From Neocallimastix lanati (nom. inval.) (lineage: Eukaryota; Neocallimastigomycota; Neocallimastigomycetes; Neocallimastigales; Neocallimastigaceae): a stretch of 64,000 bases of DNA. The position numbers and the translations under genes were made by a program. The stretch lies in contig JACVTC010000065.1 in the NCBI GenBank assembly GCA_016946835.1, forward strand, positions 604,501-668,500, written 5' to 3'. The number at the start of each line of letters is the position of its first letter. The stretch's first letter is position 1. Positions 1-64,000 of this stretch are shown piece by piece. Below the pieces are notes generated by a model that saw only the letters and a program-made list of their open reading frames with translations, had not been told where the DNA came from and made no database searches.

Positions 1-556
1 AATATTATTAATAAATAAAATATTTATTCAACATGAATCATTTGGTCATGTCATCCTTGATTCATAAACTAATGTTTATGTATTAATTTATGTTATATTG
101 ATTTAATTAATTATTAATTATTAATTATTAATTACTATATTAAATATTTAAATTTAATATTATATTATATATATTAGCTAATATATTAGATTAAAAAATA
201 TAATTTATTTATATTAAACATATTCTTATACTAAATATTATTATTATCAACTTTATATTATTATTATCAATATTCTCAAACTTACAAAGTATAAAAAGAA
301 AATTCAAATTTATCTTTTTGTTCTTTGTAAGGTTATAGTTAACCTATTATAATATAACTAAATATTTTTCTTATTAATAAAAAATAAAAATTTTATATCA
401 TATCGAACCAATTATTAGTTTTAATTAAGTGTTAAATTAACAAATTTAACTTTATAACTCTTTTATTTTAGTAATTTATTTATATCTATATAGTTATATA
501 ATATAGATATATCAACCTGATTCCGTCATTAAATTCAATCTGTCTACTTCTTAACA
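1..556 (-). repeat. LTR-H copy (H1), cut by window edge
   Basis: This stretch is the reverse complement of about 34624-35188 (copy H2), at high identity by eye. It ends in TTAACA at 556, exactly where the 5' LTR of El-1 resumes, so it looks like an LTR inserted into that older LTR. The strand is given relative to H2, taken as plus. Its other end lies outside the window. A 7-bp inverted repeat (TGAATCA/TGATTCA) lies near 34-66. Family assignment beyond LTR-like is uncertain. Confidence 0.6.
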
Positions 557-1122
557 AAAAATTTAATAGATGTAAATAAATTTTAATTAATTAAATAATG
601 TAAATAATTTTAGTTTTATATAAAATATAATTAAACTTTATGTTAATTATAAATAGTAAATATTATGTTATAGATTATACTTTGTTTATAAATAACAAAA
701 TAAAAATATTATTGTTTATATTTAGTTATAAATAGTTTAATTTGTAAAAATAAAAAAAAAATATTAATTAAAAATTATTGTTTAAATAATATAAACAAAA
801 ATAATAATTTTCGGAGTATTAAAGAAACATTTCGTAAAATTATTATAAATATTAAAAATATATAAAAACATTAGAAAATTATTATAAAAAAAATAGGGAA
901 AAAAAGAGAGTAACTAATAAAACCTGTAACAGAAAATAAATAATAATAATAATAATAATAAAATTAATAAATAATAAATAATAAATAATAAATAAAAGAA
1001 AAAGGATAGAAATAATTGTGGTAAGAAAATAAGAGAGATATTATTATTAAAAGTAATAATTATTTAGTTTAGAATATAAAATTTTCTATAAAAAAATATA
1101 TAAAAAGAAATAGACAACCCCA
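557..1122 (+). repeat. El-1 5' LTR (3' portion)
   Basis: It matches 6940-7003 plus 14376-14908. It ends with ACAACCCCA; the 3' copy ends with ACCACCCCA. The 5' portion is displaced outside the window by H1. Confidence 0.8.
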
Positions 1123-1130
1123 AATCTTTT

Positions 1131-1148
1131 TGGTGGAGAATCCGGGCG
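1131..1148 (+). promoter_or_regulatory. El-1 primer-binding site
   Basis: TGGTGGAGAATCCGGGCG lies 8 bases after the 5' LTR. It begins TGG, the complement of a tRNA CCA end, and is closely similar to the site of El-5. The tRNA it would use was not identified; it does not match the initiator tRNA genes in this window. Confidence 0.7.
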
Positions 1149-1291
1149 GGTCTATTAGAAAATTTTATGAAAATAAATTAAATAATTATTTAAATTATAT
1201 AAAACGAGAACAAGTAAACAATATAATTGTTGAAAGTTTTTGTTTTAAATTAGAAATAGTAATAAAATAATAATATGATAATAATATAAAG

Positions 1292-1324
<33 letters not shown>

Positions 1325-1648
1325 AAAAAATGGAATATTTAATTATAATTAATGGTTATTATAATAAATAATTATAGTTATTATGTTATTTAGTATAAGT
1401 TATATAAAGATATAATTATATAAGAATAAATAATATTATTATTAGGTTATATAGTAGATAATAAATAATAAATATTAGTTTATTAAATATAAGTTATATA
1501 AATACAATTATTAGTGAATAAATAATAACATATTAAGAATTAAGAATTTAGTAATAATTTATAAAAGTTAGATTTATTTGAATATAATAATAATATATAC
1601 GAATAATAATATTTCATTATCAATACCACAATTAATAAATTATTTTAG

Positions 1649-1686
<38 letters not shown>

Positions 1687-1812
1687 GGTTCAAACCATAC
1701 TTTTCTTTATCAATATATATAATTTTATAAAAGAAAATAATATATATATATATTATTCATATAGTATAAATTTAAATAAAGAAAATATATATCAGTATTA
1801 ATAATAAATTAA
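1149..1812 (+). other. El-1 untranslated leader
   Basis: This is AT-only leader between the primer site and gag. It contains long A runs (about 1290-1330 and 1650-1683). No gene or structured RNA was recognised. Confidence 0.5.
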
Positions 1813-2606
1813 ATGTTGGATGTATCAAAGATAAAGAAAGAACTTCCCTACCTGGAAGATTATGGTAAAAATGTATTTGAATGGGTAGAAGATTTGAAAG
1901 ACCTACTCACTCTCTATGATATAACGGAGTCCAAGAAGGCTTTTGCGTGGGTTTTGGCATCGGTGGAAGATGACATAAAAGATATAATAAAGGCGTTAGT
2001 AACCAGAAGAAATAATGAAATTCACTATCCAAAGTTTAGTGAAATACAAAAATCAGTAGAAGAATATTTAGAAATTACAGAAGGGGATAAATGGAGTATA
2101 TTAAGAAATATGAGTATTGCAGAGGAAGAAACAATAAAAAAATTTAATTATAGATACAGAAGATCTTATCATAACCTTAGCAGGGAATATCAAAAATTGA
2201 TTACTGTTAAGGAATATCAAGAAGCTATTAGTTCTAGGGTCTTTCCATGCTCTCAAGTTGCTTGGCAAGAGTTACTGATCAACAGGAAGCATATAGAATT
2301 GCCGAATTAGCTGAAAAGGATATAAAAGAGAAAAACGAAAATATAATACCAAGAGGTAGAAGAGGTCCCAAAAATACTTCAATGGTTACACAAACCAGTA
2401 ATTTTTTGACACAACATCCGTTTTACCGTGGATTTGTTAAGGAAGAGAGTGACCATTATAATTATCCTATATACAATGGATATAATAGAGGAGAAATTTT
2501 CTACGATAGAAGAATTTATAATAAGAATCCTAATAGATATAATAATAGAGGTTATTATAATAAATATTATGAAGGTAAAGGGATGCGAAATGACTACCAA
2601 AACCAC

Positions 2607-2657
<51 letters not shown>

Positions 2658-2921
2658 CGTATTAACTATCATGGATTGTTCAATAATGATTTAAAATCGG
2701 AGGAACAACAAAGTAACAATTTTGAAAGGAAGGTAACTTGGGGATTAAATAAAAATGGAGTTGATACAAGAATTAGAAGATCCTACCCACCAAATTGCTG
2801 TCATCGATGTGGAAAAGAAGGTCATAAAGCTCAGGATTGTCCATATACCTTCAAACAGTTAGCCGAAATGGAAGAAAAAGGCCTTTTAATTGGTAAATGG
2901 AAGAAGGAAAACTTCCAGTAA
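1813..2921 (+). pseudogene. El-1 gag region (broken)
   Basis: The N-terminal part resembles the El-2, El-3 and El-5 Gag proteins (start MLDVSKIKKELPYLEDYGKN, compare MVDASKVKRDLPYLCDYGKD in El-5). It is followed by an Asn-rich stretch from an AAT repeat (about 2609-2658). A CCHC zinc knuckle (CHRCGKEGHKAQDC) follows, then the tail CPYTFKQLAEMEE shared with El-2. Gag packages the element RNA in virus-like particles. The region overlaps pol by about 30 bases. The reading frame is broken about once. Confidence 0.82.
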
Positions 2922-5900
2922 CCAAACCAGCTTGGTAGTAATTCCATCAGGAATGGAAAGAAAATGCCTAAGTACGGAACATGCTAATTTTAATCAAAAT
3001 CAAGTTCCAAAGCCCTTTGAAGTTGCCATTCCAGCTATCAAGAGAAGTTCCTTATATAAGAAAAACCATTCTCTATACGATAAACAAGAAAACAAGGAGC
3101 ATAAGCAACAGAAAACACTAACCAATAAATCTGTACCATTTACTTCCGCAGCAATGAAACAAAACCAACAAACTCCAAATCTTGTAGAGGAAACTATAAA
3201 TGAGGATTCCCCAATAAATTCAAATTTATTAAGTAACAAAATAGGAGATAACTTTGATAGAATTAATAAAGAAATAGATGAAATAAATAAAGAGACAAAT
3301 AGTACTGATAGTAAAGAGGATATTATGATGGAAAGAAATACACAAGCAAGGGAAATAAATAAACAAAATAAAATTGAACGTCTAAACCAGTTGGATCTCT
3401 CTTACTTAACGGAAAAGAAAATAAATAAGGTTAAAAGAGATAATAGAGAAGATAGAATTAAAGAAATAAAGAATCAATCCAAAATAAGAAGTTGTCAAGA
3501 AAATGAGGATGAAAAGATAAAGACTTTAGAAAGACATATTAAACTGATAAAGGAATTTGAAGAATTCGACGATTATAACTTAGATAATTTAATCAAAGAA
3601 GTAGCCTCAACTGAAATCGTTACAAAGCTAGCATATCTATTAGATCTATTTCCAAAATTTAGATCTGCTTTTCTACAAAAGCTAAAATTAACCCCAAAGA
3701 ATAAAAGTGTAGTCACTAATGCAATTAATGCAATTGGTAATCGTAAAATCTCTAAAGTTTATGGTAAAGTAGAAGGTCACGAGGCTGAAATTTTTCTTGA
3801 TTCATGTGCTAGTTTTAATATGATTACTCGTGCAGCTTTAGATAAGTTTAATATAAGTAAGCAACCAATAGGAAAAATCACAGAAAGAATTTTTCAAGCT
3901 TATTCTAATACTACCAGTACTGCTGAGATATACGAATTGGAAATAAATATTGGTAAAATAATATTCAAAGATTTGTTCAGGATAGTAAAAAAAAATGACA
4001 TTTTCGATATACTTATAGAAGTAGACTCCTTGAAGAAACATAAATTGAATTTAAACTTTATTGATGATACATTATATACGGTTGATCAAAATAACAATCC
4101 TATAAAGCTTACAGAAATTCACTACAACGTTTGTCTTAATAGCTATGAAGATGGGGATTTCAAAGAGCATGATGATGCAAATCTTGGTGAGCCTGTCATT
4201 GTAACGGTATCTTTAATGACCGCTAACCAAGAAACAAATATTAAGAAGGCACGTGTTGATAAAATAATAGAGTTAGTACCAGAACTTGTTAAGAATACAA
4301 TACTTAAACTATTAGGACAATTTGAGTCAATTATTGCGGATAAAACAGATGATTTAAAAGAAACTAAACTTTATCCTCATAGAATTGAGTTAAAGATCGG
4401 AACAACACCTATTAAACAGAAAGCATATAAGTTATCTAAAGTACAAGCGGACGCTTTAAAAGTAGAATTAACCAAGCTGATTAATAATAAATTAATTGAA
4501 CCATCTCACTCTCCTTGGTCTTCTCCTGTGGTGTTAGTCATGAAGAAAAATGGTCAATATCGAATGTGCGTGGACTATCGGAAGCTCAACAATTTAACCA
4601 TAAAAGACTCTTACGCTTTGCCGCTAATTGATGATATACTATGTTATGTTTGAAATAATTCAGTGTTATCTACTATTGATTTATTTTCTGGGTACCACCA
4701 AGTACCTATGTATCCAGAACATCAAGATTTAACTTGTTTTACAACATTATATGGAAATTATAACTTCAAGGTTATGCCGTTCGGTCTTTGTAATACTCCC
4801 GCAACATTTCAGAGGGAGATGAACAGGATATTCTTTAATCTGATAGGAAAATGTGTCTTTATTTATATTGATGACATAGTAGTTTTTTCTAATTCAAGGG
4901 AACAACACGTAAAGGATTTAGAAGAAGTTTTTACGATATTAGAAAATAATAGATTAAAGTTAAATATTGAAAAATGTCACTTCTTTCAAGAAGAAGTTGA
5001 ACTTCTGGGACATATTCTCTCTGTGCATGGAATTAAACCTATACCAGAAAAAGTGAAAGTTATAATGGAATGGAGTCCACTGAAGAATGTATCAAAATTG
5101 CGTTCATTTTTAGGTGCCGTTGGATATTATAGGAAGTTCATCAAAAATCTTGCTTTAATTGCCAAACCATTATTCAAATTATTAAAGAAAAATACCGAAT
5201 TCGAATGGAATAATGAAGCAGACGTAGCTTTTAAAATGTTAAAAGAAAAATTGATTAAAACACCTATTTTGATTCCACCAAACTTTGAAAAACCATTCAT
5301 TATTCGTACAGATGCTTCTCGAAGTGGAATTGGAGGAGTATTGATGCAAAAAGACGAAGAGAGGATAGAGAAACCAATACATTTTGTAAGTAGAGCTTTA
5401 AAAAAGGCTGAAGAAAACTACAGTGTCACGAATCTAGAAGGGACTGCTGTGGTATACAATGTTAAGAAATTCAAACATTATATTTTAGGGAATAAATTGA
5501 AAACATTGTTAATAACGGATCATAAGCCTTTAGTTGGAATTTGTAATAAAACCGAACCTACAAATAATCGACATCTAAAATGGGTAACCACGTTAAGCGT
5601 TCTACAATTTAAAGTACAATATGAAGAAGGAAGAAAGAATGTTATCGCAAACGTATTATCTAGGATGGAAAGTAAAAAGGAAGAAGCTGACAGTGTAATA
5701 TTATTATCACAAACTATAGAAAATTTTCTGAAAGATAAAATTTTAACGATCGATAGAATAGAGTATTATAAACAGAATGGAAGACTTAGAAAAATAATTC
5801 ATCAAAATGAAACAAAATTTAAACTAATAGAATCAGCTCATGCTGTAGGCCATGAAGGTGCCTACAAGACATATCATAGGCTAAAACCAAATTATTATTG

Positions 5901-6842
5901 GAAAGGTATGAATAAGGATATTCATCTATTTATTAAGTGCTGTCCCAAGTGTCAAATGTATAAGCCTCAAAAACAAAACAATAATGCGGAGAACATACCC
6001 ACAAAACCAGGCTTACCGTTCACGAGAGTTGGATTGGATTTAATTGGACCGTTACCGAAAACTCGAAGAGGTAATAGATATATCATAGTGTTAGTAGACT
6101 ATTTCACCAAGTTGGTGGAAGCAGAACCTCTGAAACAAACCAGTTCTGATGAGGTGATAAGATTTTTGAAAAATGTGTTTGCAAGACATGGTGTACCTGA
6201 ACTACTAATAACGGATAACGGACCACAGTTTTATTAAGATAAAACCAAGGCATTTCTAGATTTACATGATGTATACGTTCACTATACATCATGTAAATGG
6301 AGAAGTAGAAAATCGGAATAAAGAAATTGTTAAATATCTTAAACTATTAGGTAATAAAGAAGAAGATTGGGATGAGGTCCTGCCAAGCGCATTGTGGGCA
6401 TTGAGAACTTGTAAGCACGAAAGGACCAAATTTAGTAGTTTTGAACTGCTGTATGGGAGACAAGACTTACAACCACTAGAGTTATCACTTAATAAAGAAG
6501 GAAGGAATCGATATGAAAATGACGAAAGAGTATTTGATACAAAAATTCATTCAACATCAAAAATGGATACAGGAGGCAATAGAAAATATCGAAACTGCTA
6601 ATAAACTCTGGAGCGATAGAAGGAAACAAATTAGAAGAATGAGAGCCGAATATAAGCCAGGAGACCTTATACTAGTTAGAGTTTTTAATAGAAGAAAATT
6701 AGATCCGTATTACACAGGACCCTTGAAAATTGCGAAAAGGGAACTTAATACTGTAACAGTTTGTGACCCTATATCAAGAGAAATTGTTGATAGGAATATT
6801 CATTTAAAGAATGTTATTCCTTATTTTCATTTTACTGAATAG
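2890..6842 (+). pseudogene. El-1 pol region (broken)
   Basis: The domain order is protease (LDSCAS near 3800), reverse transcriptase (FIYIDD near 4870), RNase H (RTDASRSGIGG near 5310; TDHKPL near 5520), integrase zinc finger (HAVGHEG near 5840, CCPKCQMY near 5940) and integrase catalytic core (GLDLIGPL, ITDNGPQF). A GPLKI C-terminal module follows. This protease-RT-RNaseH-integrase order is diagnostic of Ty3/gypsy. It is broken in about three places. The protease motif has Cys where Gly is usual, as in El-2, El-3 and El-5. Confidence 0.88.
2899..2916 (+). promoter_or_regulatory. El-1 gag-pol junction hairpin
   Basis: The stem is GGAAG/CTTCC around the loop AAGGAAAA. The same structure occupies the gag-pol junction of El-2, El-3 and El-5. 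Confidence 0.6.
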
Positions 6843-6857
6843 TAAGTAAATTCTAAT

Positions 6858-6876
6858 GGCTTCAAGGGACGAAGCC
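6858..6876 (+). promoter_or_regulatory. El-1 pol-end hairpin
   Basis: The stem is GGCTTC/GAAGCC around the loop AAGGGAC, between the pol stop and the polypurine tract. El-3 and El-5 have GACTTC/GAAGTC around the same loop, a compensated base-pair change. Confidence 0.65.
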
Positions 6877-6892
6877 TTATTTTAAGGGGGGA

Positions 6893-7003
6893 TGTCTTGA
6901 GTCATTACATTCAGAAAAATACTAAATTATTAATAAATTACTTAAAAATTTAATAAATGTAAATAAATTTTAATTAATTAAATAATGTAAATAATTTTAT
7001 TTT
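6893..7003 (+). repeat. El-1 3' LTR, first part
   Basis: It begins TGTCTTGAG directly after the polypurine tract. It is interrupted at the ATTTT duplicated by the LTR-P insertion. Confidence 0.85.
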
Positions 7004-7021
7004 TGTAACGAATCTTAAAAA

Positions 7022-7696
7022 TGGTACAGGACTTTTCATTTATTTATTTTCAATAATAATATATTCTAATTAATTCTAATTAAACTTATTTAATTATTTC
7101 CGAATATTATCTAAACTAATTAAACTCAACATTAATATTCTAATGTTTTTAAATATTAACTAAGCTCTCTTTTATTTTATTTTAAACCCCTTAACTAACT
7201 TAATTATTATTTAAACTTAAAACTATTATATTCACAACACAACTTAACACTAAATTAAAACACCCTTAATTTATTTTACCTTATTTTATTCTAAAATTTA
7301 ATTTATAAAATTTTGAGAGAGAGTTTTTTAATATTTTTTTGATTTTACAAGTTATTTATAGAATTTAATGAAGTTTTTTAATTGGTTCAAATAAATTTTT
7401 AATTAATTAAAATAAAATAATGTATAAAAAATAATAAAATAATATATAAAAATAATAAAAATTAAAGTAAAAATAAAAGTAAAAGTAAAAATAAAAATAA
7501 AAATATAAAATAAAAATAAATTATAAGATAAAAATAATATAATAAAAATTAAAATAAAAATAAAGTAAAAGTAAAAATACAAATAAAAATTTAAAATAAA
7601 AATAAAGATATAAAATAAAAATAATATAAAAAAAATAAAAACAAATATAAAATAATAAATTCAATAATATAAGCAATATTAGATTGTTCCGTATCA
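7022..7696 (-). repeat. El-2 3' LTR
   Basis: In element orientation it starts TGATACGGAAC and ends GTCCTGTACCA. It is near-identical to 13099-13773. Confidence 0.92.
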
Positions 7697-7712
7697 AGAT
7701 GCCCCCGTTGAG

Positions 7713-10700
7713 TTAGGACTTCGTCCCTGAAGTCTCTATTTCACATAACTTATACGGAACAATATTTTTTAAATGGACATTACGTTCTGCAATTTCATTA
7801 GTGAGCGGATCACACAAGGTAACAGTATTAAATTGTTTTTTAACTATCTTCATTGGTCCAAGGAAAAATGGGTCAAGTTTTCTTCGATTTATTAATCGTA
7901 CTAATACAAGATCCCCTGGATTGTAATCTGCCTTAAGTCTCTTCATTTGTTTTCTCCGATCTTCCCAAAGCTTATTAGCTGTTTCAATATTGTTAACAGC
8001 TTCTTTTATCCATTTATTATGTTTTGTGAATCTTCTAATTAAATATTCTTCGTCAGACTCCCACTCCTCTTTTTTATCTAAGTAAATCATTAGCTCAAAT
8101 GGCTGCAAATCCCGACGACCATATAGAAGCTCAAAACTTGAAAATTTAGTTGTTTCATGCTTACATGTTCTAATAGCCCATAATGCACTTGGAAGGATTT
8201 CGTCCCAATTAGTAGTATTTTTATTACATAATATTCTTAAATACTTCCCAATTTCTTTATTGCGATTCTCTACCTCGCCATTGGATTCCGGGTGATAAAC
8301 ATTAGTATAGTTTACATAGACACCATAGAGATCTAAGAAAGACTTTGTCTTATCTGATCGAAACTGCGGACCGTTGTCAGTGACAAGTATCTCTGGTGTA
8401 CCGTGCCTAGAAAATACTCTTGTAAGAAAATGTATGACATCATCAGATTCGATATTAATACTGGGTTCGGCTTCGACCCACTTGGTAAGATAATCTACTA
8501 ATACAAAGATATATTGGTATCCCTTCTGTGTTTTGGGTAAAGGTCCAACAATGTCTAATCCAACCTTCGTAAATGGTAAACCAGGTTTAGTAGATAAATT
8601 TTCAGTTTGATAATTTCCTGTTTGTGGACGAAAGAGTTGGCATCTTTTACATGTTCTAACTAAGTACTTAACATCCAATATCATGTTTCTCCAGTAGTAG
8701 TCGCGTTTGAGCCGATTATAAGTCTTGAATATTCCTTCATGCCCGATTCCATGGGCCTGTAAAACAAGATTTATCTTTTCTTCATTATCTTTTATAACTT
8801 TTCTTAGGGTTTTAGAATCTTTATCATCATAATATTCTACATTGTCAATTGTTACAAAGCCATTTTTAAAATTATTAACGGGGTTATTACCATCTTCCAA
8901 TATTAAAGGAGCAACTATTTCGTCTTTAGATTCCATTCTGGACAGTGCATCTGCTATGACATTCTTTTTTCCGGGTTCGTATAATACTTTTATTTTAAGC
9001 ATTGAAAATAATATTACCCATCTTGTCTGTCTTGCATTATTTGTTTCTTTATTCTTAAAGAGTCCTACTAATGGTTTGTGATCCGTGTAGAGAAGAGTTT
9101 CGAATTTATTTCCAGCAAAGTATGATTTAAATTTTTTGACACAATAAGCAGCAGCAGTACCTTCAAGATCAGTAATTCCGTAGTTTTGTTCTCCTGGTTT
9201 TAAAGTTCGACTAATAAAATGTATTGGCTTTTCATTATTTTTTTCATCTTTCTGTAATAATACACCTCCTATTCCTGAATATGATGCATCCGTACGTATA
9301 ATAAATTGCTTTTCAAAATCTGGCATTGTTAGTATTGGTGCTTTCATTAATCTATCTTTCAACTTATCGAATCCTTCTTCTTGTTCTGAGTTCCAAACAA
9401 ATGGGGTTTCTTTCTTTAAAAGTTTATAGAGAGGTTTAGCAATACTTGAGTAATTAGCAATAAATTTACGATAGTATCCAACTGCGCCCAAGAAGGACTG
9501 GAGTTGCTTTACTGTTGTAGGAGCAGACCAACTAGCAATGGCGTTGACTTTAGACATTATCGGTGAAATTCCTTCAACTGAGAGTGTATGTCCCAGAAGC
9601 TCTACCTTTTTCTTAAAGAAATTGCATTTTTCTAGATTTACTTTTAACCGATTTACGGATATAATTTCAAAAACTTTAATAATATCTTTAATATGTTCTT
9701 CTAATGAATTGGAAAAAATAACTAAGTCGTCGATGTAGATGAACATACATACTCCAATTAGTGGGAAAAAGATCCTGTTCATTTCCCTCTGGAAGGTTGC
9801 TGGTGCATTACAGAGACCGAAAGGCATGACACGAAATTGATAGTTTCCAAAGATAGTAGTGAAACTGGTTTTAGGAATATCATTCTTTGACATTGGAATT
9901 TGATGGAATCCTGAAAACAAGTCTATGGTTGTAAAATATTTGACTTTCTTCCCTATGGAGAAAAGGATTTCATCTATTAAGGGTAATGAGTATGCATCTT
10001 TTATAGTTAAATCATTCAATTTTCGAAAGTCTATGCACATTCGCCATTTATTATTTTTTTTAAGAACTAGTATTACAGGGAAAGACCATGGTGAATTGGA
10101 TGGTTCTATAAGTTTATTATTAATTAACTTGGTGATTTCTTCCTTAAGTGCATCAGCTTGTACCTTTGATAAGCGATAGCATTTTTGTTTGATTGGTTTA
10201 GCACCATCTTTCAATTGAATGGTATGTGGTAATAATTTAGTTGACTGTAATTCCTCAATTTTGGTAGCTAAAATATGATAATATTTATTAAATAATTTTT
10301 TAACTTGTTTTTTATATTTCCACGGAATTTCCAATATTAACTTATCAATTATTTCCTTTTTCTCGTCAATATCCTCTTTTTCTTTTACCTTTTTTGTAAA
10401 ACAAAGTAACAACAATCTGTCTTCTTCTTCATTTGTTTGTTTGGTAGGCAATTCTTCAGTGCTTATACATTTATCCTTTTTGTGTAAAGGTATTATTCTC
10501 TCCCAAGTCTCATCTCTGTTCATTCTACAAAGGAAATTGTCAACTGGGTTTATGAAAAGGTGATTTTCTTTAAGTGTTCTATATCCGATTAGTACGTCAA
10601 AGATATTTTTATCATGATCAATTATCCTAAAGCTATCTTGTATTTCTATATTTCCAAATTTTAGTCTCAAATAACAAGTTTCCATAACGATATTCTTATT

Positions 10701-11306
10701 GGAGAAAACTTGAATAATGTTATCATCAGTGTATCCAGATGGAGTTATATTCTTTAATTTGTTAAAGTATTTCCTTGTAATTAAGTTAATGCTAGCACAA
10801 GTATCTAGAAACGCTACTCCTGGTGTGTTTTCTACGATACATTCTGCGGTCGCAACGTCTTCTCTGCTTAATGCGGACATCATCACCTTTTCTGGGTTTT
10901 CTTCAGTCATCTCAGGGGCTTTCAATTTTAATGCCTTAGAGAGTTCCGATCTTAGCTTAGGACTCGCATCAATCAATTGGGATATTGAGATATTTGCCAT
11001 TAGCTTGTTTAGGTCGTCTGTAATGTTGTACCTTTTCCTTCCTTCCATCATAGACACATGTTTAGTATTGTTATTACCTAGTTGCTTATTCCTTTTTTCT
11101 TTTATTGTATCACTTGGTAATGTACTTTGATTCTTATTTGGTTTATTGATATTGCTGTTATTCTTTTCTGTTTCGGTCTGTATTTCTTTAGTTCTTTCTA
11201 TTTTTGACATGCTTTTCGCTTTATTTATTGATGGTTGTGCAATTATTGAAACATCTACTTCTTCAAGTTTTTCTATGTTGGAACTTTTGTTATTTTCAGT
11301 TTCCAT
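7713..11306 (-). CDS. pol: El-2 Pol polyprotein (protease, RT, RNase H, integrase)
   Basis: The protein has 1197 residues from the first Met. Its frame stays open upstream to the TTTAAAC at 11516-11522, about 70 more codons, so it is probably made by -1 frameshifting from gag. Domains: protease LDTCAS near residue 168, reverse transcriptase with YIDD near 523, RNase H (TDASYSGIGG, TDHKPL), integrase zinc finger (HGIGHEG...CKRC) near 852-890. The integrase core is D near 915 (GLDIVGPL), D near 979 (TDNGPQF) and E near 1011 (NGEVENRN), followed by a GPMKI module and the conserved ERNVHLKNIVPY. It would copy the element RNA and insert the DNA. The N-terminal 150 residues are Asn/Lys-rich and unrecognised. 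Confidence 0.92.
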   Translation of the reverse strand: METENNKSSNIEKLEEVDVSIIAQPSINKAKSMSKIERTKEIQTETEKNNSNINKPNKNQSTLPSDTIKEKRNKQLGNNNTKHVSMMEGRKRYNITDDLNKLMANISISQLIDASPKLRSELSKALKLKAPEMTEENPEKVMMSALSREDVATAECIVENTPGVAFLDTCASINLITRKYFNKLKNITPSGYTDDNIIQVFSNKNIVMETCYLRLKFGNIEIQDSFRIIDHDKNIFDVLIGYRTLKENHLFINPVDNFLCRMNRDETWERIIPLHKKDKCISTEELPTKQTNEEEDRLLLLCFTKKVKEKEDIDEKKEIIDKLILEIPWKYKKQVKKLFNKYYHILATKIEELQSTKLLPHTIQLKDGAKPIKQKCYRLSKVQADALKEEITKLINNKLIEPSNSPWSFPVILVLKKNNKWRMCIDFRKLNDLTIKDAYSLPLIDEILFSIGKKVKYFTTIDLFSGFHQIPMSKNDIPKTSFTTIFGNYQFRVMPFGLCNAPATFQREMNRIFFPLIGVCMFIYIDDLVIFSNSLEEHIKDIIKVFEIISVNRLKVNLEKCNFFKKKVELLGHTLSVEGISPIMSKVNAIASWSAPTTVKQLQSFLGAVGYYRKFIANYSSIAKPLYKLLKKETPFVWNSEQEEGFDKLKDRLMKAPILTMPDFEKQFIIRTDASYSGIGGVLLQKDEKNNEKPIHFISRTLKPGEQNYGITDLEGTAAAYCVKKFKSYFAGNKFETLLYTDHKPLVGLFKNKETNNARQTRWVILFSMLKIKVLYEPGKKNVIADALSRMESKDEIVAPLILEDGNNPVNNFKNGFVTIDNVEYYDDKDSKTLRKVIKDNEEKINLVLQAHGIGHEGIFKTYNRLKRDYYWRNMILDVKYLVRTCKRCQLFRPQTGNYQTENLSTKPGLPFTKVGLDIVGPLPKTQKGYQYIFVLVDYLTKWVEAEPSINIESDDVIHFLTRVFSRHGTPEILVTDNGPQFRSDKTKSFLDLYGVYVNYTNVYHPESNGEVENRNKEIGKYLRILCNKNTTNWDEILPSALWAIRTCKHETTKFSSFELLYGRRDLQPFELMIYLDKKEEWESDEEYLIRRFTKHNKWIKEAVNNIETANKLWEDRRKQMKRLKADYNPGDLVLVRLINRRKLDPFFLGPMKIVKKQFNTVTLCDPLTNEIAERNVHLKNIVPYKLCEIETSGTKS
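7717..7734 (-). promoter_or_regulatory. El-2 pol-end hairpin
   Basis: In element sense the stem is GACTTC/GAAGTC around AGGGAC. It covers the last pol codons just before the stop. The homologous hairpin lies at 6858, 20098 and 57445. Confidence 0.65.
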
Positions 11307-11489
11307 GTTATCTTGAGCATACTGAAGGCCTTTAGGGATTGGTATACTAACTGGGTTTTCTTTTAATGTTCTTATAGTTCTATTTTCATAAGGTTTTGAA
11401 CCAGAATTATTTTTATTTCTTCTTATAACCGCAGCTAAAATTGGTTCTTTTGACTCTGTAGGGTTCTGATAGGTTGTGGTTTGATATAC

Positions 11490-11522
11490 GGGAGTTTCCC
11501 TTCTCCCATTTATTAGTTTAAA
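11490..11522 (-). promoter_or_regulatory. El-2 predicted -1 frameshift signal
   Basis: In element sense, TTTAAAC (11522-11516) ends directly before the gag TAA and has the X XXY YYZ form of -1 slippery sites. Eight bases later comes a stem GGGAG/CTCCC around AAGGGAAA (11507-11490). Pol is open in the -1 frame from the slip site on. El-3 and El-5 have the same layout with the same 8-base spacing. Confidence 0.75.
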
Positions 11523-12421
11523 TGATTATTTTCTTTTTCTTTATTTTCTCTCTCTTCTATTTCAGCTAACTGCTTAAATGTATAAGGACATCTTCTAAAG
11601 ATGTGACCTATTTTTCCACATCGGAAGCAAACTATATTTTCATTGCGATTTGTTTCATTTTGAGATTTATTTTCAAATTCAGTATTATTTACATTTCTTT
11701 GGTTAAAATAATTATTATTTTGAAGTGTGCGTCTTTGATTCTGCTTCTGATTATAATTATAGTTATTATTATAATTATTCCTTCTAGTATTAAAGTAATT
11801 ATTACTCCTTCTATTATTATTGTATTCATGTTGATATCTTTCAGATTGATTATTGGACTGGCCATGAAATAGTGTTGTCATTACCGTAACTTTATTTGAC
11901 GTCTTTATTTGTTCCGCTCTCTCGGCCAATTCAGCTTCTTCAAACACGTCTTCTAAATCTTCCGATCGTTGGGTAATTACTTGAGATCTAATGTAAGGTC
12001 TATACTTAATTGATTCAATATAATCATCTACAGTAACAAATGTTTGGTAAAATTTTGGTAAGCTATCGTAGAGTTTCTTATATCTCCAGTTGAAGTCGGC
12101 TATTGTTTCACCCCTTTGAATCTTCAATTTTTGTAGCATTTTACATTTTTCTTGTGGTGTGATCCTAAGTGCTTCCTCCAAAGCTTCTTTTATCTCTTTT
12201 ATGGATGGATAAATCTTACCATCTTCAGTTTCCTTTTCTAGTTCTTGTACTACACCTCTTAGCCTTCCATTTACACATTCTAATGCCCAAATGAATATAC
12301 TCTTAGGAGATTCTATATCTGCTAGAGCCATCAACCTATTAAACTCTTCAAACCAAGAGTCCAATTCTCCTGTTGATTCAGTTACTCTTGGTAATAATTT
12401 TTGGATTTCTAAAATCTTCAT
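11513..12421 (-). CDS. gag: El-2 Gag protein
   Basis: The protein has 302 residues. Residues 1-170 form the Gag structural region shared with El-1, El-3 and El-5 (MKILEIQKLLPRVTESTGEL). Residues about 190-250 are Asn/Arg-rich. One CCHC zinc knuckle (CFRCGKIGHIFRRC) lies near 264-277, followed by CPYTFKQLAEIEE. It should form virus-like particles and bind element RNA through the knuckle. The stop lies directly after the TTTAAAC slip site. The first Met aligns with the El-3 start MKILELEDLLPRL. Confidence 0.9.
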   Translation of the reverse strand: MKILEIQKLLPRVTESTGELDSWFEEFNRLMALADIESPKSIFIWALECVNGRLRGVVQELEKETEDGKIYPSIKEIKEALEEALRITPQEKCKMLQKLKIQRGETIADFNWRYKKLYDSLPKFYQTFVTVDDYIESIKYRPYIRSQVITQRSEDLEDVFEEAELAERAEQIKTSNKVTVMTTLFHGQSNNQSERYQHEYNNNRRSNNYFNTRRNNYNNNYNYNQKQNQRRTLQNNNYFNQRNVNNTEFENKSQNETNRNENIVCFRCGKIGHIFRRCPYTFKQLAEIEERENKEKENNHLN

Positions 12422-12749
12422 TCTCTTACTTTCTATTGTTAATATTTTAATATTTTATATAACTAATTAAACTGTTATTTTGTTATAAAAACCCGACCAG
12501 TAATCTTATTATTATACGCTAATTTCTGTGACGTTTCGTCCCCTGTGTTCATTCCGTCACTTCTCCTCGCACTTGCAAACGACTCGAAGATCTTTACACA
12601 GCCCTAATCCCCCACGCTGACCGAAATTAGCAGCTTGTATAATGCTGAAATTAAAATTACTGTTGTTTAAATAACAAAAGAAGGAAAACTTCTATTACCA
12701 GTTGAACAACAATAACAATATTTCAATCCAAAGGTTGATGGATGGATCA

Positions 12750-12816
<67 letters not shown>

Positions 12817-12976
12817 TTTATAACTCACTATTACTACTATCACTACTATATATAAATATATTTATTAAAATTCTATACACTAAATTAATTATTATTCAAT
12901 TATTTATTACTTTAACTATATTTTATTCTTTCAATTTATAAAATTTCTTATATTATTGTTATTATTAATTTATACT

Positions 12977-13023
<47 letters not shown>

Positions 13024-13071
13024 GTCTATTCTAAATTATTGAATTAATTATTTTCATATTATTATTGTCTT
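12422..13071 (-). other. El-2 leader
   Basis: This lies between the primer site and gag. It contains two long homopolymer tracts (T runs in plus sense at about 12753-12780 and 12980-13017), an ATT microsatellite (12781-12817) and a GC-richer block at 12518-12631. No open frame is credible. Confidence 0.6.
12518..12631 (-). other. GC-richer block closed by a 9-bp inverted repeat
   Basis: GCTAATTTC (12518-12526) and GAAATTAGC (12623-12631) are perfect complements enclosing about 96 bases that are far less AT-rich than the surroundings. A second inner pair is GTGACG/CGTCAC. It sits in the El-2 leader upstream of gag. I saw no counterpart in the leaders of El-1, El-3 or El-5. Function unknown; a structured RNA element or captured sequence is possible. 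Confidence 0.5.
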
Positions 13072-13089
13072 GTCCTGCATAGCTCGCCA
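13072..13089 (-). promoter_or_regulatory. El-2 primer-binding site
   Basis: In element sense TGGCGAGCTATGCAGGAC lies 9 bases after the 5' LTR. It is identical to the El-3 site, so both elements would use the same unidentified tRNA. Confidence 0.75.
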
Positions 13090-13098
13090 AAATTTTTA

Positions 13099-13773
13099 TG
13101 GGACAGGACTTTTCATTTATTTATTTTCAATAATAATATATTCTAATTAATTCTAATTAAACTTATTTAATTATTTCCGAATATTATCTAAACTAATTAA
13201 ACTCAACATTAATATTCTAATGTTTTTAAATATTAACTAAGCTCTCTTTTATTTTATTTTAAACCCCTTAACTAACTTAATTATTATTTAAACTTAAAAC
13301 TATTATATTCACAACACAACTTAACACTAAATTAAAACACCCTTAATTTATTTTACCTTATTTTATTCTAAAATTTAATTTATAAAATTTTGAGAGAGAG
13401 TTTCTTAATATTTTTTTGATTTTACAAGTTATTTATAGAATTTAATGAAGTTTTTTAATTGGTTCAAATAAATTTTTAATTAATTAAAATAAAATAATGT
13501 ATAAAAAATAATAAAATAATATATAAAAATAATAAAAATTAAAGTAAAAATAAAAGTAAAAGTAAAAATAAAAATAAAAATATAAAATAAAAATAAATTA
13601 TAAGATAAAAATAATATAATAAAAATTAAAATAAAAATAAAGTAAAAGTAAAAATACAAATAAAAATTTAAAATAAAAATAAAGATATAAAATAAAAATA
13701 ATATAAAAAAAATAAAAACAAATATAAAATAATAAATTCAATAATATAAGCAATATTAGATTGTTCCGTATCA
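13099..13773 (-). repeat. El-2 5' LTR
   Basis: It is 675 bases and near-identical to 7022-7696. In element sense it starts TGATACGGAAC and ends GTCCTGTCCCA. Confidence 0.92.
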
Positions 13774-13793
13774 AAAAAATTAGAAATTAGAAT

Positions 13794-13853
13794 GCTGGTA
13801 TAGTGGTTAGTCACTATGACCTCAGCCTGAACCACTAGGGTTCGACTCACACC
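13794..13853 (+). other. tRNA-like segment with A and B boxes inside LTR-P
   Basis: TGGTATAGTGG (13796-13806) fits a Pol III A box and GTTCGACTC (13840-13848) fits a B box, 33 bases apart as in a tRNA gene. A D-arm-like hairpin TAGT/ACTA is present. The T stem and acceptor stem do not pair well, and TAGTGGTT/AACCACTA form a competing 8-bp stem, so it is not a working tRNA. It may be a tRNA-derived promoter carried by the LTR, or an old SINE head. Confidence 0.55.
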
Positions 13854-14375
13854 TTTACTAAAATTTTATATCATTTAAATTTTAAAGAATTTTTATACTT
13901 CATTTCTGTATTTGTTTCTGTATTTGTTTCTGTATAAATTTCTGTAAAAATTAACAAAAGAAATTCTTAGAAATTAATAGAAACAAATCAGATAGAAATT
14001 CTATTTTAATTTATCTTTTATCATTATTTCTTTTAGATTCTTTTTAACCGAAAATAATTAATTTTTATGAAACTTTTTAATGATTTTATGGTTTTAAATT
14101 TTTATGGATTTAAATTTTGAAAAACTATAAATAGGAGTGAATTTCGCAGCCAAAAAAAAAAAAAAAAAAATATTCTAAAAATTGTGTTTTTATTAATTAT
14201 TGAATTAATTAATAAGTAATTCGAAATATTACAATAATTAATCTTTATAATTAATATTTTTAAATTTCTTAATTAATAAAACTATATTTTAAAAAACCAA
14301 ATTACTTATTAATCAAAAAGTGCTTACCTATTGTGTTACACTCTTTAAAACACGGATATTCCAATATTCGTTACA

Positions 14376-14908
14376 ATTTTATATAAAATATAATTAAACT
14401 TTATTTTAATTATAAATAGTAAATATTATGTTATAGTTTATACTTTGTTTATAAATAACAAAATAAAAATATTATTGTTTATATTTAGTTATAAATAGTT
14501 AAATTTGTAAAAATAAAAAATAATAATAATAATTAAAAATTATTGTTTAAATAATATAAACAAAAATAATAATTTTCGGAGTATTAAAGAAACATTTCTT
14601 AAAATTATTATAAATATTAAAAATATATAAAAACATTAGAAAATTATAAAAAAAATAGGGAAAAAAAGGGAGTAACTAATAAAACATGTAACAGAAAATA
14701 AATAACAATAATAATAAAAAAATTAATAAATAATAAATAATATATAATAAATAATAAATAATAAATAATAAATAATAAATAAAAGAAAAAGGATAGAAAT
14801 AATTGTGGAAGAAAATAAGAGAGATATTATTATTAAAAGTAATAATTATTTAGTTTAGAATATAAAATTTTCTATAAAAAAATATATAAAAAGAAATAGA
14901 CCACCCCA
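14376..14908 (+). repeat. El-1 3' LTR, second part
   Basis: This continues the LTR from 7003 and matches about 616-1122. It ends ACCACCCCA, followed by ATTT and El-3. Confidence 0.85.
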
Positions 14909-14912
14909 ATTT

Positions 14913-15283
14913 TGTTACGAGACAATAAAAAAAATGAATAATAATTAAATATTCAATTATATACTAAAAAGATTATAATATTTGTTAACAATACTTTATA
15001 ATAATTTATATTAATATTTTATAAAAGTTTTATATTAAAATTTTATAATAATTTATATTAATAATTTATAATAATTTTATATATAAATTTGAAACCAATT
15101 AAATTAAAATTTTTAATACTAACAAATCAAATTGATAGAATATTAAATATTTAAGTAATTATGAAAATAAAATAATTAAAAACTCTCTCTTTCAAAAAAT
15201 AAAATTTATTTAATAAAGATAAATAAATATAATCGAATATATTATTACTATAATAAATTTTAATAATTACCTGTGTTGTCCCA
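14913..15283 (+). repeat. El-3 5' LTR
   Basis: It matches 20137-20551 apart from small indels and scattered substitutions. Confidence 0.88.
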
Positions 15284-15288
15284 AAATC

Positions 15289-15306
15289 TGGCGAGCTATG
15301 CAGGAC
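15289..15306 (+). promoter_or_regulatory. El-3 primer-binding site
   Basis: TGGCGAGCTATGCAGGAC, 5 bases after the LTR, identical to the El-2 site. Confidence 0.75.
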
Positions 15307-15407
15307 CCAAAATAGTAATAATATGAAAAAATTATAAAATTAGAAAATTTCAAAGATTGATGGATGAATAATAGAACAAAAAAAAATATTAAAAGAAAAA
15401 TATATAT

Positions 15408-15448
<41 letters not shown>

Positions 15449-15475
15449 TAATTAGTAATAAACATAAAGTTAATA

Positions 15476-16284
15476 ATGAAAATATTGGAATTAGAAGATC
15501 TTTTACCTAGACTAGATGAATCTGGCAAAGATGTTGACACTTGGTCGGAAGAATTCGTTAGATTTATGAAGTTAACAGATATTAACACTCCATCTTCAAT
15601 ACTTGCTTGGGCTATGGAGTGTGTAGAAAGGAAGCTACGAGGTGTCCTTCAAGACTTGGTTACTATTAACGAAGATGGTGAAGAAGTTTATCCTAATGTT
15701 AAACAAATGAAAAAGGCTCTGGAAGATGCATTAGAAGTGACTTCACAGTTGAAGTGCAAAAGATTGCAAAATTTAAAAATAAAAAAGAACGAGACTATTA
15801 AGAACTTCAACTGGAGGTACAAGAAGTTATACAACAATCTGCCAAGGTTATACCAAGAATTCATTACTGTAGATGATTACGCTGAATCTATTTCGTATAG
15901 ACCATACGCGAGGGCACAAGTGATTACTAACCAATGCGTTGACTTAGAGGAAGCCTTTGAGGAAGCTGAATTGGCCGATAGAGCTGAGACGAACGATAAA
16001 AATTTCTCTAGTGATAAAGTTTCACCACCATTTATCCTGCTAACAAAGAAAGCCACCAACATCCATTTAGGTTATTTAGAAGTAATTACTCGTCAAGTAG
16101 GAACAATCAATCGAACAGAACAGAAAAAACTGGAAGCAAGAAAGTTAATAAAAACAAAGAATTTAGATGCTACAAATGCTATCAATTAGGACATGTAATG
16201 AAGTCATGCCCTTACTCTTATAAGGAACTTGCTGAGATGGAGGAATCCGGAAAGTTAGAAGAAAATAGATGATCTTTAAACTAA
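15476..16284 (+). pseudogene. El-3 gag region (broken)
   Basis: The start MKILELEDLLPRLDESGKD aligns with El-2 Gag. The Gag structural region covers about 170 residues. Remains of a zinc knuckle (CYQLGHVMKSC) and the tail PYSYKELAEMEE are visible near the end, before the slip site TTTAAAC (16275-16281) and its TAA. It is broken about once. Confidence 0.82.
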
Positions 16285-16307
16285 TGGAAGGAAGAAGGAA
16301 AACTTCC
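16275..16307 (+). promoter_or_regulatory. El-3 predicted -1 frameshift signal
   Basis: TTTAAAC (16275-16281) is followed 8 bases later by the stem GGAAG/CTTCC around AAGGAAAA (16290-16307). The spacing and loop type match El-2. Confidence 0.7.
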
Positions 16308-19300
16308 TCTAAACAAACCGAGGATCTAGTTGCTACCGCCGTTAGAAAAAATAGATCCGATAAATCTTTAAATAAACCATATACAAAAATTACTTCATTA
16401 AAAGACAATCTAGTCCCTATCTTATTACCAAGAAACCACGAACAAGTCCCAGAACCATCCCCGTCGTTTCAGAATCCTGTACCAAATACTGAGGCATTAA
16501 ATGAAATTGATGTTTCAGTTATAGCTCAGTCATCAATAAGAAATAGTAAAATAAAAACCAAAGAACAAAACCAGCAAAAAATAATGAAGCATTCACATGA
16601 ACTTAGTGATAACATTAAGAAATCTAAGACTAGCACTGCAAAATTACCAAGTACTTTATTAGACGGAAAACTAAACAAAACAACGAAACCTTTTAACACT
16701 GAGAAGGGAGGTGCTAAGCACATAGAGTTAGCCCAAGGGATTAAAACTTACGACATCAAAGAGAATCTCAACCACAAAGTTGCTGATATCACTTTTGAAC
16801 AATTACTGGACATTTGTCCGAAATTAAGGGCACAGTTGAATAAGGCTCTCAGACTAAAAAACATTGAATTTAAGGAAGAAGGTATGGAAAAAATTATGTT
16901 GTCAACAATTTCCAAAGATGATATAGCTACTATAGAGTGCTTAATCAATGGCGTAAAGGGCTTTACATTTCTCGATACGTGTGCAAGTATCAATATCGTA
17001 ACCCGTAGTTTTCTAAAAAATTTAAAGGGAATAAGACCATTTGAATTTACCACAAATAATATCATCCAAGTAACTTCCAAGACTAGAATGTCTTCGGAAT
17101 TGTACGTTTTAACGGTAACCTTTGGTAATCTTACGATTTCAGACGTATTCAGGGTAATCGATGATAATCAAGGATTGTTTGATGTATTAGTAGGTTATAA
17201 AACACTTAAAGAAAACAAGTTATTTATTAATCCTTATGACAACTACCTTTGTAAAATGAATGATGATGAAATTTGGACGAGAATAGCACCTTTATCCGCA
17301 GACGAAGAAGTTCAAATTAGTGAAGACGAAGGTCAAACTAGTGAGGAAGAAGTTCAAACTGATTTTAAGGAAGATATCCATGATAAAAATAATCAGATTG
17401 ATTTAACAAAGGATTCTATACTTCATTGCTTTATTTGTGAAAAGAGAAATCTAAAAGGAAAATCTGCCAAGTCATCATTAGTCATGCTGGTCAGCGAAGA
17501 GAAAGAAGCTCTACTTGGAAATATTCTAGAACAGGTTCCTAGAGGAATTAGAAGACAATTAGGACGCCTTTTTAATGACTACAAGGAAGTATTGGCCATA
17601 AATATAGAAGAATTAGGCTGATCAAAGTTATTACCACACTCAATCATATTAGAAAAAGACACTTTACCAATTAAACAAAAAAGCCTACCGTTTATCTAAA
17701 GCTCAAGCCGAGGCATTAAAGGCTGAAATTACCAAACTACTTAACAATAAATCAATTGAACCCTCTAGTTCACCATGGTCGTCACCTGTCATTTTAGTAC
17801 TTATGAAGAATGGTAAGTGGCGTATGTGTGTGGATTATCAGAAGTTGAACAACTTTACACTAAAGGATGCTTATGCTATTCCTCTAATTGATGACATTCT
17901 TTTCTTTATAGGACGAATAATTAAAGTATTTACTACTATTGATCTATTTTCTGGGTTCCATCAAATACCAATGAACCCAAGCGATATTCCAAAAACTAGC
18001 TTTACCACAACTTTTGGGAACTACCAACTTCTCGTAATGCCATTCGGGTTATGTAATGCCCCAGAAACATTCAAACGAGAAATGAACGGAATCTTCTACC
18101 CCTTAATCGGGCAATGTCTTTTCGTATATATAGATGACTTAATTATATTTTCCGAAAATATTGAAGACCACTTAAGGGATTTAGAGAAAGTGTTTACCAT
18201 CTTAAAGGAAAACGGTATCAAATTGAATTTAGAAAATTGACATTTTTTCAAAGATAAAGTTGAACTGTTGGGTCACACTGTGTCAACTGATGGCATTTCA
18301 CCATTATCAGATAAAATAAAGGTTATAGCCCAATGGTTACCCCCAGCTACAACATCACAACTTCAATCTTTTCTCGGTGCTATTGGCTATTATCGTAAAT
18401 TTATTCTTAACTTGCTACAATTGCGAAACCCTTATTTAAGTTGTTAAAGAAGAACGTTGAATTCAAGTGGGGAAAAGCTGAAAATGATAGTTTCGAAGAG
18501 TTGAAGTACAGGATGATTACGGCTCCCATATTAATGATGCCTGACTTCAAGAACCAATTTATAATCCGTACGGATGCATCTTTCGATGGCATTGGTGGAG
18601 TTTTACTGCAAAAAGATGAATTTGGCAAGGAATGACCCATCCATTATATTAGTAGATCTCTGAAGTCATCAGAACAAAATTATGGAATCACGGATCTTGA
18701 GGGAACAGCAGCAGCGTACTGCGTAAAGAAATTCAAATCCTATATTGGAGGAAACCCACATACTACCTTATTGTTCACAGACCATAAACCGTTAGTAAGC
18801 TTATTTAAGAACAAGGAAACTAATAACTCTAGGCAGACCAGATGGATATTGCTACTCTCAATGCTTAAGGTTGAAGTAATCTACTAACCTGGCAAGAAGA
18901 ATATGCGCTTTCGAGATTAAAATCTTCCAATCCAATAATTTCAACTGTCTTGTCAGAGATCAATTCTATTGATGAAGGAAACTTACTGAACCCTATCAAG
19001 AGCAAATTTATTACAATAAATGATGAAGAATATTACTTAGACAATGGTACTTATAGGAAGGTAATTAATAATGATTATCAAAAGCTACAACTAATACTTG
19101 ATCCACACAGAGTTGGTCACGAAGGTGTGTTTAAGACTTACAATCGCCTAAAAAGAGACTATTTTTGGATAAATATGATCTTAGACGTTAAATATATTAT
19201 CAATACGTGTGATAGATGTCAAAAATTCAAGCCACAACCACAAAATGCTTACGTTGAAAATATTCCAACCAAACCGGGTAGACCTTTCACAAAAGTAGGA

Positions 19301-20119
19301 CTAGATATCATAGGTCCGCTGCCTCAGACTAACAAAGGGAACCAATATATTATAGTATTGGTCGACTACCTGACAAAATGGGTTGAAGCCGACCCGCTTT
19401 CTACCATCGAATCTAAGGACGTCATTAGTTTCCTAATGAAAGTATTTGTCACCGATAACGGTCCTCAATTTTGTTCAGACAAAACAAAAGCTTTTCTTGA
19501 CTTGTATGGTGTGTTGGTCCAATTTGTTACGGTGTATCATCCGGAATCTAATGGCATGGTTGAAAATCGTAACAAACAAATAGGAAAGTATTTAAGGCTA
19601 CTATGCAACAAGAACACTCAAAATTGGGATGAAATACTTACTAGCGCTTTATGGGCCTTGCGAACTTGTAAAAATGAAACTACTCAATTTTCTAGCTTTG
19701 AATTACTCTATGGACATAGAGATTTACAACCATTCGAATTGACCATTAACATTGATCAAAAGGAAGATTGCGAAACTGACGAAGAGTTCATGGTTCGGAA
19801 ATTTGTTCGCCATCATCGTTGGATAAAAGAAGCAATAAATAACATTCAAACAGCCAACAAAATTTGGGAAGATCGCAGAAAACAAATAAAAAGGCTTAAG
19901 TCTGACTATAAACCAGGGGATCTTGTACTTATAAAGTATATTAACGGAAGAAAGTTTGATCCTTATTTCATTGGCCCTATGAAAATTATGAAAAAACAAT
20001 TTAACACTATCACGGTTTGTGATCCTGTCACTAATGAAATTGCGGATAGGAATGTACATCTTAAGAACGTTATCCCAAAGAGGCTGTGCGAACTACTGAC
20101 TTCAAGGGACGAAGTCTGA
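16285..20119 (+). pseudogene. El-3 pol region (broken)
   Basis: The order is protease (LDTCAS near 16970), reverse transcriptase (VYIDDL near 18125), RNase H (RTDASFDGIGG near 18570; TDHKPL near 18780), integrase zinc finger (HRVGHEG, CDRCQKF, about 19100-19230), integrase core (GLDIIGPL, TDNGPQF, NGMVENRN) and GPMKI module. It is closest by eye to El-2. It is broken in about six places. Confidence 0.87.
20098..20116 (+). promoter_or_regulatory. El-3 pol-end hairpin
   Basis: The stem is GACTTC/GAAGTC around AAGGGAC, ending just before the pol stop codon. Confidence 0.65.
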
Positions 20120-20136
20120 TTTCGGCGTGGGCATCT

Positions 20137-20551
20137 TGTTACGAGACAATAAAAAAAATGAATAATAATTAAATATTCAATTATATACTAAAAAGATTAT
20201 AATAATTGTTAACAATAATTTATAATAATTTATATTAATATTTTATAATAGTTTTATATCAATATTTTATAATAGTTTTATATTAAAATCTTGTAATAAT
20301 TTATATTAAAATTTTATAATAATTTATATTAATGATTTATAATTTTATATATAAATTTGAAACCAATTAAATTAAAATATTTAATACTAACAAATCAAAT
20401 TGATAGAATATTAAATATATTAGAAATTATGAAAATAAAATAATTAAAAACTCTCTCTTTCAAAAAATAAAAATTATTTAATAAAGATAAATAAATATAA
20501 TCGAATATATTATTACTATAATAAATTTTAATAATTGCCTGTGTTGTCCCA
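20137..20551 (+). repeat. El-3 3' LTR
   Basis: It starts TGTTACGAGACAAT and ends GTTGTCCCA, matching 14913-15283. Confidence 0.88.
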
Positions 20552-20557
20552 AATTCT

Positions 20558-21526
20558 TGTAATAATTTAATTATAAAATTAATTATAATTAAATTATTAA
20601 CTATAACTTAATAATAACTAAATAATAATTATTATTAAATTGAGAAAGCAAAAAAGATAAATATACTTATCTTCTATAAGAAAGAGTTTATTATAACTAA
20701 TTATAATAAACTAATAACACAGAATTGTCAAAGAGAAAAGATTATTTTATTTTATTTTATTTTATTTTTAAATTTGCTTTATTAAAACTTGCATTATTAA
20801 AATAGAAATATAAAATATTTATTAATGTTATTACTATATTATAATTGTTATAATAATAACTCTTGATTTCTCAAAGAGAATTCAAGAGCGTTATTTATAC
20901 TTTTTTGAGAAATAAGATTAAATTAAAAAATGTTTTCTAATCTTAACAAATCTCTTATCTAGGAAAAGATTAGAGAGAAAAACCTAGATAAGATTTTTGA
21001 TCGATATTCTATCCATATCGATCATCGTATCAATTAGGTAAAACCAATTACTTTTAAGAAGTGATTGGGAAAAACCCTAATTAACTGAATTGTTAATCTA
21101 ACGTAATTGATCGAAAATAAAAGAATAAAATAATAAAAGATATTTCGATCATAAAATCATTAATTTACAAATAAGGAAAATAACATAATAATGATATTAA
21201 TAAACAATATACAGAATACATTATTAAAATACATATTAGAATACATAATATATTTGTTTACAATTTAATTAAATAAATAAACTAAGACTAATAAATTTAA
21301 TAATTAAATATATAATTAAATAAACTATAATTATTTATAAATGTATAAATAGTAATTAATTAAATAAGTTTTGTTGTATTAAAATAATGAATATTTAATA
21401 TTGAGTTAAATAAATTATTAATAATATTTAAAGGAATAAATATTAAATAATTAAATAAAGTTATAATTATAACTTTAACTAAGAAAATATAATTATTTTA
21501 TTTAAAAATAATTATAGATTCTTACA
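20558..21526 (-). repeat. Solo LTR-A (A1)
   Basis: In element sense it starts TGTAAGAATC and ends ATTATTACA, about 969 bases, aligned with A2 and A3. It contains the LTR-A landmarks in reverse: a hairpin CTTATCTAGG/CCTAGATAAG, a TATA-like box and the run TCAAGAG plus a TTATT repeat at the predicted transcript start. The flanks are ATTCT and TTTCT, an imperfect duplication. No internal sequence follows, so it is a solo LTR. Confidence 0.82.
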
Positions 21527-21530
21527 TTTC

Positions 21531-22299
21531 TGATAAGAATGTACTAAATAATGCATTCTTAATTAAATTTACAATTTATTTCAAATACATTATGTGTACA
21601 TTATTATTTTTGTACTTTAATATAATTTTTGATTTAATTTTTAATCTTTGAATTTAAAAATTTATTAAACTTTATATTTTTATATTAAATCTTATATTAA
21701 TATTAGTATTTTTATATATTTAAAACTTATATTAGCAATATTAATAATAAATCTTATTTTTTTTATAATGAAAATTTGTATTAATAATATTTTTATATAT
21801 TGATAATTAAAAATTTATATATTGTATTTTAACTTTTATTATAAAATTTTATATCGATATGTTTTATTTTATATTATTAAAAACCTTTATATTAGAATAG
21901 TATTTTTATTTTTATTTGAATATTTTAACAGATTGTAATAATAATTATAGCCAATTAAATAAATTCTTATTAGTAATATTTTAGATAGATTATTATAAAA
22001 AAAAATGTTTTATTAATATTATAAATGTATTTTATCTATATTGTTATAATTAAATTTTATATAATTGATTATAAAAATCAATTTAAATTTAATAGTTTTT
22101 ATAAAAAAAAAATAAAATGTAATAATATAAAATTTAGTGGCAAGAACAACTTTTATGCCTTGAAAAAAATGTATAAATAGTTGTAAATTTTGCTACCAAT
22201 TTTTAAAAATCAATTAATAAAAAAAGAATTAAATAAATAAAATAAAATAAAATCTTTGTATTTATTATTGTTTTTATTTAATTTCTCATAACCTTAACA
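21531..22299 (+). repeat. LTR-B copy (B1)
   Basis: It is homologous to B2 (28681-29520) and B3 (46221-47051), with shared start and end and a shared TATAAATAGTTG box upstream of the end. Confidence 0.82.
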
Positions 22300-23601
22300 T
22301 TTATATGTTGGAGATATCGAGAAATTAAATAGAAATTATAGTAAATTACATAGATTTTTTATTTTTTTTACTATTATATTGAAAAACAAGTAAGTCGTTA
22401 ATCCTTTGATTAACCTATGACGCTTGTTTGATATATATATATATATAAAATAAATTAATTAATAAGTAAAATAAGATTCTTAAAAAAAAATTTGTAAATT
22501 ATAACAAGGAGCGGATAGAACTCATATACAGTGTATTTCCAGAAAACAACAAAATAGCTATTATTCATAGTAGGTAATTGGATAATAGTTATTTTGGGAA
22601 TTAATTGGAAAGTAGACGAAAGTATTTGGTTACCGACCCGGTAATAATAGTTCAGCCTTCAACGTTTCAAAACACGAAGGTGCAGGTACTTTCCAAGCAC
22701 TGGCGAATAAGGAGCTTACGTCACCGAAGGCGTAAGATTATTTTTTTTTTATATATTTTTTTTATTTTTCTTTGTGCTAGTTATAAAGCACTTTATTATA
22801 TTAAGTATCAGACTTTGGCTAACTTCGCCATTTAATTTTTTTTTAATTTTTTTTATTTTTCTTATTGCTGATACTATATTTGTTTAATAATTCCTGTAAA
22901 AGAATTTTAATTTACTTTGAAAATATTGTGTTTTTAGTTAATTTTTATTAGTTAATAAAAATATTATTGAATACTTTTAAAATTTTTTTATTCCGTACCT
23001 AGATTATCGGATTAAGTTTATCCTATATAGTAATTGGGCTAGTGGGCTCTGAACTGCTATATTTTACATTGAATATAGTAATCGTGGCACACGCGTGGCA
23101 TGACACCATTAGGTAAGCTGCACGTCAGACAGTGTGTACTATCAGATTGTACGACAATAAAGAATTTTTTTGTATTTGATAATTATAATTAATTAATAAT
23201 TTTATTAGCTATAACAATATTAATGTTTAAAAAGAAAATAAATTTTTGTGAAAGGAGAAAATAATAAATTAAACCTTGCTTCTTAATCTCTAAAATTAAT
23301 ACTGCAAAAATACTAAATAACCAAATTCAAGCGGTCGATAAAGATTTCGAACTTAAAATCATTCTTAATAAAGTGGTCGAAAAGATCTTCGAGATTTAAA
23401 TTTTATATATTAAGTTGTCGATAAAGATTTCGAGCTTATACCTACTAAAGAAAGCAAATAAAATTATTATTTTCAAAAGTTAATAAAATATATTGTTTTA
23501 AAAATTTATTCGATATTAAATTACTTTTTTTTAAAGTTGGATTTCCAAATTTATTCGTATTTAGTCACCTCATTAATTTATAACAAGAAATATTTAGACA
23601 A
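22300..23601 (+). other. El-7 leader with stem-loops
   Basis: Patches here are less AT-rich than the surroundings. A strong composite stem-loop lies at 22384-22429: AAACAAG/CTTGTTT, GTC/GAC, then GTTAATC/GATTAAC closing a CTTT tetraloop. A second hairpin CTTACG/CGTAAG lies at 22715-22736. Three related hairpins (23329-23354, 23370-23397, 23411-23438) share a TCGA...TCGA core. A short open stretch at 22605-22835 shows no domain and is probably chance. No function is recognised. Confidence 0.5.
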
Positions 23602-23997
23602 ATGTCCAAGGAAACAACTTTAAGCTTTAAAGAATTAAAAAAAGAATTAAGAGATATTGTGAAACTTAGCAAGGACAATTTAGATATTAAGTCCTGGGCT
23701 ACTGAATTAAAACTTTGGATCAAGATACAAGGTATCACAGATCCGGAAACAATATTTAACGCTTGTTTATTTACCAGCTCTGGAGAAGTACAACGTGTTA
23801 TTGAAGATTTAGGAGAAGATAGCGATGATGAAAGTGATGATTTATCAGATGAAGAAGAAGAAGATGAAGAAGAAAAGGACGATGATGATATTAAATTCCT
23901 TCCTTTGAAAAAATTATTTCAAGTCTTGAAAATTTTTATGGTATTAAAGAAGACCAAAATAATAAATTATTTAAATATTAAAAATAAAAAAAAATAA
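23602..23997 (+). pseudogene. El-7 Gag-like fragment
   Basis: There are about 95 residues with Gag-like character (WATELKLWIKIQGITDPETI, compare SWFEEFNRLMALADIESPKS in El-2). A highly acidic run (EDSDDESDD...EEEEDEEEKDDDD) and a low-complexity tail follow. It is the start of a Gag with nothing recognisable after it. Acidic repeats also mark the El-8 remnant. Confidence 0.55.
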
Positions 23998-24344
23998 TAA
24001 ATTATTTAAATATTAAAAATAAAAAATATATATATATAAATAAATTATCTAAATAATAAAAAAAAAAGAAAAAATTATATAGTTAAAATTTCTAATAAAA
24101 ATTGTAATAAAATTTCTCTAAACATTATCTAAACATTATATAAAAAATTCGATAATAGTAATAATAAATTAAATTATTTAAATTATTATTTTTCTTATAA
24201 TGCTTTAGTTAACTGTTTTTAAACATAAATGAAGTATATATATATATATTTAATATTTATTTGCATTTTTAATATTTTAAAAAAAAAAAAAAATAATAAC
24301 AATAATAAACTGTCATAAATTTTCAAAAAAAAAGGAAAATCCTA
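23998..24344. other. Spacer and duplicated flank of tRNA copy 1
   Basis: From about 24094 onward this is homologous to 36852-37166 downstream of tRNA copy 2. It holds short A and TA repeats and T runs that can end Pol III transcription of the tRNA (minus-strand TTTT at 24336-24339). No gene was seen. Confidence 0.6.
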
Positions 24345-24416
24345 TAGCAGCGGTATGTTTCGATCATACGACCTGTGGGTTATGAGCCCACCACGCTTCC
24401 ACTGCGCTACGCTGCT
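24345..24416 (-). tRNA. Initiator tRNA-Met (CAU), copy 1
   Basis: A full cloverleaf of 72 bases including discriminator A: acceptor AGCAGCG/CGCTGCT, D stem GCGC/GCGT, anticodon arm GTGGG-CTCATAA-CCCAC and T arm GTATG-ATCGAAA-CATAC. Initiator marks are the A-U first pair, three G-C pairs (GGG/CCC) by the anticodon loop, and A at both variable T-loop positions (ATCGAAA rather than TTCGA). There is no intron. It is base-identical to copy 2. A T run terminator follows. LTR insertions start 12-17 bases upstream of its 5' end. Confidence 0.96.
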
Positions 24417-24433
24417 TTTTCTTGTGATTTTTG

Positions 24434-25362
24434 TGTAAAGAATAATAATTAATTTTTATTAAAATAAAAAATAATTATTAATCTTTATTAAAATAAAAAA
24501 TAATTATTAATCTTTATTAAATAAAATAATAATTATTTAATAAAATTTATTAACTTTATTATAAAATATTTTTAATATAAAATTATTATTAATAATTTAA
24601 AATTAATATTGTAAAATTATTATTCTTTATCATTGTATTAATTAATAATATTAAAATAATTAAACATTAATATTTTTTATATTTGTTAAAATTCATTTGA
24701 TAATTATATGTTAAGTTTTAATTTAAATAATTGTTACATTAATATAATTTTAAACAAATCTAATATAAATTATAGAATTATAATTTAGAAATAATTATAA
24801 AATTATATTAAAATCATAATGTAACAAATCAAATGAAAAAAGAATAATTAATATTTAAAAAATTAATTAAAATAAAACAATGTCATGTATAATTGACATT
24901 GTTTAAATAAAACAAATGTTAATTGAAGTTTTCCGATTGGAAAATATCGGTTTTTATTCAATTAACATATGATCAATTTTATTAATAATTGATCATTAAA
25001 CTTTTTAGGTTTTTCTCCCAAATCTTTTCCTAAAAAGTTATTCATTAAGATTTGGAACTTTACTATAAATAATTCTTGATTTTCTTTATTTTGAAAATCA
25101 AGAGTTATTATTATAAGAATATAATTATAATAATAAACAAAATAAATTTTTAATTTTTTAAAAATAACAAAAATCTAAATAAAAATTATTTTTAATAAAA
25201 AATATTTTAATAAAAATTTTATTTGAACTAATCTCTTATAATAAACTCCTACCCTATTTTAAGTTTCGTTAAGTATTTTCTTTTTTTTAATTTCTCGATT
25301 AATATTAGTATTAATTGTAGAAAAGGGTTAAATTTAATTAAGTTTAAATTTAATTCTTTACA
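24434..25362 (+). repeat. Solo LTR-K, 17 bases upstream of tRNA copy 1
   Basis: It runs TGTAAAG...CTTTACA, 929 bases, with perfect TTTTG duplications (24429-24433 and 25363-25367). It shares the El-4 LTR layout: hairpin ATGATCAATT/AATTGATCAT (24969-24996), hairpin CTTTTTAGG/CCTAAAAAG (25001-25037), TATAAATAA-like box, then GAAAATCAAGAGTTATTATT. It is divergently oriented to the tRNA. Confidence 0.88.
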
Positions 25363-25365
25363 TTT

Positions 25366-26154
25366 TGGTAAAGAATGACTATAAATTACTTATTTTGTTA
25401 TGTTTAGACATAACTTAACCATAATTAAGTTTATATTCTTTGCTAATGGAACTTTCTTATATTCTTCCCTGAATTAAATTAAAAATTTTATTATATAATA
25501 TTACAAATTAATTAAAATTATTATAATATTAATTAAAATCTTTATAAAAATATTTTTTATAAAATCATTACTGAATCTTAATTAAATTAATATTAAAATA
25601 CATATAAACTCTTCAAAAATTTATATTAACAAATTCTTTATTGAATCTATATTAAAATTATTTTATATTTTTATTATATTTTTATCAAATTAATTATTAT
25701 TAACTTTCAATAACATTATAAATTAAAATTAATTTTTATTAAACTTAAAATAAATTATCATTAAATAATTTATTATCTTTTACAAAATTCAATTAATATT
25801 TTTGTAAGCTTTTAATTAAAAATTTTATTAAAAACTTTTTAATTATTTACTCCAGATATTATTTAATTAAAATCTTTATAATATCTTTTTAAATAATAAT
25901 TTTTTTATTCCTTTATGGAATTTATATTAAACATATTATTAATAATTTTATTTAACATTTAATTAAGAATGAATTAATAATTCTTTTAATTAAATACTTA
26001 AATTCTTTTTCATTTCCATGATATTAAACTTTAAAAATGAAATCGAATATAAATATCTGAAGAAAATAACTTCTTCTAAAATAAAATAACACAAAACAAT
26101 AATAAAAATAATAAAAATAATAAAAATAATAATAATAATAATAAAAATAATAAA

Positions 26155-26189
<35 letters not shown>

Positions 26190-26436
26190 TAATAATAATA
26201 ATAAAATAAAAATAGTAATAATATTAGTAATAATATAAGTAATAGTATTAATATTAATATTAGGAATAGTAATAATTTAGCTAATAAAATTTAATTAGTT
26301 TAATAAATAATGTAATTACTTTAAAAATTAAATAAATAAATAAATTATAAAATTGTTATTGTGTAAATAAATATTTTAAATCTTTATCTTTTGTGTATAA
26401 AAAAAAAAATTTTGTTTTTCCCAATGAACCATAACA
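25366..26436 (+). repeat. Solo LTR-E (E4)
   Basis: It starts TGGTAAAGAATG and ends AACCATAACA. It is related to E3 and E5 at the start (TGATAAAGAATG) and in the block TTCTTTGCTAATGGAACTTT. Before LTR-K entered, its left flank was TTTT (24428-24431); TTTT also follows it (26437-26440). It contains an AAT/AAAAAT microsatellite around 26100-26210. Confidence 0.72.
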
Positions 26437-26440
26437 TTTT

Positions 26441-27097
26441 TGATACGATACCACTATAAAAATAAGATTTAGGTAGGAAATTTAGGTTAGAAATATTGTA
26501 TAAATATTATTGGTTATAATAATTAAAATAATTTATATATAGTTAATTCAAATAATTATTTTTAAAGGCATGGTTAATTCTTTTATCATAATTAAAATAG
26601 ATAAATTATATTATTATGATTCTATTATTATGATAATAAATTAATTCATCATTATTATTAATAAGTTTTATTTTATATTTTAAATATTATTTTGAGAATT
26701 ATATAGTTTTAGGAATTATATTATAAATATTGATAATTATATTTTATTTAGGAAATATATTTTAAATATTAATAGTTAAATATATTTAATAATGAAATTG
26801 TATTTTTAAATAAAGTTGTTAGGAAATTAATAGTTAAAGAGATATGTTTAATAAAAATATAATATTAAATAATTATTTTAACAATTATATAAAATTAAGA
26901 GAATGTAATAATAAATTATTATGTATGTAAAAATAAAATTTTAAAAATAAATAAAGAATAAAATATTATTATAAAACATTATTATTATAAATTATTTTCT
27001 TATATTTATTAGAATATATTATCGTGTCATAATTCCCTAGAGAAACGACCAAGTAAATAAATAACTAGATATGGAATATTTTAAATGTTCTGTATCA
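26441..27097 (+). repeat. Solo LTR-F (F1)
   Basis: It runs TGATACGATACC...TTCTGTATCA, 657 bases, matching F2 (59552-60205). It is flanked by TTTT on both sides, the right copy being shared with the next LTR's first base. Confidence 0.82.
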
Positions 27098-27100
27098 TTT

Positions 27101-28676
27101 TGATACGGGGTGTCACTAAATACCTTGTATTTCTTATTAAATACTCTTAATAATAATAAAATAAAATTATTATTAAATATTCTTATTAAAATCTTTTATT
27201 AATATCAAATATAATAAAAATTATTATTAAATATTCTTATAAATTTCTTTTATTAATATCAAATATAATAAAAATTATTATTAAATATTCTTATAAATTT
27301 CCTTTTATTAATATTAAATATAATAAAAATTATTATTAAATATATTCTTATAAATTTCTTTTATTAATATTAAATATAATAAAAATTATTATTAAATATT
27401 CTTATAAATTTCTTTTATTAATATTAAATATAATAAAAATTATTATTAAATATTCTTATTAAAATCTTTTATAATAAAAATTATTATTAAATATTCTTAT
27501 AAAATTCTTTTATTAATATCAAATATAATAAAAATTATTATTAAATATTCTTATTAAAATCTTTTATAATAAAAATTATTATTAAATATTCTTATAAAAT
27601 GCTTTTATTAATATCAAATCTAATAAAAATTATTATTAAATATTCTTATTAAAATCTTTTATTAATATCAAATATAATAAAAATTATTATTAAATATTCT
27701 TATTAAAATCTTTTATAATAAAAATTATTATTAAATATTCTTATAAAATGCTTTTATTAATATCAAATCTAATAAAAATTATTATTAAATATTCTTATAA
27801 AAAAAATCTTTTATTAATATTAAATATAATAAAAATTATTATTAAATATTCTTATTAAATATTCTTTTATTAATATCAAATCTAATAAAAATTATTATTA
27901 AATATTCTTATTAAAATCTTTTATTAATATCAAATCTAATAAAAATAATTATTAAATATTTTATTAATATTAAATATAATAAAAATTATTACTAAATATT
28001 CTTATTAAAAATTATATAATATTTAAATCATTACTAATTCTTATTTTTATATTAAGAATAATAAAAACCTATTTCAATAAATATTTGATGTAAAATACAG
28101 AATTATAAGTTTCTGTATAATATTTTCTAAAACCTTTGAAATAAACTAAAAATAAAACAAAAATTAAAAATAAATTAAATCTTTATTAAAATAAAAATGA
28201 ACTAAAATACAGAAGAATTCCAATAATAAAAATGATCTAAAATACAGAAAATATCAATTCTGTAAATTCTCTCTCTGAATAACAATATCAAGAAGAAGCT
28301 ACCGCCCGGAATGCCCTTCGTGATACAAGCTCTAAATTAATTTTTTATATTTTAATTTAATAAATGTTATTTTTTTTTTTTAAAAAATAATTTAAAATAA
28401 TAGTTAAAAATTAAAATAAAATAGTTATAATAGTTTTTTTTTATAAAGAATATATTAATAATAAATAAAATGTATTAAAATAAAAGTATAAAAAGAAGAA
28501 TAAATTTCTTTCTTTTTAATACTGGGAACAAATAATTTTAATTTTAAATTTAAATAAAGAATATTTTAAAATTTAATTTTTTTTTCTTGTTTCCAAACTT
28601 ATTTTTATAGTTATGTGTTAATATTTATTTTTTTTTTGTTTTGAATATCTTAGTGTTTCAACCCCAGCCCGTATCA
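27101..28676 (+). repeat. Solo LTR-I
   Basis: It has perfect 9-base inverted ends TGATACGGG/CCCGTATCA, flanked by ATTT (27097-27100 and 28677-28680). Its length of 1576 bases is inflated by an internal tandem repeat (27128-28010). The end region resembles the LTRs of El-5 and LTR-J. No second copy is in the window. Confidence 0.7.
27128..28010. repeat. About 54-bp tandem repeat inside LTR-I
   Basis: The unit, about 54 bases, contains TATTCTTATAAA, then TTTTATTAATATCAAATATA, then ATAAAAATTATTATTAAA. Roughly 16 copies, some shortened to about 36 bases, run head to tail. Confidence 0.8.
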
Positions 28677-28680
28677 ATTT

Positions 28681-29167
28681 TGATAAGAATGTACTAAATA
28701 ATGCATTCTTAATTAAATCGACGATTTATTTCTAATACATTATGTGTACATTATTATTTTTGTACTTTAATAAATTTTTAAATCCAAAGATTAAAAATTA
28801 AATCAAAAATTATATTAAACTTTATATTTTTATATTAAATCTTATATTAATAGTAATATTTTTATATATTTAAAACTTATATTAGCAATATTAATAATAA
28901 ATCTTATTTTTTTTATTTTTATATTAATAATGAAAATTTGTATTAATAATATTTTTATATATTGATGATTAAAAATTTATATATTATATTTTAACTTTTA
29001 TTATAAAATTTTATATCGAAATGTTTTATTTTATATTGAAAAATATTTTATTTTATTAAAAACCTTTATATTAGAATAGTATTTTTATTTTTATTTGAAT
29101 ATTTTAACAGATTGTAATAAAAATTATAGCCAATTAAATAAATTCTAATTAGTAATATTTTAGATAG

Positions 29168-29204
<37 letters not shown>

Positions 29205-29520
29205 TTTTATTAATATTATAAATGTATTTTATTTATATTCTTATAATTAAATTTTATATAATTGATTATAAAACTCAATTTAAATTTAATAGTTTTTATA
29301 AAAAAAAAAAAAGAATAAATAAGATGTAATTTAGTGGCAAGAACAACTTTTATGCCTTGAAAAAAGTATAAATAGTTGTAAATTTTGCTACTAATTTTTA
29401 AATATCATCAAATAAAATCAAATAAAATTTATAAAATTAATAAATAAAATAATAAAAAAAAAATAATTAAAATTTGTGTTTCTTTACTTTATTTTTATTT
29501 AATTCTCTAAAACCTTAACA
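28681..29520 (+). repeat. Solo LTR-B (B2)
   Basis: It runs TGATAAGAATG...CCTTAACA, with ATTT duplications (28677-28680 and 29521-29524). It has a long A run (about 29170-29201). It aligns throughout with B1 and B3. Confidence 0.85.
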
Positions 29521-29525
29521 ATTTT

Positions 29526-30860
29526 TGATAAAAGATGAAATTTATAATTTAAAATTAATTAATAAACTAAAATTAATAATTTATAATAATAATTTACTAA
29601 ACTATAAAATTATAAATAATTATTATATAAAGTTAGTATTTTCAAATAAAATTTCAAGATTAGTAAAAGAACAATGTAAATTTAAATAATTAATATAGAA
29701 ATTAAATTTAAATAATTTTATTATGTAAAATATATTTTATTATATAAATATTTGTTATTTGATATAATTAGTAAATAGTTATTTTATTTTAAAGACTTAA
29801 AACTAATTCTTTTTTTTAAAAATAGAAAATAAGACTTTAAATAGAATTAAAATAGTAATACTTTTTCTTTTTTAATATTTCTAAAAGATATAAATAGTAA
29901 TTAAATTAGATAGTTAATTATATAGTTTAATCTTAACGAAAATTATAAAAACATGTAATAATTCTTATTTAAAAGAACAACATTTTTGTTAACATTTTTG
30001 TTTATCAAAACTTGTTCAATAAATACTTATTTTATCTTTATTTAAATTTAAAAGTATTTATTTAATATTATAAATTTAAAACTTAATAAAAATTAATATT
30101 TAAAAATTAAATAAAATTTATGTATTAAAATAACTTCAGTGTTTCTAATAAATCAATTTTAAAAAGTTTTATAATAAAACATATTTTAATTATCTTAAAA
30201 TTTATAACTTTGATAAAGAGTTACTAATAAACTAAAGTAAGTTATTAATAATTTCTTATCATTTTATGATGCATGTCCAGTAGAAATAATATAAAATAAT
30301 AGAAAAATTATTTAGAAAAATTATTAATATAAATATTTATTAATTTTATATAATGAATCTTAAAATATATTATTAAAGATAATTTATTATTATTAATAAT
30401 TATTAAAATATTAAATTAAATAATAATATTAAAAATATTAAAAGAATTGTTGATTATATAATAAAATTAGTTATATTAATTATAACGGAGATTGAATGTT
30501 TAATTAAATTGATGTTAATATTAAAATAATTTTTAAATAATGTTAAACAATATGAATTAATAGTTGTAAGTAAAAAGTTATGAATATTTATATTTATTAA
30601 TTAATTTTAGTGTTTCGATAAATAAAATTTATAAAATTAGTAAAAATATAATTATGAAAATAATTTATAAATAAATATTTTCTTTTTTTTAATGAATAAT
30701 AAAACATGTATTTTTATATGATAAAATATAATAAATAAAATAATAAAAGATAAATAAATAAAAAGTAAATATAATTATTGTAATATAATATTCTTGGAGT
30801 AATTCCCTTTTACACAAACGCCCAACTAACATATACGGTATTTAATAAAATATCGTATCA
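29526..30860 (+). repeat. Probable solo LTR-J
   Basis: It starts TGATAAAAGATG and ends ATCGTATCA, both like the El-5 LTR (TGATACAAGATG...ATCGTATCA), and shares its CCC...AACGCCCAA segment before the end. It fills the space exactly between B2 and El-6. I did not find matching flanks, so the limits are inferred. Confidence 0.55.
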
Positions 30861-30864
30861 TTTA

Positions 30865-32737
30865 TGATAAAGAATGAAATAATAATGATATTTTTAATTA
30901 AATTCTTGATAATTAATTATATACAAATATATTATTATATTCTTTACTATTAATAATTTTCTTATATTCTATATTAATAATTTTTATATTAATTATATTT
31001 TATTATTTTAAATATTAAATTTTTGTAATTAATTAATTTATATGATTGGTTTTAATAATGTAATTAAATAATATAAAATATGTATTATCCATATTATTTT
31101 ATGAAGGGGGCCTTTCTGAGAAAAGAAATAGTAGAAATAGTAGTGATAATGAAATAGGAATAATAATTGAAAGGTTTCCCATATTATTATAAAAATAAAT
31201 ATTAATATTAATAAAATATTTTTAACAATAAAATAGTTATATAATTTATAAATAATAAATATTTTTAATAATAGTTCTTTAAGTAAAATTTATAATGTGT
31301 AATAATAATTTCTTTTAGTGTAATTTAGTAGTTAGTTAATTTATCTATTTATTTAATGTTCACACTCCTTTTCTAATATGAACCTCAACATAAAAATTGG
31401 TGGAGATATCGGGGAGTGTGAAAACATTGATGAATAGATAATAAAAATAATAGAATAAAATATAATATAAAAATAAATGATCATAATAGTAACACAAAGA
31501 AATTTTAAATTTAATTATAAAATTTTAGTAATAACTTAAGTAAAAATAATATATATATATAAATTTAAAATTAAATTGTTAAAAATTGAATTATTTTAAA
31601 ATGAATTCAATATAATGATTAATTTTTTTTAGTTAGGTGGTCGAAGAGAATTTCGAGCCTAACAAATAATATTTTTTTTATTTTAAAAAAATCCTTAGGT
31701 GGTCAGCCAGAAAGTGCTGAGCCTGAAGGTAAGTATAATAATTTTTTTTTTTTTAATCCTTAAGTGTCGGACAGAGAGTGCCGAACTTGAAGGAATAAAT
31801 AAATAAAAATTATTTAAAAACTTTCTTGGGTGTCGAAAAAGGATTTTCGAACTTGAAGAAAGTAAACAATATATTGGTTTACTGCGGTAGTTCCAATATA
31901 ATAAACATTGAATAATTTTAAAATTTTAATTTAAAATAATTTATATTTAGTTTATAATATAAAATTAATACTTAAAATATTACAAATTTTGAAGAAGTTA
32001 TAAAATAATAATAATAATAATAATTTACTATATATTTTAAAGAAATAGTAATATTTATTATATTAATTATTGTTAAAATAATTACATTAATTGAAAATTA
32101 TTAGAACATAATAAATTATATATTTTTTTTTTTATAATCGATAATAAAATTCCAATTGAGGAATTTAATATATTATATAATTACATTAAGCATTTACAAG
32201 AATTAAACAAAATATGAGAAGAACAAGTTCCAGATGTTACATTAGATGAAGAATTATTAAAGCAAAGAATAATTGAATTGAAAGATTAAATAAGTGGACT
32301 AAAGAAAGATAATTTTAAAAAAAGATAATGTTATTCAAATTATAAAAAAAACAAAAGAGAAAATATTAACAAGCAAAATCTCTATGAAGACACCATAAAT
32401 ATTTGTAATTCAGGAAGAAAGCAATTCAATACTTGAAAAGAAAATATTACAAAAGAAACAGTTCTTCACATACCAAGAAAATCAAGGAATTAAATTGTGA
32501 AATTGAATTTTTGAAACATGGTAAAAGTAATAATTTAAAATAAAATAAAAATAAAATATAAATTAGTGATATATCAAATGGAAATCTCATTTAAATTCAC
32601 AAATTGAATTATTTAAATTTGAACATAATGTTAAATTCACAAATTGAATTATTGAAGTTTAAAAATGATACTAAAATCACTTATTTAAAGAATTCATTAT
32701 AACAATGTAAAAATAGAATTAAAGAACTTAATGAAAT

Positions 32738-32784
<47 letters not shown>

Positions 32785-33363
32785 TATCAAAATAAAGTGT
32801 ATTTATTGTAATCCTTTTATTTCTTATATAACCGAACATTTTTGATAAAGAATAGAATAATAATGATATTTTTAATTAAATTTTTAATAATTTATTATAT
32901 AAAAATATATTATTATATTCTTTACTATTAATAATTTTCTTATATTCTATATTAATAATTTTTATATTAATTATATTTTATTATTTTAAATATTAAATTT
33001 ATGTAATTAATTAATTTATATGATTGGTTTTAATAATGTAATTAAATAATATAAAATATGTATTATCCATATTATTTTATGAAGGGGGCCTTTCTGAGGA
33101 AAGAAATAGTAAAAATAGTAGTGATAATAGGAATAATAATTGAAAGGTTTCCCATATTGTTATAAAAATAAATATTAATATTAATAAAATATTTTTAACA
33201 ATAAAATAGTTATATAATTTATAAATAATAAATATTTTTAATAATAGTTCTTTAAGTAAAATTTATAATGTGTAATAATAATTTTTTTTAGTGTAATTTA
33301 GTAGTTAGTTAATTTATCTATTTATTTAATGTTCACACTCCTTTTCTAATATGAACCTCAACA
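30865..33363 (+). mobile_element. El-6: short, decayed element with paired LTR-E ends
   Basis: The LTRs (30865-31390 and 32843-33363) start TGATAAAGAAT, end GAACCTCAACA and differ by a few percent. TTTA flanks both sides (30861-30864 and 33364-33367). The primer site TGGTGGAGATATCGGGG (31398-31414) lies 7 bases after the LTR. Only 1.45 kb lies inside: four related hairpins, then Lys-rich coding-like remains with many breaks. It is either a decayed copy or a small non-autonomous form. Confidence 0.72.
31632..31862 (+). other. Array of four covarying hairpins in the El-6 leader
   Basis: The hairpins lie at 31632-31663, 31693-31729, 31758-31793 and 31821-31862. Outer stems: GTTAGG/CCTAAC; CCTTAGG/CCTGAAGG; CCTTAAGT/ACTTGAAGG; CTTTCTT/AAGAAAG. 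Inner stems: TCGAA/TTCGA; TCAGC/GCTGA; TCGG/CCGA; TCGAAAA/TTTTCGA. Sequences differ but pairing is kept. Units are spaced about 63 bases with T or A runs between them. Three like units lie in the El-7 leader. Confidence 0.65.
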
Positions 33364-33418
33364 TTTAGAAGTTTAATAAATTTGTTATATATAATTTTAC
33401 AAGTACTATTTTTTCTAT
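33364..33418. other. Short spacer before LTR-G
   Basis: AT-rich bases after El-6, ending in the TCTAT duplicated by LTR-G. No gene seen. Confidence 0.4.
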
Positions 33419-34618
33419 TGTCAAGAATACTAGTGAATTTGAAGTTAAAATTCACTATTAGATCAATTGAAATTTAATTTAGTTATTGACAAAAATTATT
33501 TTAATTCGATTTTAATTATAAAAATAAATATTAGAAACATTAAAGAATTAGAAACCAAAGGGTTTGGACTTATTTATTAAAGATAATTTAATTTAATTTA
33601 ACCCTTAGAATTTGATAAAAATAACATGAAGATAAACAACGACAATACGACAAATAATGGAAATATTATATTGACATTCCCGCTAAAATTATATTCATTA
33701 GAAAGCTACTAACGAGAACTACAACATATGTTAAAATCAACCTTATTGGACAACTAGATAACGAGATATTGGACTTTTTTTAAATATAAAAAATAATTTA
33801 ATTATTTAATTAAGACCCTAAATTATTAATTAAGAAATCTATATTAGATAAATCTCTTAACTTGGAAATTATATTATTAATTTTTATTAATAATTAAAAA
33901 TACAGAATTAGTTATTAGTAATAGTTTTATAACATTTTAAATAAGTTTTATAAGTTTTATATATTTTATTATTATATATTTTTATTCAATTATTTTCTAA
34001 AAAATTCTAAGGAATTCTTTATCATTCTAAAGATTTCCGAAAGAGAATTTTTAATTAGTTTTAATATTTTATTTTATTTTATTTTATATTTTATTATTAA
34101 ATTAGTTTTATTATTAAATTGTTTTATGAATAATTTATATAGTTATTTTATTAAAAGATTCTTATCAATATTATTTTATTATTATATTTTATATAGTTTA
34201 TATACATGTATGAATATATTAAGATTAAAATGTATTAATTAATTATATTGTTAATTATTATTTTAGTTTAGTATAAAAAAGATTTGAAAATTCTATATTT
34301 TGAATTCTTTGTAAGATTATTAAATTCTAAACTATTACCATAAAGTTAATAAATTAATTATAACAATAAATAATTTTTATATTAATCTTAGTTAAAATTT
34401 TATTATTAAAATATATATTAAATAAAGTTCTAATAAAACATAAATCTTAAATATTGAAATATTGAAATCTTAATTATAAAACTCTGTGTGTGCTATTTAT
34501 TATTTAAATTTAATTAAATTGTTATAATTAATAAAAACATCTTGACCTGACCAATTTAATCCAAACTAGGAAAGATATAGCAAGAATCTTACCTAAACAT
34601 TCAATTTAAAATTTAACA
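33419..34618. repeat. Solo LTR-G (G1)
   Basis: It runs TGTCAAGAATACTAG...AAATTTAACA, 1200 bases, with perfect TCTAT duplications (33414-33418 and 34619-34623). It is highly similar to G2 (61801-63030). Orientation is not clear. Confidence 0.87.
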
Positions 34619-34623
34619 TCTAT

Positions 34624-35410
34624 TAAGAAGTAGACAGATTGAATTTAATGACTGAATCAGGTTGATATATCTATATTATATAACTATATAGATATAAATA
34701 AATTACTAAAATAAAAGAGTTATAAAGTTAAATTTGTTAATTTAACACTTAATTAAAACTAATAATTGGTTCGATATGATATAAAATTTTTATTTTTTAT
34801 TAATAAGAAAAATATTTAGTTATATTATAATAGGTTAACTATAACCTTACAAAGAACAAAAAGATAAATTTGAATTTTCTTTTTATACTTTGTAAGTTTG
34901 AGAATATTGATAATAATAATATAAAGTTGATAATAATAATATTTAGTATAAGAATATGTTTAATATAAATAAATTTATATTTTTTAATCTAATATATTAG
35001 CTAATATATATAATATAATATTAAATTTAAATATTTAATATAGTAATTAATAATTAATAATTAATAATTAATTAAATCAATATAACATAAATTAATACAT
35101 AAACATTAGTTTATGAATCAAGGATGACATGACCAAATGATTCATGTTGAATAAATATTCTATTTATTAATAATATTTAAGTTTAATATGATATCATTAG
35201 AATCAGTAGGCCTAAGCTGGTCCTAAGATGATCAAATAACTTATAATATTATAAAATAAATAAAATATAAAGAATAATTAATGAATTATAAATTTTTATT
35301 AATTATTTTGTTATTAATAATTTAATTGAAATTAATTGAAATTGAAATTTAATTCAGTTGTAATTTCAACAATTTCATTTGTTAAGATTATATTTGGTTT
35401 TAATATAACT
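34624..35410 (+). repeat. LTR-H copy (H2), right limit uncertain
   Basis: 34624-35188 is the inverted counterpart of 1-556. Beyond 35188 it keeps similarity to A3 (GGCCTA... and a TTGAAATTTAATTCAGTT block, compare 60775-60900). G1 entered next to its start. The end near 35410 is a guess. Confidence 0.55.
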
Positions 35411-36851
35411 TGGTTGGAATGCTATAAACTAATAACTTCCTTATAATAATTAAAATTTATATTATCAGTGTTCTTATAGAATTTTATTATATTTTTATTT
35501 TACTATTTTATTTGATTTTACTTAATAATATTTTTTAATGAATGAAGTTATCAGATTATTAAAATATTAATAATATTACGAAGATTATTTAAAACAGTTA
35601 ATTCACTATTCTTTTATACATAAAAAATAAACAATTAAAAAGTTATATAATAATAAATAAATAATAAACAATAGTTTAAAAAGTTAGATAATAATAAATA
35701 AAAAATAAACAATTATACTTTAAAAAGTATAAATTATATTCAACAATTTTATTATTATTATTATTATTTAATAATAATAATAAATAATATATATTTATAT
35801 TGTAAAAGGATTTTGAGGCGTATGATCATACTAAATAATGATTAATTTGTTATGTAATGAGGCTTATATAGCTCATCCAGTTATATCCTATACATCATTT
35901 GTTTATAGGGAATAGGGATTAGGGTTAAAAGAAATTCAATCATAATCTATATATAATAAAAAAAAATGAAAAGAAATGAATAAAAGTGAAAAAAAAAAAA
36001 AACTATATGTAGAAATTTAATTAAATATAAAAGAAAGTTAATTTAATTATAGATCTTATTTATTTATATAAAAATAGAATAATTATAAAACTCAAATTTA
36101 TTGATTTGGTAGTGAATTATAAAACATGGTAAAATTATGAATAAGGATGGATTTTCCTTTTTTTTTTTTTTTTTATAATAAATACACCCATGATATTGTA
36201 ACATTATTATTTGAATAATTACTATTAAATTATTATTTTTATTTTTTATTTATTTTTTTTTTTTTAATAATTCATAACTCAAATTTATTGATTTGGTAGT
36301 GAATTATAAAACATGGTAAAATTATTATGAATAAGAATGGGTTTTACTTTTTTTTTTTTTTTATAATAAATATACCCATGATGTTGTAGCATTATTGTTT
36401 AAATAATTACTATTAAATTATTAAAATATAAAATATAAAATAAAATATTATAAATAAATAAATAAATAACATTATTTAAATAATTACTATTAAATTATTA
36501 AAATATAAAATATAAAATAAAATATTATAAATAAATAAATAAATAACATTATTATTTAAATAATTACTATTAAATTATTATTAAAATATATAATATAAAA
36601 TAAAATAAAATAAATAAATAAATTAATAAATAGATTAAATAATAAATAAATAAATAAATAAATAAATTAATAAATAAATGAAATAATAAATAAATAAGTA
36701 AATAAATAAATAAGTAAATAAATTAATAAATTAATAAATTAATAAATAAATAAGTAAATAAATTAATAAATTAATAAATAAATAAATAAATAAATTAATA
36801 AATAAAGCTAAATTTTATAGATTTTGGTAGATTTCAATTTAATTTTATTAC
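35411..36851. other. Low-complexity spacer
   Basis: No gene was found. 35810-35945 is a less AT-rich patch of unknown origin. 36085-36270 and 36275-36420 are a diverged tandem pair sharing TTGATTTGGTAGTGAATTAT. 36460-36830 is AAAT and related microsatellite. Confidence 0.5.
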
Positions 36852-37166
<315 letters not shown>

Positions 37167-37238
37167 TAGCAGCGGTATGTTTCGATCATACGACCTGTGG
37201 GTTATGAGCCCACCACGCTTCCACTGCGCTACGCTGCT
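37167..37238 (-). tRNA. Initiator tRNA-Met (CAU), copy 2
   Basis: Base-identical to copy 1 with the same discriminator A, cloverleaf and initiator marks. It lies in a duplicated segment, so the pair arose by segmental duplication. El-4 was inserted with its duplication 14-18 bases upstream of the mature 5' end. Confidence 0.96.
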
Positions 37239-37256
37239 TTTTCTTGTGATTGTGTT

Positions 37257-37956
37257 TGTAAGTGTTGACTAATTAATTAGTCACACTTAACCAAATATAA
37301 TAATAAATATTATATTTATTTTTATTATTAATTAAGATTTAAATAATTTTTCAATAAAATAACACTTAACATTATTTAATATACTATAATTTTAATAATT
37401 GTTATTAAATAATAAAATAAAAATAATTATTAATTGATAAAATTAATTTTTTAACTAATTAATAATTAATTATTATGAAATATAAACAATATCTTTAATT
37501 AATAACCAATTTCTATTTAATATAAATAATTAATCATTTGATTTATCATTAACAATAATACGTGATTAATTATATTAAAACATTTAATATTAATATAATT
37601 AATATTAAATTAATATAAAATTAGTTAATAATTATAAACTTAAAACATCATAATAAATAATTTCATAAAATATTGGTTAATTGCCAATATTAAATAATAT
37701 TAAATTATATTAAATAATAAATAATTAATTTATTTTATCTTTCAGGTTTTTTCTCATAATCTTTTTCCTGAAAGAATAACTTTTAAGATTATGAACAAAA
37801 AAAATTATAAATAACCTTGATTTTTTCTATAAAATAAAAATCAAGAGTTATTATTTAGAAAATAATATATAATAAAATTTCTTAATAAACTCGAAATATT
37901 TTTTATCAATTATTGTTATTTTAATAAAAGTTAAGTATTAATTTTGTGTTATTACA
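37257..37956 (+). repeat. El-4 5' LTR
   Basis: TGTAAGTGTTGAC...GTTATTACA. Features: hairpin AATATTGG/CCAATATT (37669-37691), hairpin TCTTTCAGG/CCTGAAAGA (37738-37775), TATAAATAA (37806-37814), and the predicted RNA start about 30 bases later, at 37836. Confidence 0.93.
37806..37814 (+). promoter_or_regulatory. El-4 TATA box
   Basis: TATAAATAA lies 30 bases before the sequence that complements the primer site. The 3' LTR carries the same box. LTR-A and LTR-K have equivalents. Confidence 0.75.
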
Positions 37957-37975
37957 ATAATAACTCTTGATTTTT
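37957..37975 (+). promoter_or_regulatory. El-4 self-primer binding site
   Basis: These 19 bases directly after the LTR are the perfect reverse complement of 37836-37854, the predicted 5' end of the element RNA. This fits the self-primed mechanism known for Tf1, where the 5' end of the mRNA folds back onto the primer site. Confidence 0.8.
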
Positions 37976-38084
37976 TTTAATATTTAGTATATATAAAAAA
38001 AAAAAAAAAAAAAAAAATTTTTTAAAAATAATAATATTTTATTAATAAACTATTATCTTTATTATATCATTATTACTTTATCAA

Positions 38085-41000
38085 ATGGACCAAAATAACA
38101 CTACTCCGGCCAACGAAACAAAACTTATATCTACAATTACTGAATTTATCCCTACTTTTTTTGCTCCTAACGGTATCCTTGCTGAGAACCTCCATGCAAA
38201 GGGAAATGAATCTTTAAATCTTAACGAACTACTCTGTCAATGTGACAAATTTATAATAGATCATCCTAATTCCTTTACCAATGATATTTCAAAGATATCT
38301 TATGTCACAATTAACCTTAAAGGGCTTGCCAAGAAATGGGGACTATCCCTTAAATCTGATGATATTTTGGATGATTTGTCTTATGAAGAATTCAAGAGAC
38401 TTCTTATTGAAAATTTTGGAGATTCCAAAGAACAAAGATACTCTTTAATTGAAAAGCTGCTAAATTTAAAACAAAGAAAATTAGGCAATGCAGCTGAATA
38501 TACAATACAATTCCGACATTTGGCAACTCGTATCAAATGGCCAGATTCTGTCTTGATAGACTTATTGAGAAGGGGACTAATTGAGGAAGTCAGGGAAGAA
38601 TATGACAAAAAGGATTTACCTACAAAGCTATTCGAGGCAACAAACCTTATTATAAAGATTGATAAATATTACTACTTCAGAAATAATATTTTAAATAACG
38701 GAATAAATGAAAAAACTAATAAAAGAAGAATTAATATTGTCGGAAAACATCAAGATATTAAAAGAAATAGAAATAATAACTATAAAAGAAAAGAAGAAGT
38801 TACGCTTTCCACTAGCTACACCAACAGTAAATCGGATCAAAAAATGGTTTCTACCTTTTACATTCAAGGAAAAAATAAAAAAATTCCTCTTAGACTATTA
38901 ATCGACTCAGGTTCAAGTAGAAGTTTAATGTGCAAGCAATTTGTTTCCTCCCAGAAGTTGAGAACTTTTGAACTACCTTCCCCTATTGAAATTAGATTGC
39001 CAAACAACAAAACTATGAAAATAACTCATACAACTGGCCAATTAGATCTCTTCATATTTGATCACAAAGAAAGATTCCAATTTAGTGTTGCCAACCTTCA
39101 ACTTACTGGAATATCCGCTATTTTGGGACGTGATTGGCTTTCCATCCATAAGCCATATATTAACTTTTCGAATAACCACATTTTCTTTTTAGAAGGAAAT
39201 TGTTTGGATCATTGCCCATCTTGTAAAGGCACCAAGATCCAATCCACAAAGAACGTCACAGCCGCAATTGTAACTGAAGACCCAATGTCAGAAGACACTG
39301 CCAAACCTGATCTGAAAGACCTTTTTGAAGATGAAATATGTTATATTATGATGTCTAAGGAGTTGAAGTCAAAACTAAATAACAATAAAAGCAAAGAGAT
39401 TATCTTAAGATATTATAGCAACTTACTGGACGTATTTGAAACTAAAAATGCGGATACCCTTCCGCCACATAGACCCTACGATATCACAATAAATATCATC
39501 CCTGGGGGACAATTGTATTTCGGACCTATCTATTCACTTACTAGAAAGGAAAAGGAAGAATTAGAAAAATATATTCATGAAAATCTGACCAAAGGGTTCA
39601 TTGTTAAATCAAATTCTCCTGCAGGTGCTCCGGTAATGTTTGTGAAGAAAAAAGATGGATCGTTGCGTCTATGTGTTGACTACCGTAGACTCAATTCGAT
39701 TACAATAAGAAACAGTTTCCCAATTCCAAGAATTAATGACCTTATCGAAGTTTTTAAAGGGGCACAAATATTTTTTAGATTAGACCTCAAATCTACTTAC
39801 AATCTCGTGCGAGTCAGTAAAGATAGTGAATACTTAACAGCTTTTAGGACACCACTAGGACATTTTCAATATAGAGTAATGCCATTTGGATTAAGAAACG
39901 CCCCTTCAGTTTTCCAAAGGTTCATTCAAGACACGTTATCAGAAGAATTGAATAAATTCGTTCAAATATATTTAGATGACATTATCATTTATTCTTCAGA
40001 TGAAAATCAACATATTAATCATGTTAAAGTAGTATTGAGTAAGTTATTAAATAATGGATTATACTGCAAGATTGAGAAATGTGAGTTCCATGTTAAACAA
40101 ACCACCTTTCTCGGCTTCGTTGTGTCCGCTAATGGGTTACTAATGGATAAAGACAAGATAAAATGCATTATGGAATGGCCAGTTCCAAAAAACCTTACTG
40201 AACTGCAAAGTTTCCTTGGGTTTACAAATTTTTATAGACGTTTTATCAAAGATTACGCAAAAATTATGGATCCTTTAAGAAAACTTTTATCTAAGAATAA
40301 TACTTTTCTATGGGATAAGGATGCTCAGAATGCTTTTGATAGTTTAAAGAAATCATTTAATTCAACTGATATCCTTATTTTTCCAGACCAAGATAAAGAA
40401 TTCTTTTTGGAAACTGACGCAAGCGAATTTGCCCTCGGATGTGTATTATCTCAAAACTCATCGATCGACAACTTAATCCATCCTATTGCCTTTTATTCCC
40501 GTTCACTGACAAGTCCTGAAACGAATTACGCTATCTATGACAAGGAATTATTGGCGATAATTACTGCCTTTGATGTATGGAGACATCACCTTGAAGGAGC
40601 AAAATTTCCTATTAAAGTTTTTACGGACCATAGGAATCTTCTGTTTTTCAAAAAACCTCAAAAATTGAGCCCCCGACAAATTCGATGGAGTCTCTTCTTA
40701 TCCAAATTTGATTTTGTTCTTTCTTATAGGCCTGGGGTTCAAGGTGGGAAACCAGATGCGTTATCCCGAAGACCAGATTACCTCACCAAAAACATTAATG
40801 AATCTCAAATTTTATTAAAAGAAAATAATTTTTGCCTCTCTATGGAAGATAACTTAGTCAAACTTCAAGAAATGCAATCTCAAGACCCTTATTGTTCCAA
40901 TATACTTAACAAATTCAAAGATAAAACAAAAAATTTTAAAAGTTCACTATTTCAATTAAAAAATAACATTCTCCACTTTAATAACAAAATTATTGTTCCC

Positions 41001-42098
41001 TCTAATCTTAGAATTACTTTACTTCGAAAAATGCATGATGATCCACTTGGAGGACACCTTGGAATTGAAAAAACTCTTGAAAGAATTAGCAGGAATTATT
41101 GGTGGCCGCTGATGAAGAACGATATCTCCAATTACGTTCTTTCATGTAAAACATGTGGATCTTGCAAAGTACGCCGTCATAAACCATATGGCTTAATTAT
41201 TCCGCTTCCAGTACCAACTAAACCATGGGAAATAATAGGTGTAGATTTCATCGTTCAACTTCCACGATCCCAAGATTGTACCTGTATAATGGTTGTTTCA
41301 GACCATCTCACAAAAATGATTCATTTGGTTGCTACCTCTGATGTACCCTCTTCGGAACTTACGGCAAAACTTCTACTATTTAACGTATTCAAATACCACG
41401 GATTCCCTAAAGTTATAGTATCGGATCACGGATCACAATTTTCAGCTGAATTTTGGACTGCCTTATGTTCTTATATAAATGCAAAACCAAATTTAGCAAC
41501 GGCACATCACCAACAATCAAACGGACAGGTGGAAAGAGCAAACGCAGTAATAGAGCAATATTTACGTTGCTATTGTTCTTTAACTCAGCATGACTGGTTT
41601 TTCTATCTTCCTTTTTGTGAAATCACTTACAACGATTCAATTCATAAATCAATAGGTAAAACACCCTTTGTTGCAAATTACGGTTTCAACCCCTCATTCC
41701 AAATTGATACACCTCCGAGTCTTCTTAAAGATAATGCATCAGAGCTCGTTAGAAATTGGACCGAACATTTCAATGCTTTAAAGAAACAATTGATAAAGGC
41801 AAAACAGGATTTCAAGAAATATGGAGACAACAAAAAACAACAAGGTCCAAAATTAACAATCAATGATAAAGTCTGGCTTAGAAGATATTATTTCACTAAC
41901 GAACCTTCCAGGAAGTTATCGGTCCAATACTTAGGACCTTTTGAAATAATTGAAGATAAAGGTAGAAATAATTTTAAGCTAAAGCTTCCCGAGAATTCAC
42001 AATTACATCCAATATTTCACATTTCTCAGTTGGAACCATATACGGAAAGGAATAAAAACCTAAACAATAGTGAATCAAACGTAGGAGAGACAATGTAA
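38085..42098 (+). CDS. El-4 Gag-Pol polyprotein
   Basis: The protein has 1337 residues. Gag covers about 1-190 (LKGLAKKWGLSL, QRYSLIEKLLNLKQRKLGNA) and shows no CCHC knuckle, as in Tf1. Protease: LIDSGSS near 270, with the usual Asp-Ser-Gly. Reverse transcriptase: VDYRRLN and YLDD near 627. RNase H: ETDASEFALG, TDHRNLL, DALSRR. Integrase: zinc finger (HDDPLGGHLG...CKTCGSC), core D near 1049, D near 1112 (SDHGSQF), E near 1148 (NGQVERAN). The C-terminal GPFEI module ends HPIFHISQLEPY, with no chromodomain after it. The first Met follows the primer site by about 110 bases. Confidence 0.94.
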   Translation: MDQNNTTPANETKLISTITEFIPTFFAPNGILAENLHAKGNESLNLNELLCQCDKFIIDHPNSFTNDISKISYVTINLKGLAKKWGLSLKSDDILDDLSYEEFKRLLIENFGDSKEQRYSLIEKLLNLKQRKLGNAAEYTIQFRHLATRIKWPDSVLIDLLRRGLIEEVREEYDKKDLPTKLFEATNLIIKIDKYYYFRNNILNNGINEKTNKRRINIVGKHQDIKRNRNNNYKRKEEVTLSTSYTNSKSDQKMVSTFYIQGKNKKIPLRLLIDSGSSRSLMCKQFVSSQKLRTFELPSPIEIRLPNNKTMKITHTTGQLDLFIFDHKERFQFSVANLQLTGISAILGRDWLSIHKPYINFSNNHIFFLEGNCLDHCPSCKGTKIQSTKNVTAAIVTEDPMSEDTAKPDLKDLFEDEICYIMMSKELKSKLNNNKSKEIILRYYSNLLDVFETKNADTLPPHRPYDITINIIPGGQLYFGPIYSLTRKEKEELEKYIHENLTKGFIVKSNSPAGAPVMFVKKKDGSLRLCVDYRRLNSITIRNSFPIPRINDLIEVFKGAQIFFRLDLKSTYNLVRVSKDSEYLTAFRTPLGHFQYRVMPFGLRNAPSVFQRFIQDTLSEELNKFVQIYLDDIIIYSSDENQHINHVKVVLSKLLNNGLYCKIEKCEFHVKQTTFLGFVVSANGLLMDKDKIKCIMEWPVPKNLTELQSFLGFTNFYRRFIKDYAKIMDPLRKLLSKNNTFLWDKDAQNAFDSLKKSFNSTDILIFPDQDKEFFLETDASEFALGCVLSQNSSIDNLIHPIAFYSRSLTSPETNYAIYDKELLAIITAFDVWRHHLEGAKFPIKVFTDHRNLLFFKKPQKLSPRQIRWSLFLSKFDFVLSYRPGVQGGKPDALSRRPDYLTKNINESQILLKENNFCLSMEDNLVKLQEMQSQDPYCSNILNKFKDKTKNFKSSLFQLKNNILHFNNKIIVPSNLRITLLRKMHDDPLGGHLGIEKTLERISRNYWWPLMKNDISNYVLSCKTCGSCKVRRHKPYGLIIPLPVPTKPWEIIGVDFIVQLPRSQDCTCIMVVSDHLTKMIHLVATSDVPSSELTAKLLLFNVFKYHGFPKVIVSDHGSQFSAEFWTALCSYINAKPNLATAHHQQSNGQVERANAVIEQYLRCYCSLTQHDWFFYLPFCEITYNDSIHKSIGKTPFVANYGFNPSFQIDTPPSLLKDNASELVRNWTEHFNALKKQLIKAKQDFKKYGDNKKQQGPKLTINDKVWLRRYYFTNEPSRKLSVQYLGPFEIIEDKGRNNFKLKLPENSQLHPIFHISQLEPYTERNKNLNNSESNVGETM

Positions 42099-42792
42099 GT
42101 GTTGACTAATTAATTAGTCACACTTAACCAAATATAATATAAATATTATATTTATTTTTATTATTAATTAAGATTTAAATAATTTTTCAATAAAATAACA
42201 CTTAACATTATTTAATATACTATAATTTTAATAATTGTTATTAAATAATAAAATAAAAATAATTATTAATTGATAAAATTAATTTTTTAACTAATTAATA
42301 ATTAATTATTATGAAATATAAACAATATCTTTAATTAATAACCAATTTCTATTTAATATAAATAATTAATCATTTGATTTATCATTAACAATAATACGTG
42401 ATTAATTATATTAAAACATTTAATATTAATATAATTAATATTAAATTAATATAAAATTAGTTAATAATTATAAACTTAAAACATCATAATAAATAATTTC
42501 ATAAAATATTGGTTAATTGCCAATATTAAATAATATTAAATTATATTAAATAATAAATAATTAATTTATTTTATCTTTCAGGTTTTTTCTCATAATCTTT
42601 TTCCTGAAAGAATAACTTTTAAGATTATGAACAAAAAAAATTATAAATAACCTTGATTTTTTCTATAAAATAAAAATCAAGAGTTATTATTTAGAAAATA
42701 ATATATAATAAAATTTCTTAATAAACTCGAAATATTTTTTATCAATTATTGTTATTTTAATAAAAGTTAAGTATTAATTTTGTGTTATTACA
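42094..42792 (+). repeat. El-4 3' LTR
   Basis: Identical to the 5' LTR apart from one base. It begins inside the last codons of Gag-Pol and ends GTTATTACA. Confidence 0.94.
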
Positions 42793-42796
42793 GTGT

Positions 42797-43838
42797 TGAT
42801 AAAGAATGAATTAATAACCTTTATTTTATTATTAATAATTCTTTACTAAATTGTACTTTCCTATATTCTTCATAACCTAAACCTCATTGTAAATTTAATT
42901 TATTTTGATATAAATTAATTTTAACTTGTAAATAATGTAAATAAATTTTAATTAATTACTTTATTGTTATATTATTAAATATATGTATATATTAAAATAC
43001 AATTGTAAATATTAAAATTATACTTTTAAGATACTAAATTATTAAAACTATTAATTAAATATTATTATAAAAATTATTATAAAATTATTAAAATTATTAA
43101 TTAAATATTATTCTAAAAATTATTATAAATTATTAATATTATAAAATTATTAAAATTATTAAATATTATTATAAAAATTTATATATTATAACTATTAAAT
43201 ATTATTATAAAATTATTAAGATTATTAATTAAATTTATTATTAAAAATTATTATTAAAAATTTTTACTTATTATAAAAATTATTATTTAAATATTATCAA
43301 ATTTATTAATTAAATATTATAAAAATTTTATTTTATTTTGAAAATAATTACAAGTATTATTTAAAATAATTAAAGATTATTAAATTTATTATATTAATCT
43401 TTAAAAACAATTTATTTAACTTAAAAATATCAAAGAAAATAGTAAAAACTATTTTCTATATATTTATTTTATAATTATTTTTAATTAAATTATATTTGAA
43501 TATTATATTATTATATTTATAAAAATTAAAACAAAAATGAATTATTAATATAAAATTAATTCAATAATTCTACAAAATTACTTAAATTATAAACAATTAA
43601 TTATACTTTAAATTTATAAAAAAATATAAATATTGTAACAATTTCTTAAAAATTAAATGTGTGTACTTTAAATAATAAACTTTTATATTAATAAAAAAAA
43701 AATAAATAATTTTTAATAAAGATTTATTTTTTTTAAAATAAAAGCAGGGTAATACCCGTCCCCCCCTGCTTGATTTTAAATATCTAAGTGTCAACCCCGA
43801 GTCTACCAAAATTGGTGGAGATATCGGGGAAGAAGAAG

Positions 43839-43870
<32 letters not shown>

Positions 43871-43999
43871 GACCAAGTGGAAGAAGACCAAGAAAAAGAA
43901 GACCAAGAAGTAGACCAAGTGGAAGAAGACCAAGAAAAAGAAGTAGACCAAGAAGAAAACCAAGTGGAAGAAGACAAAGAAAAAGAAGACCAAGAAGAA
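42797..43999 (+). mobile_element. El-8: LTR-E (E3) with primer site and a remnant of internal sequence
   Basis: The LTR is 42797-43808 (TGATAAAGAATG...GAGTCTACCA). The primer site TGGTGGAGATATCGGGG (43813-43829) is as in El-6. Then come about 170 bases of AAG-rich repeat that can encode acidic Glu/Asp/Gln repeats (VDQVEEDQEKEDQE type). The element is cut there by A5. It is a fragment; breaks cannot be counted. Its start was 18 bases upstream of tRNA copy 2 before El-4 entered. Confidence 0.7.
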
Positions 44000-44338
44000 G
44001 ATTAGTAGAAAAACCTGAATAACTTCGATTAATATTCTAATATATTAATCATCGTATTAATTAATAAAAACCCAATCATAATAATATTGGGGAAAAAATT
44101 AATTAACTGATTGCTAAAATCTTATAAATTATCAACTAATTGAAATAATAAAATATAAATAATATTTTTAAGTAATTAATACATTACAACAAATTTGTTT
44201 ACATTATTTTTCAATATATTAATTTGGATAAATTAATATATTTTTTACATGTTAATAAATATTGAAATATAAATGAAATATAAATTAATTAAATAAGAAG
44301 ATAGATTATTTTATAAGAAATAAATCTATATTCTTACA
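43999..44338 (-). repeat. LTR-A fragment (A5)
   Basis: Reversed and truncated. It starts near the AAAAACCT hairpin arm and ends at the LTR terminus TTCTTACA (44338). It aligns with about 20980-21526 of A1. The left limit is approximate. Confidence 0.65.
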
Positions 44339-44341
44339 TTG

Positions 44342-45363
44342 TGATAAAGAATGCCCAAATAATGTTCTTTTGGTTATTCATCTTTAATGATTTATTTAAC
44401 CCTTAAATAAATTATTTGATTCTTTATTCTTTTGGAACTTTCTATATTCTAATAAATTCATCTATATTCCTAATTAGTACAAATTAAATTATACTATTTA
44501 AAAAAGTGTATTTAATATTAATTCCTTATCTATATTACTTTTATTATTCTTATCTATATTTTATTATTATTAAAATCCTTATCAATATTATAAAGTTTAT
44601 TTTATCAATTTTCTTAATAGTTTATCAAAATCTTATCAATAATTCTTTTATTAATATTAAACTTATCAATATTAATTATTTCTTTGGAAAATTCCAGATT
44701 AAAAATTGTATTAATGATTACTAATAAAAAAAAAAAAAAAAAAAAAAATTAAACATAAAAGAAAATAGTTATATTATTATTATATGTTTTATTATAAATA
44801 TTATAAATTTGATGAAATGATTATAAATTTTATATTAACAATTTAAATAATATTATTTTTCTAAACTTAGTAAAATTAAACTTTAGGATTAAATAAATAT
44901 TACTAAACCACAGAATTAATTTCTGTAAAATAAAAAAATTGTCTTTTAAAATATATAATTAAGTAGATTAGTAATAAATAATTAGTAATAGATTAATATA
45001 TAAGCATTATTTATTATAAGTAAATAATAATTATATTAACAATAAAAAAAAAAAATAATATAAAAATTATTAATAATAATTAATTTTTATTATACAAAGA
45101 AATGGCTTTACCATTTCTATTATTTTAAGAAAAAAATATAAATAACAGTAAAAAAATTGTATTTTTTTTTATATTGTAATTCTAACATTATAATTTTTGA
45201 ATAAAAAAAAATTTAATAAAAGAATTATAAAAATCAAATTTTAAAAAGCTATATTGTTTATTTATTTTTTTGTTTATATTAATCTTTTATTTTTATTTTT
45301 ATTATTGTTTTAATTTTATTTATAATTTTTGAATAATTTTTATAAAAACCCCGAACCAAACCA
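44342..45363 (+). repeat. Solo LTR-E (E5)
   Basis: TGATAAAGAATG...CCAAACCA, 1022 bases, flanked by ATTG (44338-44341 and 45364-45367). It shares the TTCTTTATTCTTTTGGAACTTT block with E4. Confidence 0.75.
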
Positions 45364-45367
45364 ATTG

Positions 45368-46216
45368 TGTTACGGTACAATTAAATAAAGAAAAATTAAA
45401 CTATTTAAAGAAAATATTAAAGTAGAAAATATCATTAACAATTATAAATAAATAATAAAAAATTGAATATTAAAATATTAGTTATAAAATATTATAAAGT
45501 TAAATAAAAATAATTAGATGTATTAAAAAATCATGTATTAATTATATTATTTAATATTGTAAAATTTTTATATAATATTTTAATAATTTAGAAAATTTAA
45601 GCTTATTATATTTTTATTACTATATTTTTATTATTAAATTTTTATTATTAAATTTTTATTATTAATTTTTTTTTTATTTTTATTTTTAATCCAATCAAAT
45701 AAATATTTTATTAGTATAAAAAAGAACAAAGTAACACAATACTTTTGTTCTCTCCCTTTTTTTCTTACGACTTTATTATTATATTATTTTTTTAATATTT
45801 TCTAAAAGTTAAATAATAAATTAAATAGTTTAAAATAAATTAAAATTTATTAAATAGTTTTTTCTAAATTTAATGTTTTAAAAGTGTTTAATTAATAGTT
45901 TTTTGTGTTTAGTGTATAATATTAAGATAAGTATAGTATAAAATTAGTTTAGTAATAGATTAGTTGTATTAAACATTTTATAGAAATAGTAATAGATTTA
46001 GAGAAATTGTTTAGTTTAGATTAGAATAGTTTAGATTAAGATATTAGTTTAAGTTATTTTAACTTAGTTTAGATTCTTTTAGATTAGGATAGTTTAGACT
46101 AAAATTAGAGTAGTTTATTAATTAATTTAGATTTAGAATTAGAGAATAATATTTTAAATTTTTCCTTATTATTAGAATATATTATTTTATTAATAAAATC
46201 TTCAGATCTTGTACCA
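45368..46216 (+). repeat. Solo LTR-D (D1)
   Basis: TGTTACGGTACAATT...ATCTTGTACCA, 849 bases, flanked by ATTG (45364-45367 and 46217-46220). It is highly similar to D2. Confidence 0.88.
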
Positions 46217-46220
46217 ATTG

Positions 46221-47051
46221 TGATAAGAATGTACTAAATAATGCATTCTTAATTAAATCTACGATTTATTTCTAATACATTATGTGTACATTATTATTTT
46301 TGTACTTTAATAAATTTTTAAATCCAAAGATCAAAAATTAAATCAAAAATTATATTAAACTTTATATTTTTATATTAAATCTTATATTAATAGTAATATT
46401 TTTATATATTTAAAACTTATATTAGCAATATTAATAATAAATCTTTTTTTTTTTTATATTAATAATGAAAAATTGTATTAATAATATTTTTATATATTGA
46501 TAATTAAAAATTTATATATTATATTTTAACTTTTTATTATAAAATTTTATATCGAAATGTTTTATTTTATATTGAAAAATATTTTATTTTATTAAAAACC
46601 TTTATATTAGAATAGTATTTTTATTTTTATTTGAATATTTTAACAGATTGTAATAAAAATTATAGCCAATTAAATAAATTCTTATTAGTAATATTTTAGA
46701 TATTTTAAAAAAAAAAAAAAAAAAAAAAATGTTTTATTAATATTATAAATGTATTTTATTTATATTGTTATAATTAAATTTTATATAACTGATTATAAAA
46801 TTCAATTTAAATTTAATAGTTTTTTTTAAAAAAAAAATAAATAAAATGTAATTTAGTGGCAAAAACAACTTTTATGCCTTGAAAAAAGTATAAATAGTTG
46901 TAAATTTTGCTACCAATTTTTAAAAATCATAAATAAAATCAAATAAGATCAAGTAAAATTAATAAAATAAATAAATAAAAAAAATTATAAACAAATAAAT
47001 AAAATTTGTGTTTCTTACTTTATTTTTATTTAATTCTCTAAAACCTTAACA
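46221..47051 (+). repeat. Solo LTR-B (B3)
   Basis: TGATAAGAATG...CCTTAACA, 831 bases, flanked by ATTG (46217-46220 and 47052-47055). It aligns throughout with B2. Confidence 0.88.
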
Positions 47052-47057
47052 ATTGTG

Positions 47058-48030
47058 TGTAAGAAATAATAATTATTTACTAATAAATGATTATTATTTC
47101 TTAGTCTTTATAATTATTGATAATAATTATAAATTTATTTAAATTATAATTAATTCATACATTGAGATATTATTATCAAATTTATTATAATTGTAATTAT
47201 TCATACACTTAAATAATATTAGAAAATTTATTTAAATAATTATTATATGTACACTTATTAATATTATTAATTTTATTTAGTTATTCATTTAATTATTAAG
47301 TTAATGTAAACATTAGTTTTATTTATTTTTTACATTGTACATTTAAAAGAACAATTAACAAGTTTCTGTATTTTTTATAATTCTGTATTCTAGTTTAAAG
47401 ATAGTTTTATGTTAATAAGTTTAGATTAGATTTTAAAAATAATATTTAGAAAAATAGAATAATTTAGATCATTCCGGTTATTATTGATTTTTCCTTTTAT
47501 TTGATGATCTAAATTAAAATTTAGGAAATCGATATATTAAGGTTTTATCAAAATATAAAATAATATATTTGGTTTTACTTAATATATACGATGATCGATA
47601 TGAATAGAATATCGATCAAAAAACTTATCTAGTTTTTTCTTCTAATCTTTTTCTAGATAAGATATTTTTTAAGATTAGAAAACTCTTTTATTTAACCTTA
47701 TTTCCATAAAAAAAATATAAATAAGGCTCTTGATTTCCCTTTAAGAAATCAAGAGTTATTATTATAAAAAATATAGTTATAATAATAGCAATTTTATATT
47801 TTAAACTTTAATAAATTAATAAAACATTTTATTCAAAAACATTTTTTAAAACCAAATTTATCCAAATATTCCTTCTTTTACATTTTGTGTTGTTATTATA
47901 ATTAATTTTATAATAAACTCTCTTTTTAGGTAATATTTTTATTTTTATTTTATTTCTCAACTTAATGAATTAGTCATTAAGTTGAAGTTAATAATCATAT
48001 TTAGTAATAGAACTTAGTATGATTATTACA
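47058..48030 (+). repeat. Solo LTR-A (A2)
   Basis: TGTAAGAAATAAT...GATTATTACA, 973 bases, with TTGTG duplications (47053-47057 and 48031-48035). Hairpins GATCGATAT/ATATCGATC (47593-47617) and CTTATCTAG/CTAGATAAG (47624-47661) precede a TATAAATAAGG box and the AAATCAAGAGTTATTATT start region. Confidence 0.88.
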
Positions 48031-48033
48031 TTG

Positions 48034-48699
48034 TGATACAAGATGAAAAGAAAAATAATGATATTTTAAAATTATTATTAAATTATATTAATTATATAAA
48101 GTTTGTAAAATATATATTATTATAAAATTAATTATATAAAAATGATGAATTATATTAATTATAAATCATATAAAATAATATTATTATAGTATAAAATTTA
48201 ATTATTATAATATAAACTTTTATATTAATGTTTATATAAAATATTATAATTATGATTTAATATAGAGATAATAATTATGAAAAAATATATATAAAAATAT
48301 TATTATAAAAAAAAAGCTTGTTAAAAAAATTATTGATATATGTTATTTTAGTAATAGTTGATTTAATATAAGAAAAATGTTTTAATTAGTTAAGATAGTA
48401 GTTTAGTTATTAGTTTTAATAAAATTAGTTGTTTAAGTAATTAATTATAGAATATTATAATTAAATTATAATTATTAATAGTTAATTAATATGATAAAAA
48501 TAAAATAAAATAAAATAAAATAAAATAAAATAAAATAAAATAAAAATAAAATATTACAAAACAAATATCATAAAATAAAAATTTTAAATAACTAAATAAA
48601 ATAATTAATATTATTATTAGAATATATAATTTAATACAATTCCCCAGTGTAGCGCCCAAAACTATTGTAAATACGAATATTTAAAAATATATCGTATCA
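48034..48699 (+). repeat. El-5 5' LTR
   Basis: Matches 57486-58135. It has more copies of the AAAAT pentamer (about 48496-48550) than the 3' LTR. Confidence 0.9.
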
Positions 48700-48705
48700 T
48701 ATTTT

Positions 48706-48723
48706 TGGTGGTGAATCCGGGCG
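48706..48723 (+). promoter_or_regulatory. El-5 primer-binding site
   Basis: TGGTGGTGAATCCGGGCG, 6 bases after the LTR, near-identical to the El-1 site. Confidence 0.72.
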
Positions 48724-48755
48724 CTGCACTATTAAATTATATGAAAATAATAATA

Positions 48756-48800
<45 letters not shown>

Positions 48801-48947
48801 AATTTTTTTTTATTAAAATATATATATATAATAGTAAAAATAAATAAATAATATTAGAGATAAGTTGAACTAAATAAGAAAATAAATTACGTATTAAATA
48901 TAAGTTTTGTTTCATTTTTTTTTCCTTTTTTTAGTAGTTAGTTAATA

Positions 48948-50555
48948 ATGGTTGACGCTTCCAAAGTAAAACGTGATCTACCATATCTATGTGACTATGG
49001 TAAAGACATAGACACATGGATAGAAGATTTTAAGGGTGTCATGGAAATGCATGACATCCAAGATTCATCTAGAATTTTTGTATGGCTAAAAATAGCCGTT
49101 GAGGCTGACTTGAGGAACGTTTTGAAATCATTAGTAACCACTCGGAATAATATCACAAGGTATCCAAACTATAAAGAAGTGCAATCAGCTATTGAAAAGT
49201 ATATGGATATAAAACCAGCTGATAAATGCTCAGTTTTAAAAAATATGAAAATAAAACCAAATAATAAAAATATAAAGAATTTTAACTACCGTTATTTAAC
49301 CTTGTATCATCGATTAGATAGAGATTATCAGAAGATTATATCAGTCGATGATTATTTAAATTCAATAAAATCAAGAATATATGTTCATTCTCAAATTCTC
49401 TTAGCCGAATGTGATACCTTGTCGGATGCTTTTGAAGTGGCTGTAAGAGCCGAGAAAGCCGAAAAAAGGACCATAGGAAATAATGAATTTCTCAACACTT
49501 CTATGGTCTTCCAAAATAATTCTAATTGTCAAAATTCTTTATTAGAACATCCATTATATAGAGGATTGACCGAAGGAAATAGGGATTTAGATAATTCTAT
49601 ACAAAATGCGTATTATGTGGGCAATGCTGATCTGTTTTCTACTGGTCGATATCGTCAAGAAAGATTTAATTCAAGGTATAATAATAACAACAATAATAAT
49701 AATCAATTTAGAAATTTTACTTGCTACCTCTGTGGCGAACCAGGTCACAAAGCAAGAGAATGTAACAAAAGAAATTTAAGAAATAAAAATAAATCTCTTA
49801 ATTATAGTCAGGATCAGAATCAATTAATGACCTTCGGAAAATTTAATTCTGGATTTTATAATGAAAATAATTATAATAATAATGGAAATAGAATATTTAA
49901 TAACGGAAATAATGGAAATAATTATAATATTAATAATAATAATAATAATAATAATTATAATACTCTATATGGTAATAATAATTATAACAGTAATTATAAT
50001 AACAATAATAATAATTATAATAATTTCTATAACAGTAATATTAATAGTAGCAATAATAGTAATTATAATAATTTCAATAACAGTAACAATAATAATAATA
50101 ATAATAATTTCAATAACAGTAACAATAATAATAATAATAATAATTTTGGTAACTATAATAATAATTCCAATAATAATAATATTAACAATGGTAATTATAA
50201 TTTTAGGAACAACAACAATAGAGGAAAAAATAATTATAATAACAATAATAATTATAATAATAACAATTATAGCAATAATAATTATATTAATAGCAATTAT
50301 AACAATAATAATTATAATAACAATAATATGTATAATAACAATAATAATTATAATAGAAATAATAATTATAATAGTAATAGTAATTATGGAAATAATAATT
50401 ATAATACTAATAATACTAATTATGACAACTATAACAATGATAACTACAACAATGCAAGAAATATGGAGGAAATAAAAAATAAAAGTAATCCTAGGTACTT
50501 TGATAATCAAAATCCTCATCAGCAAAATATTAGAAGCGATAGCAATTTAAAATAG
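48948..50555 (+). CDS. gag: El-5 Gag protein with long Asn-rich tail
   Basis: The protein has 535 residues. About 1-190 is the Gag structural region (MVDASKVKRDLPYLCDYGKD). One CCHC knuckle (CYLCGEPGHKAREC) lies near 259-272. About 230 residues dominated by Asn and Tyr follow, from AAT/TAT repeats. The stop TAG directly follows TTTAAAA, a -1 slip-site form. The tail after the knuckle replaces the short CPYTFKQLAE tail of El-1 and El-2. The frame is open, but the element as a whole is broken. Confidence 0.85.
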   Translation: MVDASKVKRDLPYLCDYGKDIDTWIEDFKGVMEMHDIQDSSRIFVWLKIAVEADLRNVLKSLVTTRNNITRYPNYKEVQSAIEKYMDIKPADKCSVLKNMKIKPNNKNIKNFNYRYLTLYHRLDRDYQKIISVDDYLNSIKSRIYVHSQILLAECDTLSDAFEVAVRAEKAEKRTIGNNEFLNTSMVFQNNSNCQNSLLEHPLYRGLTEGNRDLDNSIQNAYYVGNADLFSTGRYRQERFNSRYNNNNNNNNQFRNFTCYLCGEPGHKARECNKRNLRNKNKSLNYSQDQNQLMTFGKFNSGFYNENNYNNNGNRIFNNGNNGNNYNINNNNNNNNYNTLYGNNNYNSNYNNNNNNYNNFYNSNINSSNNSNYNNFNNSNNNNNNNNFNNSNNNNNNNNFGNYNNNSNNNNINNGNYNFRNNNNRGKNNYNNNNNYNNNNYSNNNYINSNYNNNNYNNNNMYNNNNNYNRNNNYNSNSNYGNNNYNTNNTNYDNYNNDNYNNARNMEEIKNKSNPRYFDNQNPHQQNIRSDSNLK

Positions 50556-50578
50556 ATTTTGGGAGATGGCCAACTTCC
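50546..50578 (+). promoter_or_regulatory. El-5 predicted -1 frameshift signal
   Basis: TTTAAAA (50546-50552), the gag stop, then an 8-base spacing to the stem GGGAG/CTTCC (50561-50578, with one G-U pair). Same plan as El-2 and El-3. Confidence 0.65.
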
Positions 50579-52265
50579 AGTAAACAAACCACCCTTTTAT
50601 GTATAAATAACGACAATTATTGTAATGATAACTTCAATAATCATTATAATAATAATAATAATATTAATGAACCTAATAATTATAATGAAAATAATATATA
50701 TTATAAGAATATTAAAAATAAAAATAATAATTTACTAATTAATAATAATGAAAGGAATGAAAATTATGGAAATAATGAAGAAATGGATATCAAGAATAAA
50801 GACAACAACTATAAAAACAATGAGAATATTTATTTAGTCAATAGAAAAGATAATTTTAATACCAATTCCAATGATAATGATAATAATAATTATAATAATT
50901 ATAATATTTATGATAATTATAATAGTAATAATAATTATTGCAATAAACCAAATTGTAACAATTACAATAATACTAATAATAACAATAACTTTAATAATAA
51001 CAATAACCATAAAAATAACAAAAATAATAATTACACATATAATAATAATTACATTAATAATCGTTACAATAATGATAATAATAGTAATAGTTATAATAAT
51101 AATAATAATAATAATAGTAATGATAATTATAATAATAGTTATAATAATAATTATAATTTTGGTAATAATGGTAATAATAATAATAATAATAATAGTATTA
51201 ATAATAATAATAATAGTATTAATAATAATAATAATAGTATTAATAATAATAATAATAGTATTAATAATCATAATAATAGTTATAATAATAATTATAATTT
51301 TGTTAATAATGGTAATAATTATAATAATGATGATTATAGTAATCGAGGTAATATTAATAACGATAATTATAATAATAATAGTCATAGTTATATTAATAAT
51401 AATAATAGTAATATTAATAATAATAGTGATATTATTAATAATGGTAATATTAATAATAATAATAGTAATTATAACAATAAGAATCTTAATAATAATTATA
51501 GTAATAGTGATTATTGTAATGATAATTATAATAATAACGATACTAATAATTACAATCATAATAATAATTATAAAAATTACGATAACTATAATTATAATTA
51601 TAATAATAGTATTATGAAATGTAATAGTGATAATGTTAATATGAGAAATGATAATAATGATTATTATATCGATGATAATAATAATCATTATAATAATTGT
51701 AATAATTATTGTAATAATAATATTAAGGATAATGATAATGAAAAAAAATGATTATTATAATAACAATTATAATAAAAATAATAATAATAATGTTTATTTA
51801 AGAGATACCAATGAAGAATTCCAGGATGAAGTTGTTTTTGCTGCTCAGAGAAAAGGCAAACAAAATAAAGAAAAATATAAGGGGCCTTATAAAGAAACAC
51901 AAAGGCTTCATCTCAAAGATAATCCAGTTCCTATTCACACTCCAGCCATGAAACAAATAAATAATAATAATGATAATTATAATGATAGTAATAATAATGA
52001 GGAACTAAATAATAATAAAATAATTGAAGGTGAATATCTTTCTTCTACAAAAAAGGTTAATTTTAGAGAAAATCCAGATATTATTGAAATTAATAATAAT
52101 GGAAGTATTCGAGATGAAGATAATATGAATTTAGAGGATGATCCAAATAATTTAAATCATAATAATAATAATGATCATAATATTAATATTGATGATTATA
52201 ATAATAATATTAACAATAATGACAATTCTAATAATATCAATAATAATAATAATAATAATAATAAC

Positions 52266-52305
<40 letters not shown>

Positions 52306-55300
52306 TTAATGATAATATTAATACTAATAATGATAGTAATAATAACACAGAAAAATTGGAACATTTAGATATATCATATATAAACCAGCCAAATATTTCA
52401 AACGCAAAAAAAATTAACAAATTAAATAGAATTAAAGAGATAATATCCAATACTACAAACGAAAATGAAAATGGAGGTAATACTAAGACGTCAATATTAG
52501 AGAAACATATTAAAATGATCAATTTGGTTGATAATTATGATATAAATGATCTGGTTAAAGATGTTGCCAATATAGAAGTCAAACTTAAACTGGCACACTT
52601 ATTGGACTTATGTCCTAAATTTCGTACCGGGTTTAACAAAGAACAAAAATTAATTAAAAGTACCAGCAAAGAATTTTTAATAAATGCTTTATCATTATTA
52701 AGCGACTATAAAGTTATCAAAGTAAATGGTACTATTGAAGGATCCTCCGCAGAAATATTCTTAGACTCTTGTGCAAGTGTTAATTTAATCACTGCTGCTG
52801 CATTCGAAGTATAAGATAAATAAAACGGCCGTTGGAACTATTTCGGAAAGAATATTCCAGGCTTATTCTAATAATTATATTTCTTCGGATGTATACGAAT
52901 TAGAAATTGAAATAGGCGGCTACACTTTCAAAGACTATTTCAGAAAAATAGAAAAAGATGATATTTTCGACGTGTTAATTGGTATTGACACGCTTAAGAA
53001 AAATAGATTTGTGCTAGATTTAGTTGATGATACTTTATTACGTAAAAATGATAATGGTGATTTTATTGAACTTTCTAATTTAATGTATAATGTAAATTTT
53101 TCTAATGTTAATGATTTAAATATTAATAAAAATGATTCTGAAAATTATGTTACGCGTTGTGATGGTATTATCAATTATTGTGCGTGTTCAAATTTTTTGT
53201 GTAATGATACTTCTAATATAAATATTAGTGATTTTGATAATTTAATATTATCTAATGATGAAGTTCTTAATAATAATGATTTATTTTCTATTGATAATAA
53301 TGTGTTATTTCTTAATAATGATTCAAAAATTTTCCCGCTATTCTTTTAATAACTTCTGATGATAATTCATCTTTTGTCGATTTAAAATCTCTGCAAAGTG
53401 ATAAGAAATTTTCGCTTGTACACGACATATTATCTGAAGTACCTTCTTCTATTAGAGATTCAATTAAAATTTTATTTTTATCATACACGGATATTTTAGC
53501 TGTTAAAACAGATGATTTAGGTAATTCTAAATTATTTCCTCATAGAATTAATTTAGTTCCTGGTACTCACCCTGTTAAACAGAGAGCATATAGACTCTTT
53601 AAATACAAGCAGATGCTCTAAAAAAAGAAATAATTAAACTCATTAACAATAAATTAATTGTTCCTTCAAATTCTCCTTGGTCTTCACCAGTTGTTCTTGT
53701 GTTAAAAAAAAATGGTCAAGTAAGAATGTGCGTTGATTATAGGGTAGTAAATAACTGTACGAAGAAAGATGCCTATGCCCTTCCTATTATCGATGATATT
53801 CTTTATTATGTAGGAAACACCGCAGTTCTTTCAACAATTGATTTATTTTCAGGATACCATCAAATTCCTATGCATCCTGATGATAGAGATATTACGTGTT
53901 TTACTACTATTTATGGAAATTTTAATTTTCAAGTTATGCCTTTTGGGTTGTGTAATGCTCCCGCAACTTTTCAAAGGGAGATGAACCGAATATTCTTCGA
54001 CTTGATTGGTGTTTGTGTCTTTGTCTATATCGATGATCTTGTTGTGTATTCTCCCTCAATGGATCAGCATATTAAAGATCTTGAAAAGGTTTTCAAAATT
54101 CTACATAATAATGGATTAAAAATTAATTTAGAGAAATGTCATTTTTTTAAAGAAGAAGTAGAATTATTAGGACACAAATTATCTACTAAAGGAATTAGTC
54201 CTATTGATTCAAAAGTGAATGTTATTATGAATTGGTTACCTCCTAAAAATATTAAGCAACTACGTTCTTTTTTAGGTGCTATTGGCTATTATAGGAAATT
54301 CATTTATAATTTTGCTCAAATTGCTAAACCATTATATGAACTTACAAAAAAAAATGTTCCTTTTGTATGGACTGATACTACTAATAAGGCTTTTGTTGAA
54401 TTAAAAAATAAAATAATTTCTGCACCTATTTTATCACCTCCTGTTTTTGAAAAACCATTTATTATTCGTACGGACGCCTCTAAATATGGTATTGGTGGAG
54501 TTCTTATTCAGTTAGATGAGAATAATGATGAAAAGCCTATTTATTTTGAAAGTCGTACCTTAGTAAATGCAGAATTAAACTATAGTATTACGGATTTGGA
54601 AGGATTAGCTGCTTACTATTGTGTTATGAAATTTAGACCATTTTTAACAGGTAATAATTTTGAAACTATTTTGTACACTGATCATAAACCCTTAGTTTAT
54701 ATTTTCAATAGTAAAGAACCTACTTCTAGCCGTCATATTAAATGGATTACAGAATTCAGTATTTTAAAAGTTAAAGTTTTATATGAAGAGGGGAGGAGAA
54801 ATGTAATTGCAGATGCACTTTCAAGATTAAATTCTGGTGAAGATATACAAAATAAGAATGTAGAAGAAAATAAAAATATTATTTTGGAAAACAATTTTAA
54901 TAAAGATAATAATTCAATTAAAAATATTATTTTAAAAGAGAATATAAGAAATAATAATTCTAATGAAATTAATAAATCAAGAAATAAAATCAGTAGGGAA
55001 AATACTAATGACAATTTATTTATAAAAATAGACAATAAAAATACTATTAAAAATAGCAATTTATCTGAAAAAATAAAAATAAATAATATCACAAATAATC
55101 ATAAATTATATGAGAATGAAAACAATAATAATTATAATAAAAATAATATCTCTGATAAAAAAATAGAAATTAATGGGTTTAATAAAAATAGTAACTTTAA
55201 TACCAATAATAATTATATTAAAAATAACAATTATAATAAAAACAATAATCATAATGAAAATAGCAATTGTAATAAAAATAGCAATTATGATAAAGGCAAT

Positions 55301-55987
55301 AATCCTAATGAAAATAATTTTGTTGGAAATAATAATAGGAATAAAAATAATAATCTCAATGAAAATAATAATTATAATAAAATTAATTACTTAGATGAAA
55401 AATTAAAAAATTGTAACATTACTCAAAATAACTATTCAAATGAAAACAAAGAAAATTATAATACAAAATATAATAATATACATGATGCATATAAAAATAA
55501 TAATTATTTAACAAAGGAAACAAGTTTTAAAACCGAAATATTAAATAATAATGTAATTCAAAATAATGTATTATTTAGAGATATAAAAAATGAGAGTACA
55601 ACAAATGAAAATTCAAAAGAAAATGAAAATGAAAAAAATAATATTGTAAATCAAAATAATATAAGCATTAATAATAAATTCAATAAAATTTTGAATATTG
55701 ATAAAAATATTAACAAAAAATCTCTTAATAAAAATGAACAAGAAGATCATAGAAGTATAACTATAGGAAAAAAGAAATATAATAATATTTTAAAAATTGA
55801 TAAAATTAATAATAATTTTTCAAATAATAACTTTCAAAAGGATGATAATAATGAAATGTTAAATACTCATTATAATAAAATAAATAATGATATAAATAAA
55901 AATTACTCAAGAAATATTTTATCTAACAATAATGTATATCTAGATACAAATTTCGTAATAAATGTTACACCTAATAATAATGATTAC

Positions 55988-56022
<35 letters not shown>

Positions 56023-57226
56023 AATAAATAATAATGAAAATAATAATGATGATGAAAAATTTTTAAATGATTTTATTGATAATTATATAAAACAAAAATT
56101 TGTAGAAATAGATGGGATTATTTATTATAAACAAAATAATAATTTAAGAAGAGTAATTTTTGATGAAAAAGAAAAATGGAAATTAATTAATTTAGCACAT
56201 AACGTAGGACATGAAGGTTGTTATAAAACCTATCATAGATTAAAAAGATATTACTTTTGGAAAGGAATGAATAAAGATATAAAAATATTTATAAAATGTT
56301 GTAAGAAATGTCAAATGTATAAGCCACAGCCTCAAAATAAATACCCTGAAGATATTCCAACACCACCAGGATTGTCTTTCACAAGAGTTGGTTTAGATTT
56401 AGTTGGTCCATTATATACAACTGCTAGAGGAAATAGATATATCATAGTATTAGTTGACTACCTTACCAAATGGGTGGAAGCCGAACCATTAGAAAAAACA
56501 GAATCTGAAGATGTAATAAGATTTTTAATTAATGTGTTTTCGAGGCATGGAATACCAGAGTTATTAATTACAGATAATGGCCCACAACTTATTTCAGATA
56601 AAACTAAAGCTTTTCTCGATTTGCATGATGTATATGTACATAATGTGGCTACGTATCATCCACCTTCTAATGGAGAAGTTGAGAATAGAAATAGAGAAAT
56701 TGGAAAATATTTGCGGCTTTTAGGAAAAAATAATAAAGATTGGGATGATATTCTACCTAGTGCTTTATGGGCGCTTAGAACAGCGAAGAATGAAGTAACA
56801 AAATATAGCAGTTTTGAATTACTTTATGGTAGAAGGGATTTGCAACCTTTCGAACTTACAATTAATGTTGATCAAAAACATGAAGATGAAACTGATGAAG
56901 AATATTATTTAAGAAAATTTATTACACATAATAAATGGATTAATGAAGCTATTCGGAATATAGAAACTGCTAATGAACTATGGAAAGATAGAAGAAAACA
57001 AATTAAAAGATTAAGAAGTGAATTTAAACCTGGAGATTTAGTATTAATCAGGAATTTTAATAGAAGAAAATTGGACCCTTATTTTATTGGACCATTAAAA
57101 ATAGTTAAGCAACAATTTAATACTGTTACAGTTTGTGATCCAATTACTAATGAAGTTGCCGAAAGAAATATACATCTTAAAAATGTTATTCCTTATATAA
57201 GTAGTTTTGTAGAAATCACTGATTAA
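50579..57226 (+). pseudogene. El-5 pol region (broken, Asn-expanded)
   Basis: The order is a long Asn-rich N-terminal part (to about 52340), protease (LDSCAS near 52765), reverse transcriptase (VYIDDL near 54025), RNase H (RTDASKYGIGG near 54470; TDHKPL near 54680; DALSRL near 54815) and an Asn/Lys-rich linker (about 54840-56060). After it come the integrase zinc finger (HNVGHEG, CKKCQMY), core (GLDLVGPL, TDNGPQL, NGEVENRN) and GPLKI module. It is broken in about four places, all before the integrase. The linker of about 400 residues is only about 20-50 in El-2 and El-3. Confidence 0.87.
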
Positions 57227-57270
57227 TATTAATATTTTAAAAATAATAATAGTTTAAAATAAATCACTAC

Positions 57271-57332
<62 letters not shown>

Positions 57333-57485
57333 AATAATCATATAATTATATTACAAAAAAAAATTTTTTTTTTAAAAAAAAAAAAAAAAAAAAAAATAAT
57401 GCCTTATAAATTTTAAAATTTATTATTTCATACAAATATTCTTTAGACTTCAAGGGACGAAGTCTGATCTAAAGCGTGGGCGTTC
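57227..57485 (+). other. El-5 3' untranslated region
   Basis: It contains two long A runs (57274-57316 and about 57374-57396), the pol-end hairpin and a G-rich tract before the 3' LTR. Confidence 0.6.
57445..57465 (+). promoter_or_regulatory. El-5 pol-end hairpin
   Basis: The stem AGACTTC/GAAGTCT encloses AAGGGAC. It lies about 220 bases after the pol stop, unlike El-2 and El-3 where it overlaps the pol end, so it is kept independently of coding. Confidence 0.7.
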
Positions 57486-58135
57486 TGATACAAGATGAAA
57501 AGAAAAATAATGATATTTTAAAATTATTATTAAATTATATTAATTATATAAAGTTTGTAAAATATATATTATTATAAAATTAATTATATAAAAATGATGA
57601 ATTATATTAATTATAAATCATATAAAATAATATTATTAGAGTATAAAATTTAATTATTATAATATAAACTTTTATATTAATGTTTATATAAAATATAACA
57701 ATTATGATTTAATATAGAGATAATAATTATAAAAAAAAATATATAAAAATATTATAAAAAAAAAAATGTTTTTGTTAAAAAATTATTGATATATGTTAAT
57801 TAGTAATAGTTGATTTAATATAAGAAAAATGTTTTAATTAGTTAAGATAGTAGTTTAGTTATTAGTTTTAATAAAATTAGTTGTTTAAGTAATTAATTGT
57901 AGAATATTATAATTAAATTATAATTATTAATAGTTAATTAATATGATAAAAATAAAATAAAATAAAATAAAATAAAATAAAATAAAATATTACAAAACAA
58001 ATATCCTAAAATAAAAATTTTAAATAATTAAATAAAATAATTAATATTATTATTAGAATATATAATTTAATACAATTCCCCAGTGTAGCGCCCAAAACTA
58101 TCGTAAATACGAATATTTAAAAATATATCGTATCA
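57486..58135 (+). repeat. El-5 3' LTR
   Basis: Matches 48034-48699. It ends ATCGTATCA and is followed by ATTG. Confidence 0.9.
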
Positions 58136-58139
58136 ATTG

Positions 58140-58986
58140 TGTTACGGTACAATTAAATAAAGAAAAATTAAGCTATTTAAAGAAAATATTAAAGTAAAAA
58201 ATATCATTAACAATTATAAATAAATAATAAAAAAATTGAATATTAAAATATTAGTTATAGAATATTATAAAGTTAAATAAAAATAATTAGATGTATTAAA
58301 AAATCATGTATTAATTATATTATTTAATATTGTAAAATTTTTATATAATATTTTAATAATTTAGAAAATTTAAGTTTATTATATTTTTATTATTATATTT
58401 TTATTATTAAATTTTTATTATTAAATTTTTATTATTAATTTTTTTATTTTCATTTTTAATCCAATCAAATAAATATTTTATTAGTATAAAAAAGAACAAA
58501 GTAACACAATACTTTTGTTCTCTCCCTTTTTTTCTTACGACTTTATTATTATATTATTTTTTTAATATTTTCTAAAAGTTAAATAATAAATTAAATAGTT
58601 TAAAATAAATTAAAATATATTAAATAGTTTTTTTCTAAATTTAATGTTTTAAAAGTGTTTAATTAATAGTTTTTGTGTTTAGTGTATAATATTAAGATAA
58701 GTATAGTATAAAATTAGTTTAGTAATAGATTAATTGTATTAAACATTTTATAGAAATAGTAATAGATTTAGAGAAATTGTTTAATTTAGATTAGAATAGT
58801 TTAGATTAAGATATTAGTTTAAGTTATTTTAACTTAGTTTAGATTCTTTTAGATTAGGATAGTTTAGACTAAAATTAGAGTAGTTTATTAATTAATTTAG
58901 GTTTAGAATTAGAGAATATTATTTTAAATTTTTCCTTATTATTAGAATATATTATTTTATTAATAAAATCTTCAGATCTTGTACCA
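58140..58986 (+). repeat. Solo LTR-D (D2)
   Basis: TGTTACGGTACAATT...ATCTTGTACCA, 847 bases, flanked by ATTG (58136-58139 and 58987-58990). It differs from D1 at few positions. Confidence 0.88.
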
Positions 58987-58990
58987 ATTG

Positions 58991-59551
58991 TAACAGATAC
59001 ATGGTAACTTCAAGCCTATCCAATGATAGTTCTTTGGTTACGTAACGTATCTCTAAACAGCTAGTAATTTCGGCTAATCAAATAAAATCTTTTGTTAATT
59101 TCGTACATTAAATTTTATTATTTTATTATTAATTATATAGTTAAATACTTAATTAAATATATTTTATTTAGTGATTAATAAACTAAGTTAAATTAAATTA
59201 TTTACCAATCATAATATTATTGACATGTATAAATAATAATTGAACTTGTAACTGTAACGCACTAGCGTTACTATTAACGTAAATTGTTGATATAAATATT
59301 AATATTAATAAATAAAATATAATTATTAAATAAAATATATTACTCAGTGTAAGCCCAGTAACTGATTACAAATAGAGTTATAAAGTGCTGCGCTATATTC
59401 TAGTGTAATAGGAAATAATAGTTATTAATTAATTAATTTAGTGTTTATTATTAACAACTCGGATAGAGAGGTGTTAAGTTATCTTAGCCTTTAGATTTAA
59501 TTGTTATTCGTTATTTTAGTTAATAATAAACGTACCTTTTATAATGATTTT
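58991..59551. other. Unassigned, less AT-rich stretch
   Basis: No gene or LTR ends were recognised with confidence. It contains a perfect hairpin GTAACGC-ACTA-GCGTTAC (59254-59271). It directly follows the last ATTG of the stack, so it may be original host flank of tRNA copy 2, or an older LTR starting TGTAACAG. Confidence 0.4.
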
Positions 59552-60205
59552 TGATACGATACCACCATAAAAATAAGATTTAGGTAAGAAATTTAGGTTA
59601 GAAATATTGTATAAATATTATTGGTTATAATAATTAAAATAATTTATATATAGTTATTCAAATAATTATTTTTAAAAGCATGGTTAATTCTTTTATCATA
59701 ATTAAAATAGATAAATTATATTATTAATGATTCTATTATTATGATAATAAATTAATTCATCATTATTATTAATAAGTTTTATTTTATATTTTAAATATTA
59801 TTTTGAGAATTATATAGTTTTAGGAATTATATTATAAATATTGATAATTATATTTTATTTAGGAAATATATTTTAAATATTAATAGTTAAATATATTTAA
59901 TAATGAAATTGAAGTTTTAAATAAAGTTATTAGGAAATTAATAGTTTAAGAAGTATGTTTAATAAAAATATAATATTAAATAATTATTTTAACAATTATA
60001 TAAAATTAAGAGAATGTAATAATAAATATTTATGTATGTAAAAATAAAATTATAAAAATAAATAAATAATAAAATATTATTATAAAACATTATTATTAAT
60101 TATTTTCTTATATTTATTAGAATATATTATCGTGTCATAATTCCCTAGAGAAACGACCAAATAAATAAATAACTAGATATGGAATATTTTAAATATTCTG
60201 TATCA
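59552..60205 (+). repeat. Solo LTR-F (F2)
   Basis: TGATACGATACC...TTCTGTATCA, 654 bases, with ATTTT duplications (59547-59551 and 60206-60210). It is closely similar to F1. Confidence 0.88.
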
Positions 60206-60212
60206 ATTTTAT

Positions 60213-61744
60213 TGTAAGAATCTGTAATTATTTGCTAACAAATAATTATATTTTCTTAGTTTGTTAAAGTTTTGTGATAATTTGGTCTTAACGATTAGGT
60301 CAAGATGCCAAATTATAGTAATTAATTAATAATTTAATTTTACTCTTATTTAAAACATATTGTTATTAGTAAATTTTATAATTAAGTTTTTTATTTAAAA
60401 TATAAATTTTATTTAATCTTAATAATATTTTATTACATTATTATTTTATATAATTATTACTATAATTTAAATTACAATAATCCTACAAAGGATTAATCAA
60501 AAGATTTAAACATGTATTTATATAAAATAATTAATTATTAAAATATTAATTATTAATATGAATATGTAATAGTATTAATATAAGTTTGATATTGATAATA
60601 TAATATAAGATAATAATATAAATATTTAATATAAATAAAATATAAGAATATAATATTTGCTAAATATTATATTTTATAATTAAAATATAATATGTAGAAA
60701 TTAATTTAATGACAATCACATGTTTACATTATTTAATATATATTAATTTCAATATGTTAATAATATTTAGTAATTAGTTGGCCTAGACTAATTCCTAAAT
60801 ATTTTTATAAAGTTAATTTAATAATAATTATTATATTATTATTTTTTAATATTGAAATTCAAATAACTGAATTATTGAAATTGAATTGAAATTCAGTTAT
60901 TATCTTAACATAGTTAAGTTATTATAACTATAACTTTATTTAATTACATATAATATATTTATTTAATTTATTTAATTTAATTTTAAATATTCATTAATTT
61001 AACAAAATTTATTTAATTAATTTTAAATAATATATTTACAATATGTTAAATTCTCTACTGTAACTAATGTATTCTGTATTGTATTGCATTCTGTATTTTA
61101 TAATGTATTCTGTATTTTATAATGCATTCTGTATTTTATTAACTATTTAATTTTATATTTTTAATATAAGGATAAATTATATGATCGAAATATCTTTATT
61201 ATTTTATTCTTTTATTTTCAATCATTAGATTAGATTAGAAAATCGGTTAATTAAGATTTTTTCCAATTACTTTTTAGAAGTAATCGGTTTTACTTAATTA
61301 ATGCGATGATCGATATGGATAGAATATCGATCGAAAACTTATCTAGGTTTTTCTATCTAATCTTTTCCTAGATAAGAGATTTTTTAAGATTAGAAAACCC
61401 TTTCTTATTTAACCTTATTTTCATAAAAAAATTTAAATAAGGCTCTTGAGTTCTCTTTGAGAAATCAAGAGTTATTATTATAAAAAACATAGTTATAATA
61501 GTAACAATTTTATATTTTTAACTTTAATAAATTAATAAAATATTTTATTCAAAAAACATATTTTAAAATCAAATTTATACAAACAATTCTTCTCTTACTT
61601 CTTTGTTATTATTATAATTAATTTTATAATAAACTCTAAAGGTAAAAAAAATTTATCTTATTTTATTTTCTCAACTTAATGAATTAGTCGTTAAGTTGTA
61701 GTCAATAATTCTATTTTGAGTTGGTTCTTAATAGAATTATTACA
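60213..61744 (+). repeat. Solo LTR-A (A3), long form
   Basis: TGTAAGAATCTG...GAATTATTACA, 1532 bases, with TTTAT duplications (60208-60212 and 61745-61749). It is about 560 bases longer than A1 and A2 in the upstream half, where it resembles LTR-H. It carries the hairpin pair, TATA-like box and AAATCAAGAGTTATTATT as in A2. Confidence 0.82.
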
Positions 61745-61750
61745 TTTATA

Positions 61751-63225
61751 TGTAATAATTTAATTAAAAAATTATAATTAAATTATTAATCATTAATATT
61801 TGTCACGAATACTAGTGGAATTGAAGTTAAAATTCACTATTAGATCAATTGAAATTTAATTTAGTTATTGACAAAAATTATTTTAATTCGATTTTAATTA
61901 TAAAAATAAATATTAGAAACATTAAAGAATTAGAAACCAAAGGGTTTGGACTTATTTATTAAAGATAATTCAATTTAATTTAACCCTTAAGAATTTAATA
62001 AAAATAACATGAAGAAAAACAACGATAATTCAACAAATAATGGAAATATCATATTGTAATTCCCGCTAAAATTATATTCATTAAAAAGTTACGGTCGAGA
62101 ACTACAACATATGTTAAAATCAACCTTATTGGACAACTAAATAACGAGATATTGGACTTTAAAGATATTTAAATATAAAAATATAATTTAATTATTTAAT
62201 TAAGACCCTAAATTATTAATTAAGAAATTTATACTAGATAAATCTCTTAACTTGGAAATTATATTATTAATTTTTATTATTAACTAATAATACAGAATTA
62301 GTTATTAGTAATAGTTTTATATTATTTTAAATAAGTTTTATAAGTTTTATATATTTTATTATTATATATTTTTATTCAATTATTTTCTAAAAGATTCTAA
62401 GGAATTCTTTATCATTCTAAAGATTTCCGAAAAAGAATTTTTAATTAGTTTTAATATTTTATTTTATTTTATTTTATTTTATATTTTATTATTAAATTAG
62501 TTTTATTATTAAATTAGTTTTATTATTAAATTGTTTATGAATAATTATATAGTTATTTTATTAAAAGATTCTTATCAATATTATTTTATTATTATATTTT
62601 ATATAGTTTATATACATGTATAAATATATTAAGATTAAAATGTATTATTTAATTATATTGTTAATTATTAATTCAGTTTAGTATAAAAAGGATTTGAAAT
62701 TCCATATTTTGAATTCTTTGTAAGATTATTATCCTTTAATTAAATTCTAACTATTAACATAAAGTTAATGAATTAATTATAACAATAAATAATTTTTTAT
62801 ATTAATCTTAGTTAAAATTTTGTTATTAAAATATATATTAAATAAAGTTCTAATAAAACATAAATCTTAAATATTGAAATCTTAATTATAAAACTCTGTG
62901 TGTGTTATTTATTATTTAAATTTAATTAAATTGTTATAATTAATAAAAACATCTTGACCTGACCAATTTAACCCAAACTAGGAAAGATATAGCAAGAATC
63001 TTACCTAAACACTCAATATTAAATTTAACAATATTAGCTCTAACTGCTAATATTAAAGGTTTAGAAAAGAATCATACTTACCTATGGTTCTTTCTAATTA
63101 TTGAGTTTATTATAACGAATTATAATAGACGAAACACTGAAATTGATAAAGAAAAGTTTTAATTATAAAATTTGTTTTTAAAATAATTTGTTTTATTAAT
63201 TATTAGAAACTTTAAATGTTAAAAC

Positions 63226-63256
<31 letters not shown>

Positions 63257-64000
63257 ATTATATTTGTTATAATAATAGCTCTTGATTTCTCAAAGAGAAC
63301 TCAAGAGCCTTATTTATACTGTTTGTCAAAATAAGGTTAAAATCAAAAAGGGTTCTAATCTTAACAAATCTCTTATCTAGGAAAAGACTAGAAGAAAAAC
63401 CTAGATAAGTTTTTGATCGATATTCTATCCATATCGATCATCGCGTTAATTATGTAAAACCGATTACTTTTAAGAAATAATTGGAAAAACCTTAATTAAC
63501 CGATTACTTAATCTAATATAATGATCGAAAATGAAAGAATAAAATAATGAAAATTATTTCGATCATAAAATTTAAAATTTAATCTATTTAGTTCTATTTT
63601 ATAGAACTTTACATAAAAATATAAAACAATACATTAATAATAAAAATACATCATTAATAAAATACAGAATACATGATAGAATACAGAATACATGATAAAA
63701 TACAGAATAGTGTTTTAGTTTATGATTTAATAAGTAAGAGAAAACTAAAACTAATAAATTTAATAATTAAGTGACTAATTAAATAAATTTAATACTGTTT
63801 TAAATGTATAAAAATTATTTAATTGTAATGAATCCGTCAATAAAAAACAGATTATAACAATAAAAAAAACACTACAATTTAAACAAATGAAATTAAAGTA
63901 ATTTCTTTTATTAATAAATTCTTTTATTAATTATAAACTTCTTTTATGTTATTAACTGTAAAATAGTTAATAACTAATACATCGATTTAATTAAGAAAAA
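61751..64000 (-). repeat. LTR-A (A4), reversed, split by G2, cut by window end
   Basis: It begins TGTAATAATTTAATT like A1, is interrupted by LTR-G at ATATT, and resumes at 63031. The reverse LTR-A landmarks are seen: the CTCTTGATTT arm (about 63280), CTTATCTAGG/CCTAGATAAG (about 63371-63407) and the TCGATAT repeat. The far end is outside the window. Confidence 0.78.
61801..63030. repeat. Solo LTR-G (G2)
   Basis: TGTCACGAATACTAG...AAATTTAACA, 1230 bases, with perfect ATATT duplications (61796-61800 and 63031-63035), nested in A4. It is highly similar to G1. Confidence 0.88.

Follow-up and report, generated by a model that had tools for sequence, protein, structure and literature searches.

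Integration of LTR retrotransposons beside tRNA genes has precedents in Ty3, Tj1 and DGLT-A. Ty3 of Saccharomyces cerevisiae, a Ty3/gypsy element, inserts where Pol III begins transcription (PMC5911963). Of 17 sequenced inserts of the Tf1-related, self-primed Tj1 of Schizosaccharomyces japonicus, 13 were placed no more than 12 bp upstream of a tRNA gene and three at other Pol III genes; the element takes the same orientation as Pol III transcription (PMC4600332). The DGLT-A elements of dictyostelids, which lack a chromodomain, are located 13-16 bp upstream of tRNA genes in genomes of about 30 Mb, with twenty insertions in D. discoideum; neither 'nested' nor 'tandem' is used in the main text of that paper (PMC5006619).

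The window examined in the present study (the whole 64,000-nucleotide stretch of Neocallimastix lanati DNA) contains a layered stack upstream of the second copy of an initiator tRNA-Met gene, in which at least seven kinds of LTR unit are arrayed end to end. As in Ty3, a Ty3/gypsy element is involved: the best PDB match of El-4, the unit closest to the tRNA, is Ty3 chain 7q5b (E 3.3e-146). The locus departs from Ty3 in having 4-bp besides 5-bp target duplications and layered stacks of several families; contact with TFIIIB is predicted here. Tj1, in the account cited, is one family, whereas several lineages are present here, and where the polarity of a first element is stated, it is away from the tRNA in eight of 11 cases. 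The distance to the tRNA is similar to that given for DGLT-A, and El-4 likewise lacks a chromodomain match.

Layout and elements of the stack

An earlier note on this DNA had placed the tRNA gene, an ATTG in its flank and a series of end-to-end units, all of which were borne out; its end point of 58990 was too early, since further LTR units with different separators continue to approximately 61744. The labels in that note came without coordinates, and the unit coordinates in Table 1 are therefore inferred assignments.

Table 1 Features at the two initiator tRNA-Met genes (window positions; unit assignments inferred)
Feature	Position	Strand	Remarks
Initiator tRNA-Met gene, copy 1	24345..24416	-	Anchor of second stack (~24431-33363)
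Initiator tRNA-Met gene, copy 2	37167..37238	-	5' end 37238, anchors stack; ARAGORN, Rfam RF00005; 'initiator' by eye
Landing strip, tRNA 5' end to first LTR	37239..37256	.	Terminates in ATTGTGTT; ATTG 37249-37252; GTGTT 37252-37256
El-4, complete Ty3/gypsy element	37257..42792	+	LTRs 37257-37956 and 42094-42792; GTGTT again at 42793-42797
El-4 Gag-Pol ORF	38085..42098	+	1337 aa: Ty3_capsid/Retrotrans_gag, RVP_2, RT, RNase H, integrase, SH3_Tf2-1
Second unit	42797..44338	+	LTR start TGATAAAGAATGAATTAATAACC, terminal TTACA, then TTG(TG)
LTR unit, probably E5 of the earlier note	44342..45363	+	Terminal CCAAACCA, then ATTG
D1 solo LTR	45368..46216	+	Flanked both sides by ATTG
B3 solo LTR	46221..47051	+	Flanked both sides by ATTG
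A2 LTR	47058..48030	+	TTGTG at 47053-47057 and 48031-48035; last TG belongs to El-5
El-5, Ty3/gypsy element	48034..58135	+	LTRs 48034-48699 and 57486-58135; then ATTG
D2 solo LTR	58140..58986	+	Flanked both sides by ATTG
Older LTR F	58989..59543	+	TGTAACAGATACATGG; the TG at its start supplies the latter half of the last ATTG
Deeper units, 59552-60205 and 60213-61744	59552..61744	+	Separators ATGATTTT, ATTTTAT, TTTATA
ATTG separators	45364-45367, 46217-46220, 47052-47055, 58136-58139, 58987-58990		
TTG separators (plus TG of next LTR)	44339-44343, 48031-48035		

Both El-4 and El-5 carry RT, RNase H and integrase in this order between LTRs, which places them in Ty3/gypsy, and their RT regions are 37% identical. 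El-4 gave no match to the chromodomain PF00385 at E<=0.001 and is not classed as a chromovirus. Its putative primer binding site of 19 bases (37957-37975), just 3' of the 5' LTR, is complementary by eye to a stretch of its own LTR (37836-37854), suggesting self-priming of the Tf1/Tj1 type; this complementarity rules out an initiator-tRNA primer site. In El-5 the site is of the tRNA type, beginning TGGTGGTGAATCCGGGCG at ~48706 (by eye). The B, D, A2 and other LTR-only units are represented in this stack by LTRs alone; B and D also occur elsewhere as full-length pairs. Among RT relatives one was labelled Orpsp1, and others came from organisms including animals, other fungi and amoebae; three stretches in viral contigs matched a pattern, none of which was confirmed.

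Target duplications, separators and distance to Pol III genes

Ty3 duplicates 5 bp of its target. El-4 matches this, both in the stack (GTGTT) and in eight of 11 copies read, and B, D and El-5 differ in having 4-bp duplications, found in 8/8 El-5 copies and 12/15 D copies, with an exact duplication in only 5/10 B copies (all by eye). The bases duplicated by B, D and El-5 elsewhere vary (TCTT, GAAT, CAAA, TATG, CTGA and so on). A2, reported previously with TTGTG, indeed has this 5-bp duplication and is, with El-4, one of two such units in the stack. The second unit probably has TTGTG as well, with one discrepant base. ATTG stands at five junctions; that it is a 4-bp copy of host bases at every junction is ruled out by the 5-bp cases together with the LTR origin of its TG. 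That origin is visible at the last ATTG, which consists of AT and the first TG of LTR F: none of 39 other F copies starts past query position 15 (equivalent to 58989), and 27 start at position 14 or 15. ATTG is therefore most likely half LTR-derived, combining host AT with the TG of an older LTR.

Between 44342 and 58990 the separators are ATTG or TTG(TG), bases also present 11-16 bp upstream of the tRNA, and base composition alone gives ATTG a probability of 0.006 per site. The stack at tRNA copy 1 has other separators, namely TTTTG and TTTT (both by eye), TTT, ATTT and TTTA. Stacks at other tRNA genes have separators carrying the bases of their own tRNA: across 13 stacks with 34 separators in all, 22 matched their own flank versus 12.2 expected (1 of 20,000 shuffles), seven of the 22 being supplied by the present stack. 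The 12 without a match include the four deepest of this stack.

Distances were scanned in the 60 bp upstream of 75 tRNA copies of two kinds only (46 Arg and 29 iMet, some identical), using 34 LTR-start words read away from the tRNAs, and are given to the mature tRNA 5' end. Twenty-three of 26 matched LTR starts fell at 13-18 bp (p about 2e-20 versus an even spread), the rest at 4, 11 and 21 bp, the first of these being a B element (at L021). The strips between tRNA and LTR start vary in sequence while the distance stays constant. A further 36 of the 75 upstream regions had neither a library match nor an adjoining tRNA; some begin with unlisted LTRs and others are plainly empty. Paralogous empty sites also exist, for example at the bottom of the C555 stack. 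Thirteen of the 46 Arg genes lie behind a tRNA-Asn gene; no LTR separates the two genes in any of these pairs, and a recurring LTR terminus lies just upstream of the first gene in 12 (both by eye).

Starting from the LTRs instead, classification of 60 5' flanks of B, D, El-4 and El-5 gave ten inner ends. Ten of the 50 outer ends adjoin a tRNA (two of them assigned by eye, L108 to Ser and L057 as tRNA-like), three adjoin neither a tRNA nor an LTR terminus, and 37 adjoin another LTR terminus at 2-22 bp, at least seven of them reversed, a class that is not independent in that flanks of this sort were the source of the list of termini. A repeated LTR begins 8 bp upstream of one 5S rRNA gene; seven of eight 5S upstream regions showed no recognised insertion, nor did the four examined for the six U6 matches. 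The constant distance of LTR starts, taken from the mature end of the tRNA and from one 5S gene, would fit Ty3-like Pol III targeting. The anchor of the insertions is distance to the tRNA rather than the host tetramer named previously, given that elsewhere these families sit equally far from the tRNA on different bases and that ATTG is partly LTR sequence.

Order of the layers and competing explanations

Divergence of the dated units, in order from the tRNA, was 0 for El-4 (no mismatches in 699 aligned LTR sites, 2 indels), 0.36% for D1, 0.74% for B3, about 1.2% per LTR for El-5 and 0.71% for D2. The suggested age gradient is broadly visible but weak, with El-4 at zero beside the tRNA; D2, the deepest of the five, is out of order, though not significantly. 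El-5 is no young intruder: its LTRs differ at 16 of 649 aligned sites (2.5%), and the re-entry at an inner ATTG junction that its supposed youth had implied is therefore unsupported. Frequent re-entry of this kind, by which order would not equal age, would be favoured by D2 lying beneath El-5 with fewer changes (6/843 private versus 16/1298 for the El-5 pair), but this difference is not significant (Fisher p = 0.28) and leaves the relative order of the two unsettled. In keeping with layering, El-5 has diverged more than D1 (p = 0.035) and more than El-4, and we consider such re-entry unlikely.

Sequence-specific insertion, with integrases favouring ATTG or some motif containing TG and with the LTR start as preferred target in its own right, would agree with the duplications often overlapping or adjoining the TG of the next LTR. 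This is very improbable, given that copies of B, D and El-5 outside the window yielded 25 exact 4-bp duplications with not one ATTG among them (by eye) and that LTRs adjoining tRNAs begin at one distance behind dissimilar strips. Also very improbable is that unequal exchange or tandem duplication between LTRs enlarged the array: the contig does contain duplicated segments (33418-34618 and 61800-63030, 92%), but adjoining units are of different families, D1, B3 and D2 each have the identical tetramer on both flanks, and the stacks at the two initiator tRNA genes have different contents and separators.

The best explanation, to which we assign a probability of about 0.9, is insertion next to the Pol III initiation complex, in the manner of Ty3, by several Ty3/gypsy-type lineages, at a fixed distance and with renewal of the landing site. 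Repeated integration at one spot with copying of target bases, as first proposed, accords with the stack-specific separators, the duplications in other copies, the constant tRNA distance and the paralogous empty sites. The integrase would be guided by the Pol III initiation complex (TFIIIB), as for Ty3. Counted from the mature tRNA 5' end, most LTR starts lie at 13-18 bp, and the single 5S case is at 8 bp. Each insertion duplicates four or five target bases. The copy nearer the tRNA would keep its distance from the gene, so that the landing site would be restored and the next element would insert before the last; the distal copy would remain as a separator. Recombination between LTRs would turn many elements into solo LTRs while the separators survive. 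Where the target extends into the first bases of an older LTR, its TG would join the landing strip and be passed on, by which route ATTG most likely arose. Layers were presumably added in strict order.

Possible implications for genome growth

tRNA targeting has been discussed as a means of colonising compact genomes (PMC5006619). Here it occurs in an AT-rich genome of 199 Mb and is common to lineages differing in priming and target duplication; layering of many families on this scale is unusual. No report of such stacks in anaerobic fungi was among the matches listed in the open-access literature. The stacks form a natural stratigraphy, whose order may give relative age and whose separators keep the target bases of past events. 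More broadly, the Pol III start could be a self-renewing landing pad for most LTR lineages, with unusually numerous tRNA genes each growing a tower of elements by order of arrival, thousands of dated stacks, and pads that evolve by taking up LTR bases. We judge the chances of this wider reading to be evenly balanced; if true, it would explain much of the size of the genome.

Layering of the stack at initiator tRNA copy 2

The source genome is eukaryotic, comprising 199.0 Mb in 762 contigs, and the window is 79% A+T. Genome size, base composition and an RT relative labelled Orpsp1 make an anaerobic gut fungus the probable source. Two tRNA-Met genes (copies 1 and 2) were detected on its minus strand by ARAGORN and Rfam, with the initiator type judged by eye. 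Retroelement domains were identified in nine of the 12 tested ORFs (≥150 aa), the other three having no domain match.

Units of the LTR stack at copy 2, in window coordinates
Feature	Position	Strand	Remark
Initiator tRNA-Met copy 2	5' end 37238	-	stack begins 18 bp upstream
El-4	37257-42792		first unit from tRNA
Second unit	42797-44338		after El-4
LTR unit	44342-45363
D1	45368-46216
B3	46221-47051
A2	47058-48030
El-5	48034-58135
D2	58140-58986
Older units behind D2	reach about 61744

Separators (the short bases between neighbouring units) from 44339 to 58990 read either ATTG or a TTG that continues with the opening TG of the following LTR, and the same bases are present 11-16 bp upstream of the tRNA. 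GTGTT occurs on either side of El-4, and since this duplication extends one base into the unit behind, El-4 is the younger of the two; similarly, the A2 duplication, TTGTG, takes in the TG of El-5, indicating that A2 arrived after El-5. Inside the second unit a purine-rich repeat (GAAGAAGAC...) occupies 43800-44010, beside a PBS-like TGGTGGAGATATCGGGG.

Divergences broadly agree with this layering. The LTR pair of El-4 has 0 mismatches in 699 positions and that of El-5 has 16 in 649, with private changes of 3/844 in D1, 6/806 in B3 and 6/843 in D2. The earlier note had taken El-5 for a young, late inner insertion, which finds no support, as its LTR divergence exceeds that of D1 (p = 0.035, a rough comparison of pair distance with private changes). 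By the same rough comparison El-5 and D2 are indistinguishable (p = 0.28), and D2 may have entered at an inner junction.

Separators, target duplications and the origin of ATTG

A total of 38 junctions were found, of which four were excluded, one having no tRNA in view and three having separators of <3 bases. Separators of >5 bases were trimmed to 5 and compared with flank positions 7-19 of their own tRNA. Matches were obtained for 22 of 34 separators (13 stacks) versus 12.2 with stacks shuffled (1/20,000 shuffles), and for 11 of the 20 containing G or C versus 4.6 (83/20,000); the copy-2 stack contributes seven of the 22. At flank L016, reading ATTGTCGC, the separators are GTCGC, GTCGA and TCGAT, and the test scores GTCGC alone.

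Target duplications elsewhere were read by eye in flanks selected from the best 40 matches per family, excluding LTRs with element interior on one side. Exact 4-bp duplications flank 8/8 El-5 copies, 12/15 D copies (two being identical duplicates; the remainder comprise one with 5 bp and two agreeing at 3/4 bases) and 5/10 B copies (two more agree at 3/4 bases and three flanks read lack a matching duplication). For El-4, 8/11 show an exact 5-bp duplication, two perhaps representing one duplicated locus, and the other three agree at 4/5 bases.

LTR F, the older LTR behind D2, starts TGTAACAGATACATGG. A query beginning 14 bases ahead of its TG returned, as its best 40 matches, itself and 39 other places, 27 of which start at TG or one base before and none after; the last ATTG thus consists of AT joined to the TG of LTR F. 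At the position of the copy-2 ATTG, copy 1 has GATTTT and copy 4, a further tRNA copy on contig C610, has GGTTTT, and two deeper separators of the copy-2 stack contain ATTTT. Most likely, LTR F inserted immediately behind the host-strip AT, which created ATTG, and later duplication fixed the tetramer at the landing strip between tRNA and first LTR.

Distance from tRNA and other Pol III genes

The genome search gave 9278 tRNA candidates, of which 63 were scored, all above cut-off and most with equal score. From 40 stretches around these matches we obtained 46 upstreams. All belong to tRNA-Arg(UCU), and a tandem array (C555:170-399 kb) of ~540 bp units, with wider spacing in places, contains many of the copies; 29 distinct initiator upstreams came from 40 scored matches. 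LTR-start words collected at junctions away from tRNAs (34, of which 33 are distinct) served as a library; with it an LTR start was placed in 26 of these 75 upstreams, 23 of them at 13-18 bp. In L021 a B LTR starts 4 bp from the initiator tRNA, outside the usual range. Seen from the LTRs, 10 of 50 outer 5' ends adjoin a tRNA or a sequence resembling one and 37 adjoin the terminus of another LTR, 47 in all. In L057 (C45:171776-172774) a D LTR lies ~14 bp from A-box- and B-box-like words (by eye), perhaps a decayed tRNA.

A tRNA-Asn gene (anticodon by eye) precedes 13 of the 46 Arg genes by about 13 bp (L109-L135), an arrangement suggestive of joint transcription. None of the 13 pairs has an LTR between its genes, and by eye a terminus word recurring in the data lies ahead of tRNA-Asn in 12 (that of L114 recurs only at another tRNA) and one merely resembling a recurring word in the thirteenth, L112.

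In one of eight 5S rRNA upstreams (from 9 matches), an LTR begins 8 bp ahead of the gene (L149, C293:12080-12250). This LTR is repeated near-identically in 39 other places, several pairs being ~5.5 kb apart; 30 of the 39 start at query position 29 or 30 (LTR start = 30) and none later. No LTR start was found in four U6 upstreams examined out of 6 matches.

Empty sites were also observed. On C555 a stack begins after ATTTTGAAATTTTG and TTTGAGAATTATTGATACC follows its last D copy, while a neighbouring tRNA copy, which lacks a stack, has the sequence ATTTTGAAATTTTGAGAATTATTGATACC; occupied and empty units stand side by side in the tRNA-Arg array of this contig. None of the library words marks an LTR start at the corresponding position of copy 4, where the upstream looks, by eye, like what lies behind the copy-1 stack at 33364. 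An identical tRNA and D element flank occurs on C41:12008-12158 and C261:42916-43066, probably reflecting haplotypes or a duplicated assembly segment.

Element lineages and known systems

El-4 belongs to Ty3/gypsy and carries a self-priming PBS of 19 bases and an SH3_Tf2-1 domain; a chromodomain search of it gave no match. Among the 120 of 7752 matches listed, PF00385 is given for many somewhat more distant relatives, and named RT relatives include one labelled Orpsp1, animals, other fungi and amoebae. El-5, which contains very long asparagine-coding repeats (49778-52400), has a tRNA-type PBS and an RT region 37% identical to that of El-4, and is a separate lineage; one landing zone is thus common to at least two lineages. 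For five families of stated polarity, eight LTRs in the 75 upstreams point away from the tRNA and three towards it, two of the latter belonging to family F, whose polarity is assumed.

The distance rule has precedents in Tj1 (PMC4600332), Ty3 (PMC5911963) and DGLT-A (PMC5006619). The present system is set apart from them by its several lineages, two duplication lengths, LTR bases in the landing strip and layering in a large genome.
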